This document shows positions 1-64,000 of a stretch of DNA of 64,000 bases, piece after piece (the stretch's first letter is position 1; every line of letters starts with the position of its first letter). Both the position numbers and the translations under genes were made by a program. Origin of the DNA: Chondrosia reniformis (taxonomy: Eukaryota; Porifera; Demospongiae; Chondrillida; Chondrillidae). The stretch is from positions 3,348,001 through 3,412,000 of the forward strand of contig OX359197.1 in NCBI GenBank assembly GCA_947172415.1. The letters are read 5' to 3'. The notes beneath the pieces were generated by a model, which made no database searches, was not told where the DNA came from, and was given only the letters and a program-made list of their open reading frames with translations.

Positions 1-1070
1 CATTCGCAGCTTCGTAACTAAAAGTAGCCACAATTTCGCAATAAATTGTTAATTAATATTATTATTATTATTATCATTGTTACAAAAATAAATACAATTA
101 TTACAGTTATTTTGCTGTCTCTTCTCTTTCTTTGTGTAGATCTGTAGAAAGAAACAAAGGTAATTAGTAACTAAACTCACAAATCCTAACGTTAACCCTA
201 AGTTAAAGTATAATATAAAATAATTTTGGTGCTGTAACTCTAGAAAATGGAGAGATATGAAACTGTAACTTGGCATGAACACTCACAGACATCCATAAAG
301 TATAACCATTGAGTTTTAGAAAAAATGATTTTTTTTTAAATTTGCCCTATCCCTCACCATACATTGCTAAAATGTACATTTGGTGTTGTAACTCTAGCAC
401 ATGGAGTCATAAGAAGTTAAAACTTAGTGTCAACACTCACAGACACCCCTAAGGTATATCCTATGAGTTTTAGAAAATTTGATGAAAAAAGAAATTTGCC
501 CTATATCTCACCATACATTGCTAACCCTAACCCTAACCCAACTATCTAAACCAAACCCTAATTCATAACAAGCATTCATTTGCTACATCAACAGCTTAGG
601 TGTTGTTTAACTTAACAGCTTACAACAGGCACAGTTAAACTATACACATTTTCTTTAAATTAAATTATCATTGTTTACAAACAACAATGAAATACCTTAA
701 AAGCGTTGAGCCTTAAAAAGTATTTAGACACACGCCAAAGCTTTTAAAAAGAAACGTAAGTACTAACGTAATAACAGATGGGCTAGGGGCAAGGGAACTT
801 ACGGGTGAAACTAGGAGCGAAACAAGTCTAAAACGGCCACAGACGATTGATTAATCAGTACCAATTAACTTCATCGCTGGATTTAGATAAGCGCCCGCTG
901 ACACTTGGAAAGGAGTCGTCATATAACGCGTGAGTGATTGGTTACGTCATAATTGCAAATGGACGCCGTGTCCTACCTAGTGGTAATCCAAACGATTTTG
1001 GAAGCTTAAATGACCTGAACATGATAGAAAGGCTTCAGCTTCATGGAAGGCCGCCATTTGCAAAAACGAT
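1..1070. other. Non-satellite AT-rich DNA, no gene seen
   Basis: No reading frame here resembles a protein I recognise, and the one open frame (49-282, minus) has the low-complexity composition of chance translation. The stretch begins with an ATT-type trinucleotide run near 57-76. It holds the 154-bp tandem duplication and telomere-like hexamers annotated separately. From about 540 to 1,070 I see only unique-looking sequence with no motif I can defend. The 13-bp satellite that dominates the rest of the window is absent here, so this is a different sequence domain. Confidence 0.6.
228..537. repeat. 154-bp tandem duplication capped by telomere-like hexamers
   Basis: Two diverged copies of one unit start at 228 and 382, both with GGTG(C/T)TGTAACTCTAG. 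They then share an ACTCACAGACA segment, GAGTTTTAGAAAA, and a final TTGCCCTAT...CACCATACATTGCTAA. The offset is 154 bp. The second copy runs straight into three CCCTAA-type hexamers at about 522-538, and a degenerate pair sits near 188-199. The hexamers match the common animal telomere repeat, read on the C-rich strand. So few units suggest an interstitial or subtelomere-type remnant, not a chromosome end. Confidence 0.75.
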
Positions 1071-1180
1071 ATATTGACGTATAAATTAAGTGTAACAATA
1101 GTTACGTATGAACTCGTATTATACATATATCGACGTATAAAATAAGTGTTATAATAGTTGCGTATGAACCCGTATTATAT
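1071..1180. repeat. 56-bp tandem duplication
   Basis: Two units start at 1,071 (ATATTGACGTATAAA) and 1,127 (ATATCGACGTATAAA). Both continue through AAGTGT, AATAGTT, CGTATGAAC and CGTATTATA with a few substitutions. The second unit grades into a TA dinucleotide run at about 1,176-1,208. Naiad-type Penelope elements are reported to favour microsatellites, so the TA run just upstream of the element starting near 1,279 may be relevant to its insertion. That link is inference. Confidence 0.7.
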
Positions 1181-1258
1181 ATATAGATATATATATATAT
1201 ATATATCTTTCCGTAACATGAAGCCGTACAACGTAATCGGCAAATGAAAACAATATAA

Positions 1259-1277
1259 GGGCTGCCTGTGGCAGCCC
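1259..1277. other. Short perfect hairpin at the 5' edge of Penelope-like copy 1
   Basis: GGGCTGCC (1,259-1,266) is complementary to GGCAGCCC (1,270-1,277) across a TGT loop. The sequence shared with the second Penelope-like copy begins immediately after it, at about 1,279. This could be a terminator-like or junction structure, or coincidence. Confidence 0.45.
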
Positions 1278-1316
1278 CTAAAAATAGGCCTCTCAGGTAT
1301 CTTAAACCAAAAGTTA

Positions 1317-3189
1317 GTGTTAGAAACTGTCCCACCCTTTATACAAAACAAAGAGCCCCCATGTGTAGTATATAAGAATACCCAACCAATAGGACCTCAA
1401 ATCTTTAACTTTTCACAAGCCTCTAAGTCAGATGTCTTTAGAAAACCAGAACCATGTGAGTGTCACAAGTCCCCCTTCATTTACAATCCCCTAGGCCATG
1501 TTTTAACAGGTGACCTACGTATTGTTAGTAACCCAAAACTTAGAAAACTTCTTAAGAAAGGACCAAAATTTAGAGAACCTAATAACTTTAATTGGGTAAC
1601 TGCTTTAAAAATGTGTAAGGAAGGTCTTAGAAAATATAAGATTACCTGGGCCCGTAGAGAAAATGTATCTATTTCTGTATTTAGTGAGTGGGAAAATACT
1701 GTACTTAAGAAAATTAATGATAGGATCTCTAAGCTGTCTAAATTGTATACCAAATCCTCCGTAGCCAAGAAGACCCTTACTTGCCCTAAAATTAAGAAAT
1801 TCTTAGCAGACCTACATGATAAGTATGTTATAGCCCCTGCCGATAAGGCCTCTAATAATATAATATTTATATGTAAGTCCTACTATAGACAAATTATTTA
1901 TGAAGAACTAGGCAGTACCTCCACTTATGCTAAATGTACAGTAGAACCACAACAGTTAATTAGGAAACACATAGATTTCTTAAAACTAGAGAACTTAGAA
2001 CCTAAACCAGACTGGTGTAACCTTCCCTCTTTTTACTGGATGCCTAAGCTATATAAGAACCCTTACAACTACAGATTCATAGCTGCTTCTCACAAATGTA
2101 CTACCAAACCCCTTTCTAGATTTCTAAATTCGGCACCCAGACTAATTCTCAAACATTTTAGAAAATACTGCCTTGGTATATATAGGAATACTGGTGTTAA
2201 TGCCTTTTGGATAGTAGAAAACTCACTAGAAGTCTTAGATAGTCTTAGGTCTATACCCGCTAGAAAAACCCAGTTAGCTAGTTTTGATTTTTCTACATTA
2301 TATACAGCGATCCCCCATAACCTACTTAAAGATAAGATTACTAACCTTATTCATAGTGCCTATACCTGTAGGAAGTAGTAATATATAGAAGTCTGTCAGG
2401 ATAAAGCCTTTTGGTCTAACAATGTCTCCAATAAAACAGTCACAGCTGTTCATTTAGTAGAGCTCTTTAATTACCTTATTGACAACATTTATGTATGTGT
2501 AGACGGTTCTGTATTTAAGCAATGTGTAGGTATCCCTATGGGTACTGACTGTGCCCCTGTAGTTGCTAATCTTTTTCTGTTTGCCTATGAGTATGAGTTT
2601 ATGAAAGGACTACTTAAGGATAACATCACCCTAGCTATTAAATTTTCCAATACTTATAGGTATATTGATGACCTTTTATGTATTAACAACAAGGATTTTG
2701 AACTATCAATTAGTGATATTTACCCCAAAGATTCTTAAAAAGACAAATACCAGCCCTAAAAAATCCCCCTTTTTAGACTTAGATATAACCATTACTAACA
2801 ATCAATTTATCACTAAAGTATATGATAAGCGAGAGGACTTTAACTTTGACATAGTAAACTTCCCCCATTTAGATAGTAATATTCCTAATACCCCAGCCTA
2901 TGGCGTCTTTATTTCACAACTAATTAGGTATTCCAGAATATGTAGTGACTTCTCCAGTTTTCAGGCTAAAAGTTTGCAGTTATGCAATAGGCTTATTAAG
3001 CAGGGTTACAAATACTTTAAGCTAAAATCAACCTTTAAAACCTTCCTATCCCGGCAGCCTCTAGTTAGAATCAAGTATAAGCAAAAAGTAGCTAGTATGC
3101 TTAAGGACTGTCTTGTGTTACCCCATATTGTGTTACCCCACCTCCAAAGAAATGTTACTACTAGAAGACCTAAGGGTAGACTTACGTAA
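1317..3189 (+). pseudogene. Penelope-like RT pseudogene (copy 1)
   Basis: The reading frame carries the CxC motif (CEC, in PEPCECHKSP) and PADKASNN of the RT fingers. RT motif A follows (DFSTLYTAIPH; the preceding residues are AS where copy 2 has TSL). It stops at a TAG (2,376-2,378) where copy 2 has a serine codon. Reading resumes through motif B (GTDCAPVVANLF) and motif C (YRYIDD). It then breaks again near 2,733, where five bases present in copy 2 are missing. The last part, with PFLDLDI and AYGVFISQLIRYSRIC, reads in the shifted frame to a stop at 3,189. Two small in-frame insertions near 3,035 and 3,120 also distinguish it. At RT fingers position PADK it keeps the Asp that copy 2 has changed to Asn. 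Confidence 0.9.
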
Positions 3190-3346
3190 TATGTCCTACT
3201 TTTGTCTATAGTTATGCTGAGTCTGTTTTACCTGTACAAGCAAGTTTACTAATAGATTTATAATTAATTCATAAAAGTTAATTGGACCTATATTCCTTTC
3301 ATAAAATTAAATTTCATCATGTGTCTTAGTTAACGCCTTATTTAAC

Positions 3347-3373
3347 TTTTGGCGCCAAAATAGTGTATATAAA
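3347..3373 (+). promoter_or_regulatory. GGCGCC palindrome and TATA box in the element's 3' region (copy 1)
   Basis: TTTTGGCGCCAAAA (3,347-3,360) is a perfect 14-base palindrome that contains an E2F-type half-site on each strand. Six bases later comes TATATAAA (3,366-3,373). The same pair is at 47,815-47,841 in copy 2, so it belongs to the element. In Penelope-like elements the pseudo-LTR carries the promoter, and a copy of it downstream of the RT can drive the next tandem unit. That role here is inferred from position only. Confidence 0.55.
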
Positions 3374-3444
3374 GCCCCTAGATTTAGCATAGAGAGCCAA
3401 GGATTCACAGAAGATCAAGATAAAGAAAAAGACAAAGACTCCCA

Positions 3445-3490
3445 GGATCACTGATGAAGGGTGGAATTCCCAGAAACGGCTGTCTGACCC
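3445..3490 (+). ncRNA. Hammerhead-ribozyme-like motif (copy 1)
   Basis: The core CTGATGA is at 3,451-3,457 and GAAA at 3,473-3,476. A putative cleavage-site triplet GTC is at 3,482-3,484. Helix I forms between GGATCA (3,445-3,450) and TGACCC (3,485-3,490) with one A.C mismatch. Helix II is GGG (3,459-3,461) with CCC (3,469-3,471), but its first position is an A.A opposition (3,458/3,472) instead of the usual G-C. Helix III is minimal: A3476-U3483 and C3477-G3482 around GGCU. Penelope-like elements are known to carry hammerheads, while Naiad-type ones are described as lacking canonical ones. This may be a weakened or noncanonical ribozyme. Confidence 0.5.
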
Positions 3491-3640
3491 AGTGGAGAAG
3501 AAGATGAAAGAAGGGAAAAGAAGGAAGAAAAGACTCCTGTATCTTCATCTAAAGCTCTCTTTAGGTTTAGTTCCCCTATAAGCTCTTTTTACAGAATAGG
3601 CATATAGCATGTAGGAAAATGGTATATTAGATTTTTCAAG

Positions 3641-3770
3641 TTATTGAACGTTTTGAGTACAAAGGTCTTTATCAGCAAAAGAATGAGGTGGGAATGATAC
3701 AGCCAGGTTATATATATATATATAGGAGGTGTGATGGGGAATGACAGTTAATGTTTTAAAAAAGGTTGGC
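3641..3770 (-). mobile_element. Possible inverted Penelope-type promoter remnant
   Basis: On the minus strand this reads a TATATATATAA stretch (3,710-3,723), then CTCATTC, then CTGATAAAGACCTTTG (3,660-3,675 on plus). The same order of TATA-like box, CTCATT and CTGATGAAGACCTTTG occurs at 30,605-30,656, also on minus. It directly abuts the 3' end of Penelope-like copy 1. Inverted joins of this kind are typical of Penelope-like insertions. The hammerhead core is degenerate here. Confidence 0.4.
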
Positions 3771-4003
3771 CGAATAATTAAATGAAGATTTTAAGTTAAA
3801 CTGAATTAAATGTGTCAAATGATAGGATAAACATTCAACATAGGAGTGCATGTAGTAGTAACTTACTGATACGAGTGCCAATGACGCTGGAGCGCTTAAA
3901 AGCACTGTTGAAGTTAAAACCCCAAAGACTGTCAGAACATTTAAAGCAATCACCATTTTTACGAATAGGTTGCTAATGGAGTTACATTCATTTATTAATA
4001 TAA
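3771..4003. other. Unassigned spacer
   Basis: AT-rich sequence between the Penelope-type remnant and the dispersed repeat that begins near 4,004. I see no satellite units, no hairpin and no convincing reading frame. The open frame at 3,756-3,956 (minus) is unsupported. Confidence 0.5.
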
Positions 4004-4334
4004 TAAAATGGCGAATTCATTGATGCGATGACTCTGGTGCCAAGAAAATCGTCATGCTGAAGAGGAAGAAGATGAAGAAGATGAAGAAGATGAAGAAGAT
4101 GATGAAGAAGAAAACAAAAGTGGGATATTTCAAAGTTCATTTATTTGCCAGCGGAAACGCTATCGCTATCCTTAAAGGCTAGTTTATAGCATGGATAGTC
4201 TAGTGTTAACTATACATAGCCTTTTTTCGGCGATTTTCAGCCTAATTCGGATTTTCGCTCCTACACTAATGTATAGGGAAAACGAAACAACCCGTACCAT
4301 CCCTACATAGAGAGTACTACCGTACTCTCTGATA
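4004..4334 (+). repeat. Dispersed repeat copy A, ends in a hairpin at the satellite edge
   Basis: From AAAATGGCGAATTCATTGA near 4,007 this matches the reverse complement of about 60,747-61,190. It includes a GAAGAT-type run (about 4,061-4,112), a shared block with TTTCGGCGATTTTCAGCCTAATTC and AGGGAAAACGAAACAACCCG, and the terminal hairpin. Compared with copy B it lacks about 100 bp corresponding to 61,020-61,118. The hairpin AGAGAGTAC-TACC-GTACTCTCT is at 4,310-4,331, and GATA follows. The 13-bp satellite then starts. A 3'-terminal hairpin is a Helitron-like trait, but no helicase or defined 5' end is visible, so the class is open. Confidence 0.75.
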
Positions 4335-7300
4335 ACTAGTACATACGGAAATTACTCATAACTAGTACATTAAAGCAGTACAAATAACTACATGTATTCA
4401 ACTCGTTAATAACTGGTACATACAACTAACACATACATATAGTTACTAGTAGATACAACTAGTACATACTACTTCTACAAACAACTAGTACTTATAACCA
4501 GTACATACACATAGAATTAGTATATATAAACAGTACATAAAACTAGAACATACTACTTGTACATACAACTAATACGTACAACTAGTAGTAAAACTAGGAC
4601 ATAAAACTAGTACATATAACTAGTACATATAACCAATACATAAAACTAATTACTAGAAAATGTATGCAACTAGTAAACACAACTAGTACATGAAATTAGT
4701 AATAAAACTAACACATTCAACTAGTACATACAACTAGGACCTATAACCAGTACATACACATATAACTAGTACACATAACTAGTACATACACCTAGACAAC
4801 ACACATCCAGAAACTAGTACATACAACTAATTCATAAAACTAGTACACACAACTAGTACATTAAACTAATACAAATAACTAGTACATAAAACTGATACAT
4901 ACAATTAGAACATATTACTAGTACATACTACTAGAACATACAACTAGTACATACAACTGGTATATATAACAATTACATAAAACTAGTACATACAACAAAT
5001 ACATACAACTAGTCCATACAACTACTTCCTAGTACACACAACTAGTACATACAATTAGTACATACAACTAGTACATACAGCTTGTACATACAACTAGTAC
5101 ATATACCTAATACATACAATTAATTACTAAAACATGTATACAACTAGTACATACAACTAGTACATTCCTCTGGTTACCAGTACATACAACTAGTACATAG
5201 AACTAGTAACTAAAACTAGTAAATATAACTAGTACATACGAAAATTACACACAACTTGTACCTACAAGTAGTCCATATAACTACATATATACAACTAGTT
5301 CAAATAACTAGTACATACAACGAGTACATATAACTAGTCCATAAAACTACTTCCTAGTACATACAACTAATACATATAACTAATACATACAATTAATTAC
5401 TAGAACATTTATACAACTAGTACATACAACTAGTATATACAGCTAGTAATAAAACTAGCACAAACAACTAGTACATACATCTAGTTACTAGTACATACAA
5501 CTAGTACAAACAACTAGTACTTGGAACTAGTAACTAAAACTAGTAATTTTAACTAGTACGTACAAAAATTAAACACAACTAGTATATACAAGTAGTCCTA
5601 TTTAACTACATATACAACTAGTTCAAATAACTAGTACATACAACTAGCACATACAGATAGTTACTAGTACATATAACTAGTACATACAATTAGTACCTAC
5701 AACTAGTACATATAACTAATACATACAATTAATAACTAGAACATGTATACAACTAGTACATACAACTAGTACATACAACTAGTAATAAAACTAGCACATT
5801 CAACTAGTACATACATCTAGTTACTAGTACATACAACTAGTACAAACAACTAGTACATAGAACTAGTAACTAAAACTAGTAATTTTAACTAGTACATACA
5901 AAAATTAAACACAACTAGTACATACAAGTAGTCTATATAACTACATATATACAACTAGTTCAAATACCTAGTACATTCAACTAGCACATACAGATAGTTA
6001 CTAGTCATGCAACTAGTACATACAACTTCTACAAACAACTAGTACATATAATCAGTACATACACAAATAACTACTACATATGAACGGACTAGAACATACT
6101 AATTGTACATACAACTAGTACATACAACTAGTAGTACAAAAGGACATAAAACTAGTACATACAACTAGTATGTATAACCACTAGAAACACATATAACTGG
6201 TACATATAAACGGTATATAAAACTAGAACATACACCTTGTACATAAACCTAGAACATGCTACTATTATATAAAACTAATACATACAACTAGTACAAAGAA
6301 TTAGTACATAAAACTAGTACACACAGCTAGTACATGCAACTGGTACATTTAACAAGTACATACAACTAGTACATACAACTAGTTCATTTAACCAGTACAC
6401 ACATATATAACTAATTCATATATATACTACATAAAACCAGTACCTACACCTAGACTACATACAACTAGAAACTAGTACATACAACTAGTACATACAACTA
6501 GTACTTAAAACTAGTAAATACAAATAGTAAATATAACTAGAATACAAACAATACACACAACTAGTTCATACAAGTACTACATATAACTACATACAAGTAG
6601 TACATACAATTAGTAAATACAGATTGCTACGAGTACATACACCTATTACATAGAAGTACTACATAAAACTTGCACCTTTAACTAGTACACACAACTACCT
6701 ACTAGTACATTCAACTAGAACACACAATTAGTACATACAACTAGTACACTCAACTAGTACATACAGCTGGTACATACAACTAGTACATATAGCTAGTACA
6801 TCAACTACTTACTAGTACATACAACTAGAACACACAATTAGTACATACAACTAGTACACTCAACTAGTACATACAGCTGGTACATACAACTAGTACATAT
6901 AGCTAGTACATCAACTACTTACTAGTACATACAACTAGAACACACAATTAGTACATACAACTAGTACACTCAACTAGTACATACAGCTGGTACATGCAAT
7001 TAGGACATGAAACTAGTATATACAATTAGTACATGTAACAAGTACATAAAACTAGTACATATAACCAGTACATACAACTAGTACATAACACTAGATCATA
7101 GGGCTGCTACATACAGCTAGTACATACAAGTAGTATATAAAACCAGTACATACAACTAGTAACTACAACTAGTAAATATAATTAGTACATACTTAATTAC
7201 ACACAACTAATGCATACAACTAGTACATACAGATAGTTACTAGTACATACAACTAGTACATAAAACTTCCACATACAACTAGTGCATAAAACTAGTATAT

Positions 7301-10300
7301 AGAACTAGTACATACAACTAGTACATGCAACTAGTACATCCAGCTAGTACATACAACTAGTTCATACAACTTCTACATACAACAAGGGCATAACACTAGT
7401 ACATACAACTAGTACATACAAATAATTTCTAGTACATACAACTAGTATATATAACTAGTACACACAACTAGTACATATAACTAGTAAATACAACTGCTTA
7501 CTAGAACATATTATGCAAGTATTACTTAAAACTAGTACATACAACTAGTACTACAACTAGTACATATAACTTTTACCTATAACGGATACATATAAGTAGT
7601 AAATATAACTAGTACATTTAACAAGTGCATACACATATAAATAAATCAGTACATACAACTACAACCCTCTACTAGGACATACAACTAGTACATATAATTA
7701 CATAAAACTAGTACATACAACTTCTACAAACAACTGGAACATACAACGAGCACATAACTAGTACATACAATTAGTACATCCAATTGGAACATGCAACTAC
7801 TACTTAGACTTGAGTACATACAACTAGAACCTCCAACTAGTAAACTAGTCCTAGAACATATAACTAGAACATACAACTAGTAACGAGTATGAGCAACTAG
7901 TACATACGACTAGTAAATTCAACCAGTACATACAACCAATACTACAACTAGTATATATAACTAATAAAAACAACTAATACATATAACCAGTATATAGAGG
8001 TAGTAACTGCAACTAATAAGCATATCTAGTAAATTCAATTACACACAACTAGTACACACAACTAGTACATATAACTACATACAACTAGTACATACAACTA
8101 GTAGATACAACATGTACATATAACTAGTGCTTGCGGCAAGTAAAACTAGTACATACAACTAATTCCTATATATAGAATTAGTTACTAGTACATACAACTA
8201 GTAGATACAACTAGTACATGCAACTAGCCCTTCAAGTAGAATACATAACTAGTACATACAATTACACACCACTAGTAAATACAACTAGTACATACAACTA
8301 GTACATACAACTAGTACATATGACTAGTTACTAGTACATACAACTGGTACATCCAACTAGTTCATACAACTAGTACTTATATAAACAACTGGTAGATACA
8401 ACTAGTACATACAACTAGTAACTACAACTACTATATATAACTAGTACATACAACAATTACACACAATTAGTACAAACATATAAATTGTACATACAACTAG
8501 TATATACAACTGGTATCTAGTACATAAAAGAAGTACATAGAAGTAGTACATACAAGTAGTACTTACAACTAGTAATTACATCTAGTTACTAGTACATTCA
8601 ACTAGTACGTACAACTAGTACATACAACTAGTACATATAACTAGTACATACGACTAGTTACTAGTACATAAATACACACTAGTACATACAACTAGTACAT
8701 ATAACTAGTACATACAACTAGTGCATACAACTAGTACATATAACTAGTGCTTACGGCAAGTTACTAGTAATACAACTAGTACATACAACTAATACCTACA
8801 TACAAAATTGTACACAACTAGTAGATACAACTAGTACATGCAATTAGTCCTACAACCAGAATATATAACTAGTACATCCAACTAGTAGATATAATGTGTA
8901 TATACAATTACACACAACTAGTACATACAACTTCTACATACAAGAACTACATAAAACTAGTACATACAACAAGTACCTACAAATAGTACATTAACTAGTA
9001 CATCCAATTAGTCCATACAACTGGAACATACAACGAGCACATAACTAGTACATACAATTAGTACATCCAATTGGAACATGCAACTACTACTTAGAATTGA
9101 GTACATACAACTAGAACCTCCAACTAGTAAACTAGTCCTAATACATACAACTAGAACATATACTAGTAATGAGTACGAACTACTAGTACATACGATTAGT
9201 ACATTCAACTAGTACATACAACTAGTACATACAACTAGGACATATAACTAGTGCTTACAGAAAGTTACTAGTAATACAACTAGTACATACAACTAATGCC
9301 TATATATACAATTAGTTACTAGTACATACAACTAGTAGATAGAACTAGTGCATGCAACTAGTCCTACAACCAGAATATATAACTAGTATATACTACTAGT
9401 AGATATAACCTGTATATACAATTACACACAACTAGTACATACAACTTCTACATAAAAGGAGTCCATAAAACTAGTACATACAACAAGTACCTACAATTAG
9501 TACATTACTAGTACATCCAATTAGTCCATACAACTGGAACATACAATGAGCACATAACTAGTACATACAATTAGTACATCCAATTGGAACATGCAACTAC
9601 TACTTAGAATTGAGTACATACAATTAGAACCTCCAACTAGTAAACTAGTATTAGTACATACAACTAGAACATATACTAGTAATGAGTACGAACTACTAGT
9701 TCATACAACTAGTACATTCAACTAGTACATACAACTAGTACATACAACTAGTACATATAACTAGTGCTTACCGAAAGTTACTAGTAATACAACTAGTACA
9801 TACAACTAGTACATATAACTAGTGCTTACAGAAAGTTACTAGTAATACAACTAGTACATACAACTAGTACATACAACTAGTACATATAACTAGTGCTTAC
9901 GGTAAGTTACTAGTAAAACAACTAGTACATACAACTAATACCTACATAAAAAAATTAGTTACTTGTACACACAACTAGTAGATACAACTAGTACATGCAA
10001 TTAGTCCTACAATCAGAATATATAACTAGTACATACTACTAGTAGATATAACCTGTATATACAATTACACACAACCAGTACTCACAACTTCTACATAGAA
10101 GGACTACATAAAACTAGAACATACAACAAGTACCTACAAATAGTACATTACTAGTACATCCAATTAGTCCATACAACTGGAACATACAACGAGCACATAA
10201 CTAGTACATACAATTAGTACATCCAATTGGAACATGCAACTACTACTTAGAGTTGAGTACACACAACTAGAACCTCCAACTAGTAAACTTGTCCTAGTAC

Positions 10301-13300
10301 ATTCAACTAGTACATACAACTAGTACATATAACTAGTGCTTACAGAAAGTTACTAGTAATACAACTAGTACATACAACTAATACCTATATATACAATTAG
10401 TTACAAGTACATACAACTAGTAGATAGAACTAGTACATGCAACTTGTGCTACAACCAGAATATATAACTAGTACATACAACTAGTAGATATAACCTGAAT
10501 AAACAATTACACACAATTAGTAAATACAATTAGTACATATAACTGGTACATACAACTAGTATATACAACTAGCATATATTACATAAAACTAGTACATACA
10601 ACTAGTACCTATATATACAACTGGTAGATAAAACTAGTACATACAACTAGTAACTACAACTAGTAAATATAGCTGGTACATACAACAATTACACAATTAG
10701 TAGATACATATAACTAATACATACAACTAGTATATACAAATAGTATCTAGTACATAAAAATAGTACATACAACTAGTAAATAAAACTAGTACATACAGCT
10801 AGAACATATAGCTAGTCCATACAACAAGTTACTAGTATATTTATACAACTAGTACATACTAATGGTAAATACAACTAGTAACTATAAATAAAACTAGTTA
10901 CTAGTACATACAACTAGTACATACATCTAGTTACTAGTACATGCAACTAGTACGTACAACTAGAACATACAACTGGTACATGTAACTAGTACAAACGACT
11001 GGTAACTATAACATACTAGTATATACAACTAGTAGATTAAAGTAGTACATACAACTAGTACATAAAACCAGGACTAAAAATACATAGAAATAATACATAA
11101 AACTAGAACACACTACCAATACTTACGACTAGTACATATAATAGGTAAATAAAACTGGTATATACAATTAGTTCCTATACATTCAGATAATTACTAGTAC
11201 ATACAATTGGTACATACAATTAGTACATACAACTAGTACATACAACTAGTACATATTACAAGTACATACGACTAGTTACTAGTACATATATAGAACTAGT
11301 ACATGCAACTAGTACATAAAACTAATACCTATATGTACTATTAGTTGCTACTACATACAACTAATACATAAAACTTGTAAATACAACTTGTACATACATC
11401 TAGTTACTAGTACATACAACTAGTACACACAACTAGTACATAAAACTAGTACATAAAACGGATAACCACTACTGGTAAATGTAATTAGTACATTAAAAAA
11501 TTACACACAACTTGTACACACAAGTAGTAAATATAACTATATACAACTAGTATAAGTAACTAGTACATACAACTACAACATACAGATAACTACTAGTACA
11601 TACAACTAGTACATCCAACTTCTACATACAACTAGTACATAAAATTAGTACTTACAACTAGTACTTATAACTAATACCTACAACTACTTAATAGTACCTA
11701 CAACTAGTATATACAATTAGTTCATGCAACTAGTACATACAACTAGTTATTACAACTAGTACATACAAAAAGTACATACAACTAGTTCATATTACTAGTA
11801 CACACAACTAATACATATTACAAGTGCTTACGGCAAGTTACTAGTAATACAACTAGTACATACAACTAATACCTATATATACACTTAGTTACTAGTACAT
11901 AAAACTAGTAGATACAACTAGTAAATGCAACTAGCCCTACAACCGAAATATATAACTAGTACATACAACTAGTAGATACTACCAGTACATAAAATAACAC
12001 ACAACTAGTACATACGACTAGTTACTAGTACATACAACTAGTACATACAACTGTACATATAACTACTACCTATATATACAACTATTAACTAGTACATACA
12101 ACTAGTACATAAAACTAGTAGGTACAACTAGTACATATAACTAGTACATATAATTAGTACTACAAATAGTACATATAACTACATACGACTAGTACATATC
12201 ACTACTACATACATCTAAGACATACAAATAGTTACTAGTACATACTACTAGTACATACAATTAGTACATACAACTAGTATTTACAACTAGTACATAAAAC
12301 AAGTACATATAACTAGTACATACGACTAGTTACAAGTACATGTATATATACAACTAGTATATACAACTAGTACTTACAACAAGTACTTATATATATACAA
12401 CTAGTAACTAGTACATACAACTAGTACATACAACTAGTACATGAAACTAGTAAATATAACCATTAAATACAACTATGTACATACAATTAGAACATCCAAC
12501 TACTACCTACAATTGAGTATATACATCCAATTAAAACCTCCAACTAGTAAATTTAACAAGAACTAGCACTTACAGCTAGAACATACACCTAGTAACGTGC
12601 ACTTAAAACTAGTACATACAACTATATAGTACTTTCAATAAGTACATACAATTAGTATATACAACTAGTACATAGTACTAGTACATACAACTAGTACACA
12701 CAACTAGTACATATGACTAGTACATACAACTAGTACATTAATGTAGTACGACAAGTAGTAAATAGAACTAATACATATAGCCAGTACATAAAACTAGTAC
12801 ACACAACTTAGACATTTAACCAGTACATACCAATATAACTAGTTCATATACACAATACATAAAACTAGAACATACTACAAGTACATACAACTAGTACATA
12901 CAGCTAGTTCATACAACAAGTACCTACAAATAGTACATTACTAGTACATCCAATTAGTCCATACAACTGGAACATACAACTAGCACATAACTAGTACATA
13001 CAATTAGTACATCCAATTGGAACATGCAACTACTACTTAGATTTGAGTACATACAACTAGAACCTCCAACTAGTAAACTAGTCCTAGTACATACAACAAG
13101 AACATACAACTAGTAACGAGTACAAACAACTAGTACATACGACTAGAACATTCAACTAGTACATACAACTAGTACTACAACTGGTATATAACTAGTACAT
13201 ACAACTAATACATATAACTACATACAACTAGTATGTATAACTAGTGCTTACGGCAAGTTACTAGTACATACATACAACTAGTACATACAGTTAGTTCCTA

Positions 13301-13344
13301 TATATACAACTGGTAGATACAACTAGTACATACAACTAGTAACT
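4335..13344. repeat. 13-bp satellite block 1 (ACTAGTACATACA)
   Basis: The array is built of degenerate copies of ACTAGTACATACA, with clean runs of exact 13-bp spacing and many variant or shortened units. The core ACTAGT and the adjoining GTAC are both self-complementary. Higher-order structure is visible. A 110-bp unit occurs three times at about 6,700-7,010 (CACACAATTA at 6,721, 6,831 and 6,941). A longer block marked by GAGCACATAACTAG recurs at about 7,748, 9,035, 9,548 and 10,191, with a variant at 12,981. No gene or conserved frame is present; small open frames here are translations of the repeat. Confidence 0.95.
6690..7010. repeat. Three-copy 110-bp higher-order unit
   Basis: Within satellite block 1, a unit containing CACACAATTAGTACATACA, then ACACTCAACTAG, then ACAGCTGGTACAT recurs at exactly 110-bp spacing, starting from 6,721, 6,831 and 6,941. 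The second and third copies are nearly identical. A diverged relative lies near 55,390-55,490. This is the kind of local unequal-exchange product expected in satellite DNA. Confidence 0.8.
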
Positions 13345-13704
13345 ACTTTTGACACAAGAGCCTTAACGGAGAACCTTGTTACTTCTTGCCTTAGTTTAGT
13401 AAGGCAAGGAGTATCTGGCTTGGACAATCCTCAGTCAGTTATGTTTTCCTTTCTTTGGGTTTTTAGCCAGAAGCCTCGGCTTTGCCTCCTTCTGGCAGAC
13501 AGATGCGCATCGGGCCAAAGTTGACGGTCATAATAGGAGGGAGAACCTCCATACAATAATCCACCACTGCTTTCCAGAGGTCGACAGGCAAGGACTGGGA
13601 CAGGACTACTTATCGTCCAGGCCCCAATCCCTCAACAGATAGATGTCGCCTCAATATCCTCACAGCCGAACAGAGAACAGTTCTCTGCATAGCTCTCATC
13701 ACTT

Positions 13705-14574
13705 CTACTGCACTTTTTGACAACTTTGGAATTCTCCTAAGGTCTTCCAGGAGCGTCTCCACTGCCCGAAAGCACCAATTATCATCAGGGCTACCTTAAT
13801 TCGGTAGCCCCTAAATTGTTTCCTCATATCAGCAGCCAGCTTCTGGTACTTTTGGAACTTCTCTTGCCATCTTCCATTAATATTGCTGTCAGTAGGAACT
13901 GACATCTCAATAATGTAGATGGACTTACATCGCCGTTCCTCAACCACTAAGTCTGGCCTTCTTTCTGTCATTTCATCATCTGTAGGGATACTAGGATCCC
14001 ACAAGATTTTGAAAGACCTATTCTCATAGACTGGTTTTGCTTTTAGTTTGTACCAGGGCTCTTCCTGCTTGAATCCATATTCTTTCAACAGTCTCCACAA
14101 CACTATCAGTATCGCCCGGTCATGTCTCTCTTTGTAGAGAGAAAATCCCTTGGGCTCACACATGTTTAGTGTGTGTTTGACCGTTTCCATAGCCTTGCCA
14201 CCTTCTCTGCACATTAGGAGGCTAGAATTCCTCAGAATCCTATTTTGGTACCACCTAGTGTGCAGCACATTATCTTGGGCTGCGAGAATCAGAGCCTCAG
14301 TTTGAGGTCTGAGTCTCCCCTCAGAAAGCCACACATAAGACTCCCTATTTGTGACTTGTCTGTGGTATGAGCCCTGGTGAGACTTTTCGGCTAGGTTACT
14401 TTTTAACCTTTCAGTCTGAGCCTCCAGGAGCTCACGTGCCACTCTCCTCCATTCTCTTACACTATTTTGTGAGGGATCTGTCTTCAGCCACATTTCCAGT
14501 TCTAGTTCTATTCCGTGGCTTCTAAGTATCAATCTTTCAAGACCGTCGTCCTTTGCTTTGAGCACTCCAGCCAC
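13705..14574 (-). pseudogene. C-terminal restriction-like endonuclease part of the non-LTR element
   Basis: The 289-residue frame holds a remnant of the CCHC knuckle (C122, H134, C139; the first-pair partner cysteine appears lost). RPD follows at 206-208, a glutamate at E223 in IYIIEMSVP, and a KFQKYQKL segment at 239-246. The order RPD, then D/E about 15 residues later, then K/Y-rich helix, fits the PD-(D/E)XK-type endonuclease of R2-superfamily elements. That enzyme nicks target DNA for target-primed reverse transcription. The frame overlaps the thumb frame by 46 bases in another phase, which marks a frameshift near 14,550. Confidence 0.8.
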
Positions 14575-15122
14575 TTTTGGTGTTTAACCACAACAGCTAT
14601 GAGTGGATCATTGGCAGTATGGAGGTATCTTGCCAGATTCACAACAGCCCGGTCGTGATCCAAAGGAAAACTACAGAGTCCTCTACCACCTTGAGAGCGA
14701 GGCAAGTTCACTCTTTCAATGGCAGAGTTATAGTGATGACACTGGTACTTTCTCATAATCTTTCTCACCATTCGGTCCAGTTTTGAAAGTTCACTTTGAG
14801 TCCACTTCAAAACTGGGTAAGAGTATCTCAATAGAGAGGCACACAACATGTTAGAGGCTTCTGCAGCATTCTTACCATTGAGGTGAGAGCCCCACACTTT
14901 GTGGAGTCTCCTCCTCAATTCGTTGATCAAGCAAACTTTGACCTTGCTGTCATCTACCTCAAACAGTTGTTCTAGCCCTAGGTACTTATATGTAGTACCT
15001 TTTTCAAGGCTCCTTATGGATTCTTCACTGCGTTCAGAACTTTCCCCTTTGGCATGTGAGCTCTTCCACACTTTCTCACTCCAAACCTCATGCAAATGGC
15101 ATTTGAGGTTTTCTCCACACAT
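14529..15122 (-). pseudogene. RT thumb/linker part of the non-LTR element
   Basis: After the first residues, which read through in the wrong phase, the frame contains TYKYLGLEQ (RT motif E region). It continues with VWGSHLNGKN, LLRYSYPVLKWTQ, LDRMVRKIMRKY and VNLPRSQGGRGL, all typical of the region between palm and endonuclease in R4/NeSL-like proteins. It partly overlaps the upstream palm fragment (15,014-15,376) in a different phase, so a frameshift lies near 15,020-15,050. Confidence 0.8.
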
Positions 15123-15376
15123 TCCATGGCTTCCCTGAGTTTATCAGGCCTTCCAGCATATATCTTAAGGTCATCCATGTACAACAAGTGTGACATGGTG
15201 TTCCTTTCCCCATTTTGCCAGAGGGTATATCCCTTGGTTCTGTTAAGAACTTCGGATATGTGAGCTATGGCCAGACAAAAGAGGAGTGGCGATAAGGAGT
15301 CTCCTTGAAAGAGTCCCCTGTTATATTTAACAGGGGTGCTCCTAACCACCTTCCCGGCAGTCCTCAACTCAAACAC
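15014..15376 (-). pseudogene. RT palm fragment (motifs B and C) of the non-LTR element
   Basis: Motif B reads GLFQGDSLSPLLFCLAI and motif C is LLYMDDLKIYAG with the catalytic YMDD-type Asp pair. Between this fragment and the fingers fragment the frame is lost over about 90 bases around 15,380-15,467. The catalytic residues are kept but the protein is split, so this is a relic, not a working RT. Confidence 0.85.
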
Positions 15377-15467
15377 TAGCCCAGTGTTTGGAGAAGAGCT
15401 CTATAGACCTCCGGATCCAACCTGGGCACTTGATGGTTTTTAGCACCTTCATCACCCACTTGTGGAC

Positions 15468-16001
15468 TCAGTCGTATGCCTTCTCATAATCGATCCATGC
15501 CACACTAAGTGGCTTGCCCATAATTTTGGCATCTAGACCGATTGATTGATCCAGCAATAGACAGTCCACACAGCCCCACCTCCCTTTCCTCATGGCTCGT
15601 TGAGCCATAGGTAAAAGATCATTAGTGTAGGTGTAAGTGAGTAATTCTGATGCAATGTATGCTGTGACAGCCTTGTACATTGTGTTGAGACACGCAATAG
15701 GTCGGTAGTTGGCCGCACTTTTTGGGTCACCATTTTTGCGGATAAGTAGAGTGCGACCCCTTGTAAGCCAGTCTGGGACTGACAGATCTCCGCTCACCAC
15801 CCTCCGTAGTATATCTGCCAAGGAAGACTGTGCAGAGGGGATTGCTTTCCACCAAAAAGTGTGGATGCCATCCGGCCCAGGGGCTGACCAGCTTTTTGCC
15901 TTTTTCAAGGCTTTCCTCAGTTTGGTCTCATCAATGCTATCGGGACCTTCAGAGGAGGTTCTACCCACCCTCTTTTTGGTTTCCTTTGGCCATTCTTTCA
16001 C
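15468..16001 (-). pseudogene. RT fingers and motif A fragment of the non-LTR element
   Basis: The fragment carries SAPGPDGIHTFWWK, then LTRGRTLLIRKNGDP, NYRPIACLNTMYK, and motif A (VAWIDYEKAYD). It ends with a TGA immediately after the motif A Asp, where related proteins usually continue with serine-valine. A single TCA-to-TGA change would explain it. Upstream the frame joins poorly to the DNA-binding part, with stops between 16,001 and 16,068. Confidence 0.85.
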
Positions 16002-16067
16002 CCCTGGGTCTTCTTTGTTGACCTTACCAACAGTACCTACAATCTTTGTCCAAAAGTCTCTTACTAC

Positions 16068-16614
16068 CTATATTGAGGTAGCTTCATTGGAGGTTGGAAC
16101 ATTGCCATTCATCCGGAACTTCCTTTGGGTTTTCCAAAGGTAGTTTTGTTCCTGGAATTTCCTGTGTTCAGCCGATCTTGGCTCTTGTAGGGTCCAGACC
16201 CTGAGTTTCCCCAGTGTCTGTTCCCGAGCTCTGATCAGCACATTCAGGTTTAATGAATGGAACTCCCTCGTAAGCTTTCTTCGGAGTACTTTCTGGCGTT
16301 TGGTCATAGGATTATTATTCTGTTGACGTGCTATTTCCACATCCAACCAGGCAAGCAGTCTTCTAAACCTAAGGCCTTTGGCCTTCCTGTCACTTATGTG
16401 ACCTTCCTGTCTCTTACTTCCCTTCTGATTATCTGATTTCCTTCCCTGGTTGCATGGCTGCGATTCGTAGGTTGTTTTTCCCCTCACACCCATAGCAAAA
16501 GTAGACTAGGCAGTTCAGGTGCCAGGCCGACCTAGGGCCTTCCTGCCACTCTTTCTCCACCCAATCATTGGCCTCCTGAAGCAGTGCCGTATCAACATGG
16601 TTGAATCGCACCAC
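16068..16614 (-). pseudogene. Linker region of the non-LTR element, two frames
   Basis: Two short frames (16,429-16,614 and 16,068-16,493) overlap in different phases. The second is strongly basic, with RRLLAWLDVEIARQQNN and KVLRRKLTREFHSLN. It occupies the position between the N-terminal DNA-binding part and the RT. No catalytic motif is seen. It is best read as the decayed linker of the same polyprotein. Confidence 0.6.
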
Positions 16615-16641
16615 CCCACAGGGTTTTCTATCAGAGAAATC

Positions 16642-17352
16642 TTAAGGTTTCTTTCGGAGACAGGCATCTTTTGCTTTGCCTAAAAGTTGCATCAGTTGAT
16701 CATTGCCACTTGTCCTGGGAATAGGATGATCATTTGTAGGAGTTTCAACAGGGGCTGCAGGTAGCTCACCATTTTGTTCAGTCCCAGCCTGAACTTGGTG
16801 AAGCTCCCCTTGCCCCTGGGCTCCCACACCTTCCTCCACAGTCTCAGTTAGGGTGGCTAAACCACAAGAGTCAGGTTCCACGAGATTTAGTCTCGAGAGA
16901 CCTTGACCTCTTCGGATTCGGCTAATTCTCGTAGTTAGCGCTACCTTTGTGGTTTTATGGTCTGGCATTTTAGCATTCCAAGCCTGGTACAACCGCTCGG
17001 TATACCCCTTTTCCATGGGCCTACTTTCTCGGTAGAGCTCCATGAGGATATTATCTCTCTGAAGGTTCCAGATCACCCCTTGGATCCTTCTCCTTCTAGA
17101 GGCACCTTGCGGTGCATCATTAACCAAAACTAAATCTCGGCTACCAGTTACTTGCAGTACTCCGTCTTCTACCAAGTTCCTTTTGGCTTGGAAGGCAAGG
17201 GTTCGACCGGTCTGAGGCAAATGTGGGTATTTTCTCAGCCATTCCCGCTCTAAACGCTTCTGATAGCCAACTCTTTTGGGTTCAGATCGCTCATAGCAAT
17301 CAATTAGTGCCCTAACCATTTCCTCGGTCCATAGGGCTGGTTGGCCCGTCAT
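16642..17352 (-). pseudogene. N-terminal Myb-like DNA-binding part of the non-LTR element
   Basis: This 236-residue open frame starts at an ATG at 17,352 and contains two tryptophan-anchored helical repeats. The first is near residues 8-64 (WTEEMVRALIDCYERS, then LEREWLRKYP and GRTLAFQAKRNL). The second is near 92-150 (NLQRDNILMELYRESR, then LYQAWNAKMP and ALTTRISRIRRG). The spacing resembles Myb/SANT-type modules that position R2-superfamily elements on target DNA. The C-terminal third is low-complexity. This is the only segment of the element without an internal break. Confidence 0.65.
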
Positions 17353-17470
17353 GGGGACCGAAGAAAGGCTATTACATTCAGGTACATCTACCTGTGAGGC
17401 ACCAGTGGAATCACCTATTCTGGTTGACCCACGGTTTTCTTCACCACTGGTGCACCTAGGCCACAGCCTA

Positions 17471-20400
17471 TCTACATATAACTAGTACATATAACTAGTA
17501 CATACATCTAGTTACTAGTACATTCAACTATTCCTTACAACTGGTACATAAAAAGGATAACTACAACTAGTAAATATAACTAATACATACAAATATTAAA
17601 CACAACTAGTACATACACGTGGTACATATAACTACATACAACTAGTTCAAACAACTAGAACATACAACAAGTACATACAGATTGTTACTAGTACATACAA
17701 CTTGTACATACTAATTCTACATACAACGAGTACATAAAACTAGTACATAGACCTAGTACATATAACTAATACATACAACTACTTAATAATAAATACAACC
17801 AGTACAAATAATTAATTCAAACAACTAGCACATACAACTAGTACATACAACTATTTAATCAACTACTTGCTAGTACGTCCAACTAGTACATGCAAATAGT
17901 AAATACAACAAGTACCTACAACTAGTACATATAACTAGTACTTACGACAAGTTACTAGTAATACAACTAGGACATAAAACTAGTAAATATATCTAGTACA
18001 TACAACAATTACACACAATTAATAAAAATAATTAGTACATATAACTGCTACATACAACTAGAACATACAACTAGTATATATTTCATAAAACGAGTACATA
18101 AAACTAGTACATTGAACTAATACATACCAAAAGTACTACAACTAGGATATATAACTAGTACATACAACTAGTAGATATCACACACAACTAGTAAATACAA
18201 CTAGTACATATAACTACATACAACTAGTATATACAATTAGGACATACAAGTAGGACAAACAGAGAATTACTAGTACATGCAACTAGTACATACAACTAGT
18301 TCATACAACTAGTACATGGAACTAGTACATATAACTAATACATGCAACAGGTTATTAGTTCATACAACTAGTACATACAACTAGTACATACAACTAGTAT
18401 ACACAACTAGTACCTATATATACAACTGGTGGAGAGAACTAGAACATACCACTAGTAACTGCAACTTGTAAATATAGCTAGTACATACAACAATTACACA
18501 CAATTAGTACATGCATATAACCAGTACATAAAACTAATATATACAACTAGTATCTAGAAACTAAAACTAGTACATACAACTAGTACATACAAGTAGTATC
18601 TAAATATAAAACTAGTTACTAGTACATACAACTAGTACATAAAACGGATGACTACAACTAGTAAATGTAACTAGCACATAGTAACATTACACACCACTAG
18701 TAAATTAAAGTAATACATATAACTAGTACAAACAACTAGTACATATAACCAGTACATACAAATACATAGAAATAATACATAAAACTAGAATATACTACTA
18801 GTACATACGACTAGCACATATAATAGGTAAATAACACAAGTATATACAACTAGTTCCTCTACATACAGATAGTTACTAGTACATACAACTATTGCATACA
18901 ACTAGTACATATAACTAGTACATACAACTAGTATATATAACTGCATTAAACTACCACACACTACAACTACATGTATCTAGGACATACAGATAATTACTAG
19001 TACATACAACTTGTGCATAAAATTAGTACATATAACAATACATGCTACTAGTTACTAGTAAATATATACAATTAGTACATACAACTTGTACATACAACTT
19101 GTACAAAAAACTATTACCTATATATGCTATTAGTTACTGGTACATACAACTAATACATAAAACTAGTACATACAACTACTACATATAACTAGTACATACA
19201 ACTAGTACATACATCTAGTTTCTAGAACATACAACCAGTACATACAACCAGTAAATAAAACGGATAACTACTACTAGTAAATATAAATATACAAAAATTG
19301 CACACAACTTGTACATACAAATAGTACATATAACTACATACAACTAGTTAAAATAACTAGTACATACAACTAGTTCATACAGATAGTTACTAGTACATAA
19401 ACTAGTACTTACAACTTGTATATAACTAAAACCTACAACTACTTAATAGTATATAAAACTAGTACATACAATTAGTTTTTACAACTAGTACATACAACTA
19501 GTATATACAACAAGTACATGCAACTAGTCCACACAACTAGTACATACAACTAGTATAAACATAAAACTAGTATATATAACAAGTACATAAAACTATTACA
19601 TACAACTAGTACATACAATAGTACATAACTAGTATATACAACTAGTACATACAACCAGTACTTAAAAGTAGTACGTACAATTAGTACACTCAAGTAGCCC
19701 ATACACCGAGTACATACACATATAACTAGTACCTATAAATAGTCCATACAATTAGTTCATACAACTAATACATACAACCAGTACATACAATTATTACATA
19801 TAACTAGTAAACACAAGAACTACATATAACTAGGACATACACATATAAATAGTACTTATAAATAGTACTTACAACTAGTACATACAACAATTACACACAA
19901 CTAGTACATACAACTAGTACATATAACTAGCATATACAACTAGGTCATACTACTTGTATCTAGACCATACATCTAGTACCTACCTAGTACCTTGTATAAC
20001 TAGTACTGGAACCACCAACTAGTACCTACAACTAGTACATACAACTAGTGCATACAACTAGTATTACAACTAGTACAAACAACTTCTACATATAACTAGT
20101 ACATACAGATATAACTAGTAATTATAAATAGAACTAATACATACAACTAATAAATACAACTAGTGGATACAATTAGTACATACAAATAGTACAGAACTTA
20201 ATTCATACACATGAAAATAGAACATATAAATAAAAGATACAACTAGTATATGCAACCAGTACATACAACTAGTACATCCAACGCTTAAATACCACTAGTG
20301 TACACTAGTAGTACATACAACCAGTCCACACAACATGTACAAACAAGTAATACATACAAGTGGTACAAAGAACTAGCATATACAACTAGTACCGACCTAG

Positions 20401-20960
20401 TCCCTAGTATAATTAGTACCAGAATCTACAACTACTACATACAAGTAGTACATACAACAAGTACATTGAACTAGTTACTAGTACATACAACTAGAACCTA
20501 CCACTAGTAAATTTAACTATTACATACAACAATTGCAAATAACTAGTAAAAATAAATAGTACATATAACTAATCCATATAACTAGTACATGCAACTAGTA
20601 TGGAGTACATGCAACTAGCACATACATCTAGTACATACAACTAGTACCTGCCTAGTATCTGGTATAACTAGTACTAGAACCTACAATTAGCACATACAAC
20701 TAGTACACACAACTAGTACATATAAATACTAGATACAACTAGTACTTACAGCTAGTACATACAACTAGTACAAATAACTAGTGCATAAACCTAGTACACA
20801 CAACCAGTACCTACGACTAGTAAATATAACTAGTGCTAGTACATACAACTAGTGCATACAACATGTACATAAATCTAGTAACGAGTACATACAATTAGTA
20901 CATACAATTAGTACACACAAACAGTCCAAACAACAAGTATATACAACTAGTACTACAACT
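17471..20960. repeat. 13-bp satellite block 2
   Basis: Degenerate ACTAGTACATACA units continue from the 5' end of the R4/NeSL-like element to the 3' end of the next non-LTR fragment. Variant units include CCTAGTACCTGGTATAAC-type stretches near 19,980, 20,400 and 20,650. No reading frame, RNA gene or other motif is seen. Confidence 0.93.
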
Positions 20961-20972
20961 GATAAATAAAAG

Positions 20973-20988
20973 TAATAATAATAATAAT
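20973..20988 (-). repeat. ATT-type 3' tail of the second non-LTR element
   Basis: Five AAT units on the plus strand (ATT on the element strand) sit exactly at the junction of element and satellite. Many non-LTR families end in short tandem repeats instead of poly-A, which fits the position. Confidence 0.6.
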
Positions 20989-21027
20989 GTAGTTACACAG
21001 CACATGCAACGGACATTGTCAATAGCT

Positions 21028-22190
21028 CTAGCAGTCCCTTGTACTGCTTCGGTAGTTGAAGAAATCTGGGCAAGACAGCTGGCCAGTGCTTCCCAGAACT
21101 GATACAGAGTTCCCTCGCTGGATTGCCACAGACAGCCTTTGGAAGAGGTAGGTGGTAGATCTTTCATCCCCAGATGCTTGAGCCAAACGGAGAGCCAGCT
21201 CCTTTAGGAAAGCCATGGTCTGTGGCCCAAAAACTGCAGATGGCCACTGGGGTGAAGGCATGTGTGGGGTTAGGGTGGGCATACTTTGCCGTCTTCCTCC
21301 CTTCTGCCAAAGCTGCTACAGCTCCTGCCTCCCTGGTGGCACTTGATGAATAGGATAAGGCAAAAGTGTCGGGTCAGGTCGCGTCCCACACCAGCAACTT
21401 TCCATCCTTCCAGGGGACTTGCCATCCGTACGGTAGAGGCCCACCGGCTCCAGACGCGATGGTACTTTGGCTGCAACCAAGGCTCTGTGTGTGATGTCAT
21501 TCACTGCTGCATGTTGATGGAGGCGCCTTTTGCTCCACCGGCAGCTGAGCCCCTGTGTTGCAAGGCTGTCTACCTCATCTCCACACTGGTGGCAAGAATG
21601 TGGCCTGCATGAGGGTGCGCCAAGACGGAGGCCTGTTGCTACCCTGATGGTATCGTTATCCGTACACAGACCAAGAGATGTGATGGGCAAAGCATTCAGC
21701 CAGGCTCTCGACTCTTTGGCAGTAGAAGCGAGCAGGCGAGCACATGATCTGGGATCTGGTGCATTCTGCAGCAGGGAATCAGCCAGGGCAGATGCCCTCA
21801 GGGTATCCCAAGCCTTCTGTCGTTGTTGGTCTATGCCTTCGGAAGCACTTGATTGTGGCCTGAGGACCACAGAAAACTGGCGTCATCCACGTTGGGGAGT
21901 GGGGAGCCTTGAAGGTGGATTGGAACGATGCGGTTGACAAGGTGAGAAGTGGCAGAAGCCGAGGCCAGCAAGGCAGAAGGTTCTAGCTGCACTGCATTCC
22001 GGATACCTAGTCCCACCATCATTACAGGAAGTGTGGCCTATGTCCATGCTGGGTCATCCTCACTGAAGTGTATGTTTGTGATGCCACTCAGGGTTGATTT
22101 TAAGAGCTCGTCATACTCCTTCAACACCGGGGAAAGAAAACAGGGTACAGTTCTGAGGTTGTAGAGGAGTTTTGGGAGAGCAAAGGAGTG
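21028..22190 (-). pseudogene. C-terminal zinc-knuckle/endonuclease fragment of the second non-LTR element
   Basis: Fragments in several frames cover the thumb (GLGIRNAVQLEPSALLASA near 21,970-22,015) and a long frame 21,316-21,870. The long frame has CHQCGDEVDSLATQGLSC, a knuckle whose expected histidine reads Gln. LEPVGLYRTDGKSPGRM follows. In relatives as I remember them the latter reads DGKRPDG and forms part of a restriction-like endonuclease; here the second Asp is Gly, so the active site looks broken. The frame shifts again near 21,320, and the tail resumes as KELALRLAQASG. Confidence 0.7.
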
Positions 22191-22664
22191 CTACAGTAGG
22201 AGGAGGGCATCTTGGGCAGTCAGGCAACGCAGCCTCTCACCCATCCTCTTCAGCATGTTGGTCTTGGCCTTGAGAGTGGCTGAGACAGGGGTAACATCTC
22301 CAATTGGCGATCCCAGCAATGTGGCTGTGGAGGGCTCCACCACCAAGGCTCCTGGGAGAGAAGACTGAACGAAAATTGTGGTGTCAGGATCAGTGCAGAT
22401 GATTTCTGATTTCTGCCTGTTTAACTGCAGTCCGATTCTTGCCCCCTCTCGCTCCACCACTTCCAGGTCAGTCAAAAGGGTCTCCACATCTCCTCATAAG
22501 GTGCCATCATCAAGGTAGAAGAGGGACAACTCCGAATTCAGCTGTGAGACCAGCCGGTGGATGCTCAGACAGAAAGGAAGGAGCCCCAAGGGGTCCCTTG
22601 TTGTACTCCTTCTGCAGATTGGATGGTAGCGTTGCTCCAGAGGAGAGATGAGGGTGAGGAGTAG
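22191..22664 (-). pseudogene. RT palm/thumb fragment of the second non-LTR element
   Basis: Motif B is recognisable as AEGVQQG followed, after a one-base loss near 22,585, by PLGLLPFCLSIHRL. Motif C is LFYLDDGTL, followed at once by a TGA (22,493-22,495 region). The continuing frame (98 residues, to 22,191) has LQLNRQKSEII and LLGSPIGD, the usual motif D/E area. A TAG then interrupts the thumb, which resumes as HSFALPKLLYNLRT. Confidence 0.8.
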
Positions 22665-22675
22665 GCTGAATGCAC

Positions 22676-25120
22676 TACTACAACTAGTACATAGAACCAG
22701 TATATATAGCTAGTACACACAACCACTACATATAGCTAGTGCATTTACATATAACTAGTTAATATAAATAGTATATAGACCTAGTGCATACATCTAGTAC
22801 ATACAACTACTACAAACAACTTGTACATATGACAAGTATATATAAGTAGTACATAAAACTAGTACATACAACTAGTGCATATAACTATAAATAATACATA
22901 CAAGTAATACATAACTTTTACATAACACTAGTATATACAACTAGTTCATTCAATTAGAAATATACAACCACTACTATAAATAGTATATAAAACTAGTACA
23001 TACAACTACTACATGAAACTAGTACATTCAACCAGTACCTACATTAGTAACTATAACTAGTGCTAGTACATACAATTAGTGCATTCAACAAGTACATACA
23101 TCTAGTAACAAGTACATACAACTAGAACATACCACTATTACCTGCAATTAGTAAATACAAATAGTTCACACAACTAGGACCTACAAAAAATACTAATACA
23201 GAGAATTAGTACATAGAGTGAGTATATATAACTAGTACATAAAACTAGTACAAACAACTAGTACATACAACTAGTACATAAAACTAGTAAATACAAAAAG
23301 TACGTACAACTAGTGCATACAACTAGTATATACAAGTAGTATATGCAACTAGTACACAAAACTAGTACATAAAACTAGTACAAACAACTAGTACATACGA
23401 CTACTACATACAACTAGTACATACAACTAATACCTTAAACTATTAAATATAACAAGTGCTAGTACATACAACTAGTGCAAACAACATGTACAAAAATCTA
23501 GTAGCGAGTATATACAACTAGAACATAGCACTATTATATACAATTAGTAAATCCAAATGTATAGTTCATATAAACTAGGACATACAACTAATACTACAAC
23601 TAGTACATACAATTAGTACATAGAAAGAGTACATAGAACTAGTACATAGAACTAGTACTAAAACTAGTAAATACAAACAACTAGTACATGCAAGTAGGAC
23701 AAAAACTAGTACATACAACCAGTACCTACAACTAGTGAATACAACAAAGAAATACAAAGAGTATATACAACTAGTACATGCATCTAGTACATACAACTAG
23801 TAAAAATAACTTGTATATACAACTAGTACATACAAAAGGTACATATAAGTAATACATTCAAGTAATACATTCAAGTAGTACATAATTAGTACATACAGCC
23901 AGTACATACAGCCAGTATATACAACTAGTTCATACATATAAAACATACAACTACTACCTACAACTGGTACATATAACTTGTAGTAAATGTAACTAGTTCT
24001 AGTTCATAAGACTAGTGCATTCAACAAGTACATACATCTAGTAATGAGTACATACAACTAGAACATACCACTAGTACATACATTTAATGAATACAAATAG
24101 TTCATACAACTCGGAAATACAACTAATACTGCAACTAGTACATAGAATTAATACATAAAACGAGTACATATAACTAGTACATTAAACTAGCACAAACAAC
24201 TAGTACATACAACTAGTATATACAACAAGTGCATACAACTGGTAGGTACAACTAGTACATACAACGAGTAGTTACAAGTAGAACATGCAACTTTTACACA
24301 AAACTAGTACATACAGCTAGTACATACAGCTAGTACATACAACTAGTACATATAACTATTACACACAGATACTGCATATAACTACTACATACACATGTAA
24401 CTAGTACATATCAATCGAACATATAACTAGTACATACAAATTGTACATACAACTAGTAAATACAACTACTGCATACATCTAGAACACAGCTGGTACTAAC
24501 AACTAGTACATTCAACTAGTACATACAACTGTTACATTTCTAGTACCTACAACCAGTACATACAACTACTACACACAATTAGTACATACAAGTACTACAC
24601 ACAACTAATAAAAACAACTAGTACCTACAACTAAAGAAAACAAGTACTAGTACATACAACTAGTACATACAGCTAGTACATACAATTAGTACATACAAGT
24701 AGTCCATATACCTAGTACATAGTCATATAACTATTACATATAAATAGTACATACAACTAGTACATGTCATTAGTACATGCAACTAGTGCATATACCTAGT
24801 TAATACACATATAACTAGTACATATAAAAAGTTCATAAAACTAGTACATACAACTAGTACACAGAATTAGTACATAGGACGAGTCCATATAACTAGGCCA
24901 TACAACTAGTACTACTACTAGTCCATAGAATAAGAACAAAGAACGAGTGCATGTATCTGGTACATACAACTGGTACAAACATCTAATACATGAAACTAAC
25001 ACTTGCAACTATCAGATTCAACTAGTACATATATGTAGTACCTACAACTAGTACATAAAATTTGTACATACAACTGGTACATATGTCTACAACATACACA
25101 TTAAACTAGTACATACGCTA
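22676..25120. repeat. 13-bp satellite block 3
   Basis: ACTAGTACATACA-type units from the truncated non-LTR element to the terminal-inverted-repeat element. Units are more variable than in block 1, with many CTAGTACATAGAA and CTAGTGCATAC variants. No gene or RNA is seen; the open frame at 23,575-23,796 is a repeat translation. Confidence 0.93.
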
Positions 25121-25344
25121 GTGGAACATGTCCATACTTCCGGAAATTTTCAAAAAAGTCGTTAACTAACACTCTTTTTTAATCTACTCAATTTTACTTT
25201 AGAAACATCGTATCACTAAACAAATTATATACATTTGAAGCGCTATTCTTTCTTAATAATTTGGCTACAAGAGCATCACGATTGCAGGCTTAAAGGAGAA
25301 GGTTAGCGGCCGTAAGTGATAGGTGCCAAATCGCCAAAAAATGT

Positions 25345-25633
25345 TTTATTAGACAGTGGAAAATACGAATATAGAATAAATGGTGACACCAATCTATGAA
25401 GGATAATGATATCTAACGATGGTATGTATACTCCTTTTAAATTCCCTTTACTTTTTGAATTATAATCGAAAATGTATTTTCGTACCTTTATCAGGCGCCT
25501 CTAGTACTTCATATCTCAGTTAAACAAGGGAATATTCCAGGAGTATACATACAACTTTTAGGCTGTTACTTACTGAAGAGATTGATGTCAAAAAATGGTT
25601 AGATATACAATTCTCCACTGTCTAATAATCGGT
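25345..25633. repeat. Diverged long inverted repeat
   Basis: Paired segments nest about a centre near 25,475. TTATTAGACAGTGGA (about 25,348) pairs with TCCACTGTCTAATAA (about 25,615). ATATCTAAC (about 25,410) pairs with GTTAGATAT (about 25,598). GTATGTATACTCC (about 25,420) pairs with GGAGTATACATAC (about 25,539). The centre ACGAAAATACATTTTCGT-like sequence is itself dyadic. Divergence between arms shows age. Confidence 0.65.
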
Positions 25634-25965
25634 TCGTTTTCCATTTGTCTCTTCTCCTTCGAGTAATGGTATTGTCACGTGATTATCAGCCGAAATTAGT
25701 GATATAGCTTAGCCATCATACAATGACGTCTTATGACGTTGCATATGCACCCAAATATTTGGTAACACGTTATACAAGCATTAGACTTCCGAAGTTGATA
25801 TGTCAAGTAATGCTTCTCGGTAGCGATACAGTTTCCTTGATCGAAGTTTTTTGTTATTGTAAGAGGTAAGTGGAAACAGTAAACATATTGCATGTCTACC
25901 AATATCTACGTAATTATCAATGGCGAAAATGTATGAGCAATTAACGAAGTATAATCAAAAGAAAA

Positions 25966-26060
25966 TAGAACGTTTCGGTCATGTAAGCCTTAATTCCTCA
26001 GCTATTATAATACGTTAATAATAGCTGAGGAATTAAGGCTTACATGACCGAAACGTTCTA
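25966..26060. repeat. Perfect 42-bp inverted repeat (hairpin)
   Basis: The arm 25,966-26,007 (starts TAGAACGTTTCGGTCATG) is exactly complementary to 26,019-26,060 across an 11-base spacer. Partial copies of the outer arm follow. GTTCTATTCTTCTTTTGATT near 26,103 and its complement near 26,128-26,150 make a second fold, and TAGAACGTTTCGGTCACG recurs directly near 26,149. Arms this perfect suggest recent formation or gene conversion. Confidence 0.9.
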
Positions 26061-26400
26061 TTCTTTTTTAATTATTAACGTAGTATAATCAAAAGAAAAA
26101 CGTTCTATTCTTCTTTTGATTATTAACGTAGTATAATCAAAAGAAAAATAGAACGTTTCGGTCACGTAGGCCTTTATTGGCCTTCCTCTGTCGTTGGCCT
26201 TCCTCCGCAATTGCTCATAAGTTTTCATAATTGATAATTTAACATCGATAACGACTAGTGATGACTCGTGATGTTTCAGTGGCTGGTGCTCTGCTTCACG
26301 CGCAGGTCACATGCTAGTGACACTTCCGCCTGGAATGTGACACCTCTGAATGCGCTAATAGACGATTTACAAAAATCGGAAATTCGTAGACATGTTACAC

Positions 26401-27569
26401 ATGCGTATAAATAGAACATAATACTAGTACAAACTATTAGTACATATAACTAGTACATAACTAGTACATACAACTATTACCTACAACTAGAAAATATATC
26501 TAGTGCTAGTAAATAAGACTAGTGCAAACAACAAGTACATACATCTAGTAATGAGGACATACAACTAGAACATACTACTAGTATATACAATTAGTAAATA
26601 CAAATAGTTCATACAACTAGGATATGCAACTAAACCTACAACTAGTACATAGAATTAGTAGATAGAATGAGTACATAGAATTAGTACATAAAACTAGTAC
26701 AAACAACTAGTACATACAACTAATACATACAATTAGAACAAACAACTAGTACATATAAATAGGACATACAACAATTACATGCAAGTAATACATACAACTA
26801 GTACTTACTACTTGTACATACAACATGTAGATGCAATTAGTACATATGACTAGAACATACACATATAACCTGTTCATCTAAATAGTAAATTTAACTAGTA
26901 CATACAACTAGTATCTAGTACATACAACAAGTACCTATTTAGTACCTAGTATAACACGTTCTAGGACCTACAACTAGAACATAAAAGTAGTACATTCAAC
27001 TAGTACATACAAGTAGTACATATAACTAGTACACAAAACTACTGCATATAACTACTGCATACACATGTAACTAATCCATATCAATCAGACATACAACTAG
27101 TACATACAAATTGTACATAAAACTAGTAAATACAACTAGTCCTACAACTAGTACATGCATCTAGTACTTATAACTAATATACAAGACTAATGCATATAAC
27201 TAGTACCTACACATGTAACTAGTACATACACAAGTAACTAGTACATACACATGTAACTAGTACATATCAAATGTTTATACAACTAGTACATACAAATAGT
27301 ACATATAGCTAGTACATACAACTAGTACTGCAAGTTGTACATACACATATAACAAGTACATATAAAAAGTAGATACAACTAGTACATACAACTAGTACAT
27401 ACAACATGTACATGCAACTAGTACATACAAGCAGTACATACTACTAGTTCACACAACTGGTTCAAACAACTACTACATACAACTAGTATTTACCTAGTAC
27501 CTAATATAACTAGTACCAGAACCTACAACTAGTATATGCAATTAGGATATTCAACCAGTACATACAACT
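26401..27569. repeat. 13-bp satellite block 4
   Basis: Satellite units between the terminal-inverted-repeat element and the tRNA-headed element. Variant stretches include ACACATGTAACTAGTACAT repeated three times near 27,205-27,265. No gene is seen. Confidence 0.93.
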
Positions 27570-27716
27570 AGTTGTAGCTCAGTGGCAGAGCAACTGGTGG
27601 TCATAACCAGCTGTCCTGGGTTCAATTCCCAGCAATTGCTTCTTTCGTGTTTTTCCCTCTTTATGATGTTTCATTGATTATTACTTGTGGTTTGATTATC
27701 ACATCGATTATTCATA
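27570..27716 (+). repeat. Direct repeat 1 with tRNA-like head
   Basis: The A-box-like TAGCTCAGTGG is at 27,575-27,585 and the B-box-like GGTTCAATTCC at 27,619-27,629. The D arm GCTC/GAGC and T arm CTGGG/CCCAG fold. The anticodon arm CTGGT/ACCAG leaves loop GGTCATA, which lacks the usual T33 and reads UCA, or CAU in a nine-base loop. The 5' acceptor is damaged at the satellite junction (CTAGTTG opposite CAATTGC). It is therefore a tRNA-derived repeat head, not a working tRNA gene. Confidence 0.7.
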
Positions 27717-27907
27717 GATTTACCAAGCTCTCCTGTGGTTGATGGTGGCCAGCGACCCATTGGTTAAGATGGCCCCTCCCACTGGAAATGGGCTGGGTCT
27801 TGATTATCAGCTTGTCTGATGAAGTGAATCACCACTAATTAAGAATGTACACTGATTATTGGTTGTAGTTAGTTTAAGAGGGAGAACATGGGAGGGGCAT
27901 TGCTGTG

Positions 27908-28056
27908 GCAGTTGTAGCTCAGTGGCAGAGCAACTGGTGGTCATAACCAGCTGTCCTGGGTTCAATTCCCAGCAATTGCTTCTTTCGTATTTTTCCCTCT
28001 TTATGATGTTTCATTGATTATTACTTGTGGTTTGATTATCACATCAATTATTCATA
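27908..28056 (+). repeat. Direct repeat 2 with complete tRNA-like head
   Basis: Here the acceptor stem is complete: GCAGTTG (27,908-27,914) pairs with CAATTGC across seven positions with one G-T wobble. A and B boxes lie at 27,915-27,925 and 27,959-27,969. A tRNA-gene finder might call this locus, but the anticodon loop is irregular, and the same sequence 340 bp upstream is clearly part of a repeat. Confidence 0.7.
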
Positions 28057-30540
28057 CAACTAGTACGTCTAACTAGTATATACAACTAGTACATGCAACT
28101 GGTATGGAGTGCATACGACTAGTACATACAACTAGTACATACAACTAGTACATATAACTAGTACATACAACTAGTACCTACATCTAGTACATACAACAAT
28201 TACACACAACTTGTACATACAACTAGTATAAGCAACTACTATCTAGAACATAAAACTAGCACCTCCCTAGAACCGAGTATAAATAGTACTACAAGCTAAA
28301 ACTAGTGCACACAATTTATACATAAAACATAGTACATGCAACTTGTTGCTATAACTAATACACACAACTACTACATATAACTAGTACATATACATTTAAC
28401 TAGTGCTTATAAAGAGTACATACAACTAGTACACACAACTAGTACATACAACCAGTACAAACAATAAGTACAAACCACCTGTACATACAACTAGTACATA
28501 CAACAAGTACATACAAAAAGTACATACGTCTAGTAAATACAACTAGTTAATATTACTAGTACATACAATTAGTATATACAACTAGTACATACAGCTAGTA
28601 CATACATTTAGTACATGCGACTAGTACATATATCTAGTACACACAACTACTACTTATAATTAGTACATACACATGTAAGTAGTGCTTATAAATAGTACAT
28701 ACAAATAGTGCATACACCTAGTACCTACAACTAATACATATAACCAGTACTTGGACAAACAACTAGTACATACAACTAGTACATATAACTTTTACACACA
28801 GCTACTGCATATAACTACTACATACACATGTAACTACACATACATACACATACATACACATACATACACATACATACACGTATCAATCATACATATAACT
28901 AGTTCATACAACATCTACATACAACTAGTACATACGACTACTACATACAACTAGTACATACAACTAATACCTTAAACTAGTAAATATAACAAGTGCTAGT
29001 ACATACACCTAGTCCATACAATAAGTAAATACAACTAGTATATATAACTACTAGTTACAATTTGGAACTACAACTAGTACCTACAACTAGTACATACAAC
29101 TAGTACATACAACTCGTATATACAACTAGTACATATACCTAGTACACACAACTAGTATATACAACTAGCATGGAGTACATAAAACTAGTATATAAAACTA
29201 GTACATACAACTAGTCCATACAACTAGTCCATACAACTAGTGCATACACCTAGTCCATACAATAAGTAAATACAACTATTACATTTTACTACTAATTACA
29301 ACTTGGAACTACAACTAGTACCTACAACTAGTACATACAACTAGTACATACAACTAGTACATACAACTAGTACATACAACTAGCATGGAGTACATACAAC
29401 TAGTACATAAAACTAGTACATACAACTAGTCCATATAACTAGTGCATACAACTAGTACCTGCCAAATTCCTAGTATAACTAGTACTGTAACCTACAACTA
29501 GCACATACAACTAGTTCATACAACTAGTACATACAATTAATAAATAAAACTAGTACCTGCCTAGTACCTATTATAACTATTACTAGAAACTACAACTAGT
29601 ACATACAACTAGTATATACAACTCGTATATAAAATTAGGACATACAACTAGTACATACAACTAGTACATGCAACTAGTACATACAACTAGTACATACAAC
29701 AATTACACACAACGAGTACATACAACTAGAACATATAACTAGTACATACAACTAGTATAAGCAACTACTATCTATTACATACAACTAGTACCTACCTAGA
29801 ACCGTGTTTAATTAGTACTAGAAGCTGCAACTAGTACATACAACTTCTACATAAATCTAGTACATGCCACTAGTACATATAAATAGTACACACAACTACT
29901 ACATATAACCAGTACATACAACCACTACATCAATCTAGTCCATACAACTAGTACATAACTAGTATATGCAACTAGTACATAAAACTAGGACATACAACTA
30001 GTACATTTATCTAGTACATACAAAAAGTACGTTTTACAAGTACGTTTTACAAGTACATAAAACTAGAATATACAACTAGTACCTATAACTAGAGATTACC
30101 ACTAGTACATACAACTAGTAAATATAACTAGAACATACACATATAACTAGCACATATAACTAGTACATATAACTAGTAGATAAAACTAGTGCATAAAACT
30201 AGTACATACAATGTTATCGAGTACATACAACTAGTAAATACAACCATACATAAATTAATATATACAATTAGAACCTAAAATTAGTACATACAACTAGTAC
30301 ATATACCTAGTACATTAATTTATGACTAGTTATTATAAATAGAACATGCAACTATATAATAAAAAGAACTAGTACATACAACTAGTATATACAACTAGTA
30401 CATACAATTAGTACATACAACTAGTACATATATACAAATAGTATATATACCTAGTTCATACACATATAAAAAGTACATATAAATAAGTATATACAACTAT
30501 TTCATACAACCAGTACATACAACGCGTACACACCACTAGT
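28057..30540. repeat. 13-bp satellite block 5
   Basis: Satellite units, some very regular. Local duplications are visible, for example the CTAGTCCATACAATAAGTAAATACAA-type stretch near 29,010 and again near 29,250, and the CTAGCATGGAGTACAT variant near 29,165 and 29,386. A decanucleotide microsatellite sits inside. No gene is seen. Confidence 0.93.
28834..28879. repeat. Decanucleotide microsatellite
   Basis: CACATACATA repeats about four and a half times without interruption inside satellite block 5. It probably expanded from a satellite unit that had lost its CTAG core. Confidence 0.85.
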
Positions 30541-30795
30541 ATTAGTAAAGGGATTGAGATGAGTCTCAGCAACACTAATTTTTTATCAAATTTGGACATT
30601 TCCACCCAAAGGTCTTCATCAGCAATGAGGAGAGGACTACAAACCAAGTTTAAATAGGGAAGGTGACAGGGAATGAGTAATGATGTAATGCCACATAATG
30701 AATTGAAGTAAATTACGGTGTTAGTTAATAATGTCATTCCAAATGAGATCTAAAGCTAACCCTGGGTCCATGTCAACAGGAGTTGATAGTGAATA
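30541..30795 (-). mobile_element. Penelope-type promoter/hammerhead-like remnant
   Basis: On the minus strand a TATTTAAA box (30,649-30,656 on plus) is followed by CTCATTG and CTGATGAAGACCTTTGGG (ending 30,605 on plus). GAAATGTC follows. CTGATGA (30,616-30,622) and GAAA (30,599-30,602) are the two hammerhead core strands, but helix II is not flush and helix III is missing, so catalysis is doubtful. The same module order appears at 3,641-3,730 (minus). It looks like a solo pseudo-LTR fragment of a Penelope-like family other than the two RT copies. Confidence 0.5.
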
Positions 30796-33754
30796 ACTAG
30801 TACATATAACTAGTACATACAACTAGTACATATAACTATTATAAACAACTTGTACATTCAACTAGTAGAGAAAACTAAAACATACACATACAACTTGTTC
30901 ATATAAATAGGACATACAACTAGTACATACAACTAGTCTATGCAACTAGTACATAAAACTAGCACATAAAATTAAAACATACAACTACTACATAAAACTT
31001 GTACATACAACTGGTACATACAACTAGTACATTCATCTAGTACATACAACAAGAACACACAACTTGTACATAAAACTAGTACATACATCTAGTACATATA
31101 ATTTGTCCATACAACTAGTACATATAACTAGTACCTATAACTAGTGATTATCACTAGTACATACAACTATTAAGTTTAACTAGAACATACCCATATAACT
31201 AGTACATATAAATAGTACATATAACAAGTATATAAAACTAGTGCATATAACTACTACATACAACTAGTACATACAACAAGTCCATACAACTAGTAAATAC
31301 AACAGGTACATACAACTAGTACATACATTAGTACATAAAATTAGTATATAAAATTAGTACATAGAACAAGTACATATAATTAGTACTTTTACATATAACT
31401 AGTAATTATAAATAGAACATACAACTAATGAAACGAACTAGTATATACAACTAGTACATACAAGTAGTATATACAAGTAGTTCATAACTGGTATATAGAA
31501 CAAGTACATACAACTAGTTCAGACTATTATAACATTCAACTACTACAAAGAACTAGTACACACAACAAGAACTTAAATCTATTAATGACTACATAGACAT
31601 AGTACACACAATTAGGACATACAACTAGTACTACAACTAGTTCATAGAATTAGTACATAAACCTAGTACATACATCTAGTACATACAACTAGTACATGCA
31701 ACTAGTACCTACAACTAGTAAATATAACTAGTGCTAGTACATACAAGTGGTACATGCAACTAGTACATAAAACTAGTACATACAACTATTACAAAAAAAC
31801 TTGTGCATATGACTACAACATACACATTTAACTAGTACATATAAATGGTACATAAAACTAGTACATACAACTAGAACAAACAACTGGTACATACAACTAG
31901 AACAAACAACTAGTACATACAACTAGCACCTAGAATTAGTACATAGAACCAGCATATGTAACAAGTACATACAACTAGTACAGACATTTAGTATATAGAA
32001 CTAGTACATACAACTAGTACAGAGAACTAGTACGTAAAACTAGTACACATAACTACTAAATATAGCTAGTACATATACATATAACTAGTTAATATAAATA
32101 GTATATAGATCTAGTACATACGTCTAGTCTATTCAACTAGTACGTACAACTAGTACATGGAACTAGTACATATAACTAGTACACCCAAGTACTATATATT
32201 GCTAGCACATATGCATATAACTAGTTAATATAAATAGTACATAGACCAAGTACATACATTTAGTACATACAACTAGTACAAAAAACTTGTACATATAACT
32301 AGTACCTACAACTTTTAGAAAGAACTAATACATACAACTGTACATACAACTTGTACATACACCTGGTACATATGACTAAAACATACACACCAAACTAGCA
32401 TAAGACTAGTACCTACAACTAGTACAAAAAACTAGTACAAACCGTTAGTACATACAACTAGTACATACAACTGGAACATACAACTAGTACATACAACTAC
32501 TTATTAGTACATAAAACTAGTACATACAATTAGAACATACAACTACTACATACAATTGAGGGCGTACAACTAGTCCCTAGTACTAGTTAATATATATAAC
32601 TAGCACTAGTAGAAAAAGTTAGTACTACAACTAGTATATAGAACTAGTACATAAAACTAGTACATAAAACTAGTACATACAACTAGTAAACAGAACTAGT
32701 ACATACAACTTGAACATACAACTAGTAATTATAACTGGTACTAGAACATATAGTTAGTACATACAACTAGTACAAAAAACTAGTACAAACAGTTAGTACA
32801 TACAACTAGTACATACAACTAGAGCATAAAAATACTAACTATTAGGCACAACTAGTACATACTACTAATACATATAACTAGTATATACATACTATATAAT
32901 AGTAGATACAACTAGTAACTACAACTAGTAAATATAACTAGTACTAGTACATAGAACTAGTAACTTCAACTATATAGTACTTATAACTAGTACATACAAC
33001 TAGTATATAAAACTAGTACTACATCTAGAACATAGAATGAGTAGATAAAACTAGTACTTACAACTTGTACATGCAACTAGTACATTCACCTAGTACCTAC
33101 AAGTAGTAAAAATAGTTAGTACTGGTATATACAACTAGAACATACAACTACTGCATACAACTAGTATATACAACTAGTACATACAACTAGTACATACAAG
33201 TAGTACATTCAACTAGTATACACAACTAGTACATATAAGTAGTACAAACGACTGCTACATATAACTGGTTCTTTTAAATAGTAAATACAACTAGTTCATA
33301 CACCTAGTACATACAACTATTAGTACATACGACTAGTACATACGACTGAACATACAACTGAACATAAAACTATTACATGCAACTTGTAACTACAAATAGT
33401 ACATATAACTATTACATAGAACTTGTAAATTCAAATAGTAAATATAACTAGTATCTAGTACATTCAACTAGTATCTACCTAGTACCTTGTATAACTAGTA
33501 CTAGAACCTACAACTAGAACACACAACTAGTACATAAAACTTGTACATAGAACTAGTACATTTAACTAGTACATATAACTAGTACAAACAATTAGTACAT
33601 ACAATTAGCACATACAACTAATACACATAAGTGGTACATAGAAAGTGTACCTAAAACTAGTGTATACATACAACTAGAACATACAACTAGTACCTACAAT
33701 TAGTACGTACAATTACCAGTTACAACTTGTCACTACAACTAGTACCTAAACTAG
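30796..33754. repeat. 13-bp satellite block 6
   Basis: Satellite units from the Penelope-type remnant to the pogo-like MITE. A recurring variant is ACATATAACTAGTTAATATAAATAG (near 32,090 and 32,215, also near 22,748). No gene, RNA or further insertion is recognised. Confidence 0.93.
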
Positions 33755-33756
33755 TA

Positions 33757-34221
33757 CAGTCGACTCCACTTTCTAACCAACTCGCTCATAATGAATTTCG
33801 GGTTATAACAAACGATTGTCAAAAAACCATTTCCTGTCCATTCAATTCCTTCTGTTTATAACAAACAACCCTAAACAAACTTCTATTATAATGAACGTGT
33901 TAACTTATGATTATGTATGTGTGAAGCCAAAAATGGCTGTATTTATCATTCTTAAACCGAAGTTACTGGACGAAGTGGATTAAGGGAGGAAGGAGTGGGG
34001 TATTTGTGACGAATTTTCAGTTGAAAAGTCCACCCTGAGTACCATTAATATACTATTTTACGTAATTTTAATTTTGTAAGCATTCAACGGTATTCATACT
34101 GCACTGATGAGTAGTTTATTTATATAGTTATATACAGATAAAGTACATTTGGTTATAAAGAACTTCTTTTATAAAGAACAATTACTGGGATTGTGGTGTT
34201 CGTTATATCAGGAGTCGACTC
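33757..34221. mobile_element. 465-bp pogo/Tigger-like MITE
   Basis: The left end CAGTCGACTCC follows a TA (33,755-33,756), and the right end GGAGTCGACTC (34,211-34,221) is followed by TA (34,222-34,223). The inverted termini match apart from the outermost base, and the inner region has GTTATAACAAAC and CGTTATATC motifs typical of pogo-type termini. TA target duplication and CAGT ends fit the Tc1/mariner-pogo group. No transposase frame is present, so mobility would depend on an autonomous relative elsewhere. Confidence 0.85.
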
Positions 34222-34223
34222 TA

Positions 34224-34425
34224 TATACAACTAGTACATACAATTCGTATATACAATTAGTACATACAGCTAGTATGTACAACTAGTACATACAACTAGT
34301 ACATACACGTAGTAGATACAACTAGAACATGCCTCTAGTAAATATATCTAATGAATGAAACAATTACACACAACTAGTCTATACAACTAGTATATACCTA
34401 GTACATACAACAAGTATATACAACC
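34224..34425. repeat. 13-bp satellite block 7
   Basis: A short, degenerate satellite run between the pogo-like MITE and the 7.3-kb unique island. Several units lack the CTAG core. Confidence 0.85.
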
Positions 34426-35705
34426 ACACAGGCGCCATATGACTGATCTGCGTGTTTTTACATTTTTTATAAACACTTTTAAGAGCAAGTTTCATTCTAA
34501 CAGAAATGATTTGCTACCTTAAACTGGTATACATTGAAGCGCTTATTTATATATCAGCGAAATCTAAAATTTGAGCGAGATTGAATGACCAATGTCGAAG
34601 ATATAACGTGTTAAAAAGGGCCGATTTTAAAACTTTCAGACACTATGCACTTAGTCTAGGAAAAAGCTAAAACTATGTTCTATACTTCATTGAAAAGGTT
34701 ACAATGTAAGCTAACAAAATTAAGAAGTCCGTTTCGATTTCCCCATCCATTGAGAAGAAAACTGTGAAAATAAACTTTTAATAGATTAATAAATGCTATT
34801 TAATCTTTCATATCTTGGGAAATAAAGCTCAGACGCCAACGAAATTCTTAATTTTTACTAAATGACACTCACTGAATCCATTGAAGCTGACTACATGACT
34901 ATGAGGATCTTCTAACTTAAGCGCATAGGCAATTTTCCTTCACTTCTGCAATAGACGCCATTTCTCAACATTTAAATCATATTCATTAGCAAATAATATA
35001 TTCATGCGATGATTTACACATTTGAAAAGCAAACGGTGAAATTTTATAGCCGGATGTTAATATTGCGCAAATTCTAAGTTGTGTAACTGGGATATAATAT
35101 ACATGTATATTATAGGTTGACGCAAGTGATCGAGGATCGTTGTAAGGTGTTATTCACACTAAGTATCGCCAAATTTCGAAATTTCGTGTACAACAGAGAA
35201 GATTATGCCCCCCAAAAACGCCACAAGGGATATCAGTCGATAATCAGATTGCTCTGAAGTTCAACTGCGGATTTGCAAGAGTTGCTGCATACGAACTTTT
35301 CGTTAACAAGAGGTACGTAAAAAATAAGTAGTCCACGATAGCTAGAGAAGTGAATCATGTTATAGCTACTATGCAAAGCACCCTGAAAATCCGTTTCACT
35401 TATATTAGACATTATTTGTATAATACAATATGTACAAAGTGAGACGATTACATTAATAAGATACGAAGTGAGACGATTATAAGACTAGGATACGAAGCGA
35501 GACAATTATATACGATACGTAAATCAATTAAGCCAAAGGATGCCTTCTGTTTTAAGTCTATATCCTATAACAAATTTAACAATGGATGATTTTAAATAAA
35601 TTAATAAACAAATAAAAAATACCAAAATAGATTTAAAAAAATCTGTGTCTTGCATATTGGCAACCTACAGAATAGATCAGATAGTTTAACAAATGATATT
35701 CATTG
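34426..35705. other. Left flank of the gene-relic island
   Basis: AT-rich, non-satellite sequence with no supported gene. A three-unit imperfect direct repeat of about 30 bp lies at 35,440-35,525 (GTGAGACGATTA, GTGAGACGATTATAAGAC, GCGAGACAATTA, each followed by GATACG). TATACATTGAAGCGCTTATT near 34,550 resembles stretches near 25,228 and 40,655. I could not find a terminal inverted match between this flank and the right end near 41,714. Confidence 0.5.
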
Positions 35706-38700
35706 AAATTATTATAGACATATTCACAAATACAGAAAAAAAGCATATTCTCTAACAAATGATGAAGCCACTCCAACTCAGGAAACCACAAAATCAGGTA
35801 CAGAAGACACTCAAACAGAACTTACCTACAAGCAAAAGATACAAAGGTTCAGAGATTTATTTAGGAGCCCCAAATTTGGACTAGACGATTCTATGTTTGC
35901 AGACTATTACTCTCGTAGGTCCACTCCTTTTGACAAGTTACTTGAGAATATTCTAAAAGGTTTAAAAGTGGCTGGAGATCGTCTAAGGCTAGGGAGACTT
36001 ATCTAGAAACTTTCCCCATAGCGATATAGGAGGCTCTAAGTGAATGCAACAAAATAAGACATTCTCTGAGCTACTGTGAGGCTTGCTGCATGGAATACCC
36101 GTCAGTACAAGAGGTTTTCCCACTTAAGCCTGTGTTCAATAGTTGCAAACCAAACACGGAAGACAGAGAGACTTCCATAAATAGTCTTGTAGATGGCATA
36201 ATTAATAATCCTGCTGCTGGTACTAGAAAAGCATTACAGGTGCCTAACACTAGTGTAGCCTCTTCCACAGGAAAGAGCTTCAATACACTGGTTGACCTAC
36301 ACGACAAAAACTAAGTTTAAGGGAATCTGCCAAAGAAAAATTGCAAAATATTATTGAATTGCTAAACAAAATAAGAGATAATGCTATTAGTTTCTATAAA
36401 CAAAATGCAGCCTTGACTATGTTAGCAGAAAATGAATCAAAAAGTTCATACAACAGAAAAAGAAACGCTTTGTACTTTCAGGAAAATGTGTGTGACACAC
36501 CAAAAGGAAAAAATCATATTTAAAGTGACGAGTTGCTGAAACCATCCTCCAAAAACTAACTACAGCTATTGAAGAAGAAAGGACTATTCAATGGAAGTCG
36601 TTTGCTTCAGAATGTGGACTGAACAGTTCAGATTCTGGTGCAAGAGTCAAAATATTTGCCATGGAAAATTGTTTGAATATAACTAAACTAGAAGGGGAAA
36701 CAAAATCCACTGAAACTAAAAGGCATAAGAGAATATTACCAAAGATGCCTGGTAGTCACGGCAGAATTTCATTCCCCTGCCCTCCTAGCTTAGATGGGGT
36801 CAATAGGACATAGTAAAAATGTTAGTAGAAGGTCAGTTGAATGTTGGGCAACCATGTGCACCAATGGCCTTAGAAAGGTACATGCCTGATGGCAATATAC
36901 AAATAGTCCAGGCTCATGGGAATAAAATTCCATTAACAGAGCTACGCCAGAAACTATTGGACAAATATAGTAAATATATGAGATTAACTACTGATGAGGA
37001 AATTACAAAAATGTCTCTTACCTATCTTGGATCAGAAGTTAGCAAATATATTAGTAATTGTGAATCCCTATCTAGACCTGAAATAGAACATACATTCAAA
37101 ACGTTGCAAAGAAAGAGACACCTAATAATGTGGCATGACCATTCTACTTTACTTTCCTATGGTCTCTTACTGATAACAGTTAAAACTGCATATGATCCAG
37201 CAGTATTTTATACAAATTCTGAAGTTCATGATAAAAAAGAAAGCTTTCAATTCAGGAAATAGTTGAAAAACCTGAAATTCACCTTGTTGGTTTTTCAACT
37301 TCTAGTCACAGCTCACAAGCAAATTTTATCTCCGACAGGTTAGATTCCTTATCAGAGATTAGTGAGAAAGTAAGAACGTCTAATGGAATTGAGATCACTG
37401 ATGTATTACAGTTCTTTATTAATGATAAGCCTGCAGTCCAGTTTGAAAGCGGGACCCAACAGGGAGGAAATTATCCTTGTAGCTGTGGTGTACACCTTAG
37501 TAGATTCATAGATCAAGCTGTAACACTAAGACAACCTCCAAGGTCACTGACTGAAATGCAACTCTTAGCAATTGGTGGTAATGCTGGTAAGCAGCCTAAT
37601 TCACTTAAACCTTTTGATAAACTTAAAAAGAAAGAGTTACTAGGAGAGCTTAAAAAAGAGGTTTTATGGACATTTATGACTTGACAAAACCTCAGCTAGA
37701 AAGCAAACGTTTTAATGAATAAAAGGGCGTTCAAAGAGTTCCAGCTTTACTTTTGCCCTCTCCCATGGAGTCTCTAAAAACTGTAAACTTACAAAAATAT
37801 TGTGTATTAGACTGTGAGCCTCTTCATGATTTCAAAGGGTATGCCATGCATCTACTTACTGAGACCTCTAAGAGCCATCACTTGCCTGTTGTTTTAACGG
37901 ATGATGTTAGGGCTTACATTGTTAGGGCTCTTAAGGGTGAACATGTTTCAGGATCTGATATTAGGTTTGCTGTTATACATATTTTTCAAATGTTATCAAA
38001 TGCTAAAGCAAGTTGGAAAATCCAAACACTTTTTTTGACTCTAGTTCAAATAAGCCAATGTCTTTATTCTGAAGATGTTGAGAGGTGCCCTAAACAAATA
38101 TTGAGATTTTACAACTGCTGCTGGCTACATCATGAACTAAGTGTGGATTTATTCCCAGACCCACATGAAACTGCCTTACATGGAGTCTATTTCCATGCCC
38201 TGTTAAGTCATGGCCCTGTTCAGCAAAGAGATTATCAATAATAGGTCTGTCAACACTGAAAGTGAAGAGCAGATCTTCCAAAAGGCAAAAAGGTGTGTAA
38301 GGGATACTATTAATAGAAAATCAGACACTCTGATTCCTAATCTGCTGATAAGATTAGAGGCATAAGAGATATTATATGGCTCAACCTCAGTAACTGTGCA
38401 TGAAAGTGACACTAGAGTCAAACAGGCTGCAAAATTTCTAAAACAATTCAGTGGCACTGAAATACCACTCAAATACATAAGAGAGAGGCCATACAGCTGG
38501 CAAGCACATTTGGAATGAATAGCACCTTTCCTAACACCAGGTAAAGGTCAGTGGTGGGACATTAACCAAAGTGAGTCATCTTTCATGATGGTGACATTCA
38601 TCGTTATTATATTGAGAAGGGACCTAGCCTTTTACATTTTAGGGATTCTACATTACAAGATGTAGTCACACAGGCTAGAGGTGAATGGCTCCAACTGTTA

Positions 38701-39418
38701 AATGGAAATGTTGATATTCCAAGTTTTGGGATAAAAATTTACAATGAACAGGGCCAAGTAACAGAAACAATTCCTGGACATCTACAAAATGTTAGAGGTT
38801 ATTGCAGTCATATGGATGAAATGGACATCTGTATATACTAACGAAGAGCCAGATGATTGTAGTACACCACCTCCGAAATCCAACTTAGAAATAAGCATTG
38901 ATGTACCATTAAGTACAGATAGCTCCAATCAGGGTCCATCTATGTCTACCCCCATTACCCACTATCAACCACAATTGCAAACTAATATTGTAATCAGTCC
39001 TATAACTGAAGAAGATGGTACAAACTGGGAGTCTGAGCCCACAAAAGAAGTACTGACGTATGCCAATGTATGTACAGAAACTACAGGTGAATGCTATACT
39101 TCTAGTTTGGCAAGGGCACTTCACCAAGTACTTGGTCCATCAAATGAATTGCTACAATTGGACAGGTGTAGAAAACAGCTAAAAGTACTTAGGCCAATAC
39201 CCCTAGATATTAGGCAAACCCACAAGTACCGCAAGCGTAAATTGAAAAGCCAACTTTTCAAGCTTAAGGTAGATACCAAAAAAGAATTGGACAGGTTGAT
39301 TCAAGCCAATATAAGTGAAAAAGATCTATCAACAAAGAATCATGACATACAAGGCAGTAGAAAAATATTTAGAAGAACTGTGAAGCTAGTAAGGGAGTTT
39401 AGGCTAGAGCCTGAATAG
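35706..39418 (+). pseudogene. Decayed long gene of unknown function, possibly transposon-encoded
   Basis: Collinear fragments of one protein of perhaps 1,200 residues run through all three frames: 35,706-36,006; 36,007-36,314 (a TAG near 36,025); 36,302-36,523; 36,529-36,813; 36,819-37,262; 37,253-37,684; 37,700-38,241; 38,222-38,510 (two stops); about 38,575-38,840; 38,789-39,418. Distinctive segments are RHLIMWHDHSTLLSYG, DKPAVQFESGTQQGG, CSCGVHLSRFID, VLDCEPLHDFKGYA and CCWLHHELSVDLF. From memory these belong to a multicopy uncharacterised family in invertebrate genomes. The D of NDKPA and the Cys/His cluster could suit a transposase, but I see no defined catalytic triad. Confidence 0.7.
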
Positions 39419-39974
39419 TGCTATAGTGTACTGATGATGGTTCTTGATTTGGAGTGGCAGTGGACAACCAACAAGCAACACATCAAGTGTAAAGTAAATA
39501 ACATCTGCTAAGTACACAAAGTTGCCATACCTTTTTGTAACCCGTGTACACAGGATGGAACATTGGGAGACGTGTTCAACACTACAATATAATACAATAC
39601 ATATTCATTAATATGGCTTCAAACAATACAATAATAATTACAATAATAATTAATTAGTATTTTTGTACCATACTTCATTAGCTTTTCCTTTAGACATACA
39701 TTATAATAAATATTCCATGTGTTAATTACGGCTGTATTCATAGCCAATTAATGCATGCTTAGGTGATGAAACATCATCAGTTTAAGCTAATCTGATTGGT
39801 TCTTTAAGTCACAACTTCATTGGCTAACACAATTTTCATGGTATCCTACCCTAATCATTAATCTGATTGGATAACTTATTTTCCAAGGTATCCTCCTAAC
39901 AAGTATAAATATAGATGAATAAAGACAGAAATCATATTGAATAGAAAACAGCTAAAAAAAGAAGACTCTAAATA
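39419..39974 (+). promoter_or_regulatory. Intergenic region with CCAAT-type and TATA boxes
   Basis: Between the two relic genes there are three ATTGG elements (inverted CCAAT) at 39,795-39,799, 39,819-39,823 and 39,866-39,870. TATAAATA follows at 39,904-39,911, about 64 bases before the ATG of the coiled-coil gene. The spacing is that of a Pol II promoter for the downstream gene. The assignment rests on motif order only. Confidence 0.45.
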
Positions 39975-40428
39975 ATGGAAAAGGGATACTCTCAGTCAAC
40001 ATCAGGGAGATCCCCATCAAGAAGTTACAGAAAGCCCTATAAATGGCACAATCAGCAACAATACTTAAATGGAAAAAATAGAAAAAACCAAAGATTTAAT
40101 GACTGGGGAGTAAATTCTTTGATTACAATGAAGGGGGAAGATGAAGTCAGCAGGAGAATGACAATAGAAAAGCAGAAGGCTGAAGAGGAGAAGAAAAAAA
40201 GAGAAGAAGAGAGGCAAAAAGAAGAAGAAATAAAAAAGGATAGAGGAAGAAGTGCAGAAGAGACTAGTGGAAGAAGCGCGGAAAGAAAAGGAAAAAAAGA
40301 TACGAATGGAGCAGATAGAGGAGGAAGAGAAGGAGAAAAAACAAAAAGAAAAGGAAGAACAGGAGAATCGGGCTCAGCTATTGAAAACACTAATTAAGGA
40401 GGTCCTCAGAGAAATAAATAACAAATAG
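39975..40428 (+). pseudogene. Coiled-coil companion gene with one frameshift
   Basis: From the ATG at 39,975 the frame encodes a short basic, serine-rich lead (SGRSPSRSYRKPYKW). A segment with FNDWGVNSLITMKGED follows, then a highly charged Glu/Lys/Arg helix. Near 40,236 the helical pattern jumps to another frame: there it continues as IEEEVQKRLVEEARKEK and ends in LLKTLIKEVLREINNK with a TAG at 40,426-40,428. The annotated frame loses helical character after that point. A single indel would explain this. The protein would be a coiled-coil oligomer of about 150 residues. Position after the long relic and its own promoter-like region suggest a two-gene unit. Confidence 0.55.
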
Positions 40429-41714
40429 GAACTATACTACTAACTTAATACTTGCATGTCTATTACATACTATATTTTACATTACAACTTTTATTATACA
40501 TCAAGTCCCAGTCAAGTCCATCTTTTGAATGTAATGGCTTTAACCCTTTTCCACGGCTGGAAGAATTTCAAGCCACTATTGTGGCTTGAAATTCTTCCAG
40601 CCGTTACTGCCCGATAAGTTAAATAATGGTACAAGCTCTTCGAAATTTATATGTATTGATAGCGCTTACGTATAAGAATCTTCGTATAAAATATTATAGG
40701 TTTAAACCATAGTATAACTGTATTATAAAAGGAAGAAATTTGTATTATAGATATACAAATTACGCAAGCGGTAACGAAAAAATGCAAAGTTTTAAAATGG
40801 CCGTTCAAAAGGAGGACCTATTTCCTTGGCGCTTTTTGGTTTTACAGTATTTGTTGCTCTTAATAACTTGAGCGAAGGTTAGTTGGAGGATTTTATAATT
40901 ATTAAAGATGAAAATGGACCTTTAAAAGGTTAAACTAGGCAGTTGTTACTCTCGAGCCACAAAAGTGGTCATTGGGCGGTAAGGGGGGTAACGATTATGC
41001 TGTAACGCGGGCAGAAAAGGGTTACAAAAGCCTTTTTAATAAAAATAAAGGCCCTAAGCCTCATAAAAACAACATATATATACCAAGTATAAGTATAGAA
41101 GTATAATAAACAGATAAAATACCAGTGTAGTCCTTTGTCAGTAGTGGCTTTCAAAAAAGCCATTTGATGATATCCAAATAACACATGCTATAAATAACAC
41201 GGAAAGCACTTTTAAACAACAACATAAAAACTGGCCAGAATACCTTTAATAGAATACACACAAACAATATGAAGGAAAAGAATATACATTTCCTAAAGGC
41301 ATTTACTAGAAGAAATATAAACAAACGGGGTGACCTAAAACTATGAAGCCCTTAAAACAACAACGTGTCAAAGTAAGAGTGAATCCACCGATTGAAGGGC
41401 TAAATTCTTCACTAGTTGGTGAGGCTTCTTCTTCTTCTTCGCTGGCGAGGCTTCTTCTTCGCTGGCTGGCGAGTCTTCTTCACTGACTGGCGAGGCTTCG
41501 ATTGGTCACACACCACGTGTTCGAGATTGAATAACTGGTAACGCTTGGTTACGGTTTTGATTTCTTCTGGTGTGTAAACGATAATGCTAGATAATGCATT
41601 CACTCTTAACGATTGAAAACGAAAATTCTTTATTAATTAGTGCTTGGTACGTCTTGATCGCTATAAGGCAGCCTATCCCTAAGGAACAGCCATAAGGTAC
41701 CAGTGTAGCATGGA
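40429..41714. other. Right flank of the gene-relic island
   Basis: Non-satellite DNA with a perfect 24-bp hairpin (annotated separately) and a CTTCTT-rich imperfect repeat at about 41,415-41,500 (units GGCGAGGCTTCTTC and GGCGAGTCTTCTTC). A minus frame at 41,412-41,603 would encode 63 residues with a basic tail, but the tail is just the translated repeat. No supported gene is seen. Confidence 0.5.
40553..40604. repeat. Perfect 24-bp hairpin
   Basis: ACGGCTGGAAGAATTTCAAG and the following CCAC (40,553-40,576) are exactly complementary to 40,581-40,604 across a TATT loop. It lies about 125 bases downstream of the coiled-coil gene's stop. It could be a 3' processing structure, a transposon subterminal hairpin, or a small fold-back insertion. 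Confidence 0.9.
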
Positions 41715-44690
41715 GTACATACAACTAGTACATACAACTAATACGTACAACTTGGACATACAACTATTACACACAACTAGTACATAAAACTAGTACATAT
41801 AACTAGTACACCCAACTAGAAAATACAACTAGTAACTAGTACTTATAACTAGAGCCAACAACTAGTGCAGAAACTAGTGGTTCAACTATTACTTATTACT
41901 AGTACATACAACTAGGACTTACAACTACTAGATACAACTTGTACATACAACTAGAACAAATGACACGAATATACACATACAACAAGTACATACACCTAGT
42001 ACACACAACTTGTACAAACAACTAGTAAATGCAACTAGTACATAGAACTAGAATATACAAGTACTACAAACAACTATTACACACAACTTGTACATACAAC
42101 TAATACATAAAACTAGTACAAACAATTAGTACATATAACTAGTACAAACAGATATTACATGCAACTAATTCAAAAACTTGTTCATACAACTTGTACATAC
42201 GACTTTTATACACAACTAATACATATAACCTGTTTACACATATATAACTGGTACATATAAATAGTACACACAACGAGAACATACAACTAGTTCACACAAA
42301 TAGTATATACAACTAGAAACTAGTACATACAACTAGAAGAAACTACTGGTACATACAACTTGTACATACAATATTTACACGCAACTAGTACACACAACTA
42401 GCACAAAGAACTAGAACATACAGCTAGTGAGTACATCTAGTAACTAGTACATACATCTAGTACATACAACTAGTACATTGAACTAGTGAATACAACTAGT
42501 ACATAGAACTAGTGAATACAACTAGTACATAGAACTATTACATACAATTAGTTTAGAAAAGTAGTACATACAACTAGTACATGCAACAAGTATCTAGTAC
42601 ATATATACAACTAGTAGAAATAACTAGGACGTACAATTAGTTCCTACATCTAGTGAATATAACTAGTACTGGTACGTAAAACTAGTTCATACAACTAGAA
42701 TATATAACTAATGCATACAACTAGTACATGAAACTAGTACATACAACTAAGACATACAACTAGTTCATAAAACTAGTTCATTAAACTAGTACATACAAAT
42801 AGAATCTAGTAAATTCAACTAGTACCTACCTAGTACCTTGTATAACTAGTACTAGAACCTACAGCTAGTACATACAACTATTACATACATCTATTACATA
42901 AAACTACTATACGCAACTACTGCATATAACTAGTACATACACATATAACTAATTCATATAAAAAGTACATACACCTAGTCATACAACGAGTACATACAAC
43001 TAGCATCTGGTAAACACAACTAGGACCGACCTAGTACCTGGTATACCTTATTCTAGAACTTACAACTAGTACACACAACTAGTACATACAACTAGTACAC
43101 AAAACTATTAGGCACAACTTGTATATACAACTAGTACGTGCAACTAGTACATTCAAGTAGTACATATATACAACTAATAACCACAACTAGTACATACAAC
43201 AATTGCATACAAGTAGTACACAAAACCGATATATACAACTAGCACATACAACTAGTAAATACAAGTAGTACATACAACTTCTACACAGAACTAGTACATA
43301 AAACTAATACATATAACTAGTACATACATCTAGTAAATACTTCTAGTAACTAGTAAATACAACTAGTTCACACAACTAGTACATACAACAATTGCATACA
43401 AGTAGTACACAAAACTGGTATATACAACTAGGACATACAACTAGTATATACAACTAGAACATACAACAAGTACATACAAGTAGTACATACAACTTCTACA
43501 CACAAGTAGTACATAACACTAATACATATAACTAGTACATACATCTAGTAAATACTTCTAGTAACTAGTACATACAACTAGTTCACACAACTAGTACATA
43601 CAACTAGTTCACACAACTAGTACATACAACTAGTACATCCAATTGGTTCACACAACTAGTATCTGGTACATACAACTAGTTCCTACAAAGTACCCAGTAT
43701 AACTATTACTAAAACCTACAACTCGCACATACAACTAGTACACACAACTAGAATGCACAAATAGTACTTGCAACTAGTATCCACAACTAGTATATACATA
43801 CAACTTGTACTTATAACTAGAACATAATTCTATTACTTACAACTAGTACATACAACTACTACATACAACTAGCACAAACAAGTAGTACATACGACTGGTA
43901 CTTACAACTGCTACAAACAGCTAGTACATAAAATAATGCATACATCTATTACATGTTACATATTAATACTAAAGCATATACCTAGCACACATAACTGCCC
44001 CATATAATTAGTACAAAACAAATAAAACTAGAACATAAAATGGTATATAAAACTAGTACATACAACTACTACATACAACTAGTACATACGACTAGTACAT
44101 AATCTACTAGAAACAACTAGTACATATAACCAGTACGTACAACTATTCCAAAAAACAAGTACAAACAACTAGTCCTTTCAACTAGTATATACAATTTGTA
44201 TATACACACAACTAGTAAATATGACTAGAACATATACAAAACAAGCACATACACCTAGTGCATGCAATTTTTACATACAACTAGTACATACAACTAGTAC
44301 ATACACATATAGCTAGTACATACAAATAGTACACACAACTATAACATACAAGTAGTACATACAACTAGTACACTCAACTCGTACATACGACTAGGACATG
44401 CAACTAATATCTTCTGCCTACAAGTAAAACCTACCTAGTTCCTTTTATAACTAGTACTAGTACTTACAACTAATACATACAACTAGTACATATAACTTGT
44501 ACATACACACATAACTAGTACATATAAATAGTTTATACACCTAGTACACACAACTAGTACATTCTAGTAGTACACAAAACTGGTACATACAATATTACAT
44601 ACAACATGTACATACACCTAGTAGACAAACTACTACAGATAATTAGTACATACAACTACTACATACAACTAGTACGAACAAGTAGTAAAT
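41715..44690. repeat. 13-bp satellite block 8
   Basis: Satellite units between the gene-relic island and the second Penelope-like element. Two near copies of an approximately 200-bp segment lie around 43,200-43,340 and 43,385-43,570 (CAATTGCATACAAGTAG through ACATCTAGTAAATACTTCTAG). A segment near 43,000-43,130 recurs near 48,660-48,830 on the other side of the Penelope-like element. No gene is seen. Confidence 0.93.
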
Positions 44691-44760
44691 AGCCCCGGCT
44701 ACATGTTATAGGTTTAGTCTTTGTGGACTAGCTTGTCTAGTCCTTGACCCATTTCCAATC

Positions 44761-45728
44761 ATGACAAGTACAAAGTATAGAGATAGGATACTGGCTGGGA
44801 GGTCGCCCGGGTTAACAAGCTCCCCGTCATTAGGTAAAGGTAGGGTGCCTGGTGATGAAAAGTTAGCTAACTCTCCCCCATCTGTAGGTAGAGGGGTGCC
44901 TACTGGTGGGCAAGCTAGCCCCTCACTAGTTAAGAAGTGTAGCAATAAGCGGTGTAAAACATGTCCCTCTTTAGTTACTGGCCTACTTTTAAGAGTTCAG
45001 TTACTGGCAGGACCTATCAAGTCCGTAGCCCTTGTGGTCCCCTAGGATGCCAGAGTAGGAATGTTGTGTATCTTATTACTTGTAAACAATGTGATGTACA
45101 GTATGTAGGAGAAATCTCTCAGATGCTTAGGAGTAGAATGAACAACCATAGGACTAGTACCAAAGGTTGTAAGCCACTGTATCTTTACAATCACTTTAAT
45201 TCTGATAAGCATAGTTTTGATGATGCCTTGATTATGCCCATAGAACAGATACCTGAGACACCTAATTCTACTAGCCTCAGACTACTGAGAGAAGCGTTCT
45301 GGTACAAGGAACTCTGCTCTATTTACCCATATGGACTTAACGATAACATTAAAGGCGTTGGCAATATTTCAAAACTTAAAAAAGAAATCATCGTATGGAA
45401 CCTTTTTAATCGCTTATCTCATAAAAGACGGCATCGGCGCTCCAATCTAAAATCGACAGGCAGTAGTAATAACGCTACCTTCGACCCTGAATGGCTCAAA
45501 GAACGACTACCACTTTACAAGAACGTGGGCTTTCTAGCCAAACTTAAACGCGATACTTTTGCATTACAAGATCGACACCTTCATCATTTGTTAAACTCGG
45601 TACAATGTCTCATCGATACCCCAGAAACACCTTTTCCACTTAGACTTATGCTAATGATTAAAGACGTTAATAAAGCTCGCGCTTCAGCCAGCCTTCCCAA
45701 ACACCCAACGAAAACGACAAGTCCATAA
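44761..45728 (+). pseudogene. GIY-YIG endonuclease part of the Naiad-type element
   Basis: The N-terminal stretch reads in one frame from ATG 44,761 to about 44,985 and includes KKCSNKRCKTCPSL. The endonuclease continues in a second frame from about 44,961 to 45,728, so one indel separates them. In the second frame (255 residues) I see VVYLITCKQC with C41 and C44, YVG at 48-50, R57, H78 and H84 (NHFNSDKH) and E111 in REAFWYKEL. These are the GIY-YIG core and the CCHH zinc residues of Penelope-like endonucleases. The enzyme would nick DNA to prime reverse transcription. Its TAA lies in the same frame as the RT 15 bases later. Confidence 0.85.
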
Positions 45729-45743
45729 GGGTTTCTTAAAATC

Positions 45744-47657
45744 GTGTTTCATAATAAAGGTGTAGAAAAAATAGGCCTCTCAGGTATCTTAAACCAAAAG
45801 TTAGTGTTAGAAACTGTCCCACCCTTTATACAAAACAAAGAGCCCCCATGTGTAGTATATAAGTATACCCAACCAATAGGACCTCAAATCTTTAACTTTT
45901 CACAAGCCTCTAAGTCAGATGTCTTTAGAAAACCAGAACCATGTGAGTGTCACAAGTCCCCCTTCATTTACAAGCCCCTAGGCCATGTTTTAACAGGTGA
46001 TCTACGTATTGTTAGTAACCCAAAACTTAGAACACTTCTTAAGAAAGGACCAAAATTTAGAGAACCTAATAACTTTAATTGGGTAACTGCTTTAAAAATG
46101 TGTAAGGAAGGTCTTAGAAAATATAAGATTACCTGGGCCCGTAGAGAAAATGTATCTATTTCTGTATTTAGTGAGTGGGAAAATGCTGTACTTAAGAAAA
46201 TTAATGATAGGATCTCTAAGCTGTCTAAATCGTATACCAAATCCTCAGTAGCCAAGAAGACCCTTACTTGCCCTAAAATTAAGAAATTCTTAGCAGACCT
46301 ACATGATAAGTATGTTATAGCCCCTGCCAATAAGGCCTCTAATAATATAATATTTATATGTAAGTCCTACTATAGACAAATTAATAATGAAGAACTAGGC
46401 AGTACCTCCACTTATGCTAAATGTACAATAGAACCCCAACAGTTAATTAGGAAACACATAGATTTCTTAAAACTAGAGAACTTAGAACCTAAACCAGACT
46501 GGTGTAACCTTCCCTCTTTTTACTGGATGCCTAAGCTACATAAGAACCCTTACAACTACAGATTTATAGCTGCTTCTCACAAATGTACTACCAAACCCCT
46601 TTCTAGATTTCTAAATTCGGCACTCAGACTAATTCTCAAACATTTTAGAGAATACTGCCTAGGTATATATAGGAATACTGGTGTTAATGCCTTTTGGATA
46701 GTAGAAAACTCACTAGAAGTCTTAGATAGTCTTAGGTCTATACCCGCTAGAAAAACCCAGCTAACTAGTTTAGATTTTTCTACATTATATACAGCCATCC
46801 CCCATAACCTACTTAAAGATAGGATTACTAACCTTATTCATAGTGCCTATACCTGTAGGAAGTCCCAATATATAGAAGTCTGTCAGGATAAAGCCTTTTG
46901 GTCTAACAATGTCTCCAATAAAGCAGTCACAGCTGTTCATTTAGTAGAGCTCTTTAATTACCTTATTGACAACATTTATGTATGTGTAGACGGTTCTGTA
47001 TTTAAGCAATGTGTAGGTATCCCTATGGGTACTGACTGTGCCCCTGTAGTTGCTAATCTTTTTCTGTTTGCCTATGAGTGTGAGTTTATGAAAGGACTAC
47101 TTAAGGATAACATCACCCTAGCTATTAAATTTTCCAATACTTATAGGTATATTGATGACCTTTTATGTATTAACAACAAGGATTTTGAACTGTCAATTAG
47201 TGATATTTACCCCAAAGAACTTATTCTTAAAAAGACAAATACCAGCCCTAAAAAATCCCCCTTTTTAGACTTAGATATAACTATTACTAACAATCAATTT
47301 ATCACTAAAGTATATGATAAGCGAGAGGACTTTAACTTTGATATAGTAAATTTCCCCCATTTAGATAGTAATATTCCTACTACCCCAGCCTATGGTGTCT
47401 TTATTTCACAACTAATTAGGTATTCCAGAATATGTAGTGACTTCTCCAGTTTTCAGGCTAAATGTTTGCAGTTATGCAATAGGCTTATTAAGCAGGGTTA
47501 CAAATACTTTAAGTTAAAATCAACCTTTCTATCCCGGCAGCCTCTAGTTAGAATCAAGTATAAGCAAAAAGTAGCTAGTGTGCTTAAGGATTGTCTTGTG
47601 TCACCCCACTTCCAAAGATATGTTACTACTAGAAGACCTAAGGGTAGACTTACGTAA
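45744..47657 (+). CDS. CxC linker and reverse transcriptase of the Naiad-type element
   Basis: The 637-residue frame is uninterrupted and in phase with the endonuclease, separated by one TAA (45,726-45,728). The first codon listed is GTG, so it was probably the second half of one polyprotein. CxC is C67-E-C69, followed by GHVLTGDLRIV (80-90). RT motifs: VIAPANKASNN (191-201, usual PADK now PANK), FYWMPKLHKNPYNYRFIAA (259-277), motif A LDFSTLYTAIPH with D344, motif B GIPMGTDCAPVVANLF, motif C YIDD (469-472), PFLDLDI (506-512) and AYGVFISQLIRYSRIC (549-564). The catalytic Asp residues are kept. The D-to-N change at 196 and the missing endonuclease join argue it is no longer active. Confidence 0.88.
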   Translation: MFHNKGVEKIGLSGILNQKLVLETVPPFIQNKEPPCVVYKYTQPIGPQIFNFSQASKSDVFRKPEPCECHKSPFIYKPLGHVLTGDLRIVSNPKLRTLLKKGPKFREPNNFNWVTALKMCKEGLRKYKITWARRENVSISVFSEWENAVLKKINDRISKLSKSYTKSSVAKKTLTCPKIKKFLADLHDKYVIAPANKASNNIIFICKSYYRQINNEELGSTSTYAKCTIEPQQLIRKHIDFLKLENLEPKPDWCNLPSFYWMPKLHKNPYNYRFIAASHKCTTKPLSRFLNSALRLILKHFREYCLGIYRNTGVNAFWIVENSLEVLDSLRSIPARKTQLTSLDFSTLYTAIPHNLLKDRITNLIHSAYTCRKSQYIEVCQDKAFWSNNVSNKAVTAVHLVELFNYLIDNIYVCVDGSVFKQCVGIPMGTDCAPVVANLFLFAYECEFMKGLLKDNITLAIKFSNTYRYIDDLLCINNKDFELSISDIYPKELILKKTNTSPKKSPFLDLDITITNNQFITKVYDKREDFNFDIVNFPHLDSNIPTTPAYGVFISQLIRYSRICSDFSSFQAKCLQLCNRLIKQGYKYFKLKSTFLSRQPLVRIKYKQKVASVLKDCLVSPHFQRYVTTRRPKGRLT

Positions 47658-47814
47658 TATGTCCTACTTTTGTCTATAGTTATGCTGACTCTGTTTTACC
47701 TGTACAAGCAAGTTTATTAATAGATTTATAATTAATTCATAAAAGTTAATTGGACCTATATTCCTTTCATAAAATTAAATTTCATCATGTGTCTTAGTTA
47801 ACACCTTATTTAAA

Positions 47815-47841
47815 TTTTGGCGCCAAAATAGTGTATATAAA
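47815..47841 (+). promoter_or_regulatory. GGCGCC palindrome and TATA box in the element's 3' region (copy 2)
   Basis: TTTTGGCGCCAAAA (47,815-47,828) and TATATAAA (47,834-47,841) repeat the arrangement of copy 1 exactly, about 160 bases after the RT stop. Conservation while neighbouring bases differ (TTTAAATTTT here, TTTAACTTTT in copy 1) supports a function for the element, most likely as pseudo-LTR promoter. Confidence 0.55.
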
Positions 47842-47912
47842 GCCCCTAGATTTAGCATAGAGAGCCAAGGATTCACAGAAGATCAAGATAAAGAAAAAGA
47901 CAAAGACTCCCA

Positions 47913-47958
47913 TGATCACTGATGAAGGGTGGAATTCCCAGAAAGGGCTGTCTGACCC
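47913..47958 (+). ncRNA. Hammerhead-like motif, helix III disrupted (copy 2)
   Basis: CTGATGA (47,919-47,925), GAAA (47,941-47,944) and GTC (47,950-47,952) align with copy 1. Helix II GGG/CCC is kept. The base after GAAA is G (47,945) where copy 1 has C, so the second helix III pair is lost. The outermost helix I G is T (47,913). This copy should cleave less well than copy 1, if either cleaves at all. Confidence 0.45.
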
Positions 47959-48107
47959 AGTGGAGAAGAAGATGAAAGATGGGAAAAGAAGGAAGAAAAG
48001 ACTCCTGTATCTTCATCTAAAGCTCTCTTTAGGTTTAGTTCCCCTATAGGCTCTTTTTACAGAATAGGCATATAGCATGTAGGAAAATGGTATCTTAGAT
48101 TTTTCCT

Positions 48108-51100
48108 ACATGTAGTACGTACGACTAGAACATACAACTATTCCATAAAACTAGTGCATACAACTAGTCCTTACAACTAGTACATACAACTTGTACACTC
48201 AACTAGTACATACGACTAGAACATACACATATAACAAGTACATACATCTAGTTAATACAACTAGTACATACAGCTAGTACATATTACTAGTATATAAAAC
48301 AAGTACCTAAAACCAGTACATACAACTAGTACATACAATTTGTAGATACAAATTTAAAACAAAACTAGTAATAACCAGTTCATACACATATATAAAATAG
48401 TACATAAAACTAGAACATACAATTTGTAAATACACATAACTGGTACATACAAAGAGTACATATAACCAGTACATATAACTAGAATATACAACTAGTACAT
48501 ACAATTAGGTCATACATCTAGTACATCCAGCTAGAACACACAACTAGTACATACAACTAGTACATACAACTAGTACACACAACTAGTACATTTAACTAGT
48601 ACACACAACTAGTTCACACAACTAGTTCATAAAACTAGTACATACAATGATTACATACAACTAGCATCTGGTAAACACAACTAGGACCGACCTGGTACCT
48701 GGTATACCTTATTCTAGAACTTACAACTAGTACACACAACTAGTACATACAGCTAGTACATACAACTAGTACACAAAACTATTACACACAACTAGTATAT
48801 ACAACTAGTACGTGCAACTAGTACATTCAAGTGGTACATATATGCAACTAATAACCACAACTAGTACATGCAACAAGTGCATACAAGTAGTACACACAAC
48901 TGGTATAAACAACTAGGACATACAACTAATACATACAACTAGTACACACAACTAGTACACACAATTAGTACATTCTCGTGGATCACATATACAACTGATA
49001 AACATGACTAGTACATGCAGCTAGTACATACAACTAGTATATACATACACCTAGAACACTAAACTAGTACATACAATTAGTATAAACAACTAGTACATAC
49101 AACTAGTTCATACAACTAGTACATACAACTAGTACATAAAACTAGTATATACAACTAGTTCCTATACATACAGATAGTTGCTAGTACATACACCTATTAC
49201 ATACAACTAGTACATTCAACTAGTACATAAAACTAGAACATAAAATTAGTACATACAACTAATACATATAACTACATACGACTAGCACATACTACTACCC
49301 CATACATCTAAGACATTCAGATAGTTACTAGTACATACTACTAGTACATACTATTAGTACATACAACAAGTACATACAACAATTACATATAACTAGTACA
49401 TACGATTAGTTACTAGTACATTTATACAACTAGTACATACAACTAGGACATACAATAAGTACATATGTATACCACTAGTTACTAGTACATTCAACTATTA
49501 CATACAAATAGTCCATAAAACGGATAACTACACTAGAAAATATAATTAATACATACAAAAATTAAATACAACTAGTACATACAAGTAGTACATATAACTA
49601 CATACAATTAATTCAAGCAACTAGTACAAACAACTAATACATACAGATTGTTACTAGTACATACAACCAGAACATAAAAATTCTACATACAACGAGTACA
49701 TAAAACTAGTACATACACCTAGAACATATACCTAATACACACAACTACTTAATAGTACATACAACTAGTACAAACCATTAGTTCATGCAACTATTACATA
49801 CAACTAGTAAATACAAATAGTGCATCAACTACTTACTAGTACGTGCTACTAGTACATACAACTAGTACATACAATGAGTACATACAACTATTAAATACAT
49901 CTAGTTACTAGTACATGTAACTAGTACGTACAACTAGTACATTCAACTAGTACATAAAACTAGTACAAACGACTAGTTACTATTACATACAACTAGTACA
50001 TACAACTAGTAAATACAACTAGTTACTATTACATACAACTAGTACATACAACTAGTGCATACAACTAGTACATAAAACGGATAACTACAACTAGTAAATA
50101 TAACTAGTACATACAACTAGTACATATAATCAGTACATACAAATACATAGAAATAATACATAATACTAGAACATACTCCTAGTACAAACGACTAGTACAT
50201 AGAATAGGTAAATAAAACTAGTATATACAACTACTTCCTATACATACGTATAGTTACTAGTACATACAACTAGTACATACAACTTCTACCTACAACTCCT
50301 ACATAAAACTAGTACTTACAACTAGTACATATAACTAATACCTACAACTACTTAATGGTACATACAACTAGTTCATACAATTAGTTCATACAACTAGTAC
50401 ATACAACTAGTTATTACACCTAGTACATACAACTAGGACATACAACTAGTACATACAACCAGTGCGTACAACTGTATTGTTCATACAACTATAACTAAGA
50501 CTACAACATAGAACTAGTACATATAACCAGTTGATATTACTAGTACATATAACTAGTACAGATAACTAGCCCCTACAACTAATACATATAACCAGTACAT
50601 ACACATATAACTAGTACATATATGGTACATAAAACTAAAACATATTACTAGTACATACAACTAGTATATACAAACAACTAGTGTATACAACCTCTACATA
50701 CAACTAGTACATAAAGCTAGTACATAGAACTAGTACATACAATTATTACATACCACTAGTACATACAACTAGTACATACAGTTTGTACATACAACTAGTG
50801 CATGTAACTAGTATATACAACTAATCCATACAACTAATACATATAACCAGTACACACACTTATAACTAATACATATATATAGTACATAAAACTAGAACAT
50901 ACTACTAGTACATACAACAAGTATATACATACGACTGGTATATATAACAAGTGCATAAAACTATTACAAACAACTATTGCAAACAACTAGTACATAGGTA
51001 GTACATTCAATTAGAACATACAACTGGAACATACAACTGGCACAAAATTAGTACCTACAAATAGTTCATACAATTAGAACATGAAACTACTACTTACAAT

Positions 51101-54100
51101 TGAGTACATACAACTAGACCCTCCGACTAGTAAATATAACAAGAGCTAGTACATGCAATTATTACATAAAACTAGTAACTTCAACTAGTAAATATACCTA
51201 TTACATACAACAATTAAACACAACTACTACATAGAGGTAGTACATATAACTACATACAACTAGTTCAAAAAACTAGTAAATACCACTAGTGCCTACAGAT
51301 AATTACTAGTACATACAACTAGTACATACTACTAGCACATACAACTAGTTCATTCAGCTAGTACATACAACTAGTACATATAACTAGTACATCTGCTACT
51401 TACTAGTTCATACAACTAGTACATACAACTAGTAAATACAATAAGTACCTACAACTAGTTCATACAACTAGTACATACCAGCAGTACATACAACTATGTA
51501 GTACATATGACCAGTACATATAACCTGTACATATAATTAATTCATATAACTAGTCCATACAACTAGCACATATAACCAGTACATAAACTTATAACTAGCA
51601 CATATATATAGTACATAAAATTAGAACATACTACTAGTACATACAACTAGGACAAACAACTAGTACATCACTGGTACATAAAATTAGTACATACAACTAA
51701 TACATATAACTACATACGACTAGCATATACTACTACCCCATACATCTAAGACATTCAGATAGTTACTAGTACATACTACTAGTACATACTATTAGTACAT
51801 ACAACAAGTACATACAACAATTACATATAACTAGTACATACGATTAGTTACTAGTACATTTATACAACTAGTACATACAACTAGGACATACAATAAGTAC
51901 ATATGTATACCACTAGTTACTAGTACATTCAACTATTACATACAAATAGTCCATAAAACGGATAACTACACTAGAAAATATAATTAATACATACAAAAAT
52001 TAAATACAACTAGTACATACAAGTAGTACATATAACTACATACAATTAATTCAAGCAACTAGTACAAACAACTAATACATACAGATTGTTACTAGTACAT
52101 ACAACCAGAACATAAAAATTCTACATACAACGAGTACATAAAACTAGTACATACACCTAGAACATATACCTAATACACACAACTACTTAATAGTACATAC
52201 AACTAGTACAAACCATTAGTTCATGCAACTATTACATACAACTAGTAAATACAAATAGTGCATCAACTACTTACTAGTACGTGCTACTAGTACATACAAC
52301 TAGTACATACAATGAGTACATACAACTATTAAATACATCTAGTTACTAGTACATGTAACTAGTACGTACAACTAGTACATTCAACTAGTACATAAAACTA
52401 GTACAAACGACTAGTTACTATTACATACAACTAGTACATACAACTAGTAAATACAACTAGTTACTATTACATACAACTAGTACATACAACTAGTGCATAC
52501 AACTAGTACATAAAACGGATAACTACAACTAGTAAATATAACTAGTACATACAACTAGTACATATAATCAGTACATACAAATACATAGAAATAATACATA
52601 ATACTAGAACATACTCCTAGTACAAACGACTAGTACATAGAATAGGTAAATAAAACTAGTATATACAACTACTTCCTATACATACGTATAGTTACTAGTA
52701 CATACAACTAGTACATACAACTTCTACCTACAACTCCTACATAAAACTAGTACTTACAACTAGTACATATAACTAATACCTACAACTACTTAATGGTACA
52801 TACAACTAGTTCATACAATTAGTTCATACAACTAGTACATACAACTAGTTATTACACCTAGTACATACAACTAGGACATACAACTAGTACATACAACCAG
52901 TGCGTACAACTGTATTGTTCATACAACTATAACTAAGACTACAACATAGAACTAGTACATATAACCAGTTGATATTACTAGTACATATAACTAGTACAGA
53001 TAACTAGCCCCTACAACTAATACATATAACCAGTACATACACATATAACTAGTACATATATGGTACATAAAACTAAAACATATTACTAGTACATACAACT
53101 AGTATATACAAACAACTAGTGTATACAACCTCTACATACAACTAGTACATAAAGCTAGTACATAGAACTAGTACATACAATTATTACATACCACTAGTAC
53201 ATACAACTAGTACATACAGTTTGTACATACAACTAGTGCATGTAACTAGTATATACAACTAATCCATACAACTAATACATATAACCAGTACACACACTTA
53301 TAACTAATACATATATATAGTACATAAAACTAGAACATACTACTAGTACATACAACAAGTATATACATACGACTGGTATATATAACAAGTGCATAAAACT
53401 ATTACAAACAACTATTGCAAACAACTAGTACATAGGTAGTACATTCAATTAGAACATACAACTGGAACATACAACTGGCACAAAATTAGTACCTACAAAT
53501 AGTTCATACAATTAGAACATGAAACTACTACTTACAATTGAGTACATACAACTAGACCCTCCGACTAGTAAATATAACAAGAGCTAGTACATGCAATTAT
53601 TACATAAAACTAGTAACTTCAACTAGTAAATATACCTATTACATACAACAATTAAACACAACTACTACATAGAGGTAGTACATATAACTACATACAACTA
53701 GTTCAAAAAACTAGTAAATACCACTAGTGCCTACAGATAATTACTAGTACATACAACTAGTACATACTACTAGCACATACAACTAGTTCATTCAGCTAGT
53801 ACATACAACTAGTACATATAACTAGTACATCTGCTACTTACTAGTTCATACAACTAGTACATACAACTAGTAAATACAATAAGTACCTACAACTAGTTCA
53901 TACAACTAGTACATACCAGCAGTACATACAACTATGTAGTACATATGACCAGTACATATAACCTGTACATATAATTAATTCATATAACTAGTCCATACAA
54001 CTAGCACATATAACCAGTACATAAACTTATAACTAGCACATATATATAGTACATAAAATTAGAACATACTACTAGTACATACAACTAGGACAAACAACTA

Positions 54101-57100
54101 GTACATCACTGGTACATAAAATTAGTACATACAACTGGAACATATAACTAATATAAAACTAGTACATACAAATAGTACATACAATTAGAATATGCAAATA
54201 CTCCTTACAATTGAGTACATACAACTAATAAGGTGTACCTACAACTAGTATATACAACTAGTACATAAAACTAGTAACTACAACTAGTAAATATACCTAG
54301 TACAAACAAACATTACTCACAACTAGTGCATACAAGTAGTACATATAACTACATACAACTCTTTCAAACAACTAGTACATACAAATAGTGCCTTTAGATA
54401 GTTACTAGTACATACACCTAGTACATAGAACTAGTTACTAGTACATCAACTAGTACATAAGACTATTACATACAACTAGTAACTACAACTAGTAAATATA
54501 ACTAGTTAGGTACAACAATTACACCCAACTAGTACCTACAACTTAAACATATAACTACATACAACTAGTACATACAACTAGTAAACACAGATTGTTACTA
54601 GTACATACACCTAGTATATACAACTAGTACATACAACTTGTACATATAACTAGTACATAAAACTACTTACTAGTACATACAACAAGAACATACAATTTGT
54701 ACATACAACTAGCACGTTCAACTAGTACAAACAGCTAGTACATACAACTAGTAAATAAAAGTACATACAACTAGTACATGCAACTAGTCTAATAAAACTA
54801 GTACATATGCCCAGTATATATTACTAGTACCTATAACTAGTACATATAACTAGTACATACAAATAGTAAATATAACTAGTACATACACTTATAACTAGTA
54901 CATATGTATAGTACATAAAACTAGAACATACTACAAGTACATACAACTAGTATATACATACAACTGGTATATATAACAAGTACATAAAACTACAACAACT
55001 AGTACATAACTGGTACACACAAATTGTACATACAACTGGAACATACAACTGGCACAAAACTAGTACATACAATTAGAACGTGCAACTACTACTCACTATT
55101 GAGTACATACAACTAGAATCTCCAATTAGAAAATATAACAAGAGCTAGTACATGCAACTAGAACATACAACTAGTAACGTATACTTTCAACTAGTACACA
55201 CAACTATATAGTACATACAACTAGTACATACAACAATCACACACAACTAGTACACACAACTAGTACATATAACTACATACAACTAGTAAATACAGATTGT
55301 TTCTAGTACTTACACCTATTATATAGAAGTACTACATAAAATTTGTACATATAACTAGTACATATCACTACCTAAAAGTACACACAACTAGAACACACAA
55401 TTAGTACATACAACTAGTACACTCAACTAATACATACAGCTGGTAAATACAACTACTACATATAGCTAGTACATCAACTACTTGCTAGTACATACAACTA
55501 GTGCATACAAGTAGTAAATACAACAAGTACATACAACTAGAACATACAACTAGTACATATAACCAGTACATACACATATAACTAGTACATATATATAGTA
55601 CATAAAACTAAAACATATTACTATTACATAAAACTAGTCTACACATACAACTAATACATGCAACTTCTACATACAACTAGTATATAAAACAAGTATATAG
55701 AACTAGTCCATACAACTACTTAATAGTACATACAGATAGTACATATGACTAGTACATATAACTAGTACATACAAGAACTTACTAGAACATATATACAGCT
55801 AGAACATACAATTGGAACATTCATGGAGTATATGCAACTAGTACACACAAATAGTACATAAAACTCCTACATAAAACTAGTACATAAAGCTAGTACATAC
55901 ACCTAGTACATACAACTAGGTACTAGTATATACAACTAGAACATACAATTAGTTCATACAACTAGTACACACAACTAGTACATACAGCTAGTACATACAT
56001 CTATAAAGTACATACAACTAGTACTACAACTAGGACATAGAACTAGTACATATAACCAATACATATAACTAGTAAATAACACTAGTCCATACAACGAGTA
56101 CATATAATGAGTACATTCACTTATAGCTAGAACATATATATAGTATATAAACCTAGAACATACTACTCGTTCATAGAACCAGTATATACATAAAACAGGT
56201 ATATATATAACAAGAACATAAAACTATTACATACAACTGGTACTAACAACTAGTACATAACTACTACATACAATTAGTACATACAACTAGAACATGCATT
56301 AAGTATATACAAATAGTACATACAAATAGTACATATAACCATTACATACACTTATAACTAGTACTTATATATAGTACATAAATTACTAGTAAATATAACT
56401 AGTTTATACATAAAGCTAGTATATATAACAAGTACAAAAAACTATTACAAAAAACTATTGCAAACAACTAGTACATAACTAGTACATAGAATTAGTACAT
56501 ACAACTGGAATATACAACTGGTACAAAACTAGTACATACAAGTAGTACATACAATTAGAACATGCAACTACTACTTACAATTGAGTACATACAACTAGAA
56601 CCTCCAACTAGTAAATATAACAAGAGCTAGTACATTCAACTAGAACATACAACCAGTAACGTGTATCCTACAACTAGTATATACAACTATACATAAAACT
56701 AGTAACTACAACTAGTTAATATACCTATTACATACAAACATTACACATAACTACACAAGTAGTACATATAACTACATGCAACTAGTTCCAACAACTAATA
56801 AAAACAACTAATGCCTATAGATAGTTACTAGTACATACACCTTCTACATACAACTAGTGTATAAAACTAGTACATAGAACTTGTCTATACAACTAGTAAA
56901 TCCAACTAGCACATACAACTAGTACATATAGCTAGTACATACAATTAGTACATAAAACTAGTACATCGACTATTATATAGTTCATACAACTAGTACATAC
57001 AACTAGTAATACAGCAAGTTCATATAACTAGTCCATAAAACTAGTACATATCACCAGAACATACACCTATAATTAGCACATATACATGGTACATGAAACT

Positions 57101-60100
57101 AGAACATACTACTAGTACGTAGAACTAGTATATATAACAAATACATAAAACTATTACATACAACTAGTACAAATAAGTAGTACATAACTAATACATAAAA
57201 TTAGTACATACAACTGGACCATATAACTAACACAAAACTAGTACATACACATAGTACACACAACTAGTACATTAAACTAGTACATATAACTAGTGCATAA
57301 AACTAATACTTACAATTGGTACATATAACTAGTACATACGACTAGTACATACAATTAGTACATAAAACTAGTACATCCATCTAGTTACTAGTAAATGCAA
57401 CGAGTACATACAATTAGAACATAAAACTAGTAACTACAACTAGTAAATATTATTAGTACATACTTAATTATACACAACTAGTACATACAACTAGTACATA
57501 CAACTTCTACATACAACTAGTGCATAAAACTAGTATATAGAACTAGTATATACAGCTACTTACTAGTTCATACAACTAGTATATACAATTAATACATACA
57601 ACTAGTTCATACAACTTGTACATTCAGCTAGTACATACAACTAGTACATAGAACTTCTGCATAGAACAAGGGCATAAAACGTGTACATAAAACTAGTACA
57701 TACAACTACTTACTAGTACATACAACTAGTACATATAACTAGTAAATACAATTACTTACTAGAACATATATACAAGTAGTACATAAAACTAGTATATACA
57801 ACTAGTAGATTTAACAAGTGCAAACACATTTAACTAAACTAGTACATAAAACTAGATCATACTACTGGTACATACAACTAGTACATTAAACTAGTAAATA
57901 TAATTAGTACATAAAACTAGTACATAAAATTAGTACTACATACAACTACAAACTAGTACATACACCTAGACTACATACAACTAGAAATTAGTACATACCA
58001 CTAGTTCATACTACAAGTCCACACAACTAGTACATTAAACTAGTAAATATAATTAGTACATAAAACTAGTACATAAAATTAGTACATACAACTAGTACAT
58101 ACAACTAGTACATATAACCAGTACATACACATGTAACTAGTGCATAAAAACAGTACATATTACTAGTACATACAACTACTTACTAGTACAAAAAACTAGT
58201 ACATACAATTAGTACATATAACTAGTACATAGACCTAGTACATACAATTACTTACTAGAACATATATACAACTAGTACATACAAATTTACAAACAACAAG
58301 TACACACAACTAGTACATACAACTAGTACATACAACAAGTACTACAACTAGTGCATAGAACTAGTACATATAACCAGTACATAAAACTAGTATGTATAAC
58401 TAGTACATACAACTAGTGACTAGTTCACACAACTTGTACATACAACTAGTACATACAACTAGTAAATGCAGATTGTTAGTAGTACATAGACCTTGTAAAT
58501 TCAACAGGTACGTACAATTAGTACATATAACTAGTACCTAGAACTACTTAGTAGTACATACAACTGGTACATACAATTAGTACATACAACTAGTATATAC
58601 AACTAGTACCTACAGCTAGTACATACAACTAGTACATATAACTATTATATGAACTACTTACTAGTACATACAACGAGTAACTAAAACTACAACTAGTAAA
58701 TACAACTAGTACATAAAACTAGTACACAACTAGTACATACAACTAGTACACAATTAGTACATACAAATAGTATATAAATACAACTGGAACATACAACTAG
58801 CACAAAACTAGTACATACATTTTGTGCATACAATTAGAACAAGCAACTACTACCTACAATTAGGTAAATACAACTAGAACCTCCAACTAGTAAATATAAT
58901 GGGAGCTAGTACATACAACTAGAACATACAACTAGTAACGTGAACTTACAACTGGTGCAACTATATAGTAGATTTAAATAGTACATTCAATTAGTACATA
59001 CAACTAATACATATAACTAGTACATACAACTAGTACAAACAACCAGTACACACTACTAGTACATACAACTAGCTTTACAACTAGGGCATACAACCAGTAC
59101 ATATAACCAATATATATAACTAGTTCATATAACTAGTAAATGTAACTAGTAGATACACCTAGTTACTAGTACATACAACTAGTGTAAACAACTAGTACAA
59201 TAAACCAGTAACTACAAGTAGTAAATATAACTAGCCCGTACAACAATTACACCAAACTAGGACATACAACTAGTAAATAAAACTACATGCAACTTGTACA
59301 TACAACTTGTTCATAGAACTAGTAAATACAGATTGTTACTAGTACATAAACCTAGTACATCCAACTAGTGCATATAACAAGTACATCAAATACTTACTAG
59401 TACATTAAACTAATACATACAACTAGTAAATACAACTACTACTTACAACAATTATATACAACTGTAAAGTACATAAAACTAGTACTACAACTAGGACATA
59501 GAACCAGTGCATAAAACTAGTACATAGAACTAGTATATAGAACTAGTCCGTACAGGTAGTACATATAACCAGTACATACACATATAGCTAGTACATATTT
59601 ATAGTACATAAAATTAGAATATACTACTAGTACCTACACCTAGTAGAAACATACAATTAGTATATGTAACAAGTACATAAACTTTTACATACAACTAGGA
59701 CATACCACTAGTACATAACTAGTACATACAATTAGTACATACAATTGGAATATACAACTAGCACAAAACTAGTACATACATTTAGTACATACAATTAGAA
59801 CATGCAACTATCTAATTACAATTGAGTAAATACAACTAGAACCTCCAATTAGTAAATATAACAAGAGCTAGTACATACAATTAGAACATAAAACTAGAAC
59901 ATACAACTATTAACGTGTACTTGCAACTAGTACAAACAACTCTATAGTACATTCAACTAGTACATTCAATTAGTCCATACAACTAGTACATACGTCTAGT
60001 ATATACATATAATTAGTACCTACAGGTAGTACATAAAACTAGTACATACAACTAAAACTACAACTAGTACATTTAACCACTACATTCATATATAATCAGT

Positions 60101-60746
60101 TCATATAAATAGCAGACTACTAGTACTTACAACTAGGACATACAACTAGTACTACAACTAGGACATAAAACTAGTACATACAACTTGAATGAATAACCGG
60201 TACATACAAATATAACTAGTACATATAACAGGTACAAACACCTAGACTACACACATCTAGAAACTAGTACATACTACAAATACATACAACTAGTTCATAC
60301 AACTAGTACATACAACAAGTCCTTATATATACCACTAGTTGCTAGTACATATGACTAGTTACTTGTACATATATACAACTAGTACATACAACCAGTACAT
60401 ACAAGTACCTATATATACCACTAGATACTAGTACATACAACTAGTACATACAACTAGTACATTCAACTAGTACATACAACTAGTACATATAATTAGGACA
60501 TACAACTAGTACCTATAACTACATATGACTAGCACATACTACTACTACATACATCTAAGACAGACAGAGAGTTACAAGTACATACTACTAGTACATACAA
60601 CTAGTACATACAACTAGTAAAAACAACAATTACATATAACTAGTACATACGACTAGTTACTAGTACGTATATACAACTAGTACATACAACTAGTACATAC
60701 AACAAGTACATATAACCAGTACATATGACTAGTTACTAGTTCATAT
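48108..60746. repeat. 13-bp satellite block 9, longest array
   Basis: 12.6 kb of ACTAGTACATACA-type units without a recognised insertion. It contains the 2,438-bp tandem duplication annotated below and a recurring marker block (ACCTCCAACTAGTAAATATAAC or variants) near 51,120, 53,560, 55,120, 56,602, 58,870 and 59,845. No gene or RNA is seen. It ends at the hairpin of dispersed repeat copy B. Confidence 0.94.
49243..54118. repeat. 2,438-bp near-identical tandem duplication of satellite
   Basis: Unit 1 (about 49,243-51,680) and unit 2 (about 51,681-54,118) match line for line. ACTACATACGACTAGC, for example, starts at 49,271 and 51,709. Every irregular unit I compared recurs at the same offset, including GTGCGTACAACTGTATTGTT and ATATGGTACATAAAACTAAA. 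I noticed only one difference (CACATACT against CATATACT near 49,286 and 51,724). In a satellite whose other units are strongly diverged, this is either a very recent unequal exchange or an assembly duplication. Confidence 0.9.
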
Positions 60747-61275
60747 ATCAGAGAGTACAGTAGTACTCTCTATGTAGGGATGGAACGGGTTGTTTCGTTT
60801 TCCCCATACATTGGTATAGGAGCGAAATTCCGAATTAGGCTGAAAATCGCCAAAACGAGACTATGTAGAGTTGAATATAGAACAAACATGCTATAAATTG
60901 GACTTGAAGGCAGCGACCGTGTATCGTTGGCAAACGAACGAACTTTGAAATCTCCCATTTTCGTTTTCTTCTTCTTCATCTTCTTCATCTTCTTCTTCAT
61001 CTTCTTCATCTTCTTCGCCCGCTGTAACTAAAAAACGAAATAAGCCTTCGGACTACTTCTTAATCGAAATTACTCTAAATTTTCCGAGCTGTATTCTTTT
61101 GTAGAAGCGAGAGCGATAACGCTATTATTGAGTATGACAGTTTTCATGGCTCAAGAGTCAAGACCTCAATAAATTCGCCATTTTAATGACGTCATAATCA
61201 GTCGAAGATTGCAAAACCAAAGTGGTTTAAAATATATCGAATTCCTAGCTTATGCTCCATAAAAAGTACAGAAAC
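60747..61275 (-). repeat. Dispersed repeat copy B, inverted partner of copy A
   Basis: On minus this matches copy A (4,004-4,334), including the terminal hairpin AGAGAGTAC-AGTA-GTACTCTCT (60,749-60,770 on plus). It also shares the block with GGGTTGTTTCGTTTTCCCC, the TTCTTCATC run (about 60,968-61,017) and AAAATGGCGAATTTATTGA on minus near 61,180. It retains about 100 bp that copy A lacks. The frame at 60,770-61,009 (minus) just translates the GAAGAT-type run. As in copy A, the hairpin end faces satellite with only GATA between. Confidence 0.75.
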
Positions 61276-61522
61276 TAGAGAACAATAAAAATTTTCTACA
61301 AAAATAGTGAAGATGTAGGGATGGCACAAAAAGCATAGAAACAAGAAAGGGATGTTACACAGTGAAGCATTAGCTATGCATGAATCCTACAAGCAAGGGT
61401 GTTGTATGATTCGTGCATATATAGCTAATGCTTCAGTGTGTAACATCCCTTTCTTGTTTCTATGCTTTTTGTGCCATCCCTACATCTTCACTATTTTTGT
61501 AGAAAATTTTTATTGTTCTCTA
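61276..61522. repeat. Long hairpin, about 117-bp arms
   Basis: The arm 61,276-61,392 (starts TAGAGAACAATAAAAATTTT) is complementary to 61,402-61,522 across a nine-base loop GCAAGGGTG. Differences are a four-base gap near the TAGCTAT segment and single changes near the loop. The structure fills the gap between dispersed repeat copy B and the next satellite block exactly. It may be a fold-back transposon. A transcript would form a long double-stranded RNA. Confidence 0.9.
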
Positions 61523-64000
61523 TACAAGTAGTACTACAACTAGTACATGAAACTAGTATATATAACCAGTACATAAAACTATACATACAACTTGAACATT
61601 TAACCAGTACATACACATATAAGTAGTTCATATAAAAAGTACATAAAACTAGTACATACACCTAGACTACATCCAACTAGAAACTAGTACATACAACTAG
61701 TACATACAATTAGAACATATACCTAATATATACAACTAATACATATAACAAGTACATAAAAGTAAATACAACAAGTACCTACAACTAGTACATTATTAGT
61801 ATATCCAATTAGTCCATACAAATGGAACATACAACTAGCATATAACTAGTACATACAACTAGTGGATATAACCAGTACGTACAATTACACACAATTAGTA
61901 CATAAAACTAGCACATGCAACTAGTACGTACAACTAGTACATACACCTAGTACATATAACTAGTACATACAACTAGTTACTAGTATATTTATACAACTAG
62001 TACGTACAACTAGTCCATACAACTAGTACATACAACTAGTACATACAACAAGACCATACATCTAGTTACTAGTACATGCAACTAGTACGAACAACTAGTA
62101 CATACAACTAGTTCATATAACTAGTACAAACGACTAGTTCCTATTACATACAACTAGTACATACAACTAGTACATACAGATAGTTATTAGTACATACAAC
62201 TAGTACATACAGAAAGTTACTAGTACATACAACTAGTACATAAAACTACTACTTGCAACTTGTACATATAACTAATACATTCAACTACTTAATGGCACAT
62301 GCAACTAATACATACAATTAGTTCAAACAACTAGTACATACAAGTAGTAATTACAACTAGTATATACAACTAGTACATAACACTAGTACTAGTACATATA
62401 ACTAATCCATACAACTACTTAATAGTACATACAACTAGTACATACAACTAGTAAATACAACAAGTACCTACAACTAGTACACACAACTAGTACATACAAC
62501 TAGTATAAACATACAACTAGTATATATGACAAGTACATAAAGCTATTACATACAAGTGGTACATACAATTGTACATAACTAGTATACACAACTTGTACAT
62601 ACAACAAGTACATTCAACTATAAGGTACATACAACTATAAGGTACATACAACCGGTACTACAACTAGGACATAGAACTAGTACATAAAACCTATAGATAT
62701 GACTAGCACATTATAACTAGTACATATGACTAGTCCATATAACTAGTACATATAAAAAGTACATACACATATAACTAGTACATATATGTAGTACCAAAAA
62801 CTAGAACACACTACTAGTACATACAAATAGTATAAACATATAACTAGTATATATAACAAACATAAAACTATTACATTCAACTAGTACATACAACTGGTAC
62901 ATAACTAGTACATGCAATTAGTACACACAACTGGAACATACAACTAACACTAAACTAGTACATACATTTAGTACATGCAATTTGAACTTGCAACTGCTAC
63001 TTACAATTGAGAAAATACAACTAGAACCTCCAAATAGGGAATATTACAAGAGCTAGAACATACAACTACAATATATACAACTTGTAACGTGTACTTACAC
63101 CTAATACATACAGCTATATAGTACCTTCAACAAGTACATTCAATTAGTACATCGAACTAGTACTAATACTATCACATAAAACTCAAACATACAACTGGAA
63201 CGTCTAACCAGTGCATACACATATAACTAGTACTTATAACTTGTACATACACCTAGACTACATACCACTAAAAACTAGTACATACCACTAATGAATACAA
63301 CTAGTTCATACAAATAGTCTACACAACTAGTACATTAAACTAGTAAATATACTTAGTACATAAAACTAGTACATAAAACTAGTACATATAACTAGTACAT
63401 ACAACTAGTACATATAACCAGTACATACACATATAACTAGTACATATAAACACTACACAAAACTAGTACATACGACTGGTACAAACAACTGGTAGGTGCA
63501 CCTGGTACATAGAACTAGTACATACAGCTTGTATATACAACTAGTGCATACATCTAGTTACTAATACATACAACTTGTACATACAACTAGTACATACAAC
63601 TTCTACTTACAACTAGTACATACAACTAGTACATACAACTAGTACATACAACTAGTACATACAACTAGTACTACAACTAGGGCATAGAACTAGTACATAT
63701 AACCAGTACATATAACTACAATATATATCTAGTACATATAACTAGTTACTAGTACATTCAACTAGTAAATACAACTAGTACATGCAACTAGTAACTACTA
63801 GTAAATACAGATTGTCAGTAGTACATACAACTTGTAAATTCAACAGGTACATACAATTAGTACATATAACTAGTACATACAACTACTTTGTAGTACATAC
63901 AAATAGTACATATTAATAGCACATACAACTAGTATATACAACTAGCACATATAGCTAGTAGATACAACTAGTACATTTAACTAGTATATCAACTACTTAC
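61523..64000. repeat. 13-bp satellite block 10, runs off the window
   Basis: Satellite units continue to the right edge. They include a very regular run near 63,600-63,670 with exact 13-bp spacing, and the recurring marker block near 63,020. No gene is seen. Confidence 0.93.

What the first reader, a model, noticed from the sequence alone, without database searches (positions are those of the whole stretch)
44690..47657. Penelope-like element with permuted domains (endonuclease before RT) in one frame
The GIY-YIG endonuclease with CCHH residues ends at a TAA only 15 bases before, and in phase with, a 637-residue CxC-RT frame. This fits the Naiad clade of N-terminal endonuclease Penelope-like elements known from invertebrates. 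If the TAA is present in other copies, the element might use readthrough or two proteins; if not, it is simply a decayed copy.
Basis: partly seen in the sequence, partly recalled or inferred. Interest (0 to 1): 0.7.

Follow-up and report, generated by a model that had tools for sequence, protein, structure and literature searches.

The report
Sponge retrotransposon with endonuclease first
The window holds a worn-out copy of a young-looking jumping gene of a sponge that carries its DNA cutter in front of its copying enzyme, an order known from a recently named branch of Penelope-like elements; the odd stop codon is just damage to this copy, but the family seems to carry a hammerhead-ribozyme-like RNA motif.

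Summary
Observation confirmed: a GIY-YIG endonuclease frame ends in TAA (45726-45728) in phase with a CxC-RT frame. The host is almost certainly the sponge Chondrosia reniformis. The TAA is private: 1 of 40 fetched copies has it. Nine of 40 copies carry one uninterrupted 973-codon ORF, endonuclease-CxC-RT, 97.8-100% identical. So this is a decayed copy of a young family with one fused protein; no readthrough is needed. A contig apparently from another eukaryote encodes the same domain order colinearly, while a second PLE in the same sponge has the endonuclease at the C-terminus. By features this is an N-terminal-endonuclease, Naiad-type PLE; no RT tree with named references could be made. Twenty of 40 loci have an upstream pseudo-LTR; 3' ends share one site; 21 of 40 sit in a 13-bp satellite. 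Unexpectedly, the pseudo-LTR carries a type I hammerhead-like motif (descriptor met in 38 of 40 loci; 2 hits in 10 Mb random sequence), with an A.A mismatch, not recognised by Rfam and not favoured by folding. Motif and 3' end are far commoner (at least 2,006 and 2,502) than the RT (284), pointing to short, possibly non-autonomous, derivatives. Activity is untested.

The parts
44686..48105 (+). whole PLE insertion (window copy, decayed), between two 13-bp satellite arrays
   Evidence: blastn with a tandem copy; satellite arrays 41714-44691 and 48113-60733
44762..45045 (+). N-terminal part of the ORF (ATG, first cysteines), in another frame than the rest because one base is missing near 44982
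44958..45728 (+). GIY-YIG endonuclease and linker frame ending at the private TAA
45063..45212 (+). GIY...C-x2-C...YVG and H-x5-H residues (CCHH)
   Evidence: the stretch aligns with an external element, where the second H is not kept
45726..45728 (+). TAA, present in this copy only (1 of 40)
45729..47657 (+). CxC domain and reverse transcriptase frame
45939..45953 (+). CxC motif
46770..47162 (+). RT motifs A, B, C (YIDD), with a longer A-B spacer than the canonical PLE of the same genome
47907..47965 (+). hammerhead-like motif in the 3' UTR / pseudo-LTR; in this copy the inner pair of stem III is broken
48076..48105 (+). conserved 3' terminus (...GATTTTTC), the inferred reverse transcription start
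1280..3638 (+). second, 5'-truncated copy of the same family, with a hammerhead-like motif at 3451-3484 that fits the pattern exactly

Best explanation
A decayed copy of a recently active N-terminal-endonuclease Penelope-like retrotransposon (Naiad-type) of the sponge Chondrosia reniformis. SHOWN: the family encodes one 973-residue protein, GIY-YIG endonuclease, then linker with CxC, then RT; the TAA is private damage; half of the fetched loci carry an upstream pseudo-LTR; 3' ends lie at one site, and in loci with a pseudo-LTR the upstream unit runs on past that site. INFERRED: tandem RNA is bound by the fused protein; the endonuclease nicks AT/AC-rich DNA, often a 13-bp satellite; reverse transcription starts internally at ...GATTTTTC of the RNA rather than at its 3' end, runs through the ORF and into the upstream unit, giving pseudo-LTRs and 5' truncation. 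INFERRED, about even odds: a type I hammerhead-like motif in the pseudo-LTR cleaves the tandem RNA, probably as a dimer, and short elements made of this motif plus the 3' end are copied in trans by the same protein.
For: One 973-codon ORF open in 9 of 40 fetched copies, 97.8-100% identical in protein (the same nine are the full-length stop-free rows among the 50 matches). TAA in 1 of 40 copies. External contig L045 aligns colinearly over endonuclease, CxC and most of the RT: 30% identity over 794 columns, E 1e-98, and has direct repeats of about 900 bp on both sides of the ORF. In the same sponge a canonical PLE (L048) has its GIY-YIG after the RT, 22% RT identity by BLAST (26% in the MAFFT alignment) and a 56-residue A-B spacer against 74 here and 79-80 in three external relatives. 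20 of 40 loci have a pseudo-LTR running past the 3'-end site; in 40 of 40 loci the 3' region fits GATTTTTC or a close variant (L032 is rearranged, so its place is uncertain). Hammerhead-like motif: descriptor met in 38 of 40 loci against 2 hits in 10 Mb of random sequence. Counts along the element with at most 3 mismatches: RT 284, stop codon 391, mid 3'UTR 483, 29-58 nt before the motif 1,105, 3' end 2,502; motif pattern, exact, 2,237, at least 2,006 of them not of the G-C type (231).
Against: Pfam matches of the window frames, and of GIY-YIG in P0001, are below the curated cut-offs; RVT_1 is not reported for P0001 at E 0.01. No RT tree with named Naiad, Chlamys or Penelope references. The hammerhead-like motif has an A.A mismatch at the base of stem II (no locus of 40 passes when that pair is required), is not found by Rfam even at E 10, and the best fold of the strand is a different one (-13.3 against -7.4 kcal/mol). 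The external element with the same architecture has no such motif. The 40 copies are the best-scoring of 740 candidates, so they over-represent young, full copies.
Confidence: 0.9

Rival explanations
1. The TAA is a functional stop: the element makes two proteins or uses readthrough.
For: The two frames are exactly in phase in the window copy.
Against: 39 of 40 copies have a sense codon there; nine copies are open throughout.
Confidence: 0.01
2. Two canonical (C-terminal endonuclease) PLE copies in tandem, so that the endonuclease of one stands before the RT of the next; no permutation.
For: PLEs do lie in tandem, and a canonical PLE exists in this genome.
Against: Nine copies have ATG-endonuclease-CxC-RT-stop in one ORF that ends without a second endonuclease; tandem units, where seen, are separated by a pseudo-LTR; another organism's element has the same fused order.
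Confidence: 0.02
3. The endonuclease is an unrelated insertion next to an RT fragment.
For: None beyond adjacency in the window.
Against: Same junction in all 40 copies aligned; colinear homology with L045 through both domains.
Confidence: 0.01
4. The hammerhead-like motif is a chance resemblance or a dead relic, and the excess of 3' ends is ordinary 5' truncation.
For: A.A mismatch, no Rfam hit, alternative fold more stable; counts also rise towards the 3' end upstream of the motif; the motif was noticed first and the descriptor written afterwards; most copies are near-identical, so their agreement is not independent.
Against: 2 chance hits in 10 Mb; core, GAAA, two-pair stem III with tetraloop, GUC and stem I kept in 38 of 40 loci; a hammerhead with a U.U mismatch at the same place self-cleaves (PMC7229834, section 15 read); counts rise about fourfold across some 100 nt, 483 to at least 2,006.
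Confidence: 0.45

Closest known systems
Naiad clade of N-terminal endonuclease PLEs (Craig et al. 2021, doi 10.1093/molbev/msab225; reference seen, content recalled, paper not held)
   Same: Endonuclease with CCHH residues before the RT, CxC linker, single ORF, pseudo-LTRs, insertion near simple repeats, invertebrate host.
   Different: A hammerhead-like motif in the pseudo-LTR, where the abstract as I recall it says that these elements lack canonical hammerheads; 21 of 40 fetched copies in one 13-bp satellite; membership not tested by a tree.
Chlamys PLEs (green algae and others; recalled; named as PLE/Chlamys in PMC12477816, passages seen)
   Same: Permuted order and CxC (both recalled).
   Different: Chlamys lacks the CCHH residues (recalled); they are present here.
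Canonical C-terminal endonuclease PLEs (Penelope/Poseidon; L048 in this genome)
   Same: GIY-YIG and RT in one ORF; for Poseidon of Anolis, tandem copies and internal start of reverse transcription (PMC11167929, main text read).
   Different: Endonuclease after the RT, shorter A-B spacer, 22% RT identity. Whether L048 has a CxC could not be seen: the 1,700 bases fetched may begin after it.
Metazoan retrozymes and PLE hammerheads (PMC7229834 section 15 read; PMC7761336 passages seen)
   Same: Type I layout, two-pair stem III with tetraloop, mismatch at the base of stem II, many short copies, pseudo-LTR position.
   Different: A.A instead of U.U; here in a permuted-domain PLE; no cleavage or circular RNA tested.

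Membership tests
Naiad-type N-terminal endonuclease PLE | GIY-YIG endonuclease N-terminal to the RT in one ORF | tested here: met
   9 of 40 copies with an open 973-codon ORF
Naiad-type N-terminal endonuclease PLE | CCHH residues in the endonuclease (separates Naiad from Chlamys; recalled) | tested here: met
   C108, C111, H145, H151 of P0001 by motif position; that these are the CCHH of the literature is recalled
Naiad-type N-terminal endonuclease PLE | CxC motif between endonuclease and RT | tested here: met
   PCECH at residue 394; aligned with PCSCA of L045
Naiad-type N-terminal endonuclease PLE | insertion in fingers domain between RT motifs A and B | tested here: inconclusive
   A-B spacer 74 residues, against 79-80 in three external relatives and 56 in canonical L048; no structure obtained
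Naiad-type N-terminal endonuclease PLE | RT grouping with Naiad in a tree | not testable with these tools
   no named references found; pairwise identities only
Naiad-type N-terminal endonuclease PLE | pseudo-LTRs and tandem or inverted partial copies | tested here: met
   20 of 40 loci with pseudo-LTR; complex inverted locus L032
Naiad-type N-terminal endonuclease PLE | absence of canonical hammerhead motifs (recalled) | tested here: inconclusive
   no Rfam hit, but a hammerhead-like motif in 38 of 40 loci
Canonical PLE (Penelope/Poseidon, Neptune, Nematis) | endonuclease C-terminal to the RT | tested here: not met
Type I hammerhead ribozyme | core CUGANGA, GAAA, three stems, NUH cleavage site | tested here: met
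   descriptor, with any base allowed at 10.1/11.1
Type I hammerhead ribozyme | paired 10.1-11.1 at the base of stem II | tested here: not met
   strict descriptor 0 of 40 loci
Type I hammerhead ribozyme | self-cleavage | not testable with these tools
   needs a transcript assay

The most novel reading that the evidence does not exclude
A permuted-domain (N-terminal endonuclease) PLE that does carry a working hammerhead ribozyme in its pseudo-LTR and mobilises in trans well over a thousand short, retrozyme-like elements made of that ribozyme and its own 3' end, in an early-branching animal.
Probability: 0.35. Interest if true: 0.62.

Novelty: new variant of a known kind. Interest (0 to 1): 0.42.

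Why it matters
The permuted PLE itself is a new member of a described kind, with intact, nearly identical copies in one sponge. If the hammerhead-like motif is active, ribozymes would not be confined to canonical PLEs and their telomeric relatives, and a pair of autonomous element and ribozyme-bearing short derivative would be at hand for the open question of what mobilises animal retrozymes.

Tried and rejected
Readthrough or two-protein use of the TAA: rejected. Tandem canonical copies and chance adjacency: rejected. Relatives in viral contigs: none confirmed by tblastn with P0001 (1 candidate) or with A1 (19 candidates). PDB: no match of the window RT up to E 1; the profile A2 gives 9 chains up to E 10, the best named only RNA-directed DNA polymerase (E 0.001), TERT at E 1.2 and 1.3, too weak to root a tree. 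Hammerhead in the external elements: none by Rfam at E 1 in L044-L047 or by the descriptor in L044-L048. The G-C type hammerheads (231) as part of this element: on the first 6.7 Mb of C1, 0 of 18 have an exact Naiad-type 3' end downstream, against 31 of the other 82, so they look like another family. Formal tree: not attempted, as five partial sequences without a root could not answer the question.
Full report
Host and observation. The window is G000:C9:3348001-3412000 of a 117,379,552-base genome in 15 contigs. Total size, longest contig seen (10.409 Mb), an 8.459 Mb contig and a 17,451-base contig with mitochondrial genes fit the published assembly of the sponge Chondrosia reniformis: 117.37 Mb, 14 chromosomes, longest 10.41 Mb, N50 8.46 Mb, mitochondrion 17.45 kb (PMC12181767, abstract and passages seen).

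The stop codon is private. A DNA search gave 42 matches, 40 of 740 candidates being scored; all 42 lie in the 40 loci I hold. In an alignment of the 40 copies the TAA occurs in the window copy alone; the other 39 have a sense codon. Nine of the 40 have an uninterrupted ATG-initiated ORF of 973 codons (in 24 of 40 the script found the start region at all; the other 16 are truncated or changed there), and these nine proteins are 97.8-100% identical to each other. The window copy also lacks one base near 44982, which puts the ATG (44762) and first cysteines in another frame, and has two in-frame deletions. It is a decayed copy of a family that moved recently.

Architecture. The 973-aa protein (P0001) has, in order, Cx4Cx2C from residue 60, GIY with C108 and C111, YVG at 115, H145 and H151, CxC at 395-397, KGPKFREP at 429, RT motifs at 584, 671, 753 and 797. 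A scan of bacterial genome contigs with a bait alignment found four loci (of 64 candidate stretches) that look like eukaryotic contaminants. One, L045, encodes a 1,019-aa frame that aligns with P0001 through endonuclease, linker, CxC and RT (residues 37-783; 30% identity, 47% positives, E 1e-98) and has direct repeats of about 900 bp on both sides; the second histidine is not kept there. The others show RT only: L046 (46% over 188 columns), L044 (35% over 493; there fused to a stretch that looks, by recall, like a ubiquitin hydrolase) and L047 (48% in its best segment). A canonical PLE of the same sponge, L048, has its GIY-YIG after the RT, 22% RT identity by BLAST, and 56 residues between motifs A and B against 74 in P0001 and 79-80 in L044, L045 and L046. 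The longer spacer is what one would expect from the insertion in fingers domain that, as I recall, marks N-terminal-endonuclease PLEs; no structure could be made.

Insertion structure and mechanism. Twenty of 40 loci have an upstream pseudo-LTR whose sequence runs on past the point where 3' ends stop; in 40 of 40 loci the script finds GATTTTTC or a close variant there (next two bases AT in 36, AC in 3, CT in 1), though L032 is rearranged and its place uncertain. Nine loci show, upstream of the pseudo-LTR, a partial ORF end of the preceding unit, and L032 is a complex tandem and inverted locus. This matches the internal initiation of reverse transcription shown in vitro for a canonical PLE of Anolis (PMC11167929, main text read); the step is inferred here. 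Twenty-one of 40 copies have the 13-bp satellite (ACTAGTACATACA) on both sides and 16 on neither; in L017, L032 and L040 the boundary found lies inside the element, so I leave these three unscored. The satellite is about 59% of the window; scaling a 39-mer (4 in the window, 656 in the genome) gives very roughly 5% of the genome. On C1 and C2, the chromosomes fully listed, and on C3 as far as the list goes, it keeps to one broad region, as a centromeric repeat might. Some flanks are shared between copies (L001 and L003 upstream, L003 and L006 downstream), so duplication of satellite blocks explains part of the excess.

The hammerhead-like motif. The 3' UTR, and hence the pseudo-LTR, holds CUGAUGA, a stem II of three G-C pairs with an A.A mismatch at its base, GAAA, a stem III of two pairs with a tetraloop, GUC, and a stem I with internal loops. 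A descriptor written after seeing it matches 38 of 40 loci; the two misses are the window copy (L001), where stem III is broken, and L029; on the opposite strand of 268,245 bases there is one hit, a real inverted copy; 10 Mb of first-order random sequence give 2 hits; with a paired base of stem II required, 0 of 40 loci match. Against it: Rfam reports no hammerhead at E 5 in four loci or E 10 in a 231-base stretch, and the minimum-energy fold is different (-13.3 against -7.4 kcal/mol). An old, diverged copy of the motif in L013 has a pairable A-U at that place but a changed core, which speaks neither way. For it: an axolotl hammerhead with a U.U mismatch at the base of helix II and a two-pair helix III with tetraloop cleaves 22% in an hour as a monomer and better as a dimer (PMC7229834, section 15).

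Copy numbers. Whole-genome counts on both strands, reversed-pattern control in brackets: RT word 284 [0], stop-codon word 391 [0], mid-3'UTR word 483 [0], word 29-58 nt before the motif 1,105 [0], 3'-end word 2,502 [0], all with up to 3 mismatches; motif pattern, exact, 2,237 [1]; a G-C variant, with slightly wider gap limits, 231 [0], so at least 2,006 are not of that type. The rise from 483 to at least 2,006 across some 100 nt is steeper than from 284 to 483 over about 670 nt. Among the first listed places (C1, up to 6.7 Mb), 31 of 47 exact 3' ends have the motif 60-260 nt upstream, 18 of the 31 at an offset of 153 or 157; none of 18 G-C type motifs has such an end. Several G-C motifs stand 359-362 nt apart in tandem, as retrozymes do. 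I read this as short elements made of motif and 3' end, either truncated copies or a non-autonomous family; the letters needed to decide were not available.

Literature. Papers with Penelope, hammerhead and sponge together: 5, none on this by title and start of abstract; Naiad, Penelope-like and GIY-YIG together: 0; other searches (listings seen, 47 and 100 only in part) showed no hammerhead in a permuted PLE by title. The paper that defines the clade is not in the library, so the statement that these elements lack canonical hammerheads is recalled. I claim no priority beyond these searches.

Verdict. The element is filed as Naiad-type by features, with the tree untested. The unexpected part is the hammerhead-like motif and its many short copies.

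Noticed in passing
window 4445-60733 (eight arrays by TRF) and G000 C1-C3: A 13-bp satellite (ACTAGTACATACA) fills about 59% of the window and, on C1, C2 and the listed part of C3, keeps to one broad region per chromosome: a candidate centromeric satellite.
   Followed up: partly
window 1280-3638 (+): A second, 5'-truncated copy of the same PLE with its RT frame broken and a hammerhead-like motif fitting the pattern exactly at 3451-3484.
   Followed up: partly
G000, e.g. C4:3837454-3838563 and C7:2773361-2774115: 231 hammerhead patterns with G-C at the base of stem II, some in tandem 359-362 nt apart: perhaps a separate retrozyme-like family.
   Followed up: partly
L048 (G000:C4:2632420-2634119): A canonical C-terminal-endonuclease PLE in the same genome; many GIY-YIG hits with the same profile range lie in inverted pairs.
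   Followed up: partly
L044 1-2637: In a contig filed under a gammaproteobacterium, a PLE-like RT is fused in one frame to what looks, by recall, like a ubiquitin-specific protease.
   Followed up: no
window 13705-17481 (-): Broken frames of another reverse transcriptase element (RVT_1 E 1.3e-5, below the cut-off), between satellite arrays.
   Followed up: no
L001, L003, L006 flanks: Copies on different chromosomes, or about 0.6 Mb apart on one, share flanking satellite junctions, pointing to duplication or exchange of satellite blocks that carry the PLE.
   Followed up: no
G000:C11:4459252-4460675: Exon-wise matches to the telomerase RNA-binding domain: probably the sponge's TERT gene, a possible root for an RT tree.
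   Followed up: no
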